Part shown: in pieces, positions 1 to 47,906 of the stretch
Position numbering within the stretch: position 1 is the stretch's first letter
How the letters are laid out: every line of letters starts with the position of its first letter
Origin: a virus
Direction: 5' to 3' (one strand)
Virus record (IMG/VR): IMGVR_UViG_3300042549_008523
Coordinates: 1-47,906 of that record
DNA length: 47,906 bases
Program-made: the position numbers and the translations under genes
The notes under the pieces: generated by a model
The model's input: the letters and a program-made list of their open reading frames with translations, nothing else
What the model was told of the DNA's origin: nothing
Databases searched by the model: none

Positions 1-2
1 TA

Positions 3-275
3 AACACACCATTGAATAGATTCATGGGCCTGTTTCAAAGTCAAATTTATGCACAGTTGGCAACACAATTGAGCAACAACTTGTTTACCAACCGATGTGC
101 TGCTGCAGATGGCACAGCAATCCCGGGTTGTGTGAATCCAACAACAGGCACTTTTGCTCTAGACGGCAACACAGTTACTTGGGCAAAAGCTAACGACAAG
201 GTTACACTAACAGTGGTAGATGCCAAAGGCACTGTAACTACTGTAGTTGTTCCAATTGCCAGTTTTAGTTTTTAA
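3..275 (+). CDS. csgF: CsgF-like curli assembly factor, C-terminal part (cut by window edge)
   Basis: CsgF works at the outer membrane with the CsgG pore and helps attach and nucleate curli fibres. The reading frame is open from the window edge. Its first visible residues (N-T-P-L-N-R-F, then FQSQIYAQLATQL) line up with the conserved CsgF segment that reads N-F-T-Q-A-I-Q-S-Q-I-L in E. coli, and the tail (TVTWAKANDKVTLTVVDAKG) resembles the CsgF beta-rich end. The TTG at 12 is therefore probably an internal Leu codon, not a start. A strong Shine-Dalgarno for csgG begins immediately after the stop. Identity is from motif resemblance; the adjacent CsgG supports it strongly. Confidence 0.72.
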   Translation, partial: NTPLNRFMGLFQSQIYAQLATQLSNNLFTNRCAAADGTAIPGCVNPTTGTFALDGNTVTWAKANDKVTLTVVDAKGTVTTVVVPIASFSF

Positions 276-284
276 GGAGTAAAA

Positions 285-1247
285 ATGAAAATAATCAAAC
301 TATCCTTAATCACTTTAGCAATTGCAACACTGGCTGGCTGTTCAACAGTACGCCCATGGGGTGATGCACAGATCAAAGAAGAAGCTCGAGTTAGTGAAAC
401 CATCAACAAAAGTTTTGCTAACGTGCCTAGTCCGGCTGGTCCGGCAGTGACAGTGGCTGTATATGGATTCAAAGACCTAACAGGACAGCGCAAGCCAAGT
501 AGCACATTGAGTTTGTTTAGCACCGCAGTCACACAAGGCGCTGAAGCATACTTGATGAAAAGTCTACAAGAAGTTGGCAATCGTCAATGGTTCACAGTTG
601 TTGAACGTGTTGGCCTTGACAACTTGTTAAAAGAGCGTCAGATGATCAAACAGACACGTGAGATCTATGACGGTGCTAACGCCAAGATGCTACCGCCATT
701 GCAAATGGCTGGCGTTATACTAGAAGGCGGCATCATTGACTACAACAGTAACACATTGACAGGCGGTACTGGAGCACGTTGGTTGGGTATTGGCGCACAA
801 ACTGCCTATACCCAAGACATTGTGGTTATCAGCTTACGCCTGGTAAGTGTGCAAAATGGGGAAGTATTGACCACGGTGACCGTGGAAAAAAACTTGCTCA
901 GCACTGCCGATGGCACTACAGCGTTGAAGTTTTTCAACCAGGCGACACGAGCATTTGAATTTGACAGTAGCCAGACATTTAATGAGCCAGGTAACTATGC
1001 ACTGCGTTCAGCTATTGAAACCGCAGTCATAGAATTGATCAACAAAGGTGAACGTCAAAACTTGTGGAAATTCAAGGAGAAACCCAATGAGTTGGTTCAA
1101 AAGGAAACCTCACGTGAAGGAACCGCCCAAGCACCTTCCACACCATCAGTACAGTCCAGCAACGGAAAGGTTGTTGGAGGAAACAAAGAAGCGGGTAGTT
1201 GGAATGCTACCGACGGATCAGGCAACAGGATCCAAACAACAAAATAA
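285..1247 (+). CDS. csgG: CsgG-like outer-membrane curli secretion lipoprotein
   Basis: CsgG forms the nonameric outer-membrane channel that exports curli subunits. The 320-residue protein has a lipoprotein signal with lipobox L-A-G-C (Cys19), followed by the family pattern VAVYGFKDLTGQRKPS, WFTVVERVGLDNLLKER, a Gly-rich AGVILEGGIIDYNSNT strand, GARWLGIG and a late region ending near residue 265 (WKFKEK). The remaining 55 residues are Ser/Thr/Gln-rich and look like an added tail, so the protein is longer than E. coli CsgG. AAGGAG lies 6 nt before the ATG. It is preceded by CsgF and followed by a curlin-repeat gene, so secretion of those neighbours is the likely role. Family assignment is firm; its use by a phage is inference. 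Confidence 0.93.
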   Translation: MKIIKLSLITLAIATLAGCSTVRPWGDAQIKEEARVSETINKSFANVPSPAGPAVTVAVYGFKDLTGQRKPSSTLSLFSTAVTQGAEAYLMKSLQEVGNRQWFTVVERVGLDNLLKERQMIKQTREIYDGANAKMLPPLQMAGVILEGGIIDYNSNTLTGGTGARWLGIGAQTAYTQDIVVISLRLVSVQNGEVLTTVTVEKNLLSTADGTTALKFFNQATRAFEFDSSQTFNEPGNYALRSAIETAVIELINKGERQNLWKFKEKPNELVQKETSREGTAQAPSTPSVQSSNGKVVGGNKEAGSWNATDGSGNRIQTTK

Positions 1248-1278
1248 GGATACTGGTTAATATACCGGAGCAAACAAA

Positions 1279-2067
1279 ATGAAAAAAACAATATTAGCAA
1301 TTGTATTAGCCGCAACACTACCGGCTTTTGCACAAACTGCTGTGTCAGCACCTGCTGCACCAACAATACCTACAATGGCTACAGTTAGCCCAAATGCAAC
1401 AGCCGCCCTGGCCATTGCCACAACCAACCGTATCTTCATCGATCAAAGCGGTGACAATCCTAATGTCAATATGACACAAGATGGTACTGGTAATAAAGCT
1501 GGTTCAACTACTCGTCCAGTATACCTACGTGGTATTGATCAAACAGTTGTCACTCGTCAAATTGGCGTAGGCAATGAAATTATGTTAGAGGCATCGAACG
1601 ACACTACAGGTAGTGGTAAAGGTGTAAACATCACCATTCAACAGATCGGTGATAATAACAAAGTTGATGCAGCATTAGGATACGGCAATGCTTCAACCGG
1701 CACTCCGACATTAACAGCAGCCAATGCTGCAGATATTAATTGGAAGTTCACTGGCGACAGTAACGACCTACAGTTCCGTGGTACAGGCACTGACTTGAAG
1801 AGTGCTATCGATGTATCAGGTGACAGCAACGTATTCCGTATTGATGCTATTGGTGACAAGCATACACAAACTATCAAGGTAGTTGGTGATACTAACACAT
1901 TCAACATCAATCAACGTAGTACCGGTGCTGCTGGATCCACTATCTGGGTTGACTTGGCTGGTAACGGCAATAGTTTAACTATGAGCCAAACCGGAACAAT
2001 TGACAACGTTATCAATATCAAGAGTGTAAGCAACAGCGGTACATTCAATATCACGCAGAAGAACTAA
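1279..2067 (+). CDS. Secreted curlin-repeat protein (CsgA/CsgB-like fibre subunit)
   Basis: This is a predicted secreted protein of 262 aa with a Sec signal (MKKTILAIVLAATLPAFAQ). The mature part is rich in Gln, Asn, Gly, Ser and Thr and contains repeated strand-turn units of the curlin type, in which polar Q-x-G-x-x-N or G-x-x-N-x-x-x-I motifs recur about every 20-25 residues: IDQSGDNPNVNMTQDGTGN, VTRQIGVGNEI, IQQIGDNNKV, VSGDSNVFRI, VVGDTNTFNI, LAGNGNSLTMSQTG. Such units form amyloid-like beta-solenoid fibres in CsgA. The repeats are less regular than in E. coli CsgA. It sits directly after csgG with its own ribosome site (CGGAG). Most likely a substrate of the CsgG pore; fibre formation is inferred. 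Confidence 0.78.
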   Translation: MKKTILAIVLAATLPAFAQTAVSAPAAPTIPTMATVSPNATAALAIATTNRIFIDQSGDNPNVNMTQDGTGNKAGSTTRPVYLRGIDQTVVTRQIGVGNEIMLEASNDTTGSGKGVNITIQQIGDNNKVDAALGYGNASTGTPTLTAANAADINWKFTGDSNDLQFRGTGTDLKSAIDVSGDSNVFRIDAIGDKHTQTIKVVGDTNTFNINQRSTGAAGSTIWVDLAGNGNSLTMSQTGTIDNVINIKSVSNSGTFNITQKN

Positions 2068-2076
2068 GGAGCAGCA

Positions 2077-3246
2077 ATGAGAGTTGCTGCTCTTATCGCG
2101 GGCCTGCTGCTGGCTACATCAGCATGGGCAGATATCGGTAGTGTTACTGAATCTACGGGCACGGCCATTATCAAACGCGGTAAGGATACTATTCAAATTG
2201 CCAAAGGCACTGAAATCAAAACCAATGATCGAGTTGAAACTAAAAACGGTCGGGTTAAGATTGTTTTTAAAGATGCTACAAATGTCACTGTTACTGAGTC
2301 GAGTAGTCTTATTATCGATGATTTTGTATATGATCCCAAAAGCGGTGTTGGCAAGTTAGGACTCAAAGCAGCCGCTGGCACCGTGCGTTATGTATCGGGC
2401 GCGATTGCCCGAGATCCCAAAAATGTAAAAATCAACACACCCACAGCAGCAATTGCTGTTCGTGGCACAGACTTTGTCATGGCTGTTAGTGAAACAGGTG
2501 CCAGTATGATCATGCTGATGCCCACTTGCGAACTAGAACAGAACGTAAACCTAAAAGGTCTAAGTTGCGGTAGCGGTGCCATTGATGTAGAAACACCCTC
2601 TGGCATAGTTCAATTGACTCGACCTTATCAAGCCACCCTGGTTGAAACACTAAACGGTGTTCCAAGTCCTGCTGTCATTGTCGCTCTTAATGGCATGGCC
2701 ATTGGAAATAATCTAATGGTTAGTCCACCTCAAACAACTACCGGTGTAAATGTAATAGCTGCTGCTCGTGCTGCCGCAGTAGCTACAGGTGATGCTAAGA
2801 AAGATGATAATAAAGATAAACGAGACGAAAAAGACGATGCTAAAGATCAAGAAAAGCAACATGTAGCAGGCAAGCAAGAAGGTGAGAGTAATAGGTCCCA
2901 AAGACAAAGACGAAGTGCCAATGAAGGTGACGACGAAGCTGCCAACGGAACCAAGGTAGGAGTTGATGCAAAGACAAACAAAAATTCGTTAGCCAATGAT
3001 GTAGCAGCAGTAGGCGAAACAGACAATCCCTATGTCAAGAAACTGTTCAAAGATAAAAGTGAAACACAACAGGTTGGTTGGATGTATGAAAGTCTGAGTC
3101 CCAACAGCCGTAACTATGCCAGCGTGATCATGCCATTGAACACACAAGCACTGGTTGTTGTGACCCAAGACATGCAGACCAGCAGCTGGAATTTTTCAGC
3201 AGGCAAACCACAAGGACAGATTGTCATCAATCAGAACTTCAGATGA
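2077..3246 (+). CDS. Secreted FecR-domain protein
   Basis: The 389-residue protein starts with a signal peptide (cleavage near residue 18, after SAWA). Residues about 20-145 form a FecR-type domain: a beta-rich segment with GTEIKTNDRVETKNGRVKIVF and the hallmark TPTAAIAVRGTDFVM. Two Cys near residue 150 (PTCELEQ, LSCGSG) could form a disulfide. Residues 230-290 are a highly charged Lys/Asp/Glu-rich linker, and the last 80 residues form a separate globular region ending in a predicted strand. In bacteria, periplasmic FecR proteins are often neighbours of CHASE2 cyclases, which matches the cyclase downstream. AAGGAG precedes the ATG. Function here is unknown; a periplasmic sensing or scaffold role is inference. 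Confidence 0.82.
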   Translation: MRVAALIAGLLLATSAWADIGSVTESTGTAIIKRGKDTIQIAKGTEIKTNDRVETKNGRVKIVFKDATNVTVTESSSLIIDDFVYDPKSGVGKLGLKAAAGTVRYVSGAIARDPKNVKINTPTAAIAVRGTDFVMAVSETGASMIMLMPTCELEQNVNLKGLSCGSGAIDVETPSGIVQLTRPYQATLVETLNGVPSPAVIVALNGMAIGNNLMVSPPQTTTGVNVIAAARAAAVATGDAKKDDNKDKRDEKDDAKDQEKQHVAGKQEGESNRSQRQRRSANEGDDEAANGTKVGVDAKTNKNSLANDVAAVGETDNPYVKKLFKDKSETQQVGWMYESLSPNSRNYASVIMPLNTQALVVVTQDMQTSSWNFSAGKPQGQIVINQNFR

Positions 3247-5081
3247 AAACGTTATTCTTTGCTTTATTGTTGTTGTGCTCAAACGCATTTGCTGCTATTA
3301 CTGACGGCAAGTTTGGTATCAATCAAATTTTTGATGTACAATACAGTTGGAATGGTAATACACTAAACGCCAGCAATTTCATTGCTCCTTATAACAAAAA
3401 CTTTCAAACTGTTACAACTACAGCAGGACAGTATTTTCAGTTCTTCGCCAGTACTACTAATCCAGGAAAGTATGGGTTAAAGTTAATGAACAGTAATGGC
3501 ACACCGCACAGTATTGTACACGATCACGGTGATATTACAGCTTTAGGTAGTGGTGCTATTTTCTACATTGGTTCGGGATTTTTTGGTAATGTAATCACTA
3601 CTCAACAAGGTTACAACTACGGTGCTAGTGCTCAGTTTACCAACATGGATACTAGCGTTACTGCTAGTGATTTAAACAACTATACCTATGCTAGTTCAAC
3701 ACCGTTGGCAGCAGGGCAGACTGCGGCTCCAGCAGGTCCTCCGCCATCTGATTGGAAAATGATTAGAACCAACAGCACTCCGGTTGTTATCAGCAACATA
3801 TTTCCTACCAGTAACAACAGTCCCCCAGGTGAAGGTGCCACACAGGCATTTGACGGCAACACCAATACCAAGTATTTGAACTTTGACAAAAAGAACGCAG
3901 GTGTTACTGTAAGACTAAGTCAAGGTCGGGTGGTTCAAAAATTCACTATCACTACAGCCAATGATTTTAGCGGTCGTGATCCTACTAGTTATAAACTCTA
4001 CGGATCAAACGACGGTGTTAACTGGACTTTGATCAAACAAGACAGTTTGAGCCTAAGTGAGTCAAGATTCTGGACTAGTCCTGAAATAGCAACAGGCAAT
4101 ACCACTGCCTATGTCTATTACTTTATATTGTTCCCTACAACCAAATCGGGCGATGGTTGCGGGTTGAACTGCGATTCGATGCAGATTGCTGAAGTTACAT
4201 ACTACTATGATTTGAACGATGGAGTGACCAGCACGGATCAAGCACCTGGGGCTACTCCAGCTAACCCGGGTCAAGCAGGCAGTGTTTGTAGCGATTGTTT
4301 TAGCAGCAACATTACAACAACTCAACAAGCCTTATTAGATGTTGCTAGAGCAAGACGCAATGCCATCAGTGTAGGTAACAGAATAGACCTAAATGTTCAG
4401 GGCCCTGGTGCTGTGGTAACCATTGAACAAGTGGGCAGTTATAATAGAATACAAGGACTGGGCGGTGCCAATACCAATGCACACATTGGTGGTTTTTCAA
4501 ACACAGTTGACGTCAAGCAAGGCGATACACTGAGTGGTAGAAATTTAATAGAATTATCTGTGCAAGGAAACGGCAATGTGGTTACACTGAGCCAAGCTAG
4601 AAATACTGCAACAGGTGCAGTTGATGCACAAGAAAGTGGCGGACACGTTTCTCGCGTATCCATCACTGGTGATGTGGGAACTTACACGTTCCGTCAAGGC
4701 AATGATGGTGGTGCTGCCAGCGGACATTTCTTAAACTACACCATGCAAGGCAACGGTGGCACACATAGAGTCACACAGAGTAATAACGGTGAAAAGCTGG
4801 CGTTTATCAGTATCACGGGCAACAACACCAACGAAACCATTGTTCAGAGTGGTACAGGTAACCACTTTTTGGATTTGACCATGACAGGAAATGGAAACGG
4901 AGCAACAGTGACACAGACTGGGTCTGCAACACAAAAAGCAACAATAAACTTGACAAATGCCGGAGGACCTAGTACAATAACACTGTTACAACAGGGTAGT
5001 GTTTCCCAAATTTATTCAATATCTCAAAGTTGTGCAAATCTTTCTGGCTGTTCGGTTAGTGTAACACAGGGCACACCTTGA
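3243..5081 (+). CDS. Secreted protein with discoidin (F5/8C)-like domain and curlin-like repeats
   Basis: The 612-residue protein overlaps the FecR gene stop by 4 nt. A signal peptide (MKTLFFALLLLCSNAFA) precedes an unknown beta-rich domain (about 20-175). Residues about 180-330 look like an F5/8 type C or discoidin domain: GATQAFDGNTNTKYLNF, then VRLSQGRVVQKFTITTAND, then DPTSYKLYGSNDGVNWTLI. From about 375 to the end it carries curlin-type units with Q-x-G and G-N-G-N patterns (LNVQGPGAVVTIEQVGSYN, LSVQGNGNVVTLSQ, MQGNGGTHRVTQSN, MTGNGNGATVTQTG). Discoidin domains often bind glycans or membranes, so this could be an adhesive tip on a curli-like fibre. Domain reading is fairly confident; the role is inferred. 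Confidence 0.75.
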   Translation: MKTLFFALLLLCSNAFAAITDGKFGINQIFDVQYSWNGNTLNASNFIAPYNKNFQTVTTTAGQYFQFFASTTNPGKYGLKLMNSNGTPHSIVHDHGDITALGSGAIFYIGSGFFGNVITTQQGYNYGASAQFTNMDTSVTASDLNNYTYASSTPLAAGQTAAPAGPPPSDWKMIRTNSTPVVISNIFPTSNNSPPGEGATQAFDGNTNTKYLNFDKKNAGVTVRLSQGRVVQKFTITTANDFSGRDPTSYKLYGSNDGVNWTLIKQDSLSLSESRFWTSPEIATGNTTAYVYYFILFPTTKSGDGCGLNCDSMQIAEVTYYYDLNDGVTSTDQAPGATPANPGQAGSVCSDCFSSNITTTQQALLDVARARRNAISVGNRIDLNVQGPGAVVTIEQVGSYNRIQGLGGANTNAHIGGFSNTVDVKQGDTLSGRNLIELSVQGNGNVVTLSQARNTATGAVDAQESGGHVSRVSITGDVGTYTFRQGNDGGAASGHFLNYTMQGNGGTHRVTQSNNGEKLAFISITGNNTNETIVQSGTGNHFLDLTMTGNGNGATVTQTGSATQKATINLTNAGGPSTITLLQQGSVSQIYSISQSCANLSGCSVSVTQGTP

Positions 5082-5112
5082 TACAAAGTAATTGCTAAGA
5101 ATAGCGAACGGT

Positions 5113-5119
5113 GTAAATA
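5113..5119 (+). promoter_or_regulatory. Late-type promoter motif GTAAATA
   Basis: This NTAAATA box resembles the T4 late -10 element (TATAAATA). It lies 18 nt before the ATG of the small secreted protein gene, leaving room for a short leader that carries TAGGAG. A weak sigma70-like TTGCTA lies 16 nt upstream of TAAATA, so host-polymerase use is also possible. Confidence 0.4.
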
Positions 5120-5137
5120 CAGCATTAGGAGAACACT

Positions 5138-5431
5138 ATGCACAAATTTATTTTAGGTGTTCTACTCTTACCCGCATTGGCCCACGCACAGCCCGTAACC
5201 GTAGAAAAACCAGTCATCTGCGATACCCCAAAAATAGTAATAGAAACACTGAGTGGGGCCGGTTATAGAGAACAGCCTTTTTGGGCAGGCAATGACGAAA
5301 CTAGTCGTTACATACTGCTAGCCAATGAAAAAACTAAATCTTGGACTATTGTGCAATTTAATAATAACATCGCCTGTGTTTTAGGCACTGGTGAAAATCA
5401 CAGGCAGATATTCTTGGGCTCGAAAACTTAA
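5138..5431 (+). CDS. Small secreted protein of unknown function
   Basis: This 97-residue protein has a clear Sec signal (MHKFILGVLLLPALAHA, cleavage around residue 17). The mature part has two Cys (VICDTP and IACVLG) that could form one disulfide, and alternating strands such as SRYILLANEKTKSWTIVQF. I do not recognise the family. It has its own ribosome site (TAGGAG) and lies between the discoidin/curlin gene and the cyclase, so it probably belongs to the same exported module. A CsgE-like or CsgH-like helper was considered, but I see no convincing motif for either. Confidence 0.6.
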   Translation: MHKFILGVLLLPALAHAQPVTVEKPVICDTPKIVIETLSGAGYREQPFWAGNDETSRYILLANEKTKSWTIVQFNNNIACVLGTGENHRQIFLGSKT

Positions 5432-5437
5432 TAAATA
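5431..5437 (+). promoter_or_regulatory. Late-type motif ATAAATA just before the cyclase start
   Basis: ATAAATA lies 1 nt before the first ATG (5439) and 4 nt before the second (5442) of the cyclase gene, and overlaps the end of the preceding gene. No Shine-Dalgarno is visible. It belongs to a recurring NTAAATA-before-start pattern in this window, but here it could be chance in AT-rich sequence. Confidence 0.3.
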
Positions 5438-5438
5438 G

Positions 5439-7505
5439 ATGATGAAAAAAATATTATTATCACCTTGGACTGCATTGCTCACATTGAGCATTGTGATACT
5501 GCTCCGATTCTTTGATCCCAGTTTTGTCGAATCTGTTCGATTGCGTTATTTTGATCAATTGATCACTGGTCAACCAGCAGCAACGGTTCCGGTACACACT
5601 GTAAACATCGACGAAGAATCTTTGAACAAGTATGGACAATTTCCGTTTCCTAGAGACATTTATGCAAACATAATACATTCATTATATGAAAGAGATGCAG
5701 GACTAGTGGTATTCAACATACTGATGCCGGAGTCTGACAGGTTTAGGCAAGATGGTGCCTTGGCACAGATTCTAAAACAGTATCCTGTGGTGTTACCAGC
5801 ATTGGGACATACACAAGACAAAAATACACCACGTGCCCCGGGTGTCAGCGTGATAGGAACTGATCCCGCTGGCCTAGTTGTAGAGTACCCAGGCATAATA
5901 AGCAGTGTAGGGCTACTCAATAACAATGCCGCAGGAGTTGGCGTTGTAAATACTTTTCCAGAAATTGATGGGGTTGTCCGTCGTATGCCTCTGGTGATAT
6001 ACAGTAACGAAAAATTACATCCTGGCTTGGCCTTGGAGACATTGCGTGTAGCTGCCAACGATCCCAGCTTTCAAATCAAAATTGGCAACGCTGGCGTTGA
6101 AGCACTCAGAGTTCCAAAATTTGGAAAAATTACAACCGACGACATTGGTAGAGTTTGGATAGACTGGCGTGCCGCTCCCAAAGAACACAGCCTGGTGGGT
6201 CTTCCCAAAAGCTTCAACAATGAAATTGTTGTTGTAGGTCTTAGTGCTGCGGGTCTTGCTAACCCAATTGCAACTGCACGTGGAGAAGTTTGGCCGCATT
6301 ATTTGCAAGGTGCAGTACTGGGCACTATGATAAACAAGTCAAATATACAGCGACCTGGCTATGCAGATGACTTAGAAACAATAGCTATTTTATTAGCAGG
6401 CTTACTATTATTATTTTTAACAAGGTGGACTTATGTTGGGCTTGCCGCAGTGGTTGTGTTGGTCGGTGGTGGCATTGCTGGCAGCATTTATGCTTACAGC
6501 CATCTTTTATTCTTATTCGATATTACTGCCTTTGCAGTTGGCACAACTTTGGTCGCTTTGCATGCCTATGGCGTCAAGTTTGTAAGTGAGTTCTTACAAA
6601 AGTCTGCTATCAAGAAACAGTTTGGATCATATGTTAATCCTGTTATTGTTGAACGACTACAAAAGGATCCCAGCTTTATTAAACTAGGAGGCGAGAAGAA
6701 AGACTTGTCAATCATTATGAGTGACATGCGTAACTTTACAGGCCTAGGTGAAACCTATGGTGATGACGTTGTGGCATTTACCAACACCATGAACCGTTAC
6801 ATGACTGCTATTGCTGAGCCTATCCTACGCAACAACGGATGCTTGATCAAGTTTATTGGTGATGCTTCATTACACGTTCACGGTGCTCCAATTCAAGAAG
6901 AGCAAGATCCTGACCACGTGTTGGCCGCTGTTCGTACAGGTCTTGAAATGTTACATGCTGTTGAACTGTTTAACATCGAACTTACAAAAGAAGGCAAACC
7001 CTTAGTAGGTTGCGGGTTAGGTATTAACACAGGCCCTACACTAATTGGTAACATTGGCAGTAAGGACCGCTTTGGTTATGATGTACTAGGTGACTCAGTC
7101 AGCTTGACAGCTCGTCTAGAAGGACAGACCAAAAACTACGGTGTGTTGATTATTATCAGTGAGTTTACCAATGCTCGTGTAGGTGACAACTACTTTACTA
7201 TTCCATTGGATTGTATTGCAGTTAAAGGTAAGACCATTGGTGTCAATATCTTCACAGTGTTCTATAATCCAGATGCCACTGTGGCAGCAGACTGGATCAG
7301 TGCAAGAGAGCATCATGAACTAATGTTGCAGTACTATCGTGAACAGCAGTGGGATCGTGCAGCACTGTTCTGCGAAGAATTAAAGGGCGAATTTGACGGT
7401 AAAATGGATGACTATTATACACTATGGCAAGAGCGAATTGCTGAGATGCGTACTAGAGATCTTCCTGCAGATTGGGACGGTACCTACCGGGCTACTTCAA
7501 AATGA
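5439..7505 (+). CDS. CHASE2-domain class III adenylate/guanylate cyclase (membrane)
   Basis: The 688-residue protein has an N-terminal TM segment (about 10-25), a periplasmic CHASE2 sensor (about 30-290, opening with the LRYFDQLITGQP and VHTVNIDEESLNKYGQFPFPRD region), three TM helices (about 310-385) and a cytoplasmic class III cyclase domain (about 420-600). Visible catalytic residues are metal ligands D429 (in SDMRNFT) and D475 (in KFIGDAS), adenine-selecting K471 and D548, and transition-state R559. The usual Asn of the VNxAxR motif is Ser555. K/D pairing suggests ATP and hence cAMP as product. A helical region follows (about 620-688). The position after FecR and curli genes matches bacterial FecR-CHASE2 neighbourhoods. 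Activity is unproven because of the Asn-to-Ser change. Confidence 0.9.
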   Translation: MMKKILLSPWTALLTLSIVILLRFFDPSFVESVRLRYFDQLITGQPAATVPVHTVNIDEESLNKYGQFPFPRDIYANIIHSLYERDAGLVVFNILMPESDRFRQDGALAQILKQYPVVLPALGHTQDKNTPRAPGVSVIGTDPAGLVVEYPGIISSVGLLNNNAAGVGVVNTFPEIDGVVRRMPLVIYSNEKLHPGLALETLRVAANDPSFQIKIGNAGVEALRVPKFGKITTDDIGRVWIDWRAAPKEHSLVGLPKSFNNEIVVVGLSAAGLANPIATARGEVWPHYLQGAVLGTMINKSNIQRPGYADDLETIAILLAGLLLLFLTRWTYVGLAAVVVLVGGGIAGSIYAYSHLLFLFDITAFAVGTTLVALHAYGVKFVSEFLQKSAIKKQFGSYVNPVIVERLQKDPSFIKLGGEKKDLSIIMSDMRNFTGLGETYGDDVVAFTNTMNRYMTAIAEPILRNNGCLIKFIGDASLHVHGAPIQEEQDPDHVLAAVRTGLEMLHAVELFNIELTKEGKPLVGCGLGINTGPTLIGNIGSKDRFGYDVLGDSVSLTARLEGQTKNYGVLIIISEFTNARVGDNYFTIPLDCIAVKGKTIGVNIFTVFYNPDATVAADWISAREHHELMLQYYREQQWDRAALFCEELKGEFDGKMDDYYTLWQERIAEMRTRDLPADWDGTYRATSK

Positions 7506-7636
7506 TTGATCAATTGATGAATGAATATATGCGTCAAATGATAGTGTTGTATTACTGGCCTTATTTTGTCGTAGGCAACGGCGACAACTTTAAAAACATT
7601 ATGCTATGTAGGGTCAAACGGCAAAACATCTTTTGA
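7502..7636 (+). CDS. Possible 44-aa small protein overlapping the cyclase stop
   Basis: This short frame begins with ATG overlapping the cyclase stop as ATGA and runs 44 codons to TGA. The peptide has a hydrophobic middle (IVLYYWPYFVVG) that could be a short membrane segment and a basic C-terminus. The ATGA overlap suggests translational coupling, and the only alternative is about 185 nt of untranslated sequence. Its 3' end coincides with the -35 of the next promoter. No homologue is known to me; coding status is uncertain. Confidence 0.33.
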   Translation: MIDQLMNEYMRQMIVLYYWPYFVVGNGDNFKNIMLCRVKRQNIF

Positions 7637-7661
7637 CACCGCATTAAAAATACCTTACACT
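7633..7661 (+). promoter_or_regulatory. Sigma70-type promoter (TTGACA-17-TACACT)
   Basis: A perfect -35 TTGACA (7633-7638) and -10 TACACT (7656-7661) are separated by 17 nt, upstream of the DUF3307 gene (ATG at 7690, ribosome site AAGGAAA). This implies transcription by unmodified host polymerase, probably early or constitutive. Confidence 0.75.
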
Positions 7662-7689
7662 AAAGTAAGTTTATATATCAAGGAAACTA

Positions 7690-8064
7690 ATGTTCGAAGC
7701 CCTATTCATAATGCTGTTGTTACAGATCAAGCATTACTATGCTGATTTTGTAATTCAGACCTATGCACAAACGGTTCGAAAAGGCATTTATCGTGATCCA
7801 GTGGGTATAAGTCATACCTTGGATCACATAGTCGGAAGTTTGGTAGTATTATTTCTTGCGAGTCTTTTTATACCCATGTCGTTACCACTTATGGTAATTT
7901 TGTGTTTCGTCGAAGGTGTAATACACTATCATATTGATTGGACCAAGGTACACTTTGGTTGCAAAGACAACACCAAACCACTATTTTGGAATCAGTTTGG
8001 ACTAGATCAGTTGGCACACCAAGTCACTTATCTAGCAATGATTCCTTTGTTAATCGTCGCCTGA
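7690..8064 (+). CDS. DUF3307-like integral membrane protein
   Basis: This 124-residue hydrophobic protein has about three to four TM segments. Conserved polar positions match the DUF3307 pattern: H-Y-Y-A-D-F-V-I-Q near residue 15, H-x-x-D-H-I-V-G near 40, H-Y-H-I-D-W-T-K near 77, and F-G-L-D-Q-L-A-H-Q near 105. The biochemical role of the family is unknown to me. It has its own sigma70 promoter and the ribosome site AAGGAAA. Its 3' end overlaps by 15 nt the 3' end of the convergent minus-strand gene. Confidence 0.72.
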   Translation: MFEALFIMLLLQIKHYYADFVIQTYAQTVRKGIYRDPVGISHTLDHIVGSLVVLFLASLFIPMSLPLMVILCFVEGVIHYHIDWTKVHFGCKDNTKPLFWNQFGLDQLAHQVTYLAMIPLLIVA

Positions 8065-8397
8065 TGCGTCTTTGATTTCCTGCTGAGTTGCTTGGCGCTT
8101 GCCGATGGGTTTTTCATCAACCACTTGATTGATCTTTTCTTCGGCAATAACTCGTTCTCTTTCAATGGTCTTGCCACGTAGTTCCATTACAGTTTCTACT
8201 TTTTGATTCAACCTTATAAGGTCGTTGTCCAACATACGAATACGATCAATAAGAGCAATGAGAGTTCCATTGGCTTGTCCTATAACAGGCTTGATTTCTG
8301 TAGTTACCCATGTCCACACGTAATATATGAAATACCCCATTCCTCCAGCAGCAACAATAGGAAATCCGTACTTGTTGATCATTTCTGCAATATCCAT
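8050..8397 (-). CDS. Small holin-like membrane protein with coiled coil
   Basis: This 115-residue protein has one N-terminal TM segment (YGFPIVAAGGMGYFIYYVWTW) and then a long helical, probably coiled-coil, region (LIALIDRIRMLDNDLIRLNQKVETV) with a charged tail. The layout recalls BhlA-type or one-TM holin-like phage proteins. A shorter relative with a similar N-terminus is encoded upstream on the same strand (8729-9004), suggesting duplication. It is the last gene of a four-gene minus-strand set. Holin activity is only a guess; membrane anchoring is clear. Confidence 0.62.
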   Translation of the reverse strand: MDIAEMINKYGFPIVAAGGMGYFIYYVWTWVTTEIKPVIGQANGTLIALIDRIRMLDNDLIRLNQKVETVMELRGKTIERERVIAEEKINQVVDEKPIGKRQATQQEIKDASGDD

Positions 8398-8400
8398 ATA

Positions 8401-8550
8401 TTATTCCTTGTGTGCTTGATTAAGAATTTGATATACTTGTTCGTACGTATCTTCGATCATTTGCAAGTACTGCTCGCTGATCTCGCTAGTTTCTAATACA
8501 ATTAAATCTTTTGCCAGATTGCACTGTAGATTTTTAATAGAATCTTCCAT
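8401..8550 (-). CDS. 49-aa small helical protein
   Basis: The frame runs from ATG at 8550 to a TAA at 8401-8403 and encodes 49 residues. AGAGGG lies about 8 nt before the start. The start overlaps the stop of the upstream gene as TAATG, typical of coupled phage genes. The protein is acidic and helical (ISEQYLQMIEDTYEQVYQIL). I recognise no family. Confidence 0.6.
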   Translation of the reverse strand: MEDSIKNLQCNLAKDLIVLETSEISEQYLQMIEDTYEQVYQILNQAHKE

Positions 8551-8729
8551 TATTTGTACCCTCTGATAAATTTTAGTATTGGATCTACTTTGACCAGCTG
8601 AACTTGCCCATCTATGTTTTTAACTTCGAAGTGATCCCCGGCATTCCACTCTAGCCTGTCGATATTGATCTCTCTGTCTAGAATGATCCTATCTTTGCGA
8701 AGATCCCAATCGTAGTCCACGTATTTCAT
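8550..8729 (-). CDS. 59-aa small protein
   Basis: The frame from ATG at 8729 to TAA at 8550 encodes 59 residues and overlaps both neighbours by a few nt (TAATG junctions). The sequence is charged and beta-like (YVDYDWDLRKDRIILDREI, then LEWNAGDHFEVKNIDGQV). No family is recognised. Regular overlap on both sides is the main support. Confidence 0.6.
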   Translation of the reverse strand: MKYVDYDWDLRKDRIILDREINIDRLEWNAGDHFEVKNIDGQVQLVKVDPILKFIRGYK

Positions 8730-9004
8730 TAGTCTTTCCTTTGATCAACTTGATCTGCACGAGCAATCCGATCGTAGTCTGGTTGTAGGCCCAGGGCGTG
8801 ACTGACCTTGACATCAATACGCTGTAGTTGGTTTGTCATGGTGTCAACCCTGCTGTCTAGGCCCTTGATGATTCCGCCCATGCCGTTGACACTGCTTGTT
8901 ACTCCAGCTAAAATAAATTTTAGGGTTAAGAATACAAAGTATCCAGCAGCCATAGCACCTGCTATAGGAAAACCCAATTCTGCTACTAATTTTAAAAAGT
9001 CCAT
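8729..9004 (-). CDS. Small holin-like membrane protein
   Basis: This 91-residue protein has one N-terminal TM region (LGFPIAGAMAAGYFVFLTLKF) and a helical segment (LDSRVDTMTNQLQRIDVKVSHAL). The N-terminus (MDFLKLVAELGFPI) parallels that of the protein at 8050-8397 (MDIAEMINKYGFPI), so the two are probably paralogues. It is the first gene of the minus-strand set. No clear Shine-Dalgarno is visible; instead an ATAAATA box lies 5 nt before the ATG. Holin function is a weak inference; the genuine lysis set lies elsewhere (23345-27049). Confidence 0.62.
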   Translation of the reverse strand: MDFLKLVAELGFPIAGAMAAGYFVFLTLKFILAGVTSSVNGMGGIIKGLDSRVDTMTNQLQRIDVKVSHALGLQPDYDRIARADQVDQRKD

Positions 9005-9009
9005 ACTGT

Positions 9010-9016
9010 TATTTAT
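9010..9016 (-). promoter_or_regulatory. Late-type promoter motif ATAAATA (minus strand)
   Basis: Reading the minus strand, ATAAATA ends 5 nt before the ATG of the holin-like gene. With the usual distance from a late -10 box, transcription would start at or near the start codon, giving a leaderless mRNA. No ribosome site is visible. Confidence 0.45.
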
Positions 9017-9042
9017 TTTAAATGGTAAAACTCAAGTAGTAC

Positions 9043-9071
9043 TTGACAAACGGACAAATTTGTGGTATAAT
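9043..9071 (+). promoter_or_regulatory. Consensus sigma70 promoter with extended -10
   Basis: TTGACA (9043-9048), a 17-nt spacer and TATAAT (9066-9071), preceded by TGG (extended -10), match the bacterial consensus perfectly. It drives the gene starting at 9099. It is divergent from the late-type motif at 9010-9016, so this 95-nt gap holds back-to-back promoters. Confidence 0.88.
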
Positions 9072-9098
9072 GTACTTTTAACAAAGACAATCTACACC

Positions 9099-9494
9099 AT
9101 GTCCATGCACTTGCACCACCCTAGTCTGAGCCTCAATGGCAAGAAAAAAGGTAAAGTCAAATTCCGCAATGCAGCTGAAGCACAAAAAGCTCGAGAGTTA
9201 AATGCAGAATGGCAAGCTCTGCAAAAAAAGTGGAATGTAGAAGCTGAAACAAAACGTCAACGGCGTGCAATGAGTGCAGCGCCTTTGGATTATAAATTGT
9301 CTACGCCGCCAGGCAGAACTACCAGCACCAGTATCAAAAGCGTCAACACTGGTGAAGTAGGCGTGTCAACACATCGTGCTAGTCCTGTATACACTGGCAC
9401 CAAAGTAAAAGGTATCGGTACTATGCACAAAAGCAATGCAGTTCCTATTTTCAGTGACGAAGAAGCTGTTGCAATTGCTACAATGCGACGATAA
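9099..9494 (+). CDS. Basic small phage protein of unknown function
   Basis: Starting at ATG 9099 (or 9105), this encodes about 131 residues. The frame is open further upstream, but a consensus promoter and a divergent gene occupy that space, so the later start is right. The N-terminal half is Lys/Arg-rich and helical (SLNGKKKGKVKFRNAAEAQK, then ELNAEWQALQKKW); the C-terminal half is Ser/Thr/Gly-rich and ends DEEAVAIATMRR. I do not recognise a family. A strong promoter and a following terminator make this a monocistronic, probably highly expressed, early gene. Confidence 0.72.
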   Translation: MSMHLHHPSLSLNGKKKGKVKFRNAAEAQKARELNAEWQALQKKWNVEAETKRQRRAMSAAPLDYKLSTPPGRTTSTSIKSVNTGEVGVSTHRASPVYTGTKVKGIGTMHKSNAVPIFSDEEAVAIATMRR

Positions 9495-9515
9495 CAAATT
9501 TGCACACGATTCAAT

Positions 9516-9535
9516 CCCGCTGCGGCGGGTTTTTT
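9516..9535 (+). terminator. Rho-independent terminator
   Basis: Stem CCCGC/GCGGG with loop TGCG is followed by six T residues, 22 nt after the preceding stop codon. It separates the strong early transcript from the virion genes. Confidence 0.85.
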
Positions 9536-9551
9536 AATGACTTAAAATGCC

Positions 9552-9558
9552 ATAAATA
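9552..9558 (+). promoter_or_regulatory. Late-type promoter motif ATAAATA upstream of virion gene
   Basis: ATAAATA lies 6 nt before the ATG at 9565, directly after a terminator. No Shine-Dalgarno is present (the sequence between is TATATT). A T4-like late polymerase would start near the ATG, predicting a leaderless or near-leaderless virion transcript. Confidence 0.55.
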
Positions 9559-9564
9559 TATATT

Positions 9565-11550
9565 ATGGCTGCACCAATTTGGATCACTACTACAACTAAT
9601 CTAGGCACTGTACAACACGGTGTAGGTTTTAGTAAACAAGTAATAGCTTCGGGCACTGCAAGTTACACCCTGCAGTCTGGGTCGTTGCCTACAGGTGCAG
9701 TATTAGCAACAGCAACTGGACAAATATCAGGGATACCATTTGAGCAAAACTATAATTCAAACAATCCTGTTAGCACATTTACTTTTATAATAAGAGCTAC
9801 CAGTTCGGATGGCGATTATGCAGATCAAACATTCAAAATTTGTTTACTAAGTCAAGAATTATTGTTGCCCAAATTGTTTGATCAATACCATGTTCGATAC
9901 ATAACAAACTTTTTTCAGTATCAAATACCTGGAGGAGTTGTTGACGGTGCAATCAATATGTACTGGCGCATTGATCATGGGGAACTACCGCCTGGCGGCG
10001 AACTGTACCAAAATGGTTCTATAGAAGTCATGCACTCTCAAAGAATAGTACCATTTAGTCCAATGACATTTGCAAAACCAGGAATAATAGTTCTTCCTGA
10101 CCCTGTTATAGATTCCTGGAATGAGTTTGCAAGATCAAAGTTAGCAACACCGTCTGACAACGACCATCAATTTGTAGTTGCGTTAAGGGGCCCAACTGGC
10201 CCTATTCAGTATTCGATTACTGTGAGAATAACATACTTGACAGTTACCGGTCTTGAACCCTGGTTTATAGAAAATTCAAATTATGTTGTTGCTGATACTG
10301 CATTGACATATGTGTTTATGACAACGTCAGATTCTGACTTTATCACCTGGGACTCGGCTGAAAACTTACCGTCTATGGCAAACGGTGCAATAAGCGAGTT
10401 GGATATTAGAGCCACATGCAACACCGGAAAACAATTGACCTATGCACTAAAACCAATTGATTACGGACAGATACCATTGGGTCTAGTTTTTTTTGCAGAC
10501 GGGATTCTGGCAGGACGGACTGGTTTTAGATGCCATGTTGATGACCCAGTTAATTTACCAGTCAACGACGATTATGAATTTATAATAAGAGCAAAAACCC
10601 TGGATACATTTACATTTACAGAAAAGCGTTTTCGATTGCATATCGATAAAGTACATGATGAACCTTATGTAAACGTTTGGATTAGATCTTTTCCTGTGGT
10701 TGAAACACGGCAAAAGTTGGCAACCTTGCTCGACGATAGAGTGTTGTTTCCTGACAGGTTGATGTATAGAAAAAATGATCCATGGTTTGGAAAAATTGAC
10801 GAACTTAGATTTTTGTTTGCACCGGGGCTACGAGTCAAAACCATTGATGAATACTACCAGGCGCTAGAAAAAAATCACCACAATAAAACGCTACTGCTTG
10901 GAGAAGTAAAAACCGCAGTAGCATATGATCAAAATCTTCGAGTTCAATACGAAGTTGTGTATTTGCCAATCATTGATAATTTTGCCAAAATTACCGAATC
11001 GGGTGAAACAGTTGGATTACCAGACTCAATTGATTTGAGATCTCAAATAAAAAACTTTTATTGGGTAAACGGAAATCCCACGTATACTTTTACACCCAAT
11101 GGATTACAAAACATGCGCAACCAATTGGAACAGTCCATTGGGTATTACAATCAGGGAATATTGCCACGGTGGATGACTAGCCCGCAGCCTATTATAGGCA
11201 AGCCGGGGCAGTATACACCACCACTTGGATTTCAACAGGCCATTGTGTTGTGTTACACAATACCCAAAGGGTCCGAAAACATTGTTTTTAGATTACGAAG
11301 GGCCAAGGTCAACTTTAACGATTTTAGATTTGAATTTGACAGGTACGAACTAGACGACAATCTAACCAAAACTTTTGACACTACATTGGTAAATTTTACT
11401 AGCAGCACCGAAACAGTATTTGACAACGAAACAACTATATTTGAAGACACTGCAACTAGATTTAACCGAGTGTCTGATTTTGTAGGCGGGCAAGGACCCG
11501 GAGAGGGGAATAAATATTTGAAATTCCCTAAAACAGGAGCATTTAAATAA
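9565..11550 (+). CDS. Virion structural protein with Ig-like (He_PIG-type) repeats
   Basis: The 661-residue protein opens with a putative Ig-like unit: TTTNLGTVQHGVGFS, YTLQSGSLPTGAVL and ATGQISGIPFEQNY, the pattern of cadherin/He_PIG-type domains (low-complexity beta sandwich, G-x-L-P-x-G and G-x-I-x-G-x-P). A second related unit occurs around residues 285-350 (LTYALKPIDYGQIPLGLVF, ADGILAGRTGF), and a third degenerate one may lie near 130 (IDHGELPPGGELY). There is no signal peptide or TM segment. It is the first gene of a run of three large proteins and is followed after 3 nt by the collagen-like gene. A tail, baseplate or neck component is likely; the exact part is unknown. Confidence 0.68.
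   Translation: MAAPIWITTTTNLGTVQHGVGFSKQVIASGTASYTLQSGSLPTGAVLATATGQISGIPFEQNYNSNNPVSTFTFIIRATSSDGDYADQTFKICLLSQELLLPKLFDQYHVRYITNFFQYQIPGGVVDGAINMYWRIDHGELPPGGELYQNGSIEVMHSQRIVPFSPMTFAKPGIIVLPDPVIDSWNEFARSKLATPSDNDHQFVVALRGPTGPIQYSITVRITYLTVTGLEPWFIENSNYVVADTALTYVFMTTSDSDFITWDSAENLPSMANGAISELDIRATCNTGKQLTYALKPIDYGQIPLGLVFFADGILAGRTGFRCHVDDPVNLPVNDDYEFIIRAKTLDTFTFTEKRFRLHIDKVHDEPYVNVWIRSFPVVETRQKLATLLDDRVLFPDRLMYRKNDPWFGKIDELRFLFAPGLRVKTIDEYYQALEKNHHNKTLLLGEVKTAVAYDQNLRVQYEVVYLPIIDNFAKITESGETVGLPDSIDLRSQIKNFYWVNGNPTYTFTPNGLQNMRNQLEQSIGYYNQGILPRWMTSPQPIIGKPGQYTPPLGFQQAIVLCYTIPKGSENIVFRLRRAKVNFNDFRFEFDRYELDDNLTKTFDTTLVNFTSSTETVFDNETTIFEDTATRFNRVSDFVGGQGPGEGNKYLKFPKTGAFK
11543..11549 (+). promoter_or_regulatory. 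Late-type motif TTAAATA before collagen-like gene
   Basis: TTAAATA overlaps the 3' end of the preceding gene and ends 4 nt before the ATG at 11554. A GGAG lies about 14 nt before the ATG, which is farther than usual. Part of the NTAAATA-before-start series. Confidence 0.35.
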
Positions 11551-11553
11551 ATC

Positions 11554-14421
11554 ATGACTAGCAGAATCGACAACACAAAAATTAATGCCAACTTCCCTGT
11601 AGCTGGCCAAAACAATGACAGTCAAGGATTCAGAGATAATTTTGGCAATATTAAATTGGGACTTGGGCATGCCCGAAGTGAAATCACCGAAATACAACAA
11701 AAAGGCCTATTTAAATCCGGACTTGGAAATAACGCACTGGCAAACGACATGGAGTGGTCTACTCTATATAGAACACAATTGCGGTCGTACAGCGAAACAG
11801 TATTTGACCATGGATTATCAGCTGGTGTAGTCGGAATTGGATATGGTGACGGCACCTTCCATAAAATCTCTATGTCGAATGATGTGATTTTGCAATTTGA
11901 CGGCTTTCCACCGCCGGGGCAAGCTGGAAGAGTGGTACTATGGTTTTCTGTTGGTAATATTCAACATCGTGCTTTTTTTCCTACATCACTGGCTTACGGT
12001 TTAAACAATCGACAGCTGGATGGAAAAAGTTTGGTATTTCCGGCACCTGGAGATTACTTGGTGGAGATATCATCGATCGACGGCGGGCAAACATACTGGT
12101 TTGTTGATTTTGCCAATCTAGGTGGAGCTGATGCTGGCGGTGGTGGCGAGTTTGGTGCAACTGGTGCAACAGGATTGGGTCTCCCAGGCTTTTCTGGTAG
12201 TCGAGGCCCAGCTGGCAGCTACGGCGGTGTTGCATTTGAATATTTTTTTAGAAACTGGGTATATAACGCAGACCCAGGGCAGGGCAATTTGTCTTTCAAC
12301 AACATTGTGTTGAATGCTGCTACTCAATTGTATATCAGCAAATATGATAGATTTACTATAGACTGTTCTACTTATTTGAGGACCATAGACGATAGTACCA
12401 ATACTGTCAAAGGTTCACTAAAGATCAGCAATGTATTAGACCCATTGGATTATGCAATTTTTAACATTGGTGTAGTAGTAGAATCCATTGATTATCTTAT
12501 TGTGGATTGCAGTTTTGTCAATGGGGTTAGTGCATTTGATAATCTGGAAGAAATAGTTATTTCTTTTACTCGGGCTGGTAACAAAGGTGATCTTGGTGCA
12601 ACTGGTGCAACTGGACCCCAGGGCGCACCCGGTCCTGCATCAACAATTGGTGCTACTGGTATGACTGGTGCGTCAGGTCCACTGGGCTCAACAGGCGCAA
12701 CAGGAATAGTAGGACCGCAGGGTGTAAGGGGACCATATGGTCCCCCAGGTGATGTTGGTGCAACTGGGACACCAGGTGCAACTGGAATACAAGGTGCAAC
12801 CGGGATACAAGGTATACCTGGTGAATTTGTAGCCATGGGTGCCACCGGCAATTTGGGATATACTGGTAGTATAGGTTACTCTGGAAGTCAGGGCATACCG
12901 GGTGTAGCAGCTTACAAAGGTGCCACAGGGCCCAACGGGGTTTCGGGTGCCACAGGTCCAATTGGTGCCACAGGTATGACCGGTGCTACAGGTCCGCGTG
13001 GTCTGATTGGCTATTCAGGAAGTGCTGGTGAAGACGGTGCAACTGGTGCAACTGGCATGGATTTTATCGAGCGACCTGGTTTAGTAGGCCAGGTTCCCTA
13101 TATATGGATAAACAGTACCAAACAATTCAAGCTTGATTATATTGTAAAAACTGGTGCGTTTATTGAAACTGATGAAGAATTTGAAGATGCAAAAGATTTA
13201 GCAGCCGATACAGCTACAATTTTCAATAGTTGGACACGTTTTAGTCATGCTGGTCCAACACAACCTGCAAGTCCATCAGAACTATTGGCCTGGGCATTTA
13301 ATGCAACTACTGGTTCAATAACATGCACAGAGAACACAAGTACTTATGTGGGATTTGTTAGTCCAGATGCTTACGACCGTTACGAGTTAGAAGTAAAACT
13401 TAGTTCAACTGATTCAGACAACGACAACGTTGGATTAATCTGTGGTTGGCATGTAGACCCAGGTACAGGACAGCAGTCTACTCTTTCGGCCTTGAGAGAC
13501 ACTGGCGGAACAAGTGCAGGATGGCAAATTGTCTATAACTATTTACTTCCTGACGCCAAAGTTATTGCCAATGGCAATGATACTGTCACAAGAGTTGGCG
13601 GATGGGCAGATGCTGGTACCACAGGATGCAAAGTCAAGATTATCAGAGATGGTGACACCTTTACTTTTGAAACTACACAAATGGGCAACACTGCATACAA
13701 CCCTGCATCGGCATTGACTGTAGATCTTTTAAGCGACCCGTTGCTTGCAAAATTCACCGGATCATCAAACTACGGATACAGTGCACACAGTCAAGGCCAG
13801 GCAACTTTTGAGACTTTGGTCTTTTCTGCGGGCGGTGTGTCTGGGATTGTTGATGTGCGCGATGGCGGTTTTTACTCAAGAGACTCCAGCGGAGTATGGG
13901 TAAAATCAACCACCGATACGTTGCTCAGTACTGATAGCATTGGTCGACTTTTTGCAAATCTTGTCACTCAGAAATTGTATTTTATTAGAAGTGCTACAAC
14001 AATTATCAAAATTGCAGACAGTTCTGGATCAGGAGGCACAACCGGTGGGGGTACCGGCACAGCCGGGTTGGCCACACGAATTGATAAACCATTTACTGGT
14101 GGAACACAAACAATTGATGGTTTTAAATCGTATGCATTGATGTCTATTGTGGTTTCTGGGGCCGCTTGGGTTAGAATTTATGCAACCAGCGCGGCATTAA
14201 CTGCAGACAACACCAGAGATATTGCCTCTGACCCATTGCCAGGGGCGGGTCTAGTTGCTGAGATAGTGACTACCGGTTCAGAAACAGTGCTATTTACTCC
14301 AGCCACAGTTGGATTTAATGGAGATTCTCCACCATCCAATAACATTTATATATCTTCGATAAATCCAGGAACAGGAGTACCAGTGCCTGGTAGTATAACT
14401 ATATTACAACTCGAGGCTTGA
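11554..14421 (+). CDS. Collagen-like tail fibre or virion protein
   Basis: This is a 955-residue protein. The N-terminal region (SRIDNTKINANFPVAGQNND, then SQGFRDNF) is of a type I associate with structural proteins of T4-like marine phages. Residues about 190-225 hold a short Gly-rich stretch, and about 345-503 form a long collagen triplet region of G-A-T and G-x-P repeats, interrupted by a few aromatic triplets. A central domain (about 540-765) resembles a lectin-like beta sandwich (WTRFSHAGPTQPAS, VGLICGWHVDPG), and the C-terminal part is beta-rich. Trimeric fibre assembly is expected from the collagen region. It lies between the Ig-like protein and the subtilase. Confidence 0.8.
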   Translation: MTSRIDNTKINANFPVAGQNNDSQGFRDNFGNIKLGLGHARSEITEIQQKGLFKSGLGNNALANDMEWSTLYRTQLRSYSETVFDHGLSAGVVGIGYGDGTFHKISMSNDVILQFDGFPPPGQAGRVVLWFSVGNIQHRAFFPTSLAYGLNNRQLDGKSLVFPAPGDYLVEISSIDGGQTYWFVDFANLGGADAGGGGEFGATGATGLGLPGFSGSRGPAGSYGGVAFEYFFRNWVYNADPGQGNLSFNNIVLNAATQLYISKYDRFTIDCSTYLRTIDDSTNTVKGSLKISNVLDPLDYAIFNIGVVVESIDYLIVDCSFVNGVSAFDNLEEIVISFTRAGNKGDLGATGATGPQGAPGPASTIGATGMTGASGPLGSTGATGIVGPQGVRGPYGPPGDVGATGTPGATGIQGATGIQGIPGEFVAMGATGNLGYTGSIGYSGSQGIPGVAAYKGATGPNGVSGATGPIGATGMTGATGPRGLIGYSGSAGEDGATGATGMDFIERPGLVGQVPYIWINSTKQFKLDYIVKTGAFIETDEEFEDAKDLAADTATIFNSWTRFSHAGPTQPASPSELLAWAFNATTGSITCTENTSTYVGFVSPDAYDRYELEVKLSSTDSDNDNVGLICGWHVDPGTGQQSTLSALRDTGGTSAGWQIVYNYLLPDAKVIANGNDTVTRVGGWADAGTTGCKVKIIRDGDTFTFETTQMGNTAYNPASALTVDLLSDPLLAKFTGSSNYGYSAHSQGQATFETLVFSAGGVSGIVDVRDGGFYSRDSSGVWVKSTTDTLLSTDSIGRLFANLVTQKLYFIRSATTIIKIADSSGSGGTTGGGTGTAGLATRIDKPFTGGTQTIDGFKSYALMSIVVSGAAWVRIYATSAALTADNTRDIASDPLPGAGLVAEIVTTGSETVLFTPATVGFNGDSPPSNNIYISSINPGTGVPVPGSITILQLEA
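12586..13059 (+). repeat. Collagen-type Gly-X-Y coding repeat
   Basis: The DNA is built from imperfect 9-nt units centred on GGTGCAACT or GGTGCCACA, encoding G-A-T triplets mixed with G-P-x and G-x-P. Codon variation between copies indicates an old, diverged array. A short separate G-A-T-G-A-T piece occurs near 12153-12175. Confidence 0.85.
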
Positions 14422-14424
14422 CGA

Positions 14425-16302
14425 ATGGAAATCAACGATCAAAATTTAAAAGAATATTTTGTTACTTTAATTACATTTGAAGTAATTGACAATTTTCGTG
14501 ATGATATGGAGACGCCGGGTGGAGATCTTTACATACCCGACAGACTGGTCGAATGCTGTAACTATGGACCAATAAGCAGAACTTTACATTACATGCTAAA
14601 TGCTGAAGAAGCCGATCTAATAGCAAATGACCCAAGAGTGGCAGGCGTAGAACTTAATTTCAAAGATGACGGAATTGAAATTATGCCATTGAATGTGTCA
14701 AGGCAAACATCATCCAATTGGGATCTCAGTGCTACGTTATCAAACACTATGCTAAACTGGGGGTTGTTAAGATGCTCTAGACCGAGGCCAACGCTGAACG
14801 CCGGAGACGTGTACCCAAATGCTTTTGGGCCGTTGAGTACACAATCATTTTTTAATAGCAGACCGGTGGGTTTTACTTTTTTGCCATGGGACACACTAAA
14901 GATGACAACCAGGACTGGGTCTGGGTGGACTACTGCACCAGGATACTGGGATATACCAGGTGCTGTAGCCAAAGCTGGAAAGTCCTGGGGCGATTACGGC
15001 GGATCTGGCTATTATAACACCAGTATTGCAGCTACAGTAGAGTTGAACGCAACAGGAAAAAATGTTGACGTGGTTGTTGTTGATGGTGGTATAGTTGACC
15101 GGGCACATCCAGAGTTTGCAAAAAATCCCGACGGGTCAGGTGGATCAAGATGCATAACTTACAATTGGTATCAACACAATACCGAAGTCGGCAATGGCCC
15201 AAATGGAACCTACGATTATTCTGGAAACGGAACAAGCATGTTTGGGCACAAACTTCAAGTCAACAGTCATGCACTGCACTGTACCGGAACTGCTACTGGC
15301 ATTACACAAGGATGGGCCAGAGAATCAAATATCTATAACATAACTTTTTTTGAGCCCAAGGTTATAGATTATGTTAGAGCTTTTCATAAAAATAAACCAA
15401 TCAATCCAATAACAAAAAGAAAAAATCCAACAATTTGTACAAACAGTTGGGGTACTTTTGGTGGAGCTATCAAGCCTCAGAATATTAGTTCTGTAAATTT
15501 TAGAGGAACAACTTTTTCTCCGCCGTATACTGCGGCGCAACTACATAATTGGGGAATTTATACCGATTATTATTCAGTAGGAACAAGGAGTGCAGCAATT
15601 GACGCCAGTGTTGCAGATGCAATCAAAGAAGGAATTATTTTTGTTGCTGCTGCTGGAAACAGTAGTTTTAAAAATGATGTAGATGGTGGACCAGACTCAA
15701 ACAATACCGTTACAGTATCATTTGCTGGTTCGGGATTTTTAAGGACAGGAGTATGGAAATACAATTACGGTCTAAGTCCTGGTAATGCAGTTGACTCAAG
15801 CATTCGTCTTTGTATTGGTGCGTTGGATACTACTCCTTGGGACTCCAAAGCAGCTTTTAGCAACTGCGGCCCGGCAGTGGATTTTTATGCCCCGGGTGTA
15901 AGCATAATTAGTGCTTACGACAATAGTCCCAATGTGGTTCCAGCTGTAACTGATCGCAGATCAAGCAGTCACTATCTTCAAAAAATACAAGGAACTAGTA
16001 TGGCAACTCCTCAGGTTGCTGGAATATCTGCATGTGTAATGGAAACAAACCCACATTGGACCAATAAACAATTAAAAGAATATCTTATCAAAATTTCTGA
16101 GACTAACAAAATTGCTGCAACTACATTGTCTTATGCCCCAGGGTATGTCTGGGCACATCGTGACATACAAGGAAGCCCTAATAGAATAGCCAAATTTGTA
16201 CAACAAAGAACCACCACTGGCATTTTGTGGCCAAAATCCAATGTTAACGCAAAACCTCCGATGGGACGCATTTTTCCAAGACCAAGATTCGGTAAAAGAT
16301 GA
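14425..16302 (+). CDS. Subtilisin-like serine protease (S8 family), probably virion-associated
   Basis: This 625-residue protein has a non-secreted N-terminal region (1-190) and a subtilase domain. Visible catalytic residues are Asp220 (VVVDGGIVD), His282 (SHALHCTGTATG, in the position of HGTHVAG), oxyanion Asn412 (AAAGNSS) and Ser525 (GTSMATPQVAG). The His motif is unusual, with Ala-Leu where Gly-Thr is normal. No signal peptide is present, so it is not a classical secreted protease. It follows the collagen-like gene by 3 nt with no separate promoter, so it is likely part of the virion, processing tail proteins or degrading host surface proteins. The fold is certain; substrate unknown. Confidence 0.88.
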   Translation: MEINDQNLKEYFVTLITFEVIDNFRDDMETPGGDLYIPDRLVECCNYGPISRTLHYMLNAEEADLIANDPRVAGVELNFKDDGIEIMPLNVSRQTSSNWDLSATLSNTMLNWGLLRCSRPRPTLNAGDVYPNAFGPLSTQSFFNSRPVGFTFLPWDTLKMTTRTGSGWTTAPGYWDIPGAVAKAGKSWGDYGGSGYYNTSIAATVELNATGKNVDVVVVDGGIVDRAHPEFAKNPDGSGGSRCITYNWYQHNTEVGNGPNGTYDYSGNGTSMFGHKLQVNSHALHCTGTATGITQGWARESNIYNITFFEPKVIDYVRAFHKNKPINPITKRKNPTICTNSWGTFGGAIKPQNISSVNFRGTTFSPPYTAAQLHNWGIYTDYYSVGTRSAAIDASVADAIKEGIIFVAAAGNSSFKNDVDGGPDSNNTVTVSFAGSGFLRTGVWKYNYGLSPGNAVDSSIRLCIGALDTTPWDSKAAFSNCGPAVDFYAPGVSIISAYDNSPNVVPAVTDRRSSSHYLQKIQGTSMATPQVAGISACVMETNPHWTNKQLKEYLIKISETNKIAATTLSYAPGYVWAHRDIQGSPNRIAKFVQQRTTTGILWPKSNVNAKPPMGRIFPRPRFGKR

Positions 16303-16313
16303 ATGGTTAATTT

Positions 16314-16342
16314 TTGACATTTCTTAAGTAGTCTGTTATACT
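16314..16342 (+). promoter_or_regulatory. Sigma70 promoter with extended -10
   Basis: TTGACA (16314-16319), 17-nt spacer, TATACT (16337-16342) with TGT just before. It lies between the virion genes and the mazG-like gene (ATG 16372) and begins the replication/metabolism block. Confidence 0.82.
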
Positions 16343-16371
16343 TGTCGGGTATGCACGGAGTACCAAATTAA

Positions 16372-16812
16372 ATGACACAAAAAATTGATTTAAACAAATA
16401 CAAACAATTTGTAGAGGCTGTAACTAGCCAACCCAGTAACGACTTGACTACATTTATGAATCGGTTGGACGAAATAGATGCCAACTTTGACTCGACTGTG
16501 TGTACACACGGACCAGATGTTAATGTTCCGTTATTGATCACTGCATGTTTTGGACTAGCAGCCGAAAGTGGTGAGTTTATCGAAATACCCAAAAAAATTC
16601 TGTTTCAAGGCAAACCGTTAACAGAAGAAAATGTTTTTCATATGAAACGTGAACTGGGTGACATCATGTGGTATTGGGTCAATGCATGTCGTGCATTGAA
16701 TCTTGATCCTGATGATGTTATTTTGGAAAATGTCAAAAAGCTGGAATCTCGCTATCCTGGTGGAACATTTGATCCGTTTTATAGCGAAAATCGTAAACAA
16801 GGAGATTTATAA
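16372..16812 (+). CDS. mazG: MazG-like nucleotide pyrophosphohydrolase
   Basis: The 146-residue protein has the all-alpha NTP-PPase pattern: GLAAESGEFIE (E-x-x-E pair), then about 20 residues on, MKRELGDIMWYWVNACRAL (E-x-x-D), followed by NVKKLESRYPGGTFD. These acidic residues bind Mg2+ for hydrolysis of (d)NTPs or (p)ppGpp-like substrates to monophosphates. Phage MazG is commonly linked to nucleotide-pool or stringent-response control. It is first in an operon behind a sigma70 promoter and ends with an ATG overlap (TAATG) with the next gene. Confidence 0.85.
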   Translation: MTQKIDLNKYKQFVEAVTSQPSNDLTTFMNRLDEIDANFDSTVCTHGPDVNVPLLITACFGLAAESGEFIEIPKKILFQGKPLTEENVFHMKRELGDIMWYWVNACRALNLDPDDVILENVKKLESRYPGGTFDPFYSENRKQGDL

Positions 16813-17045
16813 TGCACCCATTGGCACCCAATCTGTCTGAATTGACTATAGAAGAATTGACCGGCAAGTACAACGAGTTGGTCAAGAAAACACTGCAAGC
16901 TCAGAGATTGGGCAGTGGTGCTCTTGTAAATCAATTGGGTATGTTGATGGAAGATTACAGATTGGAAATATCTCGCAGGCAGCAACAAATACTGGCAGAC
17001 GCTAACAAAAACGCCAGTTTTAAAAATATTATCGATATAAGTTGA
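16812..17045 (+). CDS. 77-aa helical protein of unknown function
   Basis: The start overlaps the mazG stop (TAATG), with the ribosome site AAGGAG inside mazG. The protein is mostly helical (ELTIEELTGKYNELVKKTL, then LGMLMEDYRLEISRRQQQI) with a likely coiled coil. I do not know the function. The gene ends in TGATG with the next gene, indicating coupled expression of this operon. Confidence 0.68.
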   Translation: MHPLAPNLSELTIEELTGKYNELVKKTLQAQRLGSGALVNQLGMLMEDYRLEISRRQQQILADANKNASFKNIIDIS

Positions 17046-17578
17046 TGAAGTACGATCAAGTTGGACGGTTGTGTGTTACAACAGTTGACCTGTGCAACAT
17101 GCTATACAAAAATCCCACTATGGAACTGAGCAGTTTTTTGGTTACAGACCCAGACACTTACAATGCAAGTGTTCAATCTTTGTACGCAGATATGCCGGTG
17201 TTGCAGCAATACCATGAGTCAGATTTGAATATTGATCAATTTGATCAACAGTGCCAAGCGCAATGGTTCATGCCAGACAACTACAAAAACATGGATATAG
17301 CCCAATGGGTTTTGGATCAGTGCAAAGTACAAGCCGAGTTACAACGTGTTGCACAAGAACTGTTTTTATTTCAGGAAAGAAATCTATTTCCTTTGCTGTG
17401 CTATCTTAAATATCTAGTTGACACCATGCGTAAACACGGTGTAGTATGGGGTGTGGGTCGAGGATCCAGTGTGGCCAGTTATGTGTTGTTCTTGATAGGC
17501 GTACACAAAATTGATTCATTGTATTATGACTTGCCCATTGACGAATTCTTAAAGGAAACAAATGAAAAAATTATATAA
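17045..17578 (+). CDS. DNA polymerase III alpha (DnaE)-like fragment protein
   Basis: The ATG at 17045 overlaps the previous stop; an in-frame TTG at 17042 is less likely. Of 177 residues, the last 60 (LKYLVDTMRKHGVVWGVGRG, then SSVASYVLFLIGVHKIDSLYYD) match the bacterial DnaE region G-x-G-R-G-S-x-x-x-S-x-V-x-Y-x-L-G-I, where the palm begins. The protein stops just before the catalytic Asp motif (P-D-F-D-I-D) would occur, and there is no PHP domain. So it cannot polymerise by itself. The phage has its own family-B polymerase, so a structural or regulatory role is more plausible. Homology is moderately confident. Confidence 0.68.
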   Translation: MKYDQVGRLCVTTVDLCNMLYKNPTMELSSFLVTDPDTYNASVQSLYADMPVLQQYHESDLNIDQFDQQCQAQWFMPDNYKNMDIAQWVLDQCKVQAELQRVAQELFLFQERNLFPLLCYLKYLVDTMRKHGVVWGVGRGSSVASYVLFLIGVHKIDSLYYDLPIDEFLKETNEKII

Positions 17579-17882
17579 AACCGCATTGGGTAAATCTGTT
17601 GATATTGATCAATTGAGACTAACCAACGAAGATGTTATTGCAGTAGGTAACATGAAAGTAAATGCCCGTGGTGACGAACTTGGTCCAGGTGGAGAAGTTA
17701 TCCGTACCAGAAATGAAATCATGAATGACTATTACAGATTGCATACTCCAACAGTATCAACTACAGTTCCGGATACATTGACAGAAGTTGAATTGTATCC
17801 CGACCCACAAGAACCAGCAGTGGCAGGTGGTACACTGCGTGGAAGTCTAGCTGACTCAATTGCAAAATCAGGAATCAAATAA
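17562..17882 (+). CDS. 106-aa conserved-looking protein of unknown function
   Basis: It begins inside the end of the DnaE-like gene (17-nt overlap) with AAAGGA about 9 nt before ATG 17562. It encodes a soluble protein with a compact N-terminal part (DQLRLTNEDVIAVGNMKVNA, then RGDELGPGGEVIRTR) and a flexible Pro/Thr-rich tail. No family with known function is recognised. Stop and next start overlap (TAATG). Confidence 0.65.
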   Translation: MKKLYKTALGKSVDIDQLRLTNEDVIAVGNMKVNARGDELGPGGEVIRTRNEIMNDYYRLHTPTVSTTVPDTLTEVELYPDPQEPAVAGGTLRGSLADSIAKSGIK

Positions 17883-18256
17883 TGGGTATACCTATTGTAC
17901 ATAAAATCAACACAATAAAGCCACTGGGCGATACTGTGTTGGTCACAGACATGAATTTCAAAGAGCGATTTACCAGCACTGGTATCATTCTATTAAACGA
18001 CGATGGAAAAAGTGCTGGAATTCGTCCACGATGGGGCCGAGTATATGCAGTTGGTCCTGAACAAACTGATATTGTAATTGGAGAATGGATTCTGGTCTCA
18101 CACGGCAGGTGGACACGCGGTGTTGAAATAGAAGATGCCTCTGGTACCTATACCTTGCGCAAAGTAGATCCAAAAGATATTTTATTGAGAACCGACGAGA
18201 TGCCCACTGATGACACCATAAGTGATGCTGTTCAAAGTGAGCATAAAACTCGTTGA
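17882..18256 (+). CDS. GroES-like co-chaperonin (gp31-type role)
   Basis: This 124-residue protein has the GroES pattern: an initial strand PLGDTVLVTD, a mobile-loop region with hydrophobic triplet (FTSTGIILLNDDGK), then a conserved barrel GRVYAVGPEQTDIVIGEWIL and a C-terminal strand KVDPKDILL. GroES and T4 gp31 cap the GroEL folding chamber; T4 needs gp31 to fold its capsid protein. The mobile-loop I-I-L matches the GroEL-binding I-x-L rule. It is the last gene of the mazG operon. The fold is likely; partner and use are inferred. Confidence 0.72.
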   Translation: MGIPIVHKINTIKPLGDTVLVTDMNFKERFTSTGIILLNDDGKSAGIRPRWGRVYAVGPEQTDIVIGEWILVSHGRWTRGVEIEDASGTYTLRKVDPKDILLRTDEMPTDDTISDAVQSEHKTR

Positions 18257-18280
18257 TTTTTTAACAATGTGTGTTACACT
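18253..18280 (+). promoter_or_regulatory. Sigma70-like promoter with extended -10
   Basis: TTGATT (18253-18258), 16-nt spacer and TACACT (18275-18280) preceded by TGT. It lies at the end of the GroES-like gene and upstream of the clamp-loader gene (ATG 18308, ribosome site AAGGA). The -35 is imperfect, compensated by the extended -10. Confidence 0.6.
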
Positions 18281-18307
18281 AGCTGTAACACAATTTCAAG
18301 GACACAC

Positions 18308-19240
18308 ATGTCAATTACTCAACTTTGGGTAGAAAAGTATCGCCCCAATACTATTGATGGTTACGTATTTACTAACTCCGAAATCAGAGAACAAGTAGAA
18401 TATTGGATCAAAGATCAAAGCATTCCGCACTTGCTGTTTCATGGGCCATCTGGTACAGGTAAAACCACTCTGGCCAAAATTCTAATCAACAACTTGGGTG
18501 TAGAAGAAGCAGATGTAATGTTTGCAAACGGTAGTAAAGAAGGTCGTCGAATTGAATGGGTTGACAAGTTGATTGGTTTTTGTCAAACCATGCCGTTTGG
18601 CCCGTTTAAGATTGTTTTGGTTGACGAAGCAGACTATCTTAACAAAGAATCTGTACAGCCAGCTATGCGTAATCTAATGGAAGAATATTCCGGCAATGTA
18701 AGATTTATTTTTACTTGTAATTATCCTAGTAAAATTATACCGCCACTGAAAAGTCGTTGCCATGAGATTCGCATTGAAAAAACAGACCAAACAGAGTTCA
18801 CTGCTAGAGCTGCAACTATTTTGGTGGAAGAAGGTATTGACTTCGACCTAGATACGCTGGACAGCTATGTCAAAGCCACTTACCCAGATCTTCGCAAATG
18901 TTTACAATTGCTACAACCCAACAGTGTCAGCGGTGCACTCAACCCTCCTAGAGAAACTGGAGGAGTCGGTGGAGATTATATCTTGGATGCTGTCAACTTG
19001 TTCAAAGCAGGAAAAGTCAAACAAGCAAGAGAACTAATATGCAACCAATGCGTTCCTGAAGAAATGGATAGCGTGTTTCGTTGGATGTATGACAATCTTG
19101 ATATCTGGAGCAAGACAGAAGAAGGACAAGATGAGGCTATTCTCATAATCCGAAAAGGACTGGTGTATCATGCCAGTGTTGCGGATCCCGAAATCAATTT
19201 GTCAGCCACAATTACAGAACTAATTTCAATCAAAGGATAA
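18308..19240 (+). CDS. 44: Sliding-clamp loader ATPase subunit (T4 gp44-like)
   Basis: It encodes 310 residues from ATG 18308, chosen because AAGGA lies 8 nt upstream and a promoter sits just before. AAA+ motifs are Walker A GPSGTGKTT (about residue 40), Walker B IVLVDEADYL (about 108), sensor 1 FTCNYPSKI and the SRC arginine finger (PPLKSRCHEI). The N-terminal WVEKYRPNTID is typical of RFC/gp44 proteins. The complex opens the processivity clamp for gp43 polymerase. A gp62 partner is not evident next door. Very confident family call. Confidence 0.93.
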   Translation: MSITQLWVEKYRPNTIDGYVFTNSEIREQVEYWIKDQSIPHLLFHGPSGTGKTTLAKILINNLGVEEADVMFANGSKEGRRIEWVDKLIGFCQTMPFGPFKIVLVDEADYLNKESVQPAMRNLMEEYSGNVRFIFTCNYPSKIIPPLKSRCHEIRIEKTDQTEFTARAATILVEEGIDFDLDTLDSYVKATYPDLRKCLQLLQPNSVSGALNPPRETGGVGGDYILDAVNLFKAGKVKQARELICNQCVPEEMDSVFRWMYDNLDIWSKTEEGQDEAILIIRKGLVYHASVADPEINLSATITELISIKG

Positions 19241-19241
19241 T

Positions 19242-19661
19242 ATGAAAAAAGAATCACTATACCTGGTAGCATACTATACTCTTCGACCTGCCAATCGAGT
19301 CAAGACTCAAGTCAAAGGTTGGATGGCCGACAGCAGCAATGTTCAGTACGACGAACAGGTAGCAATAACACGACGACTGAAGAAAAACGATCAATCCATG
19401 GCCAAGATTATTTTGGACATGTCTAACAAAAAAGTTATTCGCAACGGTTGGGGAACCACTGCCGATTTTGACGACATGTTCAAATATTTTTCAACAGGCT
19501 ATCCCGAATACACTTATAAAATTATGGCCAGCCTGGATCCAGAATACTTGACAAGATTTCAAACACAAGTGGGAACAGCTGAAGAAGCCAGAACACTACT
19601 TGCCACCAAAGGAATGGCCAATGAAGAAATACAAGTAGTCGATACCCCGGCGTCGAACTAA
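19242..19661 (+). CDS. 139-aa protein following the clamp loader, function unknown
   Basis: The start follows the gp44-like stop by 1 nt, with AAAGGA about 7 nt before. The protein looks globular, with an N-terminal strand (SLYLVAYYTLRPANRVKTQV) and alternating motifs (KIILDMSNKKVIRNGWGTTA, then DFDDMFKYF). Its place is where T4 has gp62, the clamp-loader small subunit, but I see no gp62 similarity and it is shorter (139 versus about 187 aa). It could be a divergent partner; otherwise unknown. Confidence 0.62.
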   Translation: MKKESLYLVAYYTLRPANRVKTQVKGWMADSSNVQYDEQVAITRRLKKNDQSMAKIILDMSNKKVIRNGWGTTADFDDMFKYFSTGYPEYTYKIMASLDPEYLTRFQTQVGTAEEARTLLATKGMANEEIQVVDTPASN

Positions 19662-19667
19662 TAAATA
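19661..19667 (+). promoter_or_regulatory. Late-type motif ATAAATA before a small coiled-coil gene
   Basis: ATAAATA lies 4 nt before ATG 19672 and overlaps the preceding stop. No Shine-Dalgarno is seen. Part of the NTAAATA-before-start series. Confidence 0.4.
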
Positions 19668-19671
19668 CTAG

Positions 19672-19917
19672 ATGAACCCGCTGTTTCTAAAATCATTCAA
19701 AGACAAAAAAAAGCGTGAGCGAGATCCTAATGCTCCTCCTCCGCCAACCCTGTTGGGTCAAGTCAAAGAGTTACGAGTGACTCGAGAAACTATGGAATTG
19801 CAGACACAAGAAATAGCGGTGTTGAGAAATCGATTAGAATATCTTGAAGCAAAGACTCGTAGGCTCGAAAGTTATGTTGATACTATCAAAGACTTTGCTA
19901 TCCGAAATAAAAAATGA
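19672..19917 (+). CDS. 81-aa coiled-coil protein
   Basis: The protein has a basic, Pro-rich start (KDKKKRERDPNAPPPPTLLG) and then a heptad-repeat helix (ELRVTRETMELQTQEIAVLR, then NRLEYLEAKTRRLESYVDTI), predicting a dimeric or trimeric coiled coil. Its stop overlaps the next start as ATGA. Function not recognised; a scaffold, tail or replication-adaptor role are all possible. Confidence 0.62.
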   Translation: MNPLFLKSFKDKKKRERDPNAPPPPTLLGQVKELRVTRETMELQTQEIAVLRNRLEYLEAKTRRLESYVDTIKDFAIRNKK

Positions 19918-20498
19918 AAAATAAAGTTATATTGACCGATTGCGACGGTGTGGTGTTGGATTGGGAATACGCATTTGATGTCTGGATGACACAACACGGT
20001 TTTCAAAAAGTTGAACTGTCCAAATACAATATCGGAACCTCCTACAACATACCCGACGATCAAGCCAAGAAATTGGTCAAGATATTTAACGAGTCAGCAG
20101 CCATTGGATTCTTGCCTGCCCTGCGTGACGCCATGTACTATGTCAAACGCCTACACGAAGAACATGGTTATGTGTTTCATGCAATTACCAGTCTAAGCCG
20201 AGACGAAAATGCCCAACAACTGCGAAAGATGAATTTGCGCAAATTGTTTGGCCAAACTGCATTTGAAAAGTTTGTGTTCCTGGACACTGGTGCAGACAAA
20301 GACGAAGTGCTGGAACCTTATCGAGACACAGGATGCTTTTGGATTGAAGACAAGATTCAAAATGCTGAAACTGGTCGCCGGTTGGGCCTATTTCCATTGA
20401 TTATGGAACACGGGCACAATTTTGATACGCCTACACCACACATACGCAAGGTGAAAAACTGGCACGAAATTTACAATATTGTCACAAAAAACGCTTGA
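19914..20498 (+). CDS. HAD-superfamily phosphatase
   Basis: This 194-residue protein starts with the HAD nucleophile motif LTDCDGVVLDW (Asp8 nucleophile and Asp10 acid/base). Motif II is probably the AITSLSRDE region near residue 85, and motif III/IV is FWIEDKIQNAETGRRLGLF (about 140-160). Helical cap residues lie between. Such phage HAD enzymes may act as 5'-nucleotidases or polynucleotide 3'-phosphatases. No kinase domain is attached, so it is not full Pnkp. ATGA overlap links it to the coiled-coil gene. Confidence 0.8.
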   Translation: MKNKVILTDCDGVVLDWEYAFDVWMTQHGFQKVELSKYNIGTSYNIPDDQAKKLVKIFNESAAIGFLPALRDAMYYVKRLHEEHGYVFHAITSLSRDENAQQLRKMNLRKLFGQTAFEKFVFLDTGADKDEVLEPYRDTGCFWIEDKIQNAETGRRLGLFPLIMEHGHNFDTPTPHIRKVKNWHEIYNIVTKNA

Positions 20499-20523
20499 CC
20501 TCTGGCGTTTTTGGTGTTATAAT
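20495..20523 (+). promoter_or_regulatory. Sigma70 promoter with extended -10
   Basis: TTGACC (20495-20500), 17-nt spacer and TATAAT (20518-20523) with TGT immediately before. The -35 overlaps the end of the HAD gene. The leader (about 20530-20574) contains a small hairpin (CCCG/CGGG at about 20543-20558) just before the ribosome site GAAAGGA. Confidence 0.82.
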
Positions 20524-20574
20524 ACATACTTAAACAACTGATCCCGCATTGTGTCGGGTAACGAAAGGAAACTC

Positions 20575-21636
20575 ATGGCTGTCAAACGCCTTACACGTAA
20601 ACTCACGGACGTTATTGCTGAAGTTGAAGCACAACTCAAAGCACATTACAACGTCACACAAAAAGAACTTGATGCATGGCGTGCCCGTGCACGAGCTCTA
20701 ACTCACAAATTCCCGGTCAGTACCATGATCCAAATTGAGGATCTATGGATCGACTATGAAGTTCAACGTGATGTGATACACAAGCATATTATCAACATCA
20801 TGAAGAAGTGGGATCCGCGAATCTGTAGCCCCGGGTCGGCTTGCCGCATGGTCGGCCAAATACAAATCTTTTTGTACGATGCACAGCACCGTACCATTGC
20901 CGCGGGCATATTAGGGCTCAAAGAGATTCCCTGTGCAGTGGTAGAAACTTCAGATCCCAACTTCGCATCATACGCTTTTGAAATGCTAAACGATACTGGA
21001 GTCAAACGACTAACGCCTGGCGACCTGCATCGCAATGCCCTGGTGCGTTACAAAAACGGCAGTCGAGACAGCAAAGTGGTGCAAGCCAAAACCATGCAAG
21101 ATCAATTTGATGCTGCCAAAATTGATCTACAGGACAAAGGATCACGTGCCAGCGACAATTTGCGTGGCGACAATGACTATTTTTTCAGCCACTACAAATA
21201 CTCACAAAAAGGCATCGAGGTCGATGAAAAAGGTCGAGTGTTGTTGGAATTGTTGACTGCAATCAAAGAAGCATTTCCTTTGCAAGAAGAAATTGATCAG
21301 GGTGTTTACATTGGCCTGTTGGAACTGCACAAACTGTCCAAAACTGAAACAACTGCATTGCCTGCAGGCTGGATGAAAGCCGTGTTGGATACTGTCAAGA
21401 CAACTTTCAAAAGTTCTGGATTGATACATGCCAAAGCCAAGGTACAATGGGAACATGTAAATCCAGGCTCCACTTGGAGTGCACCGAGTGCAATGAGCAA
21501 TTTTTTGCGTGAGTTGTATATACGCAACGGTGGTAAAATCAACTTGCCCTACCACGGCGAAGGCGCTAAAATGGGTATTACCGAAGGCAATATCGCCCCA
21601 GGTCTTTTTCCAACAGGAGTTAGCAATGTACAATGA
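20575..21636 (+). CDS. ParB/Srx-like-fold protein
   Basis: I place the start at ATG 20575 (AAAGGA about 8 nt upstream) rather than the in-frame GTG at 20551, giving 353 residues. The N-terminal third contains a ParB-like nucleotide-binding pattern: VQRDVIHKHIINIMKKWDPR, then QIQIFLYDAQHRTIAAGILG with IPCAVV. The Asp-x-Gln-His-Arg signature is typical of ParB/sulfiredoxin-like phage proteins. The rest is helical and unassigned. It has a strong promoter, implying early expression. It might act as a CTP/ATP-dependent DNA-binding or nuclease-like protein; not certain. Confidence 0.68.
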   Translation: MAVKRLTRKLTDVIAEVEAQLKAHYNVTQKELDAWRARARALTHKFPVSTMIQIEDLWIDYEVQRDVIHKHIINIMKKWDPRICSPGSACRMVGQIQIFLYDAQHRTIAAGILGLKEIPCAVVETSDPNFASYAFEMLNDTGVKRLTPGDLHRNALVRYKNGSRDSKVVQAKTMQDQFDAAKIDLQDKGSRASDNLRGDNDYFFSHYKYSQKGIEVDEKGRVLLELLTAIKEAFPLQEEIDQGVYIGLLELHKLSKTETTALPAGWMKAVLDTVKTTFKSSGLIHAKAKVQWEHVNPGSTWSAPSAMSNFLRELYIRNGGKINLPYHGEGAKMGITEGNIAPGLFPTGVSNVQ

Positions 21637-22177
21637 TCCAACTACAAAATCAATTATGAATATTAATTCATATATCAACGACGGCTTTAAAAAAGTTTGT
21701 GATGTTGTATGTTCAAATTACAGCAATGATTGGACTTACAAAAACATTGATCGCACTTTGATGTTTTCTTCTCATCGTAGCTGGGTGTATTTTATTGTTG
21801 AAGACGAAACTATTGTCAAATGTGGAGAAACCGGTAATCCGCTTGGTTGCATGGAACAAACTTATAGCTGGTTTACAGAAAAAGAATATGCCACGGTTCA
21901 ACCTAAAACAGGATCTAAATCTAGATTTGGTCGGTTAAGGACTGGTGACGGAACCGATAAAACCATACGAGAAAGTCTTAATCCATTGATCAGACAATCT
22001 AACAAAAAGGTAAGTCTTTGGGCTAAAAAATGCGAAACCTCAGAAATTGAGCTAATACTTGGTGGGCGCCATGTACACCTTGAAACAACTTTTCATAAGG
22101 AATTAGAATCGTACTATCTTAATCGATTCAAATCTAATACTGGCACATATCCGAGATTAAATAAATCTTCAAAGTAA
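21626..22177 (+). CDS. GIY-YIG-like putative nuclease
   Basis: The start at ATG 21626 (ribosome site AGGAG, 11-nt overlap with the ParB-like gene) gives 183 residues; longer frames upstream lie within the preceding gene. Residues about 52-72 read WVYFIVEDETIVKCGETG, resembling the GIY-YIG core in which a strand Y-x-I is followed by V-K-x-G-x-T. Downstream are an Arg-rich segment (SKSRFGRLRTGDGTDKTI) and a C-terminal helix with an acidic residue (FHKELESYYLNRF) in the place of the catalytic Glu. The motif is degenerate. A free-standing endonuclease (homing, repair or host DNA attack) is possible. Confidence 0.5.
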   Translation: MYNDPTTKSIMNINSYINDGFKKVCDVVCSNYSNDWTYKNIDRTLMFSSHRSWVYFIVEDETIVKCGETGNPLGCMEQTYSWFTEKEYATVQPKTGSKSRFGRLRTGDGTDKTIRESLNPLIRQSNKKVSLWAKKCETSEIELILGGRHVHLETTFHKELESYYLNRFKSNTGTYPRLNKSSK

Positions 22178-22221
22178 CAGGGATTATGTACTGTTTCATT
22201 CATCTTCGTTAGACTTACAAA

Positions 22222-22764
22222 ATGACATACACTGTTTTACAATCAACTCCGTACCCAACTTATCATATCGACTTGTCTACTCTAAATAACTCAGCTGATA
22301 TTTCTGCTATAATGAAAGCTCTTGACATAATATACTATGTCTATACTTTTGAATATATTGGCACTGTACTCAAGCACGGATTCAGCGTAGACGAAAAATC
22401 AAATTTTGGAGATCGCATATATCGACAGGCCGGGCATCTCGAGGGGTGGCCGTCACAATTATGCGGACCAAATGGCAATGATATGCGATTAATTGATGCT
22501 AGGTATTTTAAAAAAACTGGCAAGCATCTAAATAGAATAGGTACAACAATTACTGTACGGGATCTTACTAGAGTGCCTAGTCCAAGTGCAGGTGATCCGC
22601 ATATGCATGTTAAAAAATTAGAGGGGCGTCTAATAGAAGATTACAAGGACATATACGGTGCGTTGCCAATTGGAAATATCAAGGACGAATCCTATATCAA
22701 CAGTAAAACTTACGTACCTGAATCAATTTGGAATAATTTATTTGTAGCTAATCAACATGCTTAA
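22222..22764 (+). CDS. Possible GIY-YIG-like protein, second of a pair
   Basis: The 180-residue protein includes IIYYVYTFEYIGTVLKHGFS, then NFGDRIYRQAGHLEGW, which recalls the GIY-YIG layout (Y-x-Y then V-x-K-H-G, then an R-x-Y-R-Q helix). A conserved-looking acidic helix near 135 (HVKKLEGRLIEDYKDIYG) could supply the metal-binding Glu. The preceding 44 nt contain no clear ribosome site. It may be a distant paralogue of the upstream gene. Family assignment is tentative. Confidence 0.45.
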   Translation: MTYTVLQSTPYPTYHIDLSTLNNSADISAIMKALDIIYYVYTFEYIGTVLKHGFSVDEKSNFGDRIYRQAGHLEGWPSQLCGPNGNDMRLIDARYFKKTGKHLNRIGTTITVRDLTRVPSPSAGDPHMHVKKLEGRLIEDYKDIYGALPIGNIKDESYINSKTYVPESIWNNLFVANQHA

Positions 22765-23314
22765 AGAATCTCTTGAACAGTTTGTAGCTCCTGTGTACGG
22801 CAAGACCAAACGTACACCAGCAACCTACAAAACTGTGGCTCAACACTGCTCAACACATATCGATCGTCTTGTGGGCGAGTATCATATGGTCAAAAACGAC
22901 CAGCAATGGTTGCGTGAGATTCGCAACGATATCGATTATTACCTGCGTCGATATCACGAGTATTGTATCAAACAGCGTGACGGTATGGGTGCTCACTATC
23001 ATGAACAAAATGCTGATGCGGAAACAGATTTTGAACACTTGATACCAGCTGCTCGAATTCGCGATCTGCTGTTGGCTGATGCAATCACATTGGTGCAGGC
23101 TCTGAATGCTCCTACAGTTCGTTTGAGTCGTAACAAACATTCCATGCTCAAAGAGTCCGGTTGGTCTAGCACTACTCCAGACATGTGGTTGCCGTTCCGG
23201 AGATACAGCAATGTATTTGCCAGCACTTACCAAACACACGACGGAACACCCATAGACCCAGAGACCTGGACGTTAGAAAAGCATTACGAATATTTCAAAC
23301 ATTTGGTAATATAA
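22757..23314 (+). CDS. 185-aa protein, HNH-like motif possible
   Basis: It overlaps the previous gene by 8 nt. The first half is helical (THIDRLVGEYHMVKNDQQWL, then REIRNDIDYYLRRYHEY). The second half contains DFEHLIPAARIRDLLLADAI, then LNAPTVRLSRNKHSMLKESG, a layout in which Glu-His, Asn and His are spaced as in some HNH-type nucleases. No zinc-binding Cys pairs are seen. A bidirectional terminator follows directly. Function is uncertain; nuclease-like is the best guess. Confidence 0.48.
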   Translation: MLKESLEQFVAPVYGKTKRTPATYKTVAQHCSTHIDRLVGEYHMVKNDQQWLREIRNDIDYYLRRYHEYCIKQRDGMGAHYHEQNADAETDFEHLIPAARIRDLLLADAITLVQALNAPTVRLSRNKHSMLKESGWSSTTPDMWLPFRRYSNVFASTYQTHDGTPIDPETWTLEKHYEYFKHLVI

Positions 23315-23340
23315 AAAATGGGCCTTAACGGCCCATTTTT
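23314..23340. terminator. Bidirectional rho-independent terminator
   Basis: An 11-bp stem (AAAAATGGGCC pairing with GGCCCATTTTT) encloses loop TTAAC. With A-runs and T-runs on both sides it can terminate transcripts from both directions. It sits exactly between convergent genes. Confidence 0.92.
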
Positions 23341-23344
23341 ATTG

Positions 23345-23593
23345 TTACTTTTTAGGAGTAGCTGGCGGAATCTCTGTTCCCTCTAGCTTTTTGCGTACTT
23401 TGATTTTCTTGCACTCCTGGATTACTTTACCGTCTTTGCCTTTTACTTCGTTGCCAGCTTTGTCTTTCTTAGGGTGGCAAACTTCTTTGATTTCTCCTGC
23501 GCCAGCAGTGTCGTCTGCTGCATATGCAAGATTGTTCAAGACTGGAAAAGATAATCCAGCTACTAAACATAGTGACCAAAATAGATTTTTCAT
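23345..23593 (-). CDS. Small secreted basic protein
   Basis: This 82-residue protein has a Sec signal (SLCLVAGLSFPVLNNLAYA, cleavage after residue 25). The mature part is Lys-rich and holds two Cys (VCHPKKDK and QECKKIKVRKK) and a Pro-rich tail. The ribosome site AAAGGAAA lies before the start. It is the last gene of the minus-strand lysis block. Function unknown; a periplasmic lysis accessory is possible. Confidence 0.62.
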   Translation of the reverse strand: MKNLFWSLCLVAGLSFPVLNNLAYAADDTAGAGEIKEVCHPKKDKAGNEVKGKDGKVIQECKKIKVRKKLEGTEIPPATPKK

Positions 23594-23611
23594 AATATTT
23601 CCTTTGTGTTG

Positions 23612-24280
23612 TTAAGGTGCAGTTACCACTGGGTTAGTGGTAGTAGTTGTTACTGGGTTAGCAGTAGTGGTGGTAGTCACTGGGTTAGCAGTAGTGGTGG
23701 TAGTCACTGGGTTAGCAGTTGTTGAATAACTTCCTGCACCAATAACTCCAGTGCCGCTCAATGTTATATTGGCCTGTGGCGCTTGAATTTTGCTTGCAAT
23801 TGCAGTCATACCATTTGCAGTTGTAGTTGCAATATTTGCAAATGCATTTGCAGTGTTGGTTGCGGTAGCGGTTGCATTATTACTTTGTGCTGTGCCCAAC
23901 GCTGTGGCATTATTGCTCTGAGTAATAGCTATTTGTCTGTTGGCGCTTATGCTATAAAACTGTGTTAAATTAGGAAGCAATAAACTTGTCCACTGTAATG
24001 CATGTTCAGTGAATGTTTTTGGTGGAGCAACTTGCTGCACTCTAGGCCCATTGGCGCCTTGTGCCCCAAAGTTAATACTCATGACCGCAGCAACTCTGGC
24101 ACCCGAATCTCCTGTTTTGGCAATTTCAGCCAGTGCAGCATATCTAGCGGTATCAGACATGGCATTTGCTTGTGCAATGCTTTTTTGTGTATCTGCATAC
24201 ATCTTGTATTGCTCTGTGGTGCCGCACCCGGCAAGTAAAAACGCACTGGCTATTGCAAAAATTTTAATTGATGTTTTCAT
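23612..24280 (-). CDS. Lipoprotein with Thr-rich tandem-repeat C-terminus
   Basis: The 222-residue protein has a lipoprotein signal with lipobox L-A-G-C (Cys19). The middle is Ala/Asn/Thr-rich (ITQSNNATALGTAQSNNATA, then TATNTANAFANIATT), and the C-terminus carries repeats of NPVTTTTTA. It is in the lysis block between a holin-like gene and a small secreted protein. Low complexity prevents family assignment. It may span or decorate the periplasm; a role in lysis is inferred from location only. Confidence 0.68.
   Translation of the reverse strand: MKTSIKIFAIASAFLLAGCGTTEQYKMYADTQKSIAQANAMSDTARYAALAEIAKTGDSGARVAAVMSINFGAQGANGPRVQQVAPPKTFTEHALQWTSLLLPNLTQFYSISANRQIAITQSNNATALGTAQSNNATATATNTANAFANIATTTANGMTAIASKIQAPQANITLSGTGVIGAGSYSTTANPVTTTTTANPVTTTTTANPVTTTTTNPVVTAP
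23626..23720 (-). repeat. 27-nt in-frame tandem repeat
   Basis: Two nearly identical 27-nt units (around 23652-23705) and flanking degenerate copies encode the nine-residue repeat NPVTTTTTA. Near-identity of the two central units suggests recent slippage. Confidence 0.8.
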
Positions 24281-24299
24281 ATTATTCCTTAGTTAAGTT

Positions 24300-24797
24300 T
24301 TATAATTCAGGATCAGGGGGTAACACTGGTCCAGGCTTGCCACCAAATCCAGTTACTACCGGAGCTGGGCTGTTATTAAATCCATTGTATTGCGGTGCTC
24401 CAAAACTTCCACCAGTTGATTGTCCAATTGATTGGGTCGGTGTTGGTGCACTAAAGTTACCGGGTACCGGCTGGCTGATTGCTGCCGAAGATGTATATGC
24501 TGTACCAGCATTTGATGGTAAGGTGATTCCGCCATTGTTAGCTCCTCCTAGTTTTTCTTGAGTACGCCCGTAAGCTGTAATGCCCAATACAGCTCCCATG
24601 GCAATATGATACAATCCAGCACCTTGCAAGGTAATAGGTTGCCATTGCATATTGACTTGACCTTTGCTTACACTTTGCAAAATTGACCAAAGCACTGGAA
24701 AAACAACAAAGTCGGCAATGCAAGTCAACATGTAACTCCACCCCATCATAGGGCGCCACTTTGAATTCATCCAATCTTCTTTGCCACGGGCTGACAT
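24300..24797 (-). CDS. Holin-like protein (3-TM type)
   Basis: This 165-residue protein has a start typical of three-TM phage holins (SKWRPMMGWSYMLTCIADFV), with helices at about 17-40, 62-82 and a weak third. The C-terminal half is Gly/Pro/Asn-rich and disordered (FGAPQYNGFNNSPAP) and ends PPDPEL. It is encoded beside the endolysin and spanin candidates. The family call is reasonably supported by the W-R-P-x-x-G-W motif. Confidence 0.72.
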   Translation of the reverse strand: MSARGKEDWMNSKWRPMMGWSYMLTCIADFVVFPVLWSILQSVSKGQVNMQWQPITLQGAGLYHIAMGAVLGITAYGRTQEKLGGANNGGITLPSNAGTAYTSSAAISQPVPGNFSAPTPTQSIGQSTGGSFGAPQYNGFNNSPAPVVTGFGGKPGPVLPPDPEL

Positions 24798-24803
24798 AAT
24801 ATA

Positions 24804-25373
24804 TTACAGTTCAGGTTGTGGTTCTGTTGGGACAATATGCTTACCGTTTGCATTCATTGCAACAGGCTGGCCAAATCCTGTGGGTGTTCCAAAGCCTGTG
24901 GATACGTTATTTCCAAAACTGCTGGTCGGTGTTGCTCCAAATGCAGGACCTGCCCCAAACCCGCTCATAACTGGTATGCTAGGTGTAGTAGCTACAGGTG
25001 TTGGTGGTTTATCCCAACCTTTGTTTGCGGCTGCTAATGCCTGCTTCTGTGCTTCTTTGTCTCCAGGACTTGCCAACATGATACCACTTAGTGTACCTGT
25101 CAAGAAAGTAGCAATAGGAATGATCAATTCAAAAAACTTTTGATCAATTGGGCTAATGGCATTAAGTGGTTGTGTGACAAATATTAACGAATATAGTACC
25201 ACAAACACAATGCCAAACAATGTTAATGACAAACAGATGCCAATGAAAAACTTCAATCTGGCCATTAATTGTTCTTCGGTATAGATATGCTCGGGTTGAT
25301 TATTTTCCACAGTTGGCTCCTTGTGTGTTAGGCGCTCCAGCAGGCGGCGCAGAAATTGTTTTAGTTGGTTCAT
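24804..25373 (-). CDS. Membrane protein, second holin-like candidate
   Basis: Of 189 residues, positions about 40-65 and 80-102 form TM helices (FIGICLSLTLFGIVFVVLYS and FELIIPIATFLTGTLSGIML). The C-terminal 80 residues are Gly/Pro/Phe-rich, and the last residues (TEPQPEL) echo the end of the neighbouring holin-like protein (PPDPEL), suggesting duplication of that tail. Its N-terminal 24 codons overlap the 3' end of the upstream gene in another frame. Function inferred from location. Confidence 0.65.
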   Translation of the reverse strand: MNQLKQFLRRLLERLTHKEPTVENNQPEHIYTEEQLMARLKFFIGICLSLTLFGIVFVVLYSLIFVTQPLNAISPIDQKFFELIIPIATFLTGTLSGIMLASPGDKEAQKQALAAANKGWDKPPTPVATTPSIPVMSGFGAGPAFGATPTSSFGNNVSTGFGTPTGFGQPVAMNANGKHIVPTEPQPEL

Positions 25374-25590
25374 CTTTTGGTGGTCCTAATCTTGGGTCAC
25401 GTTGACCTTTAAAAATATGTTCGGGACATGTGCGAGTTACATCACAAGTAGGTAACTTGCATATTTGCTTATCCCAGTTATCTGGATTTTGGCAAGGATA
25501 ACGAAAACTGTCACCATTGCTAAAATATGCTAACGCAAGCGGTGCTAATAGTAATACAAACACCCACTTGAGTAATTTTTTATCTTCCAT
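25300..25590 (-). CDS. Small membrane-anchored or secreted Cys-rich protein
   Basis: This 96-residue protein has one N-terminal TM or uncleaved signal (LLKWVFVLLLAPLALAYF). Five Cys follow (YPCQNPDNWDKQICKLPTCD, RTCPEH and ANCGK), likely in periplasmic disulfides. Its last 74 nt overlap the next gene in a different frame. It lies between a spanin-like lipoprotein and a holin-like protein. No family recognised. Confidence 0.6.
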   Translation of the reverse strand: MEDKKLLKWVFVLLLAPLALAYFSNGDSFRYPCQNPDNWDKQICKLPTCDVTRTCPEHIFKGQRDPRLGPPKDEPTKTISAPPAGAPNTQGANCGK

Positions 25591-25612
25591 TACTCGGCTC
25601 CTTTATATACCA

Positions 25613-25885
25613 TTATTTAACGCTTTCAAAAATTTTTCTTTGCCGGTCATACCACTCATTCCAGCCATCTACTTTATTAGCACACTCATAGTATGAGCCA
25701 TAGTTCTTAACTACAGTTTTAAGCAGATCAGTAATAGATACTGCATCACCGGTGCTTTCTACAGTGGATAATCCAGGGCATTTTTCTTGTAATGCAGGAA
25801 CAGCATCTGGAAAGTTTCTTTTAACTGGTGTGGGCGCTGCACAGCCTGCTAATAATACAGCAAGTCCTAAAATAATTATTTTCAT
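25613..25885 (-). CDS. Small lipoprotein, candidate outer-membrane spanin (o-spanin)
   Basis: This 90-residue protein has a lipobox L-A-G-C (Cys15) and a short mature domain with two further Cys (EKCPGL and YYECAN). The start overlaps by 4 nt the stop of the coiled-coil membrane protein upstream. That pairing of an inner-membrane coiled-coil protein with a small lipoprotein is the layout of two-component spanins (Rz/Rz1), which fuse inner and outer membranes in the last step of lysis. The role is inferred from layout. Confidence 0.66.
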   Translation of the reverse strand: MKIIILGLAVLLAGCAAPTPVKRNFPDAVPALQEKCPGLSTVESTGDAVSITDLLKTVVKNYGSYYECANKVDGWNEWYDRQRKIFESVK

Positions 25886-26415
25886 TTTCTAGGATCTCCT
25901 GCTGCTTTGTTTAGCATTGCAGCATCATTGTGTATGTTGATCAATTCTTTAGGAACTGGACAGTTTTCAATGTACTTTATAACTTCTTCTACACGAACTC
26001 GTTCAGGTCCTTGTACTTCTTTGACAATTTCTTTAGTTTCTAACTTATCAATATACTTTGTTATGTACTCTGTTTTGCCCTTGATGTATTCTTTTTGTTT
26101 TACAATTTTTTCTTGTATAACAACATTTTCTTTCTTGGACTCTGCTTCGGCCGCAGCAACTTTAGTTTCTAATTCTTTGACTCGATCACGCCACATCATT
26201 TCTGTAGTGTATCCACCTTTGAAATAAATTCCTGCTGTCAACAATACTGCACTGACAATTTGAAATGCCAGTGCATATTTTGACAGACCGGGAATTCGGT
26301 TTAAGATCTTGTGCAGTACAAAAAACGCCAAGACGAAACTGATGACCCCTACAATCAATACCATGTTGACAATGTACATCAACAAGGTGTCAGGAAGGAA
26401 AGACAGTAACCACAT
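25882..26415 (-). CDS. Candidate inner-membrane spanin (i-spanin, Rz-like)
   Basis: The 177-residue protein has two N-terminal TM helices (about 10-34 and 45-65), then a long charged coiled coil (VKELETKVAAAEAESKKENV, then YIKGKTEYITKYIDKLETKE) and a C-terminal segment with one Cys (ENCPVPKELINIHNDAAMLN). Such a C-terminus is typical of Rz-like phage proteins. Two TMs instead of one is unusual. It lies directly downstream of the endolysin (1-nt gap) and overlaps the lipoprotein gene. Confidence 0.66.
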   Translation of the reverse strand: MWLLSFLPDTLLMYIVNMVLIVGVISFVLAFFVLHKILNRIPGLSKYALAFQIVSAVLLTAGIYFKGGYTTEMMWRDRVKELETKVAAAEAESKKENVVIQEKIVKQKEYIKGKTEYITKYIDKLETKEIVKEVQGPERVRVEEVIKYIENCPVPKELINIHNDAAMLNKAAGDPRK

Positions 26416-26416
26416 A

Positions 26417-27049
26417 TCAATGACCTAGAACGTGAAGTGCGTGATTGTAGTGTTTGATACGATCTTCTAGACCAATGGTACCACCGTTGATTCTTTTGGT
26501 CAAAGTCAAAATATCACCAGGGTCTGCCCATTTGTTCAAGCTGTTGGTTTCCCAGAACCAACAAGCACTTTGCACAGCACCTTCAAATGTTGCCAAGTAG
26601 TCTGGTATGTCATTGATATCTGTTTCTATACTGTCAGCAAACGCTTGGTAGTTGTTACGACCAGTCAATTGAATTAGGCCTCGGCCACAAAAGCGCCAAC
26701 CGTCACCAGTGGCCTCTGGACCATTGCCCATGCGTCCACCGTAGACTCTGTTGGCAATTGCTTCTTGTCTGTTGGGCATGGCTGCAAATTGTGCCGCTAT
26801 TTCATCCGATGGGAAATACTTGGGAAAGATCTTTCGCAGGGTAGCTGCTTTGTAATTTAAGTTTTCTTTAAGCATCCTGAAGTTACCGCTTTCGTGTGCA
26901 CATTGAGCAATAAATGCAGCAACTCTTTGCGGAGTGTTGATATCGTAATCAGGCAGGCATCTTTCTAAAGCCGAATACCAGTAATCTAAATACGGGTTAC
27001 CTGGAAGTAGTTTGCTTAATTGATCTCGAGTTAGTATAAAATTTGACAT
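26417..27049 (-). CDS. Endolysin, GH19 chitinase-like family
   Basis: This 210-residue enzyme has the GH19 pattern: RVAAFIAQCAHESGNFRMLK (catalytic Glu in H-E-S), then YGGRMGNGPEATGDGWRFCG and RGLIQLTGRNNYQ, with C-terminal TKRINGGTIGLEDRIKHYN. GH19 phage enzymes cleave the peptidoglycan sugar backbone. No signal peptide is present, so release depends on a holin. AAGGAGAATCA precedes the ATG. Spanin and holin candidates follow on the same strand. Very confident. Confidence 0.92.
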   Translation of the reverse strand: MSNFILTRDQLSKLLPGNPYLDYWYSALERCLPDYDINTPQRVAAFIAQCAHESGNFRMLKENLNYKAATLRKIFPKYFPSDEIAAQFAAMPNRQEAIANRVYGGRMGNGPEATGDGWRFCGRGLIQLTGRNNYQAFADSIETDINDIPDYLATFEGAVQSACWFWETNSLNKWADPGDILTLTKRINGGTIGLEDRIKHYNHALHVLGH

Positions 27050-27066
27050 TGATTCTCCTTTTGATG

Positions 27067-27477
27067 TTACTCTAATGTTGTGGTTGGTTTGGTATTTCGT
27101 TGCAGACTAGGAGTGTATTGTTTCTTGAACCATTCTGCATCACGCTTTGCTTGCTCGGCGGCGGCCATTGCTGCTTGAGTGGCAGCAATCATTTTGTTTT
27201 GTTGTCTGGTGCTGTTGCGTTTCTGTGTAACTTCGGGGTTACTCATTGCCAACTTTCTTTGCAATTTTTTAATTACTGCAAGTTTTGCATTGAGTTCTGG
27301 CAGTGTTTTGCCATTCCAATTGATGCCATATTGTGGTGCAGCTCTTTTAAATAACTCGTCCAGCATATCTCCTTGGCCATCTAAACTTACATTGCTGTCA
27401 ACAATAAAACGGAACACTGCGTCTGCTAGAACATCAATCAGTCCAATGCTTCTTGGTGCTATATCTATACTTTTCAT
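27067..27477 (-). CDS. 136-aa protein of unknown function
   Basis: It overlaps the upstream gene by 4 nt. The N-terminal half looks globular (FRFIVDSNVSLDGQGDMLDE), and the C-terminal half is an Ala/Lys/Gln-rich helix (MIAATQAAMAAAEQAKRDAE) ending in a basic tail. No TM segment. It precedes the endolysin on the same transcript. I do not recognise it; a structural or baseplate-associated protein is as likely as a lysis regulator. Confidence 0.6.
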   Translation of the reverse strand: MKSIDIAPRSIGLIDVLADAVFRFIVDSNVSLDGQGDMLDELFKRAAPQYGINWNGKTLPELNAKLAVIKKLQRKLAMSNPEVTQKRNSTRQQNKMIAATQAAMAAAEQAKRDAEWFKKQYTPSLQRNTKPTTTLE

Positions 27478-28079
27478 CTGTAAATACCTGCCAGTGTTCT
27501 AATACCTTCAGTAAAGTCATTTTTTGGAGCTTTGGTATCAACTTTGACACCTGCTGCTGTTTTTAGTTTATCCAGATCAGTCTGTTGATTCTTGACCAAA
27601 TTTCTATAAGATTCCGGAGTTGTTGGAATTATGGATCTCAGTGCTTCCAATTCTAGCTTGGAACTTTTTCTTGGCTTAAAGTATTCAACATTCCAGTCTT
27701 TTATTTCATGTTCAGTTAGATTGGCAAGGTCTTCGAACATTTCTATTAGATGCTCGGGCACTTCCGAATTTCGTTCTATTTCCACAAATACAATATACGA
27801 CCCATCAAACACTTCACCAGAACTTACATCTGCGTCAGCTACCCACTCGTAACTTTTTTCAATAAAGTTCACAATGTCAAGCGCAGGCTCTTTGCTGCCC
27901 ACGTGAAAACTCACGACAACGATTTCTTCGTCGCTGCCCATTTTGCTTTTGTATTCGTCAATGGATACCTTGGGCGTAACCAAACGCTCCAGGTCGCCTG
28001 CTTCCAACCCTTCTGAAAGATTAGAAAGCTGGTGCTGCAGGCGCGGCGAAAGTTGGTGATTGTTGTAACGGTTGTTCAT
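27474..28079 (-). CDS. Unknown phage protein, acidic
   Basis: I choose ATG 28079 (201 residues), since longer in-frame starts lie deep in the upstream gene. The remaining 59-nt overlap is unusual but encodes a different frame in each gene. The protein is acidic and globular (RLVTPKVSIDEYKSKMGSDE, then IVVVSFHVGSKEPALDIVNF) with helical segments (EHLIEMFEDLANLTEHEIKD). I recognise no function. It is the second gene of the minus-strand transcript. Confidence 0.62.
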   Translation of the reverse strand: MNNRYNNHQLSPRLQHQLSNLSEGLEAGDLERLVTPKVSIDEYKSKMGSDEEIVVVSFHVGSKEPALDIVNFIEKSYEWVADADVSSGEVFDGSYIVFVEIERNSEVPEHLIEMFEDLANLTEHEIKDWNVEYFKPRKSSKLELEALRSIIPTTPESYRNLVKNQQTDLDKLKTAAGVKVDTKAPKNDFTEGIRTLAGIYR

Positions 28080-28590
28080 TGTTGTCTTCATTTTGCTTGT
28101 ACACATCGTCGCCCATGCCCACTTCGTAGGCTTGTTCGATATCTTCAATGTCTATGGTTTCTGCTTCAAGTTCCAGGCTTCCTTGGTGTATGTCGCGCAT
28201 CAGTTGCTTGGGGATAGTAATAGTGACCAACCAAATTGGTTTTTTTGCAGTCTTGGGAACATGAGTGTTGTCTTCAAAATCGTTGTAGTCTTTGACGTCA
28301 ACAGAGTAAAACAAAGACTCTTTTTTGTAGGAAACTTCGCATTTGTAGTCCAACAGGCGCTCTCCGCCTCTTGGATCTGGCATGAGTCTGTAAGGCCACA
28401 TGAATGTACAAGTTACAAAATATTTGTCATAGACTGGGCCTTCTACTAATTCACCTTTGCTCCAGTTGGCAAACACATATGTGTCGAGTTCGTCTAGGAC
28501 TCGTTCAAAGTCCATCAGACTTTCTAGTGAACTAGTGGTAGTATAAAGGTTCTTGACGTTGTCTATAATATCTTTAACGTGGGTAGTCAT
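28021..28590 (-). CDS. Unknown phage protein, first gene of minus-strand block
   Basis: The 189-residue protein is globular with many aromatic residues (YDKYFVTCTFMWPYRLMPDP and SYKKESLFYSVDVKDYNDFE) and ends in a flexible Pro/Ala/Gln tail (QPLQQSPTFAAPAAPAF) that covers the overlap with the next gene. Upstream on the minus strand is CTAAATA (about 28610-28616), a plausible late promoter for the whole block. Function unknown; the pairing with the overlapping acidic protein suggests a common role. Confidence 0.62.
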   Translation of the reverse strand: MTTHVKDIIDNVKNLYTTTSSLESLMDFERVLDELDTYVFANWSKGELVEGPVYDKYFVTCTFMWPYRLMPDPRGGERLLDYKCEVSYKKESLFYSVDVKDYNDFEDNTHVPKTAKKPIWLVTITIPKQLMRDIHQGSLELEAETIDIEDIEQAYEVGMGDDVYKQNEDNNEQPLQQSPTFAAPAAPAF

Positions 28591-28609
28591 AATGTTCTCA
28601 GTTATGATT

Positions 28610-28616
28610 ATTTAGC
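28610..28616 (-). promoter_or_regulatory. Late-type promoter motif CTAAATA (minus strand)
   Basis: Reading the minus strand, CTAAATA lies about 20 nt upstream of the ATG at 28590. It fits the NTAAATA late pattern and would drive the lysis block late, as expected for lysis genes. Confidence 0.45.
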
Positions 28617-28660
28617 ATTTTTTAGAGTTAAAAGTGCTGTTAACTTATTTAGCCACCCGG

Positions 28661-28681
28661 AAGCTGTGTTGAGCACAGCTT
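28661..28681. other. Strong stem-loop in divergent intergenic region
   Basis: Perfect 8-bp stem AAGCTGTG/CACAGCTT with loop TTGAG lies in the 159-nt gap between divergent genes at 28590 and 28750. No T-run follows on either strand, so it is not a standard terminator. It could be an operator palindrome or an RNA stem. A second weaker stem (CACC/GGTG, about 28723-28735) lies nearby. Confidence 0.55.
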
Positions 28682-28739
28682 AATACTTAGTCCGTTGTAA
28701 AAAAATTAATCTACTAGTAAATCACCCGACTGGTGGTTC

Positions 28740-28746
28740 TTAAATA
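28740..28746 (+). promoter_or_regulatory. Late-type motif TTAAATA before phoH-like gene
   Basis: TTAAATA ends 3 nt before ATG 28750; no Shine-Dalgarno is seen. Either the phoH message is leaderless or translation starts later. Confidence 0.4.
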
Positions 28747-28749
28747 CCA

Positions 28750-29568
28750 ATGTGCAGCCAATGTTTCAAGCACACAATGCAACAAAAATTAGGAGTAACC
28801 AATTTGTCAGCAAAACGCAAAGCGCAATCAAGCCGAAGTGAACGTTACGATCGTCGCAATCATAACCAAATGGAGACACGAGATAATGTTATTGGAATCA
28901 ATCAATTTGTTCAAATCAAGAAACCAGTGACGCTGTTGCCCAAAACTTTAAAACAGGAAGAATATATTGATCTACTAGTTAACCCCAAAAAACAAATCGT
29001 TTTTGCAACCGGTCCTGCCGGAACAGGCAAAACAATGCTGGCTGTGATTGCAGCTATCAAAGCCTATAAAGAAGGCCAAGTTAGCAAAATTGTTATCACC
29101 AGACCCGCAGTAGGTGTGGAAGAAGAAGAGCATGGATTTTTACCAGGAGACCTGAATGAAAAGATGGCGCCATGGACTCGTCCATTGATGGATGTATTCA
29201 GTGAATACTACAGCCAAAAAGAGATCGCTTATATGCTAGCTGAACAAAAAATTGAGATATCTCCCCTAGCATATATGAGAGGCAGAACCTTTAAACGAAG
29301 CTTCATAATATTCGACGAAGCGCAAAATGCAACAATAAATCAGGTTAAAATGTGTCTCACACGTCTCGGCGAAGGATCCAAATTGGTAGTCACAGGGGAT
29401 TTGAATCAGCTGGATCGAAAATTTGCAACCGATAACGGTCTTAAGGACTTTATTGATCGTTTGGAAGCAAGCGGCAGTTCTTCTATTGCCAGTGTTGCTT
29501 TTGCAAGAAAGGATGTACAACGACACCCAGTTGTTGCTGAAGTTCTAAAGATGTACGGCGAAGCCTAA
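28750..29568 (+). CDS. phoH: PhoH-like ATPase
   Basis: The 272-residue protein has Walker A GPAGTGKT (about residue 89), then VSKIVITRPAVGVEEEEHGF with LPGDLNEKM (the PhoH-type R-P-x-x-x-x-x-E-x-x-G-x-L-P-G-D-x-x-E-K motif), Walker B FIIFDEAQNATINQVKM and sensor VVTGDLNQLD. PhoH is common in phages; its proposed roles are RNA-related or phosphate-stress functions and are not settled. The first 45 residues include a C-x-x-C-x-x-H cluster and are basic; the true start could be later (for example ATG 28777), because no ribosome site precedes 28750. A terminator hairpin follows. Confidence 0.9.
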   Translation: MCSQCFKHTMQQKLGVTNLSAKRKAQSSRSERYDRRNHNQMETRDNVIGINQFVQIKKPVTLLPKTLKQEEYIDLLVNPKKQIVFATGPAGTGKTMLAVIAAIKAYKEGQVSKIVITRPAVGVEEEEHGFLPGDLNEKMAPWTRPLMDVFSEYYSQKEIAYMLAEQKIEISPLAYMRGRTFKRSFIIFDEAQNATINQVKMCLTRLGEGSKLVVTGDLNQLDRKFATDNGLKDFIDRLEASGSSSIASVAFARKDVQRHPVVAEVLKMYGEA

Positions 29569-29574
29569 TACTTC

Positions 29575-29603
29575 TTGACTTTGTAGGAAAGGTATAGTAT
29601 TAT
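29575..29603 (+). promoter_or_regulatory. Sigma70-like promoter overlapping a terminator
   Basis: TTGACT (29575-29580), 17-nt spacer, TATTAT (29598-29603). The -10 lies in the loop of the phoH terminator hairpin. It would drive the dnaJ-like gene. Confidence 0.55.
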
Positions 29604-29618
29604 TTGCTATACCTTTTT
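29588..29618 (+). terminator. Rho-independent terminator after phoH-like gene
   Basis: A 10-bp stem (AAAGGTATAG/CTATACCTTT), loop TATTATTTG, and a following T-rich stretch, 20 nt after the stop codon. Confidence 0.8.
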
Positions 29619-29624
29619 CTATTT

Positions 29625-29631
29625 GTAAATA
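29625..29631 (+). promoter_or_regulatory. Late-type motif GTAAATA before dnaJ-like gene
   Basis: GTAAATA ends 5 nt before ATG 29637. The J-domain fixes that start codon, and no Shine-Dalgarno is present, so this is one of the best candidates for leaderless late expression. Confidence 0.5.
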
Positions 29632-29636
29632 TATCT

Positions 29637-30473
29637 ATGAAAGACCACTTTAAAACCCTAGGGGTTGAGCCTACCTCAACAAACGATGAAATAAAAAAGG
29701 CTTACAAGAAACTGGCCATGCAGCACCACCCAGACCGCGGCGGTGATCAAAACAAATTCCAGGAGATACAACAAGCATATGACACACTGAGTGATCCGCA
29801 AAAGCGAGCACAGTGGGAACAAGAAAAACATTTTGGCGGTGGTGGAGCAGATCCATCAGGATTCAACTTTAACTTTGGATTCGGTGGAGGAGACATCAAT
29901 GATATTTTCCGACATTTTGGCGGCGGTGGGAATCCATTTGGTGGATTCCGTCCTGTTAAAAATAGAGACCTGAGAATGGGTATTGAGATTGATTTAGAGT
30001 CCACACTGACTGAACAAGTTCATCATATCAACGTGACTCATTCCAATGGTGCAATTAAAACGGTCGAAGTCAAGATTCCACGCGGAGTGCAAACTGGTAT
30101 GCAGATGCGTTTTGGTGGGGCAGGAGATCATGCCAATGCAGCACTACAGCCCGGAGATTTGTATATTGAATTTCGAATAAAACCACACAGGGACTTCCAA
30201 GCCAATGGAATTCATTTGTCTAAGATTGCCAAAATGAATTGCATTGATGCCATGCTTGGTAGTAAAATAGCAGTTACAGGGTTAGACGGAAAACAGTTTG
30301 AAATCAATGTTCCTCCTGCAACACAACACGGTTCTAGATTTAGAATTACAGGCCAAGGCTTGTGGGACGTTAATCATCCCACAAGAGGTGACTTATTTGT
30401 AGAAGTAGCATTACAAGTTCCTACATCATTGACAGACGACCAGCTATCTCGTCTACAACAACTTAAATTTTAA
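29637..30473 (+). CDS. dnaJ: DnaJ/CbpA-like co-chaperone
   Basis: The start at ATG 29637 places the J-domain at residue 1 (DHFKTLGVEPTSTNDEIKKA), with the key His-Pro-Asp at about 30-32 (HHPDRGGDQ). A Gly/Phe-rich linker follows (about 65-105). There are no Cys zinc-finger repeats, so this is a class B (CbpA-like) protein. C-terminal substrate-binding domains (about 110-279) follow, with VKIPRGVQTGMQMRFGGAGD and LYIEFRIKPH. It stimulates host DnaK ATPase. It is followed after 11 nt by the ClpA-like gene. Family call is very confident; phage use is inferred (virion folding, replication or takeover). Confidence 0.93.
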   Translation: MKDHFKTLGVEPTSTNDEIKKAYKKLAMQHHPDRGGDQNKFQEIQQAYDTLSDPQKRAQWEQEKHFGGGGADPSGFNFNFGFGGGDINDIFRHFGGGGNPFGGFRPVKNRDLRMGIEIDLESTLTEQVHHINVTHSNGAIKTVEVKIPRGVQTGMQMRFGGAGDHANAALQPGDLYIEFRIKPHRDFQANGIHLSKIAKMNCIDAMLGSKIAVTGLDGKQFEINVPPATQHGSRFRITGQGLWDVNHPTRGDLFVEVALQVPTSLTDDQLSRLQQLKF

Positions 30474-30484
30474 CAAGGTAATAC

Positions 30485-32794
30485 ATGCCACAAATGAGAC
30501 CCAATGGCGAGATTGAAGAAATTATACAAAAAGCTGGGGAAGCAGCAAGAACACTGAAACACGAGTATGTAACTCTAGAACATTTGGCTATGGCTATATT
30601 TCAATATAGTCCGTTCAAGGACATACTTAGAAAATCAAACTTTGATGTTGACGGACTAGTAACTGATCTGGACCAGTACCTTAAAAATCGAGCCGAGCTG
30701 ATTTCAAAAGAACCAGTGTCCCCTAGAAAAACTCAAGCACTGGAGCGAGTGTTTAATCGAGCACTAACGCAGGTTTTGTTTCATGGCCACACTAGAATCA
30801 AAATTGTAGATCTGCTGTTGAGTATCAGCCTTGAAACCAATAGTTATGCAGCATATTTTATGCTCAAATATCGTCTTGATCGTGCTACAATATTTGAACT
30901 ATACAAAAAACTCAACACCGACGACGATCTTAACTCACCAAATGGAAATACAGGAAAAGCAGACGAAGTGTTGGAAGAATTTTGTACCAATCTAAACGAC
31001 ATGGCCGAAGCAGGCGAGATTGATCCAATCATTGGCCGCGAAAACGAACTGCAAGAAATGAGTCATATTCTAGCCAAACGCAACAAGGCCAATATTCTCA
31101 TGGTTGGTGATCCTGGTGTTGGCAAAACCATGCTGGCAGAAGGCCTGGCAAAAAATATTGTAGAAGGAAACGTTCCAGAATATCTTAAAGGCTACACTGT
31201 TTACAATCTGGACATTGGTACCTTGTTGGCAGGCAGCAAATACCGCGGCGAGTTCGAAGAAAAGTTTCAACATGTCATCAAAGCCTTGACTATTAAAGGC
31301 AAGACTATTCTGTTTATTGACGAAGCACATCAAATGCGCGGAGCCGGATCCAACAGTTCCAGCAGCGTTGATTTTAGCAACATGATCAAGCCGGCCTTGA
31401 CCAAAGGCAAAATCAAGGTCATTGCTAGTACAACTTGGGACGAGTATACTCAAAGCTTTGAAAAGGACCGAGCACTGATGCGTAGATTCCAACGTATCAC
31501 AGTGGATGAACCCAGTGCAGCCGATGCAAAGCTGATTCTCAAAGGTATCCGTAAAAACTTTGAAAAGTTCCACGGTGCTCAGATCACCGACGAAGCAGTT
31601 GATGCAGCAGTTGACTACAGTGTGCGCTATCAAACTGACAAAAAGTTGCCAGATAAAGCAATTGACTTGATTGACACAGCCAGCGCCAAACAAAAAATAA
31701 TTGACGGACAAGTTGACAATTTTATTGTTACCAAGGCTCATATTGTTGAAGCATTGAGTCGTGCTACAAAAATTCCAGTAGATCAGATTGGTGCAGAAGC
31801 TACCAGTGGACTAACTTCACTGGAAAGTACTATACAACAAAATCTATACGGCCAAGACGAAGCAGTCAGCAGTGTGTTGGAAAAGATCTATGTCAGCAAG
31901 GCTGGTATGAAGTCCATCAACAAACCAATCGGTAGCTTCTTGTTTTTAGGACCAACAGGTACTGGTAAAACAGAATTGGCCAAGTTGTTGAGTGCCAATC
32001 TCAGTATGAAATTGGTAAGATATGACATGAGTGAATACCAAGAAAAACACAGCCTGGCCAAGTTGATTGGTGCGCCTCCGGGTTACGTAGGTTATGACGA
32101 CGGTAATTTGGGAGGCGGCCTGTTGATCAGCTCACTGGAACAAAATCCCAACTGTATCATACTGTTTGATGAAATTGAAAAAGCTCATCCAGATGTTAGT
32201 AATATCCTATTGCAGTTTATGGACGAAGGTTTTGTCACTGGCAGCAACGGTAAGAGAGCAGATGCTCGCAACAGTATTCTTATCATGACCAGTAACTTGG
32301 GTGCCAGCGACAATGAAAAGAACACCATTGGATTTGGTGAAAGTCTGCAACGCACAGGAGAAGACGACAAAGCAGTCAAAGAATTCTTTAAACCTGAATT
32401 TAGAAATCGTATTGACGCTATTTGCAAGTTCAAGCATTTGGATCAGTTTAGTATGAAAAAGATTGTTGCCAAGTTTGTTACTGAAATCAATGATTTGCTC
32501 AGCGACAAACAAATCAAACTTCGGTTGACTGAGTCTGCTGTTGACTATCTGGTTGAAAAAGGCTTTGATAAGAAAATGGGTGCCAGACCTTTGACCCGAA
32601 CAATCAACGACAAGATCAAAGTTCCTATCAGTAAGAAAATTCTTTTCGAGAGTCTCAACAACGGATCTATTATTAATATCGATTGTGTCAACAACGAGTT
32701 GACATTTAATGCAACACTGTGCAATTTGTATCTTCCTTTAGAAGTCACTGCTACTACATCTGTGGACGAAAATGGATTCATCAGACTGGAGTAA
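30485..32794 (+). CDS. clpA: ClpA-like AAA+ unfoldase
   Basis: This 769-residue protein has a Clp N-domain-like part (about 1-145), AAA-1 (Walker A GDPGVGKT; Walker B ILFIDEAHQMRGAG) and AAA-2 (GPTGTGKT; CIILFDEIEKAHPDV). There is no ClpB-type middle coiled coil, so the layout is ClpA. In AAA-2, NTIGFGES precedes KEFFKPEFRNRID, in the position of the ClpP-binding I-G-L/F loop of E. coli ClpA. It could therefore dock on host ClpP and redirect proteolysis. No phage ClpP is in this window. It is in an apparent operon with dnaJ. Confidence 0.92.
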   Translation: MPQMRPNGEIEEIIQKAGEAARTLKHEYVTLEHLAMAIFQYSPFKDILRKSNFDVDGLVTDLDQYLKNRAELISKEPVSPRKTQALERVFNRALTQVLFHGHTRIKIVDLLLSISLETNSYAAYFMLKYRLDRATIFELYKKLNTDDDLNSPNGNTGKADEVLEEFCTNLNDMAEAGEIDPIIGRENELQEMSHILAKRNKANILMVGDPGVGKTMLAEGLAKNIVEGNVPEYLKGYTVYNLDIGTLLAGSKYRGEFEEKFQHVIKALTIKGKTILFIDEAHQMRGAGSNSSSSVDFSNMIKPALTKGKIKVIASTTWDEYTQSFEKDRALMRRFQRITVDEPSAADAKLILKGIRKNFEKFHGAQITDEAVDAAVDYSVRYQTDKKLPDKAIDLIDTASAKQKIIDGQVDNFIVTKAHIVEALSRATKIPVDQIGAEATSGLTSLESTIQQNLYGQDEAVSSVLEKIYVSKAGMKSINKPIGSFLFLGPTGTGKTELAKLLSANLSMKLVRYDMSEYQEKHSLAKLIGAPPGYVGYDDGNLGGGLLISSLEQNPNCIILFDEIEKAHPDVSNILLQFMDEGFVTGSNGKRADARNSILIMTSNLGASDNEKNTIGFGESLQRTGEDDKAVKEFFKPEFRNRIDAICKFKHLDQFSMKKIVAKFVTEINDLLSDKQIKLRLTESAVDYLVEKGFDKKMGARPLTRTINDKIKVPISKKILFESLNNGSIINIDCVNNELTFNATLCNLYLPLEVTATTSVDENGFIRLE

Positions 32795-33494
32795 CCTCAA
32801 TCAAAGTGTTGTTATTTCTTATACCAAAAAGAAATTTTACAACACTTTCTTGTTCAAAATGTCGTATCGTGTTCCTGGTGCAAGGTTGATTACCTATGCC
32901 AAGAACTTGACCGAGCTTGGTGCTCGAATTGAGGTGTATAACGATCGAGTCGATAACCCTATCACGTACAATCGGTTTTATCAGTTCAGACCACATTACA
33001 AAAAATCAGATCTTACACAGCTTACCGTTTTTTATAACTTGTACAATGTCAAATCCAGTGATTATAAATTTCGCATAGAGTCTGAGACTATTATGATGTA
33101 TTCAACATCGCAAGAAAATTTGTATAGTCTGGCCACTGGTGTGCTTGATAATTATCGGTCTGGTCTGATAGAAGTTTCATTGGTTGAATCAGATGCGGCA
33201 TTGACTTTGTTGGACCAAGGGTATACAATAATCAAAAAGCCCACTACTTACCCGTACAAAGTAAGATTACGAGAAGGATTCCAATCATATTATGAACGAC
33301 ATGGATTAGCAACGTATTTAAAAAATTTAGATACCGAAGTAAAGGTAACAGAATATATATTACGCCAGCTGTCTAGCAATAATAAATATTTCCATGGCGG
33401 CTATGTATATGTCAACGATCCCAAGCTGATAGACATGTTAAGACTGGTGTCACCAGCCGTGGTTGGTACCGTAGATCAATTAGTAACTCAATAA
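32772..33494 (+). CDS. 240-aa protein of unknown function
   Basis: It overlaps the end of the ClpA-like gene by 23 nt. The protein is basic and Tyr-rich, without TM segments: FYNTFLFKMSYRVPGARLIT, then FRPHYKKSDLTQLTVFYNLY and YPYKVRLREGFQSYYERHG. Predicted mixed alpha/beta. I recognise no family. Position suggests co-expression with ClpA and the glycosyltransferase-like gene. Confidence 0.65.
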   Translation: MDSSDWSNLNQSVVISYTKKKFYNTFLFKMSYRVPGARLITYAKNLTELGARIEVYNDRVDNPITYNRFYQFRPHYKKSDLTQLTVFYNLYNVKSSDYKFRIESETIMMYSTSQENLYSLATGVLDNYRSGLIEVSLVESDAALTLLDQGYTIIKKPTTYPYKVRLREGFQSYYERHGLATYLKNLDTEVKVTEYILRQLSSNNKYFHGGYVYVNDPKLIDMLRLVSPAVVGTVDQLVTQ

Positions 33495-33516
33495 ACAAAT
33501 TCAAGGAGAAATATAC

Positions 33517-34416
33517 ATGGATAACAAATCCCCAGACGCAGAAAAATCAAGTTTAGAATTACCTGGTAAAACTGCCACCGAAGTAGTACAACGAATCAGC
33601 GATTTTATGAAAAGTCGAACTGGCGAGCCTGTACAGCCGCAAACTGCCAACGCCAATGCAACCCCTTACGATTTTACCAAGGTACACCTGCATATCGGTA
33701 TTCCTTGTTACGGTGGTATGGTCAGTGAGCCCACAATGACCAGCTTGTTGAAGTTTGTGTTGATGGCACAGCGAGTAGGGCTACACTGGAGCCTGGACAC
33801 CATGGTCAACGAAAGCTTGATCACACGTGGACGAAACAATTTGATGGCCAAAATGATGAGCAACAAAGCTGCCACTCATTTCATGTTCATTGATGCAGAC
33901 ATTAGATTTGAACCAGAAGCTATTTTCAACATGCTGGTTTACGAAAAAGAAGTCATCGGCGGCTTGTATCCCAAGAAAAGCATCCCCAGTAACTATGTGA
34001 TCAACTTGTTGCCACAAACCAAGATACAAGGTGATGTGTTTACTGTTGACACCATGGGCACCGGCTTCTTGATCTTTAAACGACAGGTATATGAAAAACT
34101 ATGTGCAGTACATCCAGAAACAAAATATGTGGACGATGTTGGACTAGGCAAAGAACACGAACCCAACATGTATGCTATATTTGATGTGGGTATTGACGAA
34201 AAAGGACACTATCTAAGTGAAGACTGGTTGTTCTGTCGTAGATGGCAAAAAGCCGGCGGCGAAATATGGGCACACAGTAAAGTACTGTTGAATCACATTG
34301 GTCATTATGAATACAAAGGTGATTTGAGTCAAATGCCGCAATTTGGTAAAAAATCTGCAACCAGTGCAGATGTTGAACAAGATACCAAGAAGATTTTGGA
34401 TCCGGCAGCAGCATAA
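33517..34416 (+). CDS. Glycosyltransferase (GT2-like)
   Basis: This 299-residue protein has the GT-A pattern: initial strand HLHIGIPCYGGMVSEPTMTS, then RGRNNLMAKMM, the D-x-D motif MFIDADIRF (about 128-132), GGLYPKK, a central VDTMGTGFLIFKRQVYEKL and SEDWLFCRRWQKAGGEIWAH, which fits the catalytic E-D. Such phage enzymes may glycosylate DNA bases, virion proteins or host surface sugars; which one cannot be told. The N-terminal 50 residues are an extra flexible part. AAGGAG precedes the start; a terminator follows. Confidence 0.8.
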   Translation: MDNKSPDAEKSSLELPGKTATEVVQRISDFMKSRTGEPVQPQTANANATPYDFTKVHLHIGIPCYGGMVSEPTMTSLLKFVLMAQRVGLHWSLDTMVNESLITRGRNNLMAKMMSNKAATHFMFIDADIRFEPEAIFNMLVYEKEVIGGLYPKKSIPSNYVINLLPQTKIQGDVFTVDTMGTGFLIFKRQVYEKLCAVHPETKYVDDVGLGKEHEPNMYAIFDVGIDEKGHYLSEDWLFCRRWQKAGGEIWAHSKVLLNHIGHYEYKGDLSQMPQFGKKSATSADVEQDTKKILDPAAA

Positions 34417-34431
34417 CTCAGCTGATTCAAC

Positions 34432-34462
34432 AAAAAGACTGCACCAGGTGCAGTCTTTTTTT
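34432..34462 (+). terminator. Rho-independent terminator
   Basis: A 12-bp perfect stem (AAAAGACTGCAC/GTGCAGTCTTTT) with loop CAG, followed by further T residues, 16 nt after the stop of the glycosyltransferase gene. Confidence 0.93.
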
Positions 34463-34487
34463 ATGGCCATGTAAAAAACAAACAACC

Positions 34488-34494
34488 ATAAATA
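34488..34494 (+). promoter_or_regulatory. Late-type promoter motif ATAAATA
   Basis: ATAAATA lies just after a terminator and 21 nt before ATG 34516 of the 1470-aa modular protein. It fits a gp55-like late promoter driving the capsid-associated block. No clear Shine-Dalgarno is present. Confidence 0.6.
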
Positions 34495-34515
34495 TTAAAT
34501 AATTGATCGCATTTT

Positions 34516-37500
34516 ATGTACATAACTGAATTATTTGAAGCACAGGACCCTAGTTCCGTACTGGTTGTATATCCAGGAAGATTCCAACCCTGGCACAAAG
34601 GCCATAAAATGGTCTATGACTATTTGACAAAAATCTACGGTCGTGACAATGTTTTTATTGCCACCAGCAACAAAGTAGATCCACCTCGTAGCCCGTTTAC
34701 GTTCAGTGAAAAACAACAGTTTATGCACTTGACCGGCATCAGTGCCGATCGGATAGTTGAAACACGCGATCCGTATCGTGCCTTGGAAATAGTTCAAAAA
34801 TACAATCCCAAAACTACAAGACTTGTTCTTGCGGTCAGCGAAAAAGACATGGCAGAAGATCCTAGATTCAAGTTTGGATACAAAAAAGATGGTAGTCCCA
34901 CTTATTTTCAACAAATGCCAAAAAATGTCAACGATATGCAACCTTTTGAAATGCATGGTTACATTATGACTGTGCCCACATTCAATTTTACTGTGTTGGG
35001 CGAACCCATGAAGTCAGCCACAGAAGTTCGTGCACAATTTGCACAAGCTGATGAAGCAACTCAACAGGCCATTGTCAAAGACCTGTTTGGAGCATATGAT
35101 CGCCATGTGCATGACATAATGAAACACAAACTGTCACAGGCCATAACCGAATCCATTGCAGTAGGAACCAAGCTCGACTTGACAAAAAATTACGGTAACT
35201 TTGAAACCTTGATCGGAGTAGTAAAAGATGTCACACCCAGCGGCAAGTTAAAAATTCAAATTGCACAGGCCGAACCGGTGCCTGGCAAAAAAGGTGCAGT
35301 CCGAGTGGGCGATGTTGTCACCGTGGCTGCTAACTATGTTAAGAAAACAGTTGCAGAAAATTTTGCTGATGGTCGGAATCCCGAAGACAAAGGTGATGCT
35401 AAACGACATGGTGTACCTACCAAAGCTAGTGTGAGCACTCTACGCAAAGTAGCTAAACAAGGTGGTCGCAAAGGACAACTGGCACATTGGATGGCTAATA
35501 TGAAATCGGGTCGTGCCAAAGCCAAGAATGAATCTGTAACCGGATCAAATCAACAAAATAAGAAATTTGTTTTGTATCTCAATGGTGAACCTGTTGCTAA
35601 ATTTGATACTGAACAAGAAGCCAGACAACAAAGTAGATATATAACAGATCCCAATACTCAAATTGAACTCAAACATGAAATATGTACATTGACCCCAGTT
35701 CAGTTAAAAGAAAATTTAAAAACTTGGGCCCAATTGGATCAAGGTGTAGCGGAGGCTGCAACAGATGACCCACGTTTTCAAAAGATGATGGGGAACATAC
35801 AGAAATCTACTCCCAACCCAGTTAACGGGTATGTGGCAGTCAGTTATGCCAGCGAACGTCCTTCAAAGAAAATCAAAGGTGTTACATACAATGGCAAACC
35901 AATGCCCGGCACGGTTGATCCTGAAGAATTCATGGGCAGTAAAATAAAATTCACACCCGATCAAATTGAAGAAAAACTAATGAAAATTGGCCAAAAATAC
36001 GGGTGGGACTCAATTGATCCTGGACATGGCCAAGGCTATGACGAATTGTATTTTGATACCAGTGCAGAATATACATCAGCCACTCAACGCCAACTGGCTG
36101 TAAACATAGTCAAGACTGTTAACGAAATTGATAAATTCTTTAATGAAATTAACAGAAGCTTACAAGCCACTGGATTGCCAGGATACAAAGTAAATGTATG
36201 GCAAGGTATGGGAGAAAATGGCAACATAAATCAACACGAAGATTTATCTCATATTACTAATATTGCCAAAGGTCAGACAGCAAAACCAGATGCCGGACCA
36301 GCCATTGGTAAAATGATTCTAAAGCACTTGCCAAGTTATGAAGCTGAGAATGATGAATTAGGATATGATCCACAGGCGTTCACAATGGCCAAGGCCATTG
36401 CAAATACCTATATTACTCAAGGTGAGCGTGCTGGACTCGAAGCACAGGGATCAAAGATTGCAGGCAATTTAAGTGTAAGCGATATGATAGATGAATTATT
36501 AAGTGATGCTGGCGCTAGTGGTTTAAGAACTATCTGGACGCTTGACGAGCAAGGTGTGGCGGAGGCAACAGGCGATGAGAGATTTGACAGCATGATGGGA
36601 CAGATCACAGGCGGTGCTGGTGCCAGGCAAGGTGTAGATAATTTGAATAAGTCCCTCACTGCAAGAACAGGCAGCGACCCCGAGACTGCATTGGCCAAAT
36701 TTGGTCAGGAATTTATAAAATGGCTTGAAGATCTTTGCCGTGAGTTTGCCAAGCAAGGTGCAGATAGATTTAATAAATTAAAAAAATTAAGCGAATTCGA
36801 AGACGGTGGCGAAACCATGGCGCACTGGTTGATTGATGTTGCTAAACAGACCAAGACCTCGGGTATTACACTGGCAGACATACAGGAATTTTCTAGCGAG
36901 TTTAATACCCATGGAATGTGGGCCTGGCAAATGTTCCCTATAGCATGGAGTCAGAACGAATGGCAAGACTATAAAGATCAATGGACTGGTCCCAATGGTT
37001 ACATAGCCAATCTGAGACATAGTCCTGAGCAAGGTGTGGCGGAAGGCTCAGGAGAAGACCCACTTGACCTAAGTTCTGATTATGCTTTATACATTGCCAA
37101 TGCTGGTCGTAAGATGATGACGCAATTGACCAACTTGTCTAAAAAAATACAAACAGACAGTGCAGCCGCACAAAATGCAAAACGTTGGAATCTGGGTGAT
37201 TATATGCACCAACACTACGAAACCGATGACCTATATGCCATCAACCAAGTGTTTGAAGAATACGGCGTAGGCGGCTTTTTTGATCAAAACCTATATGAGT
37301 TGCTGGCCAATTGGTCATCACAAGGCCCGGAATATGTAACCACCTGGAAACAATACAGCGGCGATGTCGTAAAGAACAGCACCAGAAAGCCCGGTGCCCA
37401 ATCTGTGCATGAGCAAGGTGTAGCGGAAGGCTTCCCTCAACCAGGCGAATCATCAGGTAAGGCCAAACAATTTAATCCAAACGCAAAAGTTCAAACAAAA

Positions 37501-38928
37501 GAAATGACATTGGACCAAATACTTGCTACTGTCAAAGGCATTCCGTATGTGAACAATGTAGTTGATGATTGGGACGCAAAAGATTATAGTTGGGGTGTGA
37601 CTAAAAAAGTCATTGAATACGCAGAATACCTACAAAAGAATCCACAGTCTGTCGCTAACTTACCACCATTAGTCGTAATAGATGGACAGTTAAATGATGG
37701 TGCTCATAGACTATCTGCTATCAATCTATTACAGAAAAGAATGGATCCAAAAAATCCATTATGGAAACAAGTAAAGTTAAAAGTAAACTTTGGCACATCA
37801 GCAGATGTAGCGGCAGAGCAAGGTGTGGCGGAAGGCTTAGAATACGCAGATAAACTATCAGGTCTAGTGGACTTGCCCGTATTTAATTCTTCTACTAATC
37901 CCAACCCAAGTGGCGTTGCTAAAGTAGTTAATACTGGTGACAGAATAATGGTAGTTATGAATGTTCGCGGTGTTAATGTTCCTTATTATATCAGCACTGG
38001 CCAGGGTGGCAAGGCTTCGGTTCCAACAGGAAAATGGTATCCGGTATTTGGAGTACATTCCTCGGGCTGGTTAAACAAGGGCGGCGAAGACTCTATTAAC
38101 AAGTTCTACGGCAGCAAAATGTTAGCATTAAACGCTGGTAGATTAAACAATGCCTTGGGTGATTTATCTAGTGTAGAAGCACAAATACCTTTTATGAAGA
38201 AGACTGGTTTTGCAATTATCAACAAAGATTTGCAACCAATGGGACACTCTGAAGTTAGTGCTAATCCTAATGCATTTAAAGAGCGAGTCAATAGTTTTCT
38301 AGCCAAACTAGGCGAAGGTCCTTACTACACCATAGATAAACCTAAAGAACCAGGTGTGGCAGAAGGCGACGAAAATCAATATCGTAGACCGTCGTCAATT
38401 GAAGCAGCTAAAATTAGCCAGCAGACCAATGCAAAACTCGATCCGGCCCGCTCAAAGTTTGTTTGGAAACGACCCAACCAGATTGGTGGAAGTTTTAGTG
38501 AACAAGATTTAGTATCCAAAGGCTTTAAAAAGTCGCAATACAACTCCTGGGGCGGCACACAGGCCATGTGGAATCGTTTGACCACAGTGGGCGAGCAACT
38601 CGATCGCCCCACACCAACAGCACAACAAATACTAGACAAGCACAATCTCAGTGTAGAAGATTTTATAGCACAGCTGAGACTGGGCGTAAAAGTAGAGCTC
38701 GAGCATACAAAAGATGCCAAGATAGCTTATGAAATAGCATTAGATCACTTGAACGAACGACCCGATTATTACACAGTATTGGCCCGAACTGGATTAGAAG
38801 AAGCTGCATCGGGCTACATTCCTACAAAAGCCGAAAAGGACGACCCAAGGTTTAAAACAGCGTTGACCGTGGATGTTCGTCCGGGAACTGACAAAAAGAA
38901 CATGCGGGCACTACGCTTGATCAAGTGA
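34516..38928 (+). CDS. Giant modular protein with EQGVAEG linkers, N-terminal nucleotidyltransferase domain
   Basis: This 1470-residue protein is a string of unrelated modules. Residues 1-210 are a NadM/cytidylyltransferase-like domain (VVYPGRFQPWHKGH; SPFTFSEKQQFM; KSATEVR). Residues 212-340 form a basic module (KKTVAENFADG, RHGVPTKAS). Six EQGVAEG-type heptads follow at residues 408, 678, 838, 966, 1101 and 1278. Between them are: a 270-residue unknown module, two about 120-150-residue helical modules, a ParB-like module (about 975-1100, DGQLNDGAHRLSAINLL), a beta-rich module (1108-1277) and a C-terminal DUF5661-like module (LEHTKDAKIAYEIALDHLNE). The heptad V-A-E fits the prohead-protease rule [ILV]-x-E, so the protein may be cut into pieces in the capsid. 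Function inferred. Confidence 0.75.
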   Translation: MYITELFEAQDPSSVLVVYPGRFQPWHKGHKMVYDYLTKIYGRDNVFIATSNKVDPPRSPFTFSEKQQFMHLTGISADRIVETRDPYRALEIVQKYNPKTTRLVLAVSEKDMAEDPRFKFGYKKDGSPTYFQQMPKNVNDMQPFEMHGYIMTVPTFNFTVLGEPMKSATEVRAQFAQADEATQQAIVKDLFGAYDRHVHDIMKHKLSQAITESIAVGTKLDLTKNYGNFETLIGVVKDVTPSGKLKIQIAQAEPVPGKKGAVRVGDVVTVAANYVKKTVAENFADGRNPEDKGDAKRHGVPTKASVSTLRKVAKQGGRKGQLAHWMANMKSGRAKAKNESVTGSNQQNKKFVLYLNGEPVAKFDTEQEARQQSRYITDPNTQIELKHEICTLTPVQLKENLKTWAQLDQGVAEAATDDPRFQKMMGNIQKSTPNPVNGYVAVSYASERPSKKIKGVTYNGKPMPGTVDPEEFMGSKIKFTPDQIEEKLMKIGQKYGWDSIDPGHGQGYDELYFDTSAEYTSATQRQLAVNIVKTVNEIDKFFNEINRSLQATGLPGYKVNVWQGMGENGNINQHEDLSHITNIAKGQTAKPDAGPAIGKMILKHLPSYEAENDELGYDPQAFTMAKAIANTYITQGERAGLEAQGSKIAGNLSVSDMIDELLSDAGASGLRTIWTLDEQGVAEATGDERFDSMMGQITGGAGARQGVDNLNKSLTARTGSDPETALAKFGQEFIKWLEDLCREFAKQGADRFNKLKKLSEFEDGGETMAHWLIDVAKQTKTSGITLADIQEFSSEFNTHGMWAWQMFPIAWSQNEWQDYKDQWTGPNGYIANLRHSPEQGVAEGSGEDPLDLSSDYALYIANAGRKMMTQLTNLSKKIQTDSAAAQNAKRWNLGDYMHQHYETDDLYAINQVFEEYGVGGFFDQNLYELLANWSSQGPEYVTTWKQYSGDVVKNSTRKPGAQSVHEQGVAEGFPQPGESSGKAKQFNPNAKVQTKEMTLDQILATVKGIPYVNNVVDDWDAKDYSWGVTKKVIEYAEYLQKNPQSVANLPPLVVIDGQLNDGAHRLSAINLLQKRMDPKNPLWKQVKLKVNFGTSADVAAEQGVAEGLEYADKLSGLVDLPVFNSSTNPNPSGVAKVVNTGDRIMVVMNVRGVNVPYYISTGQGGKASVPTGKWYPVFGVHSSGWLNKGGEDSINKFYGSKMLALNAGRLNNALGDLSSVEAQIPFMKKTGFAIINKDLQPMGHSEVSANPNAFKERVNSFLAKLGEGPYYTIDKPKEPGVAEGDENQYRRPSSIEAAKISQQTNAKLDPARSKFVWKRPNQIGGSFSEQDLVSKGFKKSQYNSWGGTQAMWNRLTTVGEQLDRPTPTAQQILDKHNLSVEDFIAQLRLGVKVELEHTKDAKIAYEIALDHLNERPDYYTVLARTGLEEAASGYIPTKAEKDDPRFKTALTVDVRPGTDKKNMRALRLIK
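35737..38367 (+). repeat. EQGVAEG-coding 21-nt repeats, first protein (6 copies)
   Basis: Copies are at 35737-35757 (DQGVAEA), 36547-36567 (EQGVAEA), 37027-37047, 37411-37431 and 37816-37836 (EQGVAEG), and 38347-38367 (EPGVAEG). All are in frame. The core CAAGGTGTGGCGGAAGGC is nearly identical in DNA, including a GCG codon, while the sequences between copies are unrelated. Spacing varies from 384 to 810 nt. Confidence 0.93.
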
Positions 38929-38929
38929 C

Positions 38930-38936
38930 ATAAATA
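38930..38936 (+). promoter_or_regulatory. Late-type promoter motif ATAAATA
   Basis: ATAAATA lies in the 30-nt gap after the giant gene and 22 nt before ATG 38959. It allows a leader of about 15 nt that carries GGA near 38951. Confidence 0.52.
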
Positions 38937-38958
38937 TAACATTACCATCTGGATTACT

Positions 38959-39672
38959 ATGAAACCTACAGATTTTTTACCCGAAAAACACAGCATTGGC
39001 CAAGCGGCTGTCAGCATGCATGTGGACCACGAGATACAAATGGCCCGAGAAGAGTGCTATCATGCTGCCACAAATGCCATGGAATTGCATCGCATGCTCA
39101 AGCAAGTCAGCGAAGAAGAAGGACTACAGGCCTGGGCTAGTGAAAAAATTACTCTAGCCAATGACTACTTGCGTACAGTCAAAGAATGGTTAGAATACGA
39201 AATAATGACCAAGTTAGAGCAAGGTGTTGCAGAAAACAATCCATTGCCATTGGCTACATTAAATAACAACCCTATGTCGGGGCCCGAAGTTCTAGAAAAC
39301 GACGAGCGCGGCGAAGGAGCAGCAATGCAACAGCAACACCGAGCCCGATTAGAACGCGAAAGAGGTGAAACAGGACGTGATCCTGCACCCACAGGGCAAT
39401 GGTACTTAATGGTCAATGGTTCGTCGTACAAACGCAACGGTGAAACTGTGATGTATCCCAGCCCTGCCGCCATGAGCCGGGACATTGAACGCATTACCCA
39501 ATACAGAAAAAGTAAAGGTTGGGGAATTGCCAGCTTTCGCCCAGTTGAGCAAAAAGGCATGGGCGAGCAGCAAGTCCAAGAATTTTCCAGTGCAGGGGCC
39601 AGCAGCAGTGGCGGATTTGCTGCTAGCTTTGCACCAGGTGTCAAATCCAAGATGTTTAAAAGAGCATCATAA
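38959..39672 (+). CDS. Capsid-associated-type protein with one EQGVAEN heptad
   Basis: This 237-residue protein starts MKPTDFLPEKH, then a helical domain (AREECYHAATNAMELHRMLK and ITLANDYLRTVKEWLEYEI), then EQGVAEN at residues 87-93, an acidic linker (about 94-145) and a C-terminal domain (TGQWYLMVNGSSYKRNGETV, then MYPSPAAMSRDIERI). The heptad separates two domains as in the two giant proteins, but its DNA is more diverged (GTTGCA instead of GTGGCG). Likely an internal or prohead protein; unproven. The stop overlaps the next start (TAATG). Confidence 0.65.
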   Translation: MKPTDFLPEKHSIGQAAVSMHVDHEIQMAREECYHAATNAMELHRMLKQVSEEEGLQAWASEKITLANDYLRTVKEWLEYEIMTKLEQGVAENNPLPLATLNNNPMSGPEVLENDERGEGAAMQQQHRARLERERGETGRDPAPTGQWYLMVNGSSYKRNGETVMYPSPAAMSRDIERITQYRKSKGWGIASFRPVEQKGMGEQQVQEFSSAGASSSGGFAASFAPGVKSKMFKRAS

Positions 39673-39995
39673 TGAAGATAAACGAAATTGCTACTATTGG
39701 TAGAATTGGCACTGTTGGTGGTGCAGCAAGCCCGGCACTGTCGGGCAGCACTTTGGCACCAGCTGCACCCAAGCCAGTTTCTGCAGGCAGCACCACTACA
39801 GCAAACACTGCACCTGTTACAGCACCAACTACCACTACCGCAAACACTGCACCAGCGGCTGGATCATCGGCAGGATCTGCACAATCGGCTGCAAAACCAA
39901 TTTCACCACAAGGGGTTGACGCATTGGCACAACTATTAAAGAGTGCCGGTCTTAATTCAACCCAACTTGGACAAATAATGCAAAAGGCAAAATAA
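39672..39995 (+). CDS. 107-aa Ala/Thr/Ser-rich protein
   Basis: It starts MKINEIATIGR, similar in style to neighbouring genes (M-x-x-x-E-hydrophobic). The middle (residues 15-75) is low-complexity Ala/Thr/Pro/Ser. The end is a short helix (GVDALAQLLKSAGLNSTQLG). The gene is coupled to the preceding stop by TAATG. A disordered capsid-internal protein is possible, by neighbours only. Confidence 0.55.
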   Translation: MKINEIATIGRIGTVGGAASPALSGSTLAPAAPKPVSAGSTTTANTAPVTAPTTTTANTAPAAGSSAGSAQSAAKPISPQGVDALAQLLKSAGLNSTQLGQIMQKAK

Positions 39996-39996
39996 C

Positions 39997-42462
39997 ATGC
40001 ACGTACTCGATCTTTTTAACGACAAAGAACGCAAATTTCTAAATGGCGGACCGCTTGAAGAAGCAGAAGTCAAGACTGCTATGAGTCGTGCCGCCAAAGG
40101 CCATGAGAAATATGGCAAGAAGGGCATGCAAGCACTGGCCAAAGCAGGCCGCGAAGGTGCCAGCGAAAAAAAGCTAGATGCTATTCGTGACCAGCATGAC
40201 AAGTACGACGAAAGTGTAGCAGGGCCCAAAAATTGCTGGCCTGGTCATCGCAAAGTGGGAACACAACCCGGTACAGGTCGCAATGCTGGCAAGCGTGTTA
40301 ACGACTGCGAAAAGATCAAAGAAGATGATGTAGCCGAAGCAACAGGTGATGTAAAATTTGATAAGATACTCAAAGGTATCACCAATAAAAAACAAGTAGC
40401 CAAACAACAAAAAGCAGATACCAAGCAGCAGGCACGTGATGCTTTTGGTAATATGTTTGGTGGTGGTAACCCTGCCGACAAACTCGGCATCAGAAAGAAA
40501 GATGTTGGCGAAGCAGTCGCACTTGACCGTAGTAAGAATCCTGGTTATCCAAACGATCCTGCTACTGCTAAACACAGACTTGATAATGCTAAGGCTATAC
40601 TAAGTGATCCTAATAGTGATTCGGATAGTCGTAAAGCAGCCGCAGCCATCATTGCAAAATCCAAGCAAGGTGTGGCGGAAGGCAACCTAAATGAATTCGC
40701 TCCCGGCGGCAATTCTGCTTCAAGCTATTACGCTGTTACAGAAAACTTTGTCAATGAGTTTACTCAGCAAAAACAAGAAGAACTACAGGATCTAATAAAT
40801 GCTGGATGGACTAAACAAGACTTAGCACAAGCTGGCACACTAGCAGGTCAAGCAACAGACATAGCACACTTTGAACAAGTCCGTGACGGTTTCTTAAAAG
40901 GACTAAAGCCAGGATTTGACGCATACCTTCGCGGTGACACCCAGTTGAAAGATCAACTGGGTGCATACTGGATGGAAAATGATTTACCGCTTAATCAAGA
41001 CTGGGAAAAAATCTACGGCGAACCCTGGGGCGATGATAGTGAATTTAACGAAGGTGTGGCGGAAGGCATGTTGGACAATCCCGGTGAGCCAGATAGTCCA
41101 GTTGCGCAGGCCATTGTTCGTCGTATTCTGATGCAGCGTACAGACCTGTTGGCTAAACACGGTCCTGATCGGGTCAGTGCAGCGGTCGACGAAGTTGCTG
41201 ATTTTGTAGGCGAAGTAGATGAAATCGGAAGTAGCGATGTGTCAGGTTGGGTCAAACATGTAGAACAAATGCTGGGCAACATGCCAGAGCAAGGTGTGGC
41301 GGAAGGCGAGTATGATTCCAGAAAACCGTTTGGTGTTCGTTATAAAGTATTTGCTGGTCGAGAAGGCAGAGTGACTACTAAAGAATATTGGACTACCTCA
41401 TCAGAAAAATTAGAAAAAGCTGTGGCTAAAATTGAAGCACTGGGCAACTTTTACGAAATTGACGGATATAGCTATCCTAAAGAACAGCAAGGTGTGGTGG
41501 AGGTTAGTGATGCTACACTAACCAGTTATCTAACAAAATTAGATAAAGATAACCTTAAGCACAGAATGGATCCCACAAAACGCAGTGACGCAAAACGCAT
41601 GAAAAGTGGTCCTAATTTTGTTAAAGCGTTTACCAAATTGGATAATAGAAAGCAAGGGGTGGCGGAAGGCTCAGGGGCAAATAAAACATACCTAGCAATG
41701 GCATATCTAAAAGCAGTAGTCATGGCTCCTATGGGAACACCAGAAAAAAGAAGAATATTAAATTGGCAACAGATACTATCAAATCAATTTGATATTGAAA
41801 TGGATCCTGCTACCCTTGCTCAAATGCTACCACAATTTGATAGTCAGTTAAAGTCAGGCCAGTTGGATAAATTACAAAACCGAATGGCTAGTCGTGGCGA
41901 ACTTGAAATAGGCGAGAGCGAGCAAGGTGTGGCGGAGGCTGGCCCTAGAATGGTTGACCAATTTGGTAAAGAAGTACAACGTACTAGTGGACAAACTGTA
42001 CAACGTGATACCAAACCACGTGAACTACGAACAGGTGATGCTCGTTCGACTGCCACCGGCATAGTAACCAAAACTGACACAGGTATCAGACATGAGCCTT
42101 ATAGTGATGTTACACCAAAACCAAGATTCGTTGAGCAAGGTGTGGAGGAAGGCTCTAAAGAAAACAGCAAACCACGCATTCGTAAATATTCCAAAATGAG
42201 ACCCGACGGTAGCAAATCTGTTCGCTACGAAGTACTGGACTATCAAGGTCGTAGAGTATCTGGTCAAGGACCTGAAGGATTTGACAATCCTAAAAATGCT
42301 AAAGAATTCTATTATAGAAACTATGATAAACTACAAGCACCTGTCGAAGAATCAATTGTCGAAACTGCCATTGATGAGCAAGGCCCAGTTGAAACCATTG
42401 GAATGAAGGAAAGCTCACGATATTGGTGCAAAAACGAAAAGCGCTGGAAGGACAACAAATAA
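39997..42462 (+). CDS. Second modular protein with EQGVAEG linkers (821 aa)
   Basis: The N-terminal region (MHVLDLFNDKERKFLNGGPL) and a basic helical segment (KYGKKGMQALAKAGREGASE) are followed by GPKNCWPGHRKVGTQPGTGR, then VAEATGDVKFDKI. Heptads occur at residues 223 (KQGVAEG), 351 (NEGVAEG), 431 (EQGVAEG), 497 (QQGVVEV), 552 (KQGVAEG), 642 (EQGVAEA), 713 (EQGVEEG) and a degenerate one at 794 (EQGPVET). The modules between are short (about 60-125 residues), mostly helical or mixed, unlike each other. The C-terminus ends SSRYWCKNEKRWKDNK. The layout matches a processed polyprotein. It follows a low-complexity gene by 1 nt. Confidence 0.74.
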   Translation: MHVLDLFNDKERKFLNGGPLEEAEVKTAMSRAAKGHEKYGKKGMQALAKAGREGASEKKLDAIRDQHDKYDESVAGPKNCWPGHRKVGTQPGTGRNAGKRVNDCEKIKEDDVAEATGDVKFDKILKGITNKKQVAKQQKADTKQQARDAFGNMFGGGNPADKLGIRKKDVGEAVALDRSKNPGYPNDPATAKHRLDNAKAILSDPNSDSDSRKAAAAIIAKSKQGVAEGNLNEFAPGGNSASSYYAVTENFVNEFTQQKQEELQDLINAGWTKQDLAQAGTLAGQATDIAHFEQVRDGFLKGLKPGFDAYLRGDTQLKDQLGAYWMENDLPLNQDWEKIYGEPWGDDSEFNEGVAEGMLDNPGEPDSPVAQAIVRRILMQRTDLLAKHGPDRVSAAVDEVADFVGEVDEIGSSDVSGWVKHVEQMLGNMPEQGVAEGEYDSRKPFGVRYKVFAGREGRVTTKEYWTTSSEKLEKAVAKIEALGNFYEIDGYSYPKEQQGVVEVSDATLTSYLTKLDKDNLKHRMDPTKRSDAKRMKSGPNFVKAFTKLDNRKQGVAEGSGANKTYLAMAYLKAVVMAPMGTPEKRRILNWQQILSNQFDIEMDPATLAQMLPQFDSQLKSGQLDKLQNRMASRGELEIGESEQGVAEAGPRMVDQFGKEVQRTSGQTVQRDTKPRELRTGDARSTATGIVTKTDTGIRHEPYSDVTPKPRFVEQGVEEGSKENSKPRIRKYSKMRPDGSKSVRYEVLDYQGRRVSGQGPEGFDNPKNAKEFYYRNYDKLQAPVEESIVETAIDEQGPVETIGMKESSRYWCKNEKRWKDNK
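40663..42153 (+). repeat. EQGVAEG-coding 21-nt repeats, second protein (7 copies plus one degenerate)
   Basis: Copies are at 40663-40683, 41047-41067, 41287-41307, 41485-41505 (GTGGTG variant), 41650-41670, 41920-41940 and 42133-42153 (GTGGAG variant); a degenerate one begins at 42376. The core CAAGGTGTGGCGGAAGGC is kept at DNA level in most copies and matches the core in the first giant gene. Confidence 0.93.
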
Positions 42463-42897
42463 ATGGAAGAATTACAAAAAGCAGCAAAGATTGCATTTGC
42501 CAGTGAATTTAGTTTTTATCTGAAAGCTCACCAGTTTCATTGGAATGTAGAAGGTCTCAACTTTAAACAACTACACGACTTGTTTGGTGGCATCTACGAA
42601 GAAGTTTACGACAGTATTGACGAGTTCGCTGAAAAGATTCGAGGCCTTGACACATACATGCCCGGAAGTTACACTCGTTTCAACATGTTGACCAAAATAG
42701 AAGACGAAACCGAAATACTAGATGCAGGCATCATGGTGCAACAATTGTTAGACGACAGCAACAAAATGGTCAAGATTTTTAAAATGGTATTTGATCTGAG
42801 CGAAGCAGCAGGTGAGCATGGATTCAGTGATTTTGTTGCTGGTCGCATGGATGCACACCGCAAACACAGCTGGATGCTTCGTGCTACATTGAAATGA
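42463..42897 (+). CDS. dps: Dps/ferritin-like protein
   Basis: This 144-residue four-helix protein has the Dps signature AHQFHWNVEGLNFKQLHDLF and DSIDEFAEKIRGL. Aligned by eye with E. coli Dps, the ferroxidase-site residues His26, His38, Asp53 and Glu57 are present, while the position of Asp67 is Gly42. Dps forms 12-mers that oxidise iron, protect DNA from peroxide and may compact DNA. There is no gap to the preceding giant protein gene, and it overlaps the next by 4 nt, so it is expressed with the capsid-associated block. It may protect or be packaged with DNA; inferred. Confidence 0.88.
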   Translation: MEELQKAAKIAFASEFSFYLKAHQFHWNVEGLNFKQLHDLFGGIYEEVYDSIDEFAEKIRGLDTYMPGSYTRFNMLTKIEDETEILDAGIMVQQLLDDSNKMVKIFKMVFDLSEAAGEHGFSDFVAGRMDAHRKHSWMLRATLK

Positions 42898-43280
42898 GAG
42901 TCCTAGAGTTTTATTCTAAATCGTCGGAACACAGTGCATTGTATACTGCACTCAAAGATTTTTTGCCTCTGGCCATGAAAGAATTGCAATTGCAACAAGT
43001 TCCTAAGATTTCTATTAAAAAGAAATTAAACTACAACGGGCAACCCAGCTTTGGTAGTTTTTCCAACGGCGGTATCGAATTGGGTATTGATGGTAGACAT
43101 CCGGTGGATGTGTGCCGCACCCTGGCACATGAACTGGTTCATTACAAACAAGGTAAAACTGACCAGCTGGATTCTGAAAGTGGCAACACTGGCAGTCGCG
43201 AAGAAAATCAGGCCAACAGTGTAGCCGGCATTATAATGCGCAAGTTTAGCAAACAGTATCCACAATACATCACCAAATGA
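42894..43280 (+). CDS. Zinc metallopeptidase-like protein (HExxH)
   Basis: The 128-residue protein contains DVCRTLAHELVHYKQGK, an H-E-x-x-H zinc motif (His81, Glu82, His85), with a possible third ligand in the following helix (GSREENQANSVAGI). The N-terminus (MRVLEFYSKSSEHS) has the style of other proteins in the block. Size suggests a minimal gluzincin, like SprT- or ImmA-type. ATGA overlaps on both sides indicate coupling to Dps and the nucleotidyltransferase. Substrate unknown; it could process capsid-internal proteins or host targets. Confidence 0.74.
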   Translation: MRVLEFYSKSSEHSALYTALKDFLPLAMKELQLQQVPKISIKKKLNYNGQPSFGSFSNGGIELGIDGRHPVDVCRTLAHELVHYKQGKTDQLDSESGNTGSREENQANSVAGIIMRKFSKQYPQYITK

Positions 43281-44113
43281 GAGCCACTGAGATTGCCATT
43301 GTAGAAAAAAAGAAAAAGCGTAGCCGACGTCGACCACGTTGGGCAGCATACGGTCCAGGGCCGTACGGCTGGTACGGTTACGATGCAGGCTACAGCGGAG
43401 ATAGTGGCGGCGGTAGTATGGAAGAAGACAGCATTGCTGGTAATGTTTCCTACAGCGATCAGTTGTCTCCAAAAGCCTGGAGTGGCAATCTTATCCGCAC
43501 TGAAGTAAGGTACAAGTTGCTGCAAACAGCCAAGGCATTTATTGGTTATTTAGATATACCAGGTTTCAGAGTACTTGACATTGTGCTGACTGGCAGTATG
43601 GCCAACTATAACTACACCGACTATTCAGACTTTGATGTGCATGTGGTTACCCAATACGCAGACCTACAGTGCGATGACCTGGCTGAAGCATTCTATCGTG
43701 CAAAAAAACAGTTATGGAATGATCAACACGATGTTGTCATAAGGGGTCACGATGTTGAACTGTATGTAGAGGATGTTGACGACCCTCCTGTCAGCTCAGG
43801 CGTTTTTAGCTTGTTAGACAACCAATGGTTGGAACGACCCGATTACGCTCCGCCTGACATAAATGGCAGTGCTGTTGGACTCAAGGTTCAAGACTTGATA
43901 AAACAAATTGAAAAAGTGTTACACACGGCAGATGATCCTGAAGACATCCGCAGATTGTCCGGCAAGTTAAAAGACATGCGACAAGCCGGGCTTGACGCCA
44001 ATGGCGAGTTTAGTGTTGAAAATTTGGCCTTCAAAGTTCTAAGAAATCAAGGCTATATAGATCAACTGTACAAAGAATTCAATCGTCAAATTGACATAGA
44101 TCTCAGTTTATGA
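43277..44113 (+). CDS. Nucleotidyltransferase-fold protein with basic N-terminus
   Basis: The 278-residue protein starts MRATEIAIVEKKKKRSRRRP, then a Gly/Tyr-rich linker (25-47). Residues 100-125 hold the nucleotidyltransferase motif LTGSMANYNYTDYSDFDVHV: Gly106-Ser107 and metal-binding Asp118 and Asp120. A third acidic residue may be in VELYVEDVDDPP. Helical residues follow. The target (nucleic acid, antibiotic or protein) is unknown. The first ten residues resemble T4 capsid-targeting peptides in length and end I-V-E, so it may be packaged; inferred. It is coupled by ATGA on both sides. Confidence 0.72.
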   Translation: MRATEIAIVEKKKKRSRRRPRWAAYGPGPYGWYGYDAGYSGDSGGGSMEEDSIAGNVSYSDQLSPKAWSGNLIRTEVRYKLLQTAKAFIGYLDIPGFRVLDIVLTGSMANYNYTDYSDFDVHVVTQYADLQCDDLAEAFYRAKKQLWNDQHDVVIRGHDVELYVEDVDDPPVSSGVFSLLDNQWLERPDYAPPDINGSAVGLKVQDLIKQIEKVLHTADDPEDIRRLSGKLKDMRQAGLDANGEFSVENLAFKVLRNQGYIDQLYKEFNRQIDIDLSL

Positions 44114-44298
44114 AAGGGCCAGCAATGGAACAATACATGGACGATTACGACAGTTACCAGCGATACACATCAAGTCATTGTAAATGCAGGTGTCATGCAC
44201 ACTGCGGACATAGTTGCATGACTGACGATTGTGACTGCAACGAATGCCGCTGTTTGAGTTGCGAAGACACACATTTGGCAGAACATAGTTCAAATTAA
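44110..44298 (+). CDS. 62-aa Cys/His-rich protein
   Basis: Residues 23-52 contain ten Cys and several His in a short stretch (HCKCRCHAHCGHSC, then DCDCNECRCLSCEDTH). That density suggests metal binding, either a zinc-finger-like knuckle or a metallothionein-like cluster. The start overlaps the previous stop (ATGA). I know no matching family. Confidence 0.62.
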   Translation: MKGPAMEQYMDDYDSYQRYTSSHCKCRCHAHCGHSCMTDDCDCNECRCLSCEDTHLAEHSSN

Positions 44299-44301
44299 AC
44301 A

Positions 44302-44913
44302 ATGCAATATATATCGGATAGTGATGTATGGGATCGGTGTCCTGTTGATTATCTTTGGATATACGACAAACTGATACTGGCAAGAAAACTAAACCATCGT
44401 GCAGCACCTGCAGGAATTTCAGTTCCCAAACCCGACTGGTATATTGTCAGACCCATAACAAACCTTAGGATGATGAGTCGTGGCGCTAGTAAACAATGGC
44501 TAACACCCGAAGATACCAATCTGGTGCCTGATGGTTATTTTTGGTCTGAGATGTTTGTTGGCAGGCACATATCTGTAGATTATCATTACGGGGTGCAAGA
44601 CTTGACAGTAGAAGGATTCAGAGACAACCCAGACCGATTGGATAGATTTTCCAAATGGACCAAAATTCCAGACCGTATAAAATTTCCCGAAGTGCTGGGC
44701 AATCTGTGGCAATTGACTCCTTGGGTCAATGTGGAATATGTAGGCGGTAGAATCATAGAAGTCCATTTAAGATGGAATGATGATTTTCAAAATCATTGTG
44801 CAGACACTATTTACCCAGTTTGGAAAGACAAACCAATTACTCAACCACCAAAAACTTCCTGGTATTCCAGCCCAGCAGAAGATCGTACAGGCTTTTGGGT
44901 GGCCGATAAATAA
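44302..44913 (+). CDS. 203-aa protein of unknown function
   Basis: This protein is Trp- and Tyr-rich and globular: SDVWDRCPVDYLWIYDKLIL, then DWYIVRPITNLRMMSRGASK and WTKIPDRIKFPEVLGNLWQL with NVEYVGGRIIEVHLRWNDDF. The region YIVRP and the late IIEVHLRW resemble ATP-grasp-type strands, but I cannot identify the core residues. The gene follows the Cys-rich gene by 3 nt. The structured RNA follows. Function unknown. Confidence 0.62.
   Translation: MQYISDSDVWDRCPVDYLWIYDKLILARKLNHRAAPAGISVPKPDWYIVRPITNLRMMSRGASKQWLTPEDTNLVPDGYFWSEMFVGRHISVDYHYGVQDLTVEGFRDNPDRLDRFSKWTKIPDRIKFPEVLGNLWQLTPWVNVEYVGGRIIEVHLRWNDDFQNHCADTIYPVWKDKPITQPPKTSWYSSPAEDRTGFWVADK
44906..44912 (+). promoter_or_regulatory. Late-type promoter motif ATAAATA upstream of structured RNA
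   Basis: ATAAATA overlaps the stop codon of the preceding gene. A start about 7 nt downstream would fall near 44919-44920, right where the first hairpin of the RNA candidate begins. Confidence 0.45.
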
Positions 44914-44920
44914 AAATATA

Positions 44921-45060
44921 AGATCCCCTACCTTGGGAACGTTGTCGCTACGATAAAAAGCGTCAGACAGGCGGCTGCTGCCTGGACTCAGAGTTACGCC
45001 AGACTCTGCTCAAAGTGAGCACTATCTTTGCCACAACGCTTGCTTTTGTCCAGCAAGTGC
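44921..45060 (+). ncRNA. Candidate structured RNA with five or six hairpins
   Basis: The 185-nt gap between genes folds by eye into successive stems: TCCC/GGGA (44924-27 with 44935-38), CGCT/AGCG (44946-49 with 44959-62), CAGGCGG/CTGCCTG (44968-74 with 44978-84, one G-T pair), CAGAGT/ACTCTG (44989-94 with 45003-08), CTCA/TGAG (45009-12 with 45016-19) and CGCTTGC/GCAAGTG (45037-43 with 45053-59, one G-T). A long-range stem CGTTGT/ACAACG (44940-45 with 45033-38) would close a multibranch loop, though it competes for two bases with the last hairpin. No T-loop or CCA fits a tRNA. The region is less AT-rich than other gaps here. Not identified with any known RNA class. Confidence 0.6.
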
Positions 45061-45098
45061 TTTACAATAACTAATTACTTTTTACAATAGGAGATTCT

Positions 45099-45365
45099 AT
45101 GAGCTCATCACCTCGAATGTTCAGCGGCGAACAAAAACTCAAACTTACACAAATTATCAATGAAGGCATGCAGGTCATGCACGAAATTGAAACTCTTAAC
45201 GAAGGGCTCAGTGACACTGTCAAAGCCATTGCAGAAGAATTGGAAATCAAACCAACATTACTGAAAAAAGCAATTAAAATTGCACACAAGGCCAAATTGG
45301 GCGAAACCAATCGAGATCACGAAGACCTTAACACTATCCTCGAAACAGTTGGTAAAACTCTGTGA
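45099..45365 (+). CDS. 88-aa helical protein, T4 DsbA-like
   Basis: The protein is almost wholly helical: KLKLTQIINEGMQVMHEIET, then LSDTVKAIAEELEIKPTLLK and KAIKIAHKAKLGE. The pattern of two helices followed by an I-K-P-T-L-L-K-K-A turn resembles the small double-strand DNA-binding protein DsbA of T4, which stimulates late transcription. The ribosome site TAGGAG is good. The stop overlaps the next GTG start. DNA binding is inferred from likeness in size and pattern. Confidence 0.6.
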   Translation: MSSSPRMFSGEQKLKLTQIINEGMQVMHEIETLNEGLSDTVKAIAEELEIKPTLLKKAIKIAHKAKLGETNRDHEDLNTILETVGKTL

Positions 45366-45652
45366 ACGATATCTTAAAAGGAATATTTGCTTGGATACGA
45401 AATGATTTTCATAGCCATCCTTTGCGTTTTTGTATCGAGTTGCTTGCTTGGGCTATTAGTATTGGCTGTAGCATCACAATGGCCCTTACAGTCCCTACGC
45501 CACCTCTTATATACCTGTATCCTATTTGGATTGTTGGTTGCAGCATGTACGCTTGGGCTGCTTGGACTCGTAAAAGCTTTGGCATGATTGCCAATTATAT
45601 GTTGTTGGTCACCATTGACACAGTAGGACTAGTTAGGATGATAATCAATTGA
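45362..45652 (+). CDS. Small membrane protein (GTG start)
   Basis: Starts with GTG overlapping the previous stop (GTGA), giving 96 residues. Three TM helices are expected (about 23-44, 49-68, 73-95), with an amphipathic N-terminus (DILKGIFAWIRNDF). The stop overlaps the TTG start of the polymerase. No recognised family; the location beside DNA polymerase may be simply operonic. Confidence 0.6.
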   Translation: MNDILKGIFAWIRNDFHSHPLRFCIELLAWAISIGCSITMALTVPTPPLIYLYPIWIVGCSMYAWAAWTRKSFGMIANYMLLVTIDTVGLVRMIIN

Positions 45653-47906
45653 GTTACGTTGACGCACTATTTTCCAAAGACGAAGACCGGATCTATGTAG
45701 TGGAACGAGTAGATGGCCGACGGATATACAAAGAATATCCAGCCAACTACATTTTTTACTACGACGACCCTAGAGGCAAATTTCGTAGCATCTACGGTAC
45801 ATCTGTCAGCAGGTTCAGCTCTCGTAGCGGCAAAGAGTTTTATAAAGAACTAAAATCACATAACAAGAACAAGTTGTGGGAATCTGACATCAAACCGCTG
45901 GTCAGATGTTTAGAGGAAAACTATTTGGGAAAAGAATCTCCTAAACTGCAAGTGGCATTCTTCGACATTGAGGTTGACTTTGATCTGGTAAAAGGATTCA
46001 GTCGGCCCGAAGATCCATTTAATCCTGTTACTGCAATTTCTGTGTACTTGCAATGGATGGACAAACTGATCACATTGGTAGTTCCTCCCAAAAGTTACAG
46101 CTGGGAAAGTGCAGAAGAAATTTGCAAACAGTTTGACAACTGCTATCTGTTTGCAAAAGAAGAGGACATGATCAAAACATTCCTTGATCTTATTGAAGAT
46201 GCAGATATCCTGAGCGGGTGGAACAGCGAAGGATTCGATATTCCTTATATGGTAATGCGTACCATGCGAGTATTGAGCAAAGACGATACCCGGCGCTACT
46301 GCTTGTGGGATCAGTTCCCTAAGAAAAGAATGTTTGAAAGATTTGGTGCAGAAAATATCACGTTTGATCTGATTGGTCGAGTGCATATGGACTATATGCA
46401 ACTGTATCGCAAATACACATACGAAGAGCGTCACAGCTACAGTCTAGATGCCATTGGCGAATACGAACTAGAAGAACGCAAGATCCAATACGAAGGCACT
46501 CTAGATCAACTGTACAACAAAGACTTTCCCAAGTTTATCGATTACAACAGGCAAGACACATTGCTGTTGGCCAAACTGGATAAGAAACTGAGATTTATCG
46601 ACCTGGCCAATGAATTGGCACACGACAACACAGTGTTGCTGCCCACTACCATGGGTGCAGTAGCTGTTACCGAGCAGGCCATTATCAACGAAGCACATCA
46701 ACAAGGTTTAGTAGTTCAAAACAGGAGTAGTTCAGATGATGAAGATACGCAAGCGGCAGGTGCCTACGTTGCTTTCCCCAAAAGAGGCGTCCACGAGTAC
46801 ATTGGGGCAATTGATATTAACTCGCTCTATCCCTCGGCTATTCGTGCCCTCAACATGGCATGCGAAACAATTGTTGGACAAATCAGACCAGACAGAACAG
46901 ACAAATACATAGCCGACAAAATAGCTGCTGGATCAAGTTTTGCCGATGCATGGGAAAACATGTTTGGTAGTTTGGAATATACCAGTGTAATGAATATGGA
47001 ACCTGGTACTGAAGTCACCATTGACTGGGAAGGTGGCGGTAGTGATACCATGATGGCAGCAGATGTATGGAAGTTGATATTTGAAGGCAACCAGCCATGG
47101 ATTATCAGTGCCAATGGAACTATTTTTAAATACGATGCCAAAGGCATAGTACCCGGTCTATTGGAGCGTTGGTATGCTGAAAGAAAAGATCTGCAAGCAA
47201 AGAAAAAAGAAGCAACCACTGCCGAAGACAAAGCGTTTTGGGACAAGCGGCAGTTGGTTAAGAAGATTAATCTCAACAGTTTGTATGGTGCTATTCTTAA
47301 TCCTGGCTGTAGGTTTTTTGATAAGCGAATCGGCCAATCCACCACCCTCACAGGTCGAGTCATTGCTAGACATATGGACGCCTTTGTAAATGAATGCATC
47401 ACTGGTGAATACAACCATGTAGGCGATGCTGTCATCTACGGCGACACAGACTCTGTTTATTTCAGTGCTTGGCCTGCGGTCAAAGACGATGTGTTGTCTG
47501 GCAAAATGGAATGGAACAAAGAAATTTGCTTACACTTGTACGACACCATTGCCGACCAAGTTAACGACAGTTTTCCAGGATTCATGGAACGAGCATTCCA
47601 CTCACCAAGAAGCATGGGCGAACTGATCAAAGGTGGTCGTGAACTGATTGCTGCCAAAGGATTGTTTATTAAGAAAAAGCGATATGCTGTACTGATTTAC
47701 GATCTAGAAGGACAACGACTAGACAAAGACGGCAAACCTGGAAAAGTCAAAGCCATGGGTCTAGACTTGAAGAGGTCAGACACACCCAAGGTGGTACAAG
47801 ACTTTCTTAGTGAATTGTTGTTGGCTGTGTTAACCGGCGCAGAAAAAGAAGAAATATACAGTCGTGTATTGGAATTCAAAATTGCATTCCAGGAAAGACC
47901 AGCCTG
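45649..47906 (+). CDS. 43: Family-B DNA polymerase (T4 gp43-like), C-terminus beyond window
   Basis: The frame opens with TTG at 45649, overlapping the previous stop, and runs off the right edge after about 752 residues (T4 gp43 has 898). No ATG fits without losing conserved N-terminal sequence; an AGGATG-like stretch upstream may aid initiation. Exonuclease motifs: FFDIEVDFD (D106, E108), GWNSEGFDIPY (Exo II) and YNRQDTLLL (Exo III). Polymerase motifs: A, DINSLYPSAIR (D389); B, KKINLNSLYGA; C, YGDTDSVYF (D599, D601). All catalytic residues are intact, so this is an active proofreading replicase. It works with the gp44-like clamp loader in this window. Confidence 0.97.
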   Translation, partial: MSYVDALFSKDEDRIYVVERVDGRRIYKEYPANYIFYYDDPRGKFRSIYGTSVSRFSSRSGKEFYKELKSHNKNKLWESDIKPLVRCLEENYLGKESPKLQVAFFDIEVDFDLVKGFSRPEDPFNPVTAISVYLQWMDKLITLVVPPKSYSWESAEEICKQFDNCYLFAKEEDMIKTFLDLIEDADILSGWNSEGFDIPYMVMRTMRVLSKDDTRRYCLWDQFPKKRMFERFGAENITFDLIGRVHMDYMQLYRKYTYEERHSYSLDAIGEYELEERKIQYEGTLDQLYNKDFPKFIDYNRQDTLLLAKLDKKLRFIDLANELAHDNTVLLPTTMGAVAVTEQAIINEAHQQGLVVQNRSSSDDEDTQAAGAYVAFPKRGVHEYIGAIDINSLYPSAIRALNMACETIVGQIRPDRTDKYIADKIAAGSSFADAWENMFGSLEYTSVMNMEPGTEVTIDWEGGGSDTMMAADVWKLIFEGNQPWIISANGTIFKYDAKGIVPGLLERWYAERKDLQAKKKEATTAEDKAFWDKRQLVKKINLNSLYGAILNPGCRFFDKRIGQSTTLTGRVIARHMDAFVNECITGEYNHVGDAVIYGDTDSVYFSAWPAVKDDVLSGKMEWNKEICLHLYDTIADQVNDSFPGFMERAFHSPRSMGELIKGGRELIAAKGLFIKKKRYAVLIYDLEGQRLDKDGKPGKVKAMGLDLKRSDTPKVVQDFLSELLLAVLTGAEKEEIYSRVLEFKIAFQERPA

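Follow-up and report, generated by a model that had tools for sequence, protein, structure and literature searches.

The 47,906-nt viral stretch analyzed here (IMG/VR record IMGVR_UViG_3300042549_008523; hereafter the window) begins with a collinear run of genes on the plus strand at positions 3–7505. They encode the C-terminal part of CsgF, followed by CsgG, a first curlin-repeat protein, a FecR-domain protein, a second curlin-repeat protein (these three all secreted), and a CHASE2 cyclase. Pfam and family-profile searches confirmed this csgF-csgG-curlin-FecR-CHASE2 run, which had been read from the sequence in an initial annotation; the F5/8C domain encoded within 3243–5081, a 97-aa secreted ORF at 5138–5431, and a pair of membrane proteins at 8050–9004 were absent from that annotation's list. 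The csgF gene is cut by the window start, leaving its N-terminus off the window. Its C-terminal 90 residues (3–275) match Pfam CsgF (8.5e-8, profile positions 62–132) and phrog_35372 (2.2e-16), and full-length CsgF in relatives contains an N-terminal F-K-N-P-x-F-S-G segment. The adjacent gene (285–1247) encodes the CsgG outer-membrane pore lipoprotein (Pfam CsgG, 1.3e-49), which also matches E. coli CsgG structures (1.1e-43). The lipobox Cys19 is invariant in the alignment with relatives, and CsgG dN/dS is 0.03–0.11. A CsgG match in Salmonella phage S.Kent (1499-bp record) was set aside as probably host csgG. Phage type VIII secretion system (T8SS, curli) modules are defined by adjacent CsgG and CsgF homologues, by one or two secreted curlin-repeat proteins, and by a FecR protein with an adenylate/guanylate-type cyclase downstream, each of which the window contains.

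The first curlin-repeat protein (CUR1; 1279–2067, plus strand) is the predicted fibre subunit. The second (CUR2; 3243–5081, plus strand) consists of an N-terminal β domain, an F5/8C domain of CBM32 fold, and a curlin solenoid. Both have signal-peptide-like starts, as do the FecR and 97-aa proteins. The curlin repeats of both are diverged: as single sequences, CUR1 matches the Pfam curlin repeat weakly (0.014) and CUR2 has no match to Pfam Curlin_rpt, which 17 of 38 CUR2 relatives do match (best 7.6e-15). Family profiles, as distinct from the single sequences, matched the solved curlin-repeat protein 8c50 for CUR1 (1.5e-4) and for the CUR2 solenoid (aa 378–612, about 4374–5078; 7.8e-16). Three Q.G..N motifs occur in CUR1 against a shuffle mean of 0.11, a count reached in 1 of 2000 shuffles. 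The predicted structure of CUR1 is all-β (pLDDT 81), and a Foldseek search with this model gave no match of E < 0.001. The modeled CUR2 solenoid resembles a β-solenoid of the SufB/SufD type, a likeness that shows no kinship with Suf; at fold level, support for curlin is limited to the sequence profiles and, in CUR2, to this solenoid. CUR2 residues 170–328 (about 3750–4226) match Pfam F5_F8_type_C (2.7e-10) and align with CBM32-type structures with Z of 12–15 and rmsd of 2.1–3 over about 135–145 residues. We assign this region to the CBM32/F5-8C galactose-binding fold, a discoidin-like β-sandwich for which ligand binding is predicted. Among CUR2 relatives, the CBM32/discoidin-type domain is replaced by PA14 or other N-termini, with GLEYA among the adhesion-type domains, and PA14 is also found on fibre 2 of the cultured phage HTVC008M.

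Between the two curlin genes lies that of the FecR-domain protein (2077–3246; Pfam FecR, 2.2e-9; phrog_37870, 1.3e-60), whose hydropathy profile revealed neither a cytoplasmic part nor a second membrane segment. The cyclase (5439–7505) comprises a CHASE2 sensor (Pfam, 7.1e-35), membrane segments, and a class III cyclase domain (Guanylate_cyc, 5.9e-14), and matches phrog_35576 over its full length (1.8e-205). By motif tally and alignment to solved cyclases, we assigned the metal-binding Asp429 and Asp475, the substrate-binding Lys471 and Asp548, and the transition-state Arg559, all of which are kept. The class III transition-state Asn is replaced by Ser555 (GDSVSLTAR), and the enzyme may therefore be weak or inactive. 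The Ser-type motif is common to the window, most relatives, and phage Melnitz; the other type among relatives is GDAVNLASR. Sensor and cyclase domains recombine independently among relatives. The initial annotation was right to tie the curli module to the CHASE2 cyclase; its suggestion of altered second-messenger levels is plausible but uncertain, because of Ser555 at the transition-state Asn position.

Several small proteins accompany these genes. The 97-aa protein (5138–5431, plus strand), which has a signal peptide, is present in a minority of loci only. A DUF3307 membrane protein (7690–8064, plus strand; Pfam, 5.2e-8) is encoded downstream of the cyclase in the window and in L027, whereas in most relatives its gene is upstream of csgF. 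On the minus strand are two paralogous single-TM coiled-coil proteins, TM-B (8050–8397; phrog_18771, 2.2e-32), with an invariant DR[IV]RMLDND motif, and TM-A (8729–9004; phrog_18771, 5.8e-30). Their linkage across relatives makes them core, obligatory partners of the module. Their own family, phrog_18771, has no annotated function; 22 of 27 TM-B relatives (best 6.3e-5) and 11 of 24 TM-A relatives match holin phrog_4898, in both cases weakly. Single-TM coiled-coil proteins of this type (85–134 aa) precede csgF in HTVC008M and Melnitz and lie downstream of the cyclase in the window. The published definition of the module places histidine kinase gene(s) before csgF, an arrangement that the window does not have. 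From their position, the TM-A/TM-B-type proteins are probably the published "histidine kinase", although they bear no resemblance to a kinase, and Pfam identified no kinase domain in them.

The initial annotation had asked whether the region at 7505–9600 might be chimeric. The junction from the cyclase to 8050–9004 is collinear in ~20 independent IMG/VR contigs, and the module is present in the complete genomes of the cultured phages HTVC008M and Melnitz; we therefore reject an assembly that joined bacterial csg DNA to phage DNA, which nothing in the data favoured and to which we give practically no credence. HTVC008M and Melnitz share the gene order of the module, as do tens of IMG/VR contigs, and most parts are under purifying selection (dN/dS about 0.01–0.2). 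Polymerase kinship and linkage on contigs >200 kb place the window in a T4-like jumbo-phage lineage: the best matches of its DNA polymerase are Phosso (469 kb, 52%) and Atu_ph07 (490 kb, 46%), and module-bearing relatives on 250-, 327-, and 383-kb contigs share that polymerase at 61–87%. Searches of the window with Rfam and for tRNAs gave no matches, and no host-linked record was found.

The combination of csgF-csgG-curlin-FecR-curlin-cyclase, flagged in the initial annotation as deserving a check, is real but not new, being already published for pelagiphages. Pelagimyophages and podophages of the HTVC023P type have been described as carrying the T8SS module (Zaragoza-Solas 2020 PMC7029224; Wittmers 2022 PMC9599517), and the accessory genes CsgE, CsgC, and CsgD are reported to be absent in phages (Wittmers 2022 PMC9599517). 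HTVC008M has the same order and a CsgG 40% identical to that of the window, but its two small membrane genes stand before csgF, whereas the pair in the window lies beyond the cyclase on the opposite strand. The window further differs from the pelagiphage module in its jumbo T4-like lineage, its DUF3307 partner, and the CBM32-type domain of fibre 2 in place of PA14. Melnitz (Buchholz 2022 PMC9004378) shares the gene order and the cyclase motif GDSVS, with 44% CsgG identity and a fibre 2 of 341 aa compared with 612 aa in the window. Its csgA/csgB genes were stated to be missing (Buchholz 2022 PMC9004378), yet the Melnitz record itself contains two annotated curlin-repeat genes. Alphaproteobacterial csg operons have the csgF-csgG-curlin order and CsgG identity to the window of about 52% at most; unlike the window, these loci have neither a FecR or cyclase gene nor a TM pair in their 10-kb flanks, and we therefore consider FecR and the cyclase to be phage additions. 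For TARA_ERS488589_N000003, a T4-like marine Bacteroidetes viral genome, the portion of the report that was searched names only three curli genes, proposes aggregation, and does not mention a cyclase, FecR, or a membrane pair (Tominaga 2020 PMC7198788). None of the papers searched linked CHASE2 with curli and phage. The present analysis adds the jumbo lineage, the CBM32-type fibre, a late-promoter-like element, the core membrane pair, and a recombining sensor/cyclase with Ser.

The exact T4 TATAAATA does not occur in the window; the shorter TAAATA was searched instead, with shuffled sequences as control. This T4-type, late-promoter-like element is found near the csgF start in 51 of 53 relatives (shuffle mean 11, maximum 17) and is absent at the starts of csgG (0/53) and fecR (0/50); for the cyclase gene, 18 of 30 relatives have it close to the start (shuffle mean 5.3). 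Within the window, 11 of 52 genes, structural genes included, have the element upstream, compared with 1.9 at random positions. Copies occur 24 nt upstream of the 97-aa ORF (5114–5119, plus strand) and immediately upstream of the cyclase gene (5432–5437, plus strand) and of TM-A (9010–9015, minus strand). With this element before csgF, the fibre operon is probably expressed late in infection.

We propose, with about equal weight on being right or wrong, that the locus is a late, phage-directed module for type VIII (curli) secretion and adhesion in a T4-like jumbo phage, which makes sugar-binding curli-like fibres for sibling capture. Late in infection, the phage would produce a CsgG outer-membrane pore with a CsgF cap, through which the two curlin-repeat proteins would be exported. 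The CBM32/discoidin-type domain on the CUR2 solenoid would allow fibres on the infected cell to attach to glycans on nearby cells or particles, thus holding prospective hosts or lysing-cell debris near the progeny. The secreted FecR protein would reside in the periplasm and serve the CHASE2 sensor as its partner or ligand; the sensor would signal the envelope or export state to the cytoplasmic cyclase, with the small inner-membrane coiled-coil pair (8050–9004) as an obligatory companion. The curli-type secretion-plus-fibre reading of the initial annotation held up. Both fibre proteins match 8c50 by profile. Among the functions considered, adhesion or aggregation is the best supported: the secreted parts form a complete set with signal sequences, and adhesion-type domains (CBM32, PA14, GLEYA) are swapped on the fibre. 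Against the proposal as a whole, Melnitz-infected cells did not clump in cytograms or TEM (Buchholz 2022 PMC9004378); the diverged curlin repeats, the null Foldseek result for CUR1, and a possibly weak or inactive cyclase also count against it.

The main rival, which we judge unlikely, is a lysis-timing device in which the CsgG/CsgF pore and the holin-like membrane pair set the time of lysis. A pinholin-like role was proposed for Melnitz CsgG (Buchholz 2022 PMC9004378), and the late-type promoter element, the obligatory linkage of TM-A and TM-B, and the weak holin matches of the TM-B relatives agree with it, although that proposal leaned on absent csgA/csgB genes when two curlin-repeat genes are present in Melnitz and conserved here. 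The holin match of the window protein also covers only ~20 residues of its membrane segment, CsgG resides in the outer membrane, swapped adhesive domains would be unexpected for a lysis pore, and the window encodes a separate endolysin (26417–27049). A lysis role would also suit the late element and the holin-like pair. We entertain, at a similarly low level, a phage-specific trans-envelope device distinct from bacterial curli. In it, the obligatory, holin-like coiled-coil pair of the inner membrane, FecR as a secreted component, the pore of CsgG and CsgF, curlin fibres with lectin tips, and an exchangeable CHASE2-cyclase reporter would work together late in infection, coupling fibre export to the close of the infection cycle and sensing both. 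Superinfection exclusion, in which a fibre coat masks receptors from competing phages, was raised in the initial annotation and proposed for pelagiphages (Wittmers 2022 PMC9599517); it is compatible with surface-exposed fibres but improbable, weakened because the promoter element before csgF is late-type, not early, and variable glycan-binding domains suggest attachment over masking. An uptake pore that admits large solutes into a starving host accords with the missing CsgE-type gate of the published module (Wittmers 2022 PMC9599517) but would leave CsgF and two secreted curlin proteins conserved under purifying selection unexplained, and is very improbable.

If phages do coat infected cells with adhesive, possibly amyloid fibres, the aggregation of planktonic bacteria and the ways in which phages reach their hosts would change. 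Jumbo phages now join pelagiphages as carriers of the module, and its lectin-type domain, late promoter element, and obligatory membrane pair offer direct handles on the choice between adhesion and lysis, a question that dates from 2020.

Gene and profile analysis confirmed the reading frames of the initial annotation across 3-7505 as real. They encode the C-terminus of CsgF (3-275), CsgG (285-1247; aligned with the solved E. coli CsgG, 1.1e-43), curlin protein 1 (1279-2067), a secreted FecR-domain protein (2077-3246), curlin protein 2, here called fibre 2 (3243-5081), and a CHASE2 cyclase (5439-7505). Fibre 2 and the cyclase are separated by a 97-residue secreted ORF (5138-5431). The lipobox cysteine of CsgG is invariant across 18 phage sequences. 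The repeats of both curlin families have diverged, yet the family profiles match the solved curlin-repeat structure 8c50 (1.5e-4 for one, 7.8e-16 for the other). Among relative loci (L-numbers), FecR is in pieces in L007 (11741-12340) and fibre 2 is likewise split in L017, through sequencing error or decay. Additional genes are inserted between fibre 2 and the cyclase in L042, L043 and L051-L053; a pooled scan of such gap genes identified glycosyltransferases, RimK-type ATP-grasp proteins, a class 3 lipase (L053) and PhoX. An endolysin gene (26417-27049, minus strand; phrog_181, 3.4e-78) lies apart from the module.

The combination that the initial annotation singled out for checking is already published. 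Methylophilales phage Melnitz and Pelagibacter phage HTVC008M carry the same annotated order, csgF-csgG-curlin-FecR-curlin-cyclase, and the operon was reported by Zaragoza-Solas et al. 2020 (PMC7029224), who proposed sibling capture; the module is thus of a known kind. Wittmers et al. 2022 (PMC9599517), covering myo- and podoviruses, named FecR and the adenylate cyclase as partners. Among 50,697 phage records, CsgG matches were confined to Melnitz (4), HTVC008M (2) and one 1.5-kb Salmonella fragment.

The DNA polymerase (45649-47904) is nearest to those of Sinorhizobium phage Phosso (469 kb, 52%) and Agrobacterium phage Atu_ph07 (490 kb, 46%), followed by phages of 340-360 kb, and the ClpA-type ATPase (30485-32794) has the same nearest records. 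Because, in addition, the module and a window-type polymerase (61-87% identity) occur together on IMG/VR contigs of 250, 327 and 383 kb, the window is part of a T4-like jumbo phage genome; in the literature searched, whose coverage is incomplete, no account of the module from jumbo phages was found. An assembly chimera, an earlier worry for 7505-9600, is ruled out by the collinearity of 5439-9005 with ~20 independent contigs.

Across 80 loci on bacterial genome contigs, the csg operon has the order csgF-csgG-curlins and lacks FecR and cyclase, with few exceptions: three short marine MAG contigs (L060, L066, L069), the 3-kb contig L073, which carries a fragment of FecR, and L138, a contig of 142,125 bp from a 'Sphingobacteriales' MAG that bears the phage-type module and the membrane pair described below. 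Since the neighbours in L138 are UvsX, a DnaB-like helicase, thymidylate synthase and other phage replication genes, it is probably a misbinned T4-like phage genome. CsgG is ~40-52% identical to its cellular relatives. The joining of FecR and cyclase to a csg operon thus looks phage-specific.

Two paralogous single-TM coiled-coil proteins, TM-B (8050-8397, minus strand) and TM-A (8729-9004, minus strand), are a new core part of the module. Their matches in the phage collection are exactly the six Melnitz and HTVC008M csgG records, and they are absent from bacterial csg loci. A search of IMG/VR with TM-A alone returned 65 loci, 57 with csg-module genes; seven of the other eight end at a contig edge near the match, leaving L204 as the only one without the module over ~20 kb. 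The pair lies immediately 5' of csgF in marine phages and past the cyclase on the opposite strand in the jumbo clade (upstream of csgF in L030 and L054). By position, these would be the 'HK, sometimes two' of Wittmers et al. (PMC9599517); no kinase domain was found in the proteins (~85-134 residues). Motifs such as DR[IV]RMLDND, which lies in TM-B, are invariant. The membrane protein gene DUF3307 (7690-8064, plus strand) is downstream of the cyclase in the window and L027; almost all relatives have it upstream of csgF, where it has a TAAATA of its own.

The late-promoter-like element TAAATA was found near csgF in 51 of 53 relatives (shuffles: mean 11.1, maximum 17), near DUF3307 in 52/52 and near the cyclase in 18/30 (shuffle mean 5.3), and at neither csgG (0/53) nor fecR (0/50); these are consensus matches rather than mapped promoters, in sequences that are related and thus not independent. 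In HTVC008M, TATAAATA lies immediately 5' of csgF. In the window, 11 of 52 genes have TAAATA upstream, the structural genes at 9565 and 11554 among them; random positions give 1.9. This distribution, present at csgF and the cyclase and missing at csgG and fecR, fits a single late operon running from csgF through fibre 2, with the cyclase starting separately.

The window cyclase retains metal and substrate residues. However, the window-type enzyme (21 jumbo-clade sequences and Melnitz) has Ser555 at the position of the transition-state Asn; other cyclases, including that of HTVC008M, have Asn there. L004 is closer to L005 in CHASE2 (81% identity; cyclase domain 53%) and to the window in the cyclase domain (98%; CHASE2 63%); sensor and output thus recombine. 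Two discrete cyclase domains, of GDSVS and GDAVN type, are swapped among interchangeable CHASE2 sensors. With 89-99% identity among relatives and dN/dS <= 0.1, the putative window-type cyclase domain is under strong constraint.

Fibre 2 is predicted to be an adhesin on a curlin stalk. Residues 170-328 adopt an F5/8C (CBM32) fold (Pfam 2.7e-10; Z 12-15 against galactose-binding CBM32-type structures in structure comparison), and residues 345-612 form a β-solenoid in the predicted model. F5/8C occurs in 13 of 38 relatives, PA14 in two and GLEYA in one; the HTVC008M protein has PA14 (2.7e-6). PA14 and discoidin domains are unmentioned in the literature searched. Relative to L020 or L027, the N-terminal part of the window protein is only 27-28% identical and the curlin part 50-66%; relative to the F5/8C-bearing L007, L009, L012, L018 and L022, the contrast reverses (77-90% and 50-75%), so the two parts evolve as separate modules.

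Adhesion is the best supported reading, because conservation extends to the export machinery, to curlin proteins with signal sequences and to interchangeable domains of carbohydrate-binding type. A role in lysis, ranked below it, is strengthened by the late element and by the membrane pair; a pinholin-like pore had been suggested by Buchholz et al. 2022 (PMC9004378), and the pair has weak holin similarity, confined in the window protein to the membrane segment. Lysis leaves the adhesive domains unexplained. Under adhesion, the module would be expressed late and may form fibres bearing the predicted carbohydrate-binding-type domains.

Follow-up and report, generated by a model that had tools for sequence, protein, structure and literature searches.

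Two structured RNAs of T4-like cyanophages, manA and wcaG, were found in metagenomes (PMC2864571). In that report, manA is located in putative 5' UTRs, and wcaG mostly seems to act in gene regulation. Both are Rfam families, whereas the element described here matched no Rfam family. The pRNA of phage phi29 is likewise a phage-encoded folded RNA with loop contacts, but the present element differs from it in lacking an Rfam match, in its gene context and in its fold.

The element lies in a viral DNA stretch of 47,906 nucleotides (IMG/VR record IMGVR_UViG_3300042549_008523, positions 1 to 47,906; hereafter the window), in the gap between the stop of a 203-aa gene and the start of a DsbA-like gene (44914-45098, 185 nt). 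A preliminary description of this sequence had singled out the gap as unusually large and proposed that it encodes a multi-hairpin RNA, either a functional non-coding RNA (regulatory, pRNA-like or tRNA-like) or a long leader of the DsbA-polymerase operon. The gap is indeed large, and it contains no ORF of at least 60 aa. Almost certainly, a member of a hitherto undescribed family of small folded RNAs lies in it. The carriers of this family are very large bacterial viruses, most of them uncultured; no published description of such a family was found in the literature searched.

Layout of the gap upstream of dsbA

Two things are found in the gap: the structured RNA on its 5' side (44925-45024) and the dsbA promoter on its 3' side (45040-45068). 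The features of the region are as follows.

44302-44913, plus strand: upstream gene, 203 aa, stop at 44911-44913 (phrog_3577, E 5e-45)
44905-44912, plus strand: late promoter box GATAAATA, T4-type, overlapping the upstream gene's stop codon
44925-45024, plus strand: structured RNA element, whole (54.1 bits, E 2.3e-10 with covariance model R1, built from 66 sequences, the window's own among them)
44928-44952, plus strand: domain 1, antisense to 23S rRNA 1909-1933
44968-44984, plus strand: hairpin P2, 5 bp, with loop GGCUGCU at 44973-44979 (covariation; loop also antisense to the 16S 530 loop)
44989-45008, plus strand: hairpin P3, with loop stretch GUUACGCCA at 44993-45001 (covariation; rRNA match)
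45014-45020, plus strand: 3' tail AGUGAGC, pseudoknot partner of P2 loop positions 44974-44979
45040-45068, plus strand: sigma70-like promoter TTGCTT-N17-TACAAT of the dsbA transcript, outside the RNA (sequence boxes; same layout in relatives)
45099-45365, plus strand: DsbA-like protein, 88 aa (phrog_639, E 1e-8; Pfam Phage_DsbA, E 0.0035, under its cut-off)

The element begins 11 nt after the upstream gene's stop and is the sole R1 match in the window record. A ribosome-binding site (AGGAG, 45089-45093) precedes the DsbA start at 45099, and the DsbA-polymerase transcript would be expected to start near 45075, on the 3' side of the structured RNA, because of the promoter at 45040-45068. TTGNNN and TATAAT-like boxes about 17 nt apart are also the layout of most relatives in which dsbA adjoins the element. 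The DsbA-like protein has, in addition, a weak match to the DNA polymerase III delta C-terminal domain (PF21694, E 0.003, under cut-off).

The late-type box that had been read as the RNA's own promoter does stand just 5' of the gap, but it is not a feature of the family; ATAAATA occurs within 30 nt upstream in 5 of 172 contexts, and we rejected an own late promoter as a family trait. ATAAATA boxes occur eight times on the plus strand and once on the minus strand of the window, several of them just 5' of large genes.

Relatives in large phage genomes

Searches of IMG/VR by DsbA and by polymerase yielded at least 80 loci each, with some contigs in both sets. A profile made from the gap sequence alone already picked up relatives, and three profile rounds gave 105 matches among 161 loci. 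No profile match was obtained for 59 of 160 related loci, nor for 31 of the 107 loci with at least 1.5 kb upstream of dsbA. When R1 was run on those 59 loci it returned two good matches, at 53.3 bits (L035, a partial element at a contig end) and 46.5 bits (L152), as well as two distant ones at about 30 bits (L078 and L079); L034 scored at chance level. In L034 (1800-1930) the domain-1 hairpin region (CACCTTAGGGCCGTTGTCGTAACGG) is kept, while the second half is different and has no usual P2 loop.

A DNA pattern scan of viral sequences found at least 120 stretches. R1 was run on 80 of these, scoring 76 at 47 bits or more and one at 24 bits. The same pattern found at least 117 stretches in 84,980 bacterial and archaeal genomes, and the best of the 80 on which R1 was run reached 25.2 bits, which we took as chance. 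Run over 15 whole records, R1 found one strong copy each in 13 (the window and 12 contigs of 112-374 kb). It found no element in the 127-kb L005 contig, 14.2 bits in phage PA5oct (taken as chance), and no match in seven further cultured jumbo phages under stricter filters and without a positive control. A blastn search of two relatives against cultured phages returned short chance matches only. The nearest cultured polymerase found, that of Sinorhizobium phage Phosso, is 52% identical.

The tRNA-like and pRNA-like readings of the preliminary description gained nothing from searches for known RNAs: ARAGORN found no tRNA or tmRNA gene in the window, and none of the 4227 families of Rfam 15 reached its gathering cut-off in the window or in 20 relatives, matches otherwise being scattered and at chance level. 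The element represents a conserved orphan RNA family, absent from Rfam 15.

Fold and covariation

The element is, as predicted from its aligned relatives, a structured RNA with three hairpins (domain 1, P2, whose loop is 7 nt long, and P3) and a pseudoknot that joins the P2 loop to the 3' tail. We assessed this in an alignment (A1) of 66 elements drawn from 75 distinct ones; L137, L025, L139, L147, L018, L130, L009 and L036 were left out as near-duplicates and L155 as degenerate. In A1, 99.6% of P2 cells are paired, with G-C and C-G swapped freely. For the pseudoknot, in which loop G-GCUGCU meets tail AGU-G-AGC, 98.0% of cells are paired, and three of its six pairs show changes on both sides. 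P3 is paired in 75.5% of cells, and all four of the pairs counted there show compensations. In 500 shuffles the observed percentage, score and number of pairs changed on both sides were never reached, the number of pair types was reached three times, and slid registers brought pairing down to 30-46%.

By inspection, the pseudoknot is also swapped as a unit, as GCUCCCG/GGGG in L078 and L079, CCACU/AGUGG in L152, ACUACU/AGUAGU in L156 and CCGCU/AGCGG in L145. A P2 loop variant, GGGUGCU, keeps the pseudoknot by pairing with tail GACC; in L018 this loop faces tail GAGC, breaking one pair, the single case of its kind among 155 parsed elements. Among those 155, the P1 helix scored at least 5 in 48%, vs 20% with swapped partners, and the P3 helix in 30% vs 5%. 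P1 is more weakly supported than P2, P3 and the pseudoknot. The number of elements varies between counts from 122 to 176, unparsable elements or those near contig ends having been dropped.

The window itself keeps P2, P3 and the pseudoknot, and its domain 1 is among the more divergent (a P1 helix of 2 bp was found). Two of the stems listed in the preliminary description, CAGGC/GCCTG (44968-44984) and CAGAGT/ACTCTG (44989-45008), are thus named here as conserved helices P2 and P3, but by inspection the closing stem and stems 4 and 5 are not conserved. The closing stem (44940-45 with 45033-38) is present in the window, but its 3' arm lies beyond the end of the conserved element (about 45020-45024). 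A hairpin at 45007-45021 competes with the conserved pseudoknot tail, and the last stem, at 45039-45057, overlaps the -35 box of the promoter conserved 5' of dsbA.

Fold energy, suggested earlier as a check, separates the gap sequence from shuffled sequence weakly (z = -1.7 for 44906-45098 and -1.15 for 44930-45065, with -2.05 for the minus strand, also as a single sequence); it is homology, and not fold energy, that lifts the observation above chance. Compensatory changes across homologues, by comparison, support P2, P3 and the pseudoknot, and there is no conserved short reading frame: element lengths are spread over the three classes modulo 3 (50, 56 and 66 of 172), and the three frames are free of stops across the element in 1, 41 and 30 of 172. 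The element is non-coding, with the compensatory changes and lack of a conserved frame that mark a structured non-coding RNA. Covariation, single copy number and the absence of a reading frame together give good support to the original proposal of a functional phage ncRNA.

Genomic context

In a redundant set of loci with mechanically called ORFs, the first ORF upstream shares the strand of the element at 193 of 204 loci, and the first one downstream does so at 189 of 216. The genes around the element are varied cargo (deaminase-like, ferritin-like, fatty-acid desaturase, radical SAM and families without an assigned function), and since these flanking genes vary, the element belongs to neither neighbour.

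Several further gene features are recorded here in their own right. Just 5' of the window's 203-aa gene is a Cys/His-rich 62-aa frame (44110-44298, plus strand) without a Pfam or PHROG match. Further upstream, on the plus strand, are a Ferritin/Dps-like protein (42463-42897; Pfam Ferritin, E 6e-19) and a 1470-aa protein with an N-terminal cytidyltransferase-like match (34516-38928; phrog_395, E 1e-8). By eye, relatives repeatedly show a ferritin-like cluster 5' of the RNA, and the cargo proteins upstream of it in L032, L025, L020 and L023 seemingly share C-terminal sequence resembling SCKGSVTDLRKKAKNASGERAKMYHWCANMK, which may be a tag or targeting signal common to them. Downstream of the RNA (L144, L196, L053 and others) we found radical SAM proteins (Pfam) and, by eye, PP-loop ATP-binding and amidinotransferase-like proteins, which suggests that the cargo hot spot is a metabolic or peptide-modification island.

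The ends of the element are tightly placed. It starts between -5 and 25 nt from the upstream stop in 88 of 161 contexts (vs 23 of 648 random positions), and in 22 more of the 161 the stop is the TAG inside CCUUAG. ATAAATA occurs within 30 nt 3' of the element in 28 of 172, vs 0-1 further on, and a late box or sigma70-like promoter is common between the element and the next gene. Such an arrangement, with the start near a stop and the next promoter (ATAAATA, or the sigma70-like one before dsbA) often abutting the 3' end, is what one would expect of a 3' UTR device: a knot marking, protecting or processing the 3' end of the preceding late mRNA. We consider this distinctly unlikely, given one copy per record behind many different upstream genes and the plain hairpin and T-run terminator that follow the element in L279 and L264; compact phage gene spacing could by itself account for the tight ends. 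An intrinsic terminator was rejected, with no constant T run seen by eye after the tail and separate terminators in the same two loci.

Reading the element as a cis leader or riboswitch of the downstream gene fits the non-dsbA contexts, in which an ATG often follows 4-36 nt after the element, but it seems extremely unlikely overall. A late box or sigma70-like promoter commonly intervenes, the downstream genes are unrelated, and we therefore rejected leader control of the next gene. Nor does the proposed long leader of the DsbA-polymerase operon hold: in the window the sigma70-like promoter intervenes, and in some relatives the element is 0.5-2 kb from dsbA with whole genes between, so that it is not a dsbA leader.

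Complementarity to ribosomal RNA

Domain 1 has the consensus CUACCUUAGGACCGUUAU-GUUAC, which we take to be the complement of the 23S rRNA segment holding the I-CeuI site. All rRNA comparisons used E. coli rrnB in place of the host's own rRNA. Exact matches of at least 11 nt to antisense 23S occur in 156 of 170 distinct elements vs 30 of 850 same-size windows from the same loci, and 4 of 170 elements match sense 23S, although these counts are not independent because all elements are homologous. Dinucleotide shuffling gave a similar picture (152/166 elements vs 21/498). With gapped local alignment, the best antisense-23S place fell within 1900-1949 in 165 of 170; 113 of 170 scored above the 99th percentile and 38 above all 510 controls. 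Among 135 distinct forms of domain 1, 92 have at least 18 bases identical to antisense 23S 1905-1935, vs 5 for the sense strand. The segment that domain 1 would target is the universally conserved 23S ~1908-1933, running from H69 to H70/71.

In the window, 44928-44952 is identical to antisense 23S 1909-1933 at 20 of 25 positions, with two of the five changes giving G-U pairs, and the predicted duplex of 44927-44945 with 23S 1906-1945 has an energy of -23.7 kcal/mol. In the short element forms the complementarity falls to about 9-13 nt. The 10-mer CCTTAGGACC is perfect in 142 of 176 elements, the pattern-found loci among them having been selected for this motif. All 14 of its transitions (A to G or C to T) leave a G-U pair to the rRNA in place; there are also 24 transversions, including 17 C-to-G changes at the last position that amount to a one-base deletion. 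When the test for wobble is extended to the longer domain, it becomes weak (43 compatible vs 26 incompatible). Taken on the sequences, it is very likely that the rRNA complementarity exceeds chance and lies on one strand.

I-CeuI and I-PpoI target this same 23S segment. If the element acted as DNA, for example as a 23S-like homing-endonuclease target at a hot spot where cargo inserts, this would also suit the varied cargo genes on both sides. Compensatory changes in stems and pseudoknot, together with G-U pairs, are not expected of a DNA target, and this reading is barely credible.

The loops of P2 and P3 match antisense rRNA more weakly than domain 1 does, in the 16S and in nearby 23S segments. 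In many elements the P2 loop is antisense to 16S 518-528 (the 530 loop), and antisense 16S matches of at least 11 nt occur in 71 of 170 elements vs 9 of 850 controls. The match may be incidental, since P2 loop variants (GGGUGCU/GACC, GCUCCCG/GGGG, CCACU/AGUGG) follow the pseudoknot and not the rRNA, keeping the one and losing the other; this weakens the P2 loop alone as an anti-16S device. The commonest P3 loop, AUUCGCUAC, is found in 84 of 155 parsed elements and has 8 nt antisense to 23S from 1930. AGUCGUGCC follows (45/155; a 6-nt match to several 23S places including 1964), then a form of UUACGCCA, UACGCCA or ACGCCA (8/155; 23S 1971), and 9 of 155 have no listed motif. The match of the type-A P3 loop covers only 6 nt and is present at other 23S places too. 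In the window, eight of the nine letters of GUUACGCCA are antisense to 23S 1964-1971.

The element could instead be a structured RNA working through a protein partner or ligand, with domain 1 derived from a reverse-strand rRNA gene fragment or otherwise constrained, and no pairing to rRNA in the cell. The part that covaries best, P2-P3-pseudoknot, needs no rRNA, and the P2 loop variants just described speak for this account. It leaves aside, however, that the domain 1 loop is unpaired in the fold and still highly conserved over its ten bases, and that its transitions follow wobble pairing with rRNA. We regard it as unlikely.

The strand of the RNA

G-U exceeds A-C in P3 by 61 to 26, and slightly in P1, by 20 to 16. 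An earlier count gave 20 to 5 in P3, 60 to 0 in P2 (including positions outside the stem) and 1 to 9 in P1, which favours the other strand. The plus strand, and with it an antisense RNA, is favoured as the functional one because of the G-U excess, the operon direction and the wobble pattern. Were the minus strand functional, the RNA would mimic 23S H69-71 and the 16S 530 loop with its pseudoknot, and so serve ribosome-binding factors as a decoy. The minus-strand sequence is rRNA-sense, and by inspection its tail is similar to the 16S strand that completes the 530 pseudoknot. Against this are the orientation of the neighbouring ORFs, the prevalence of G-U over A-C in P3 and the wobble pattern, and we find the decoy very unlikely.

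A possible antisense RNA against the ribosome

We see about an even chance that the element is an antisense RNA which, through pairing with 23S rRNA, tunes or disables ribosomes. More tentatively, and on somewhat less than even terms, it may be the dedicated pseudoknotted antisense RNA of uncultured jumbo phages against 23S H69-H71. Its P3 loops would then derive from adjoining 23S segments, a contact with the 16S 530 loop might be added, and its role would be to control ribosomes in infection. From the computed fold, family, genomic place and strand-specific complementarity, we infer transcription, processing, rRNA binding and an effect on ribosomes. A trans-acting phage RNA of about 65-110 nt would be produced from the coding strand at the end of a late or cargo transcript, or, in the case of this window, perhaps from a late box of its own. 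The RNA would fold into the domain-1 hairpin and a P2-P3 unit locked by the pseudoknot, leaving a stretch of domain 1 exposed to base-pair with the invariant 23S 1908-1933. Further contacts, to 23S 1930-1972 and the 16S 530 loop, would come from the P3 loop and possibly the P2 loop. By pairing with rRNA that is nascent or in free subunits, the RNA could then stop or readjust the assembly of ribosomes or the joining of their subunits in the course of infection. It counts against this explanation that late harm to ribosomes would seem harmful to the phage itself.

Comparison with known antisense RNAs

We know of no phage RNA that targets rRNA directly, and none was found in the literature searched. 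If the antisense reading is true, this would be the first such RNA known, and H69-H71, a site central to subunit joining, would gain a natural ligand. It would be an RNA-based viral weapon or switch against the ribosome, aimed at a sequence common to all bacteria, and would open an approach to the question of how giant phages commandeer or spare the ribosomes of their hosts. Should it have no role at the rRNA, the family is still a conserved set of orphan RNAs across many large phage genomes.

The H/ACA and C/D guide RNAs of eukaryotes and archaea are likewise antisense to conserved rRNA, including the H69 region. The element differs from them in having, by eye, no box C/D or H/ACA layout, in matching no Rfam family and in occurring in phage contigs only. 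It also resembles the trans-encoded antisense sRNAs of the RNAIII and CopA/RNAI type, which are likewise structured and carry unpaired complementary stretches in hairpin loops. Their targets are mRNA or plasmid RNA, whereas here the apparent target is rRNA, a phage carries the RNA, and a pseudoknot locks one of the loops.
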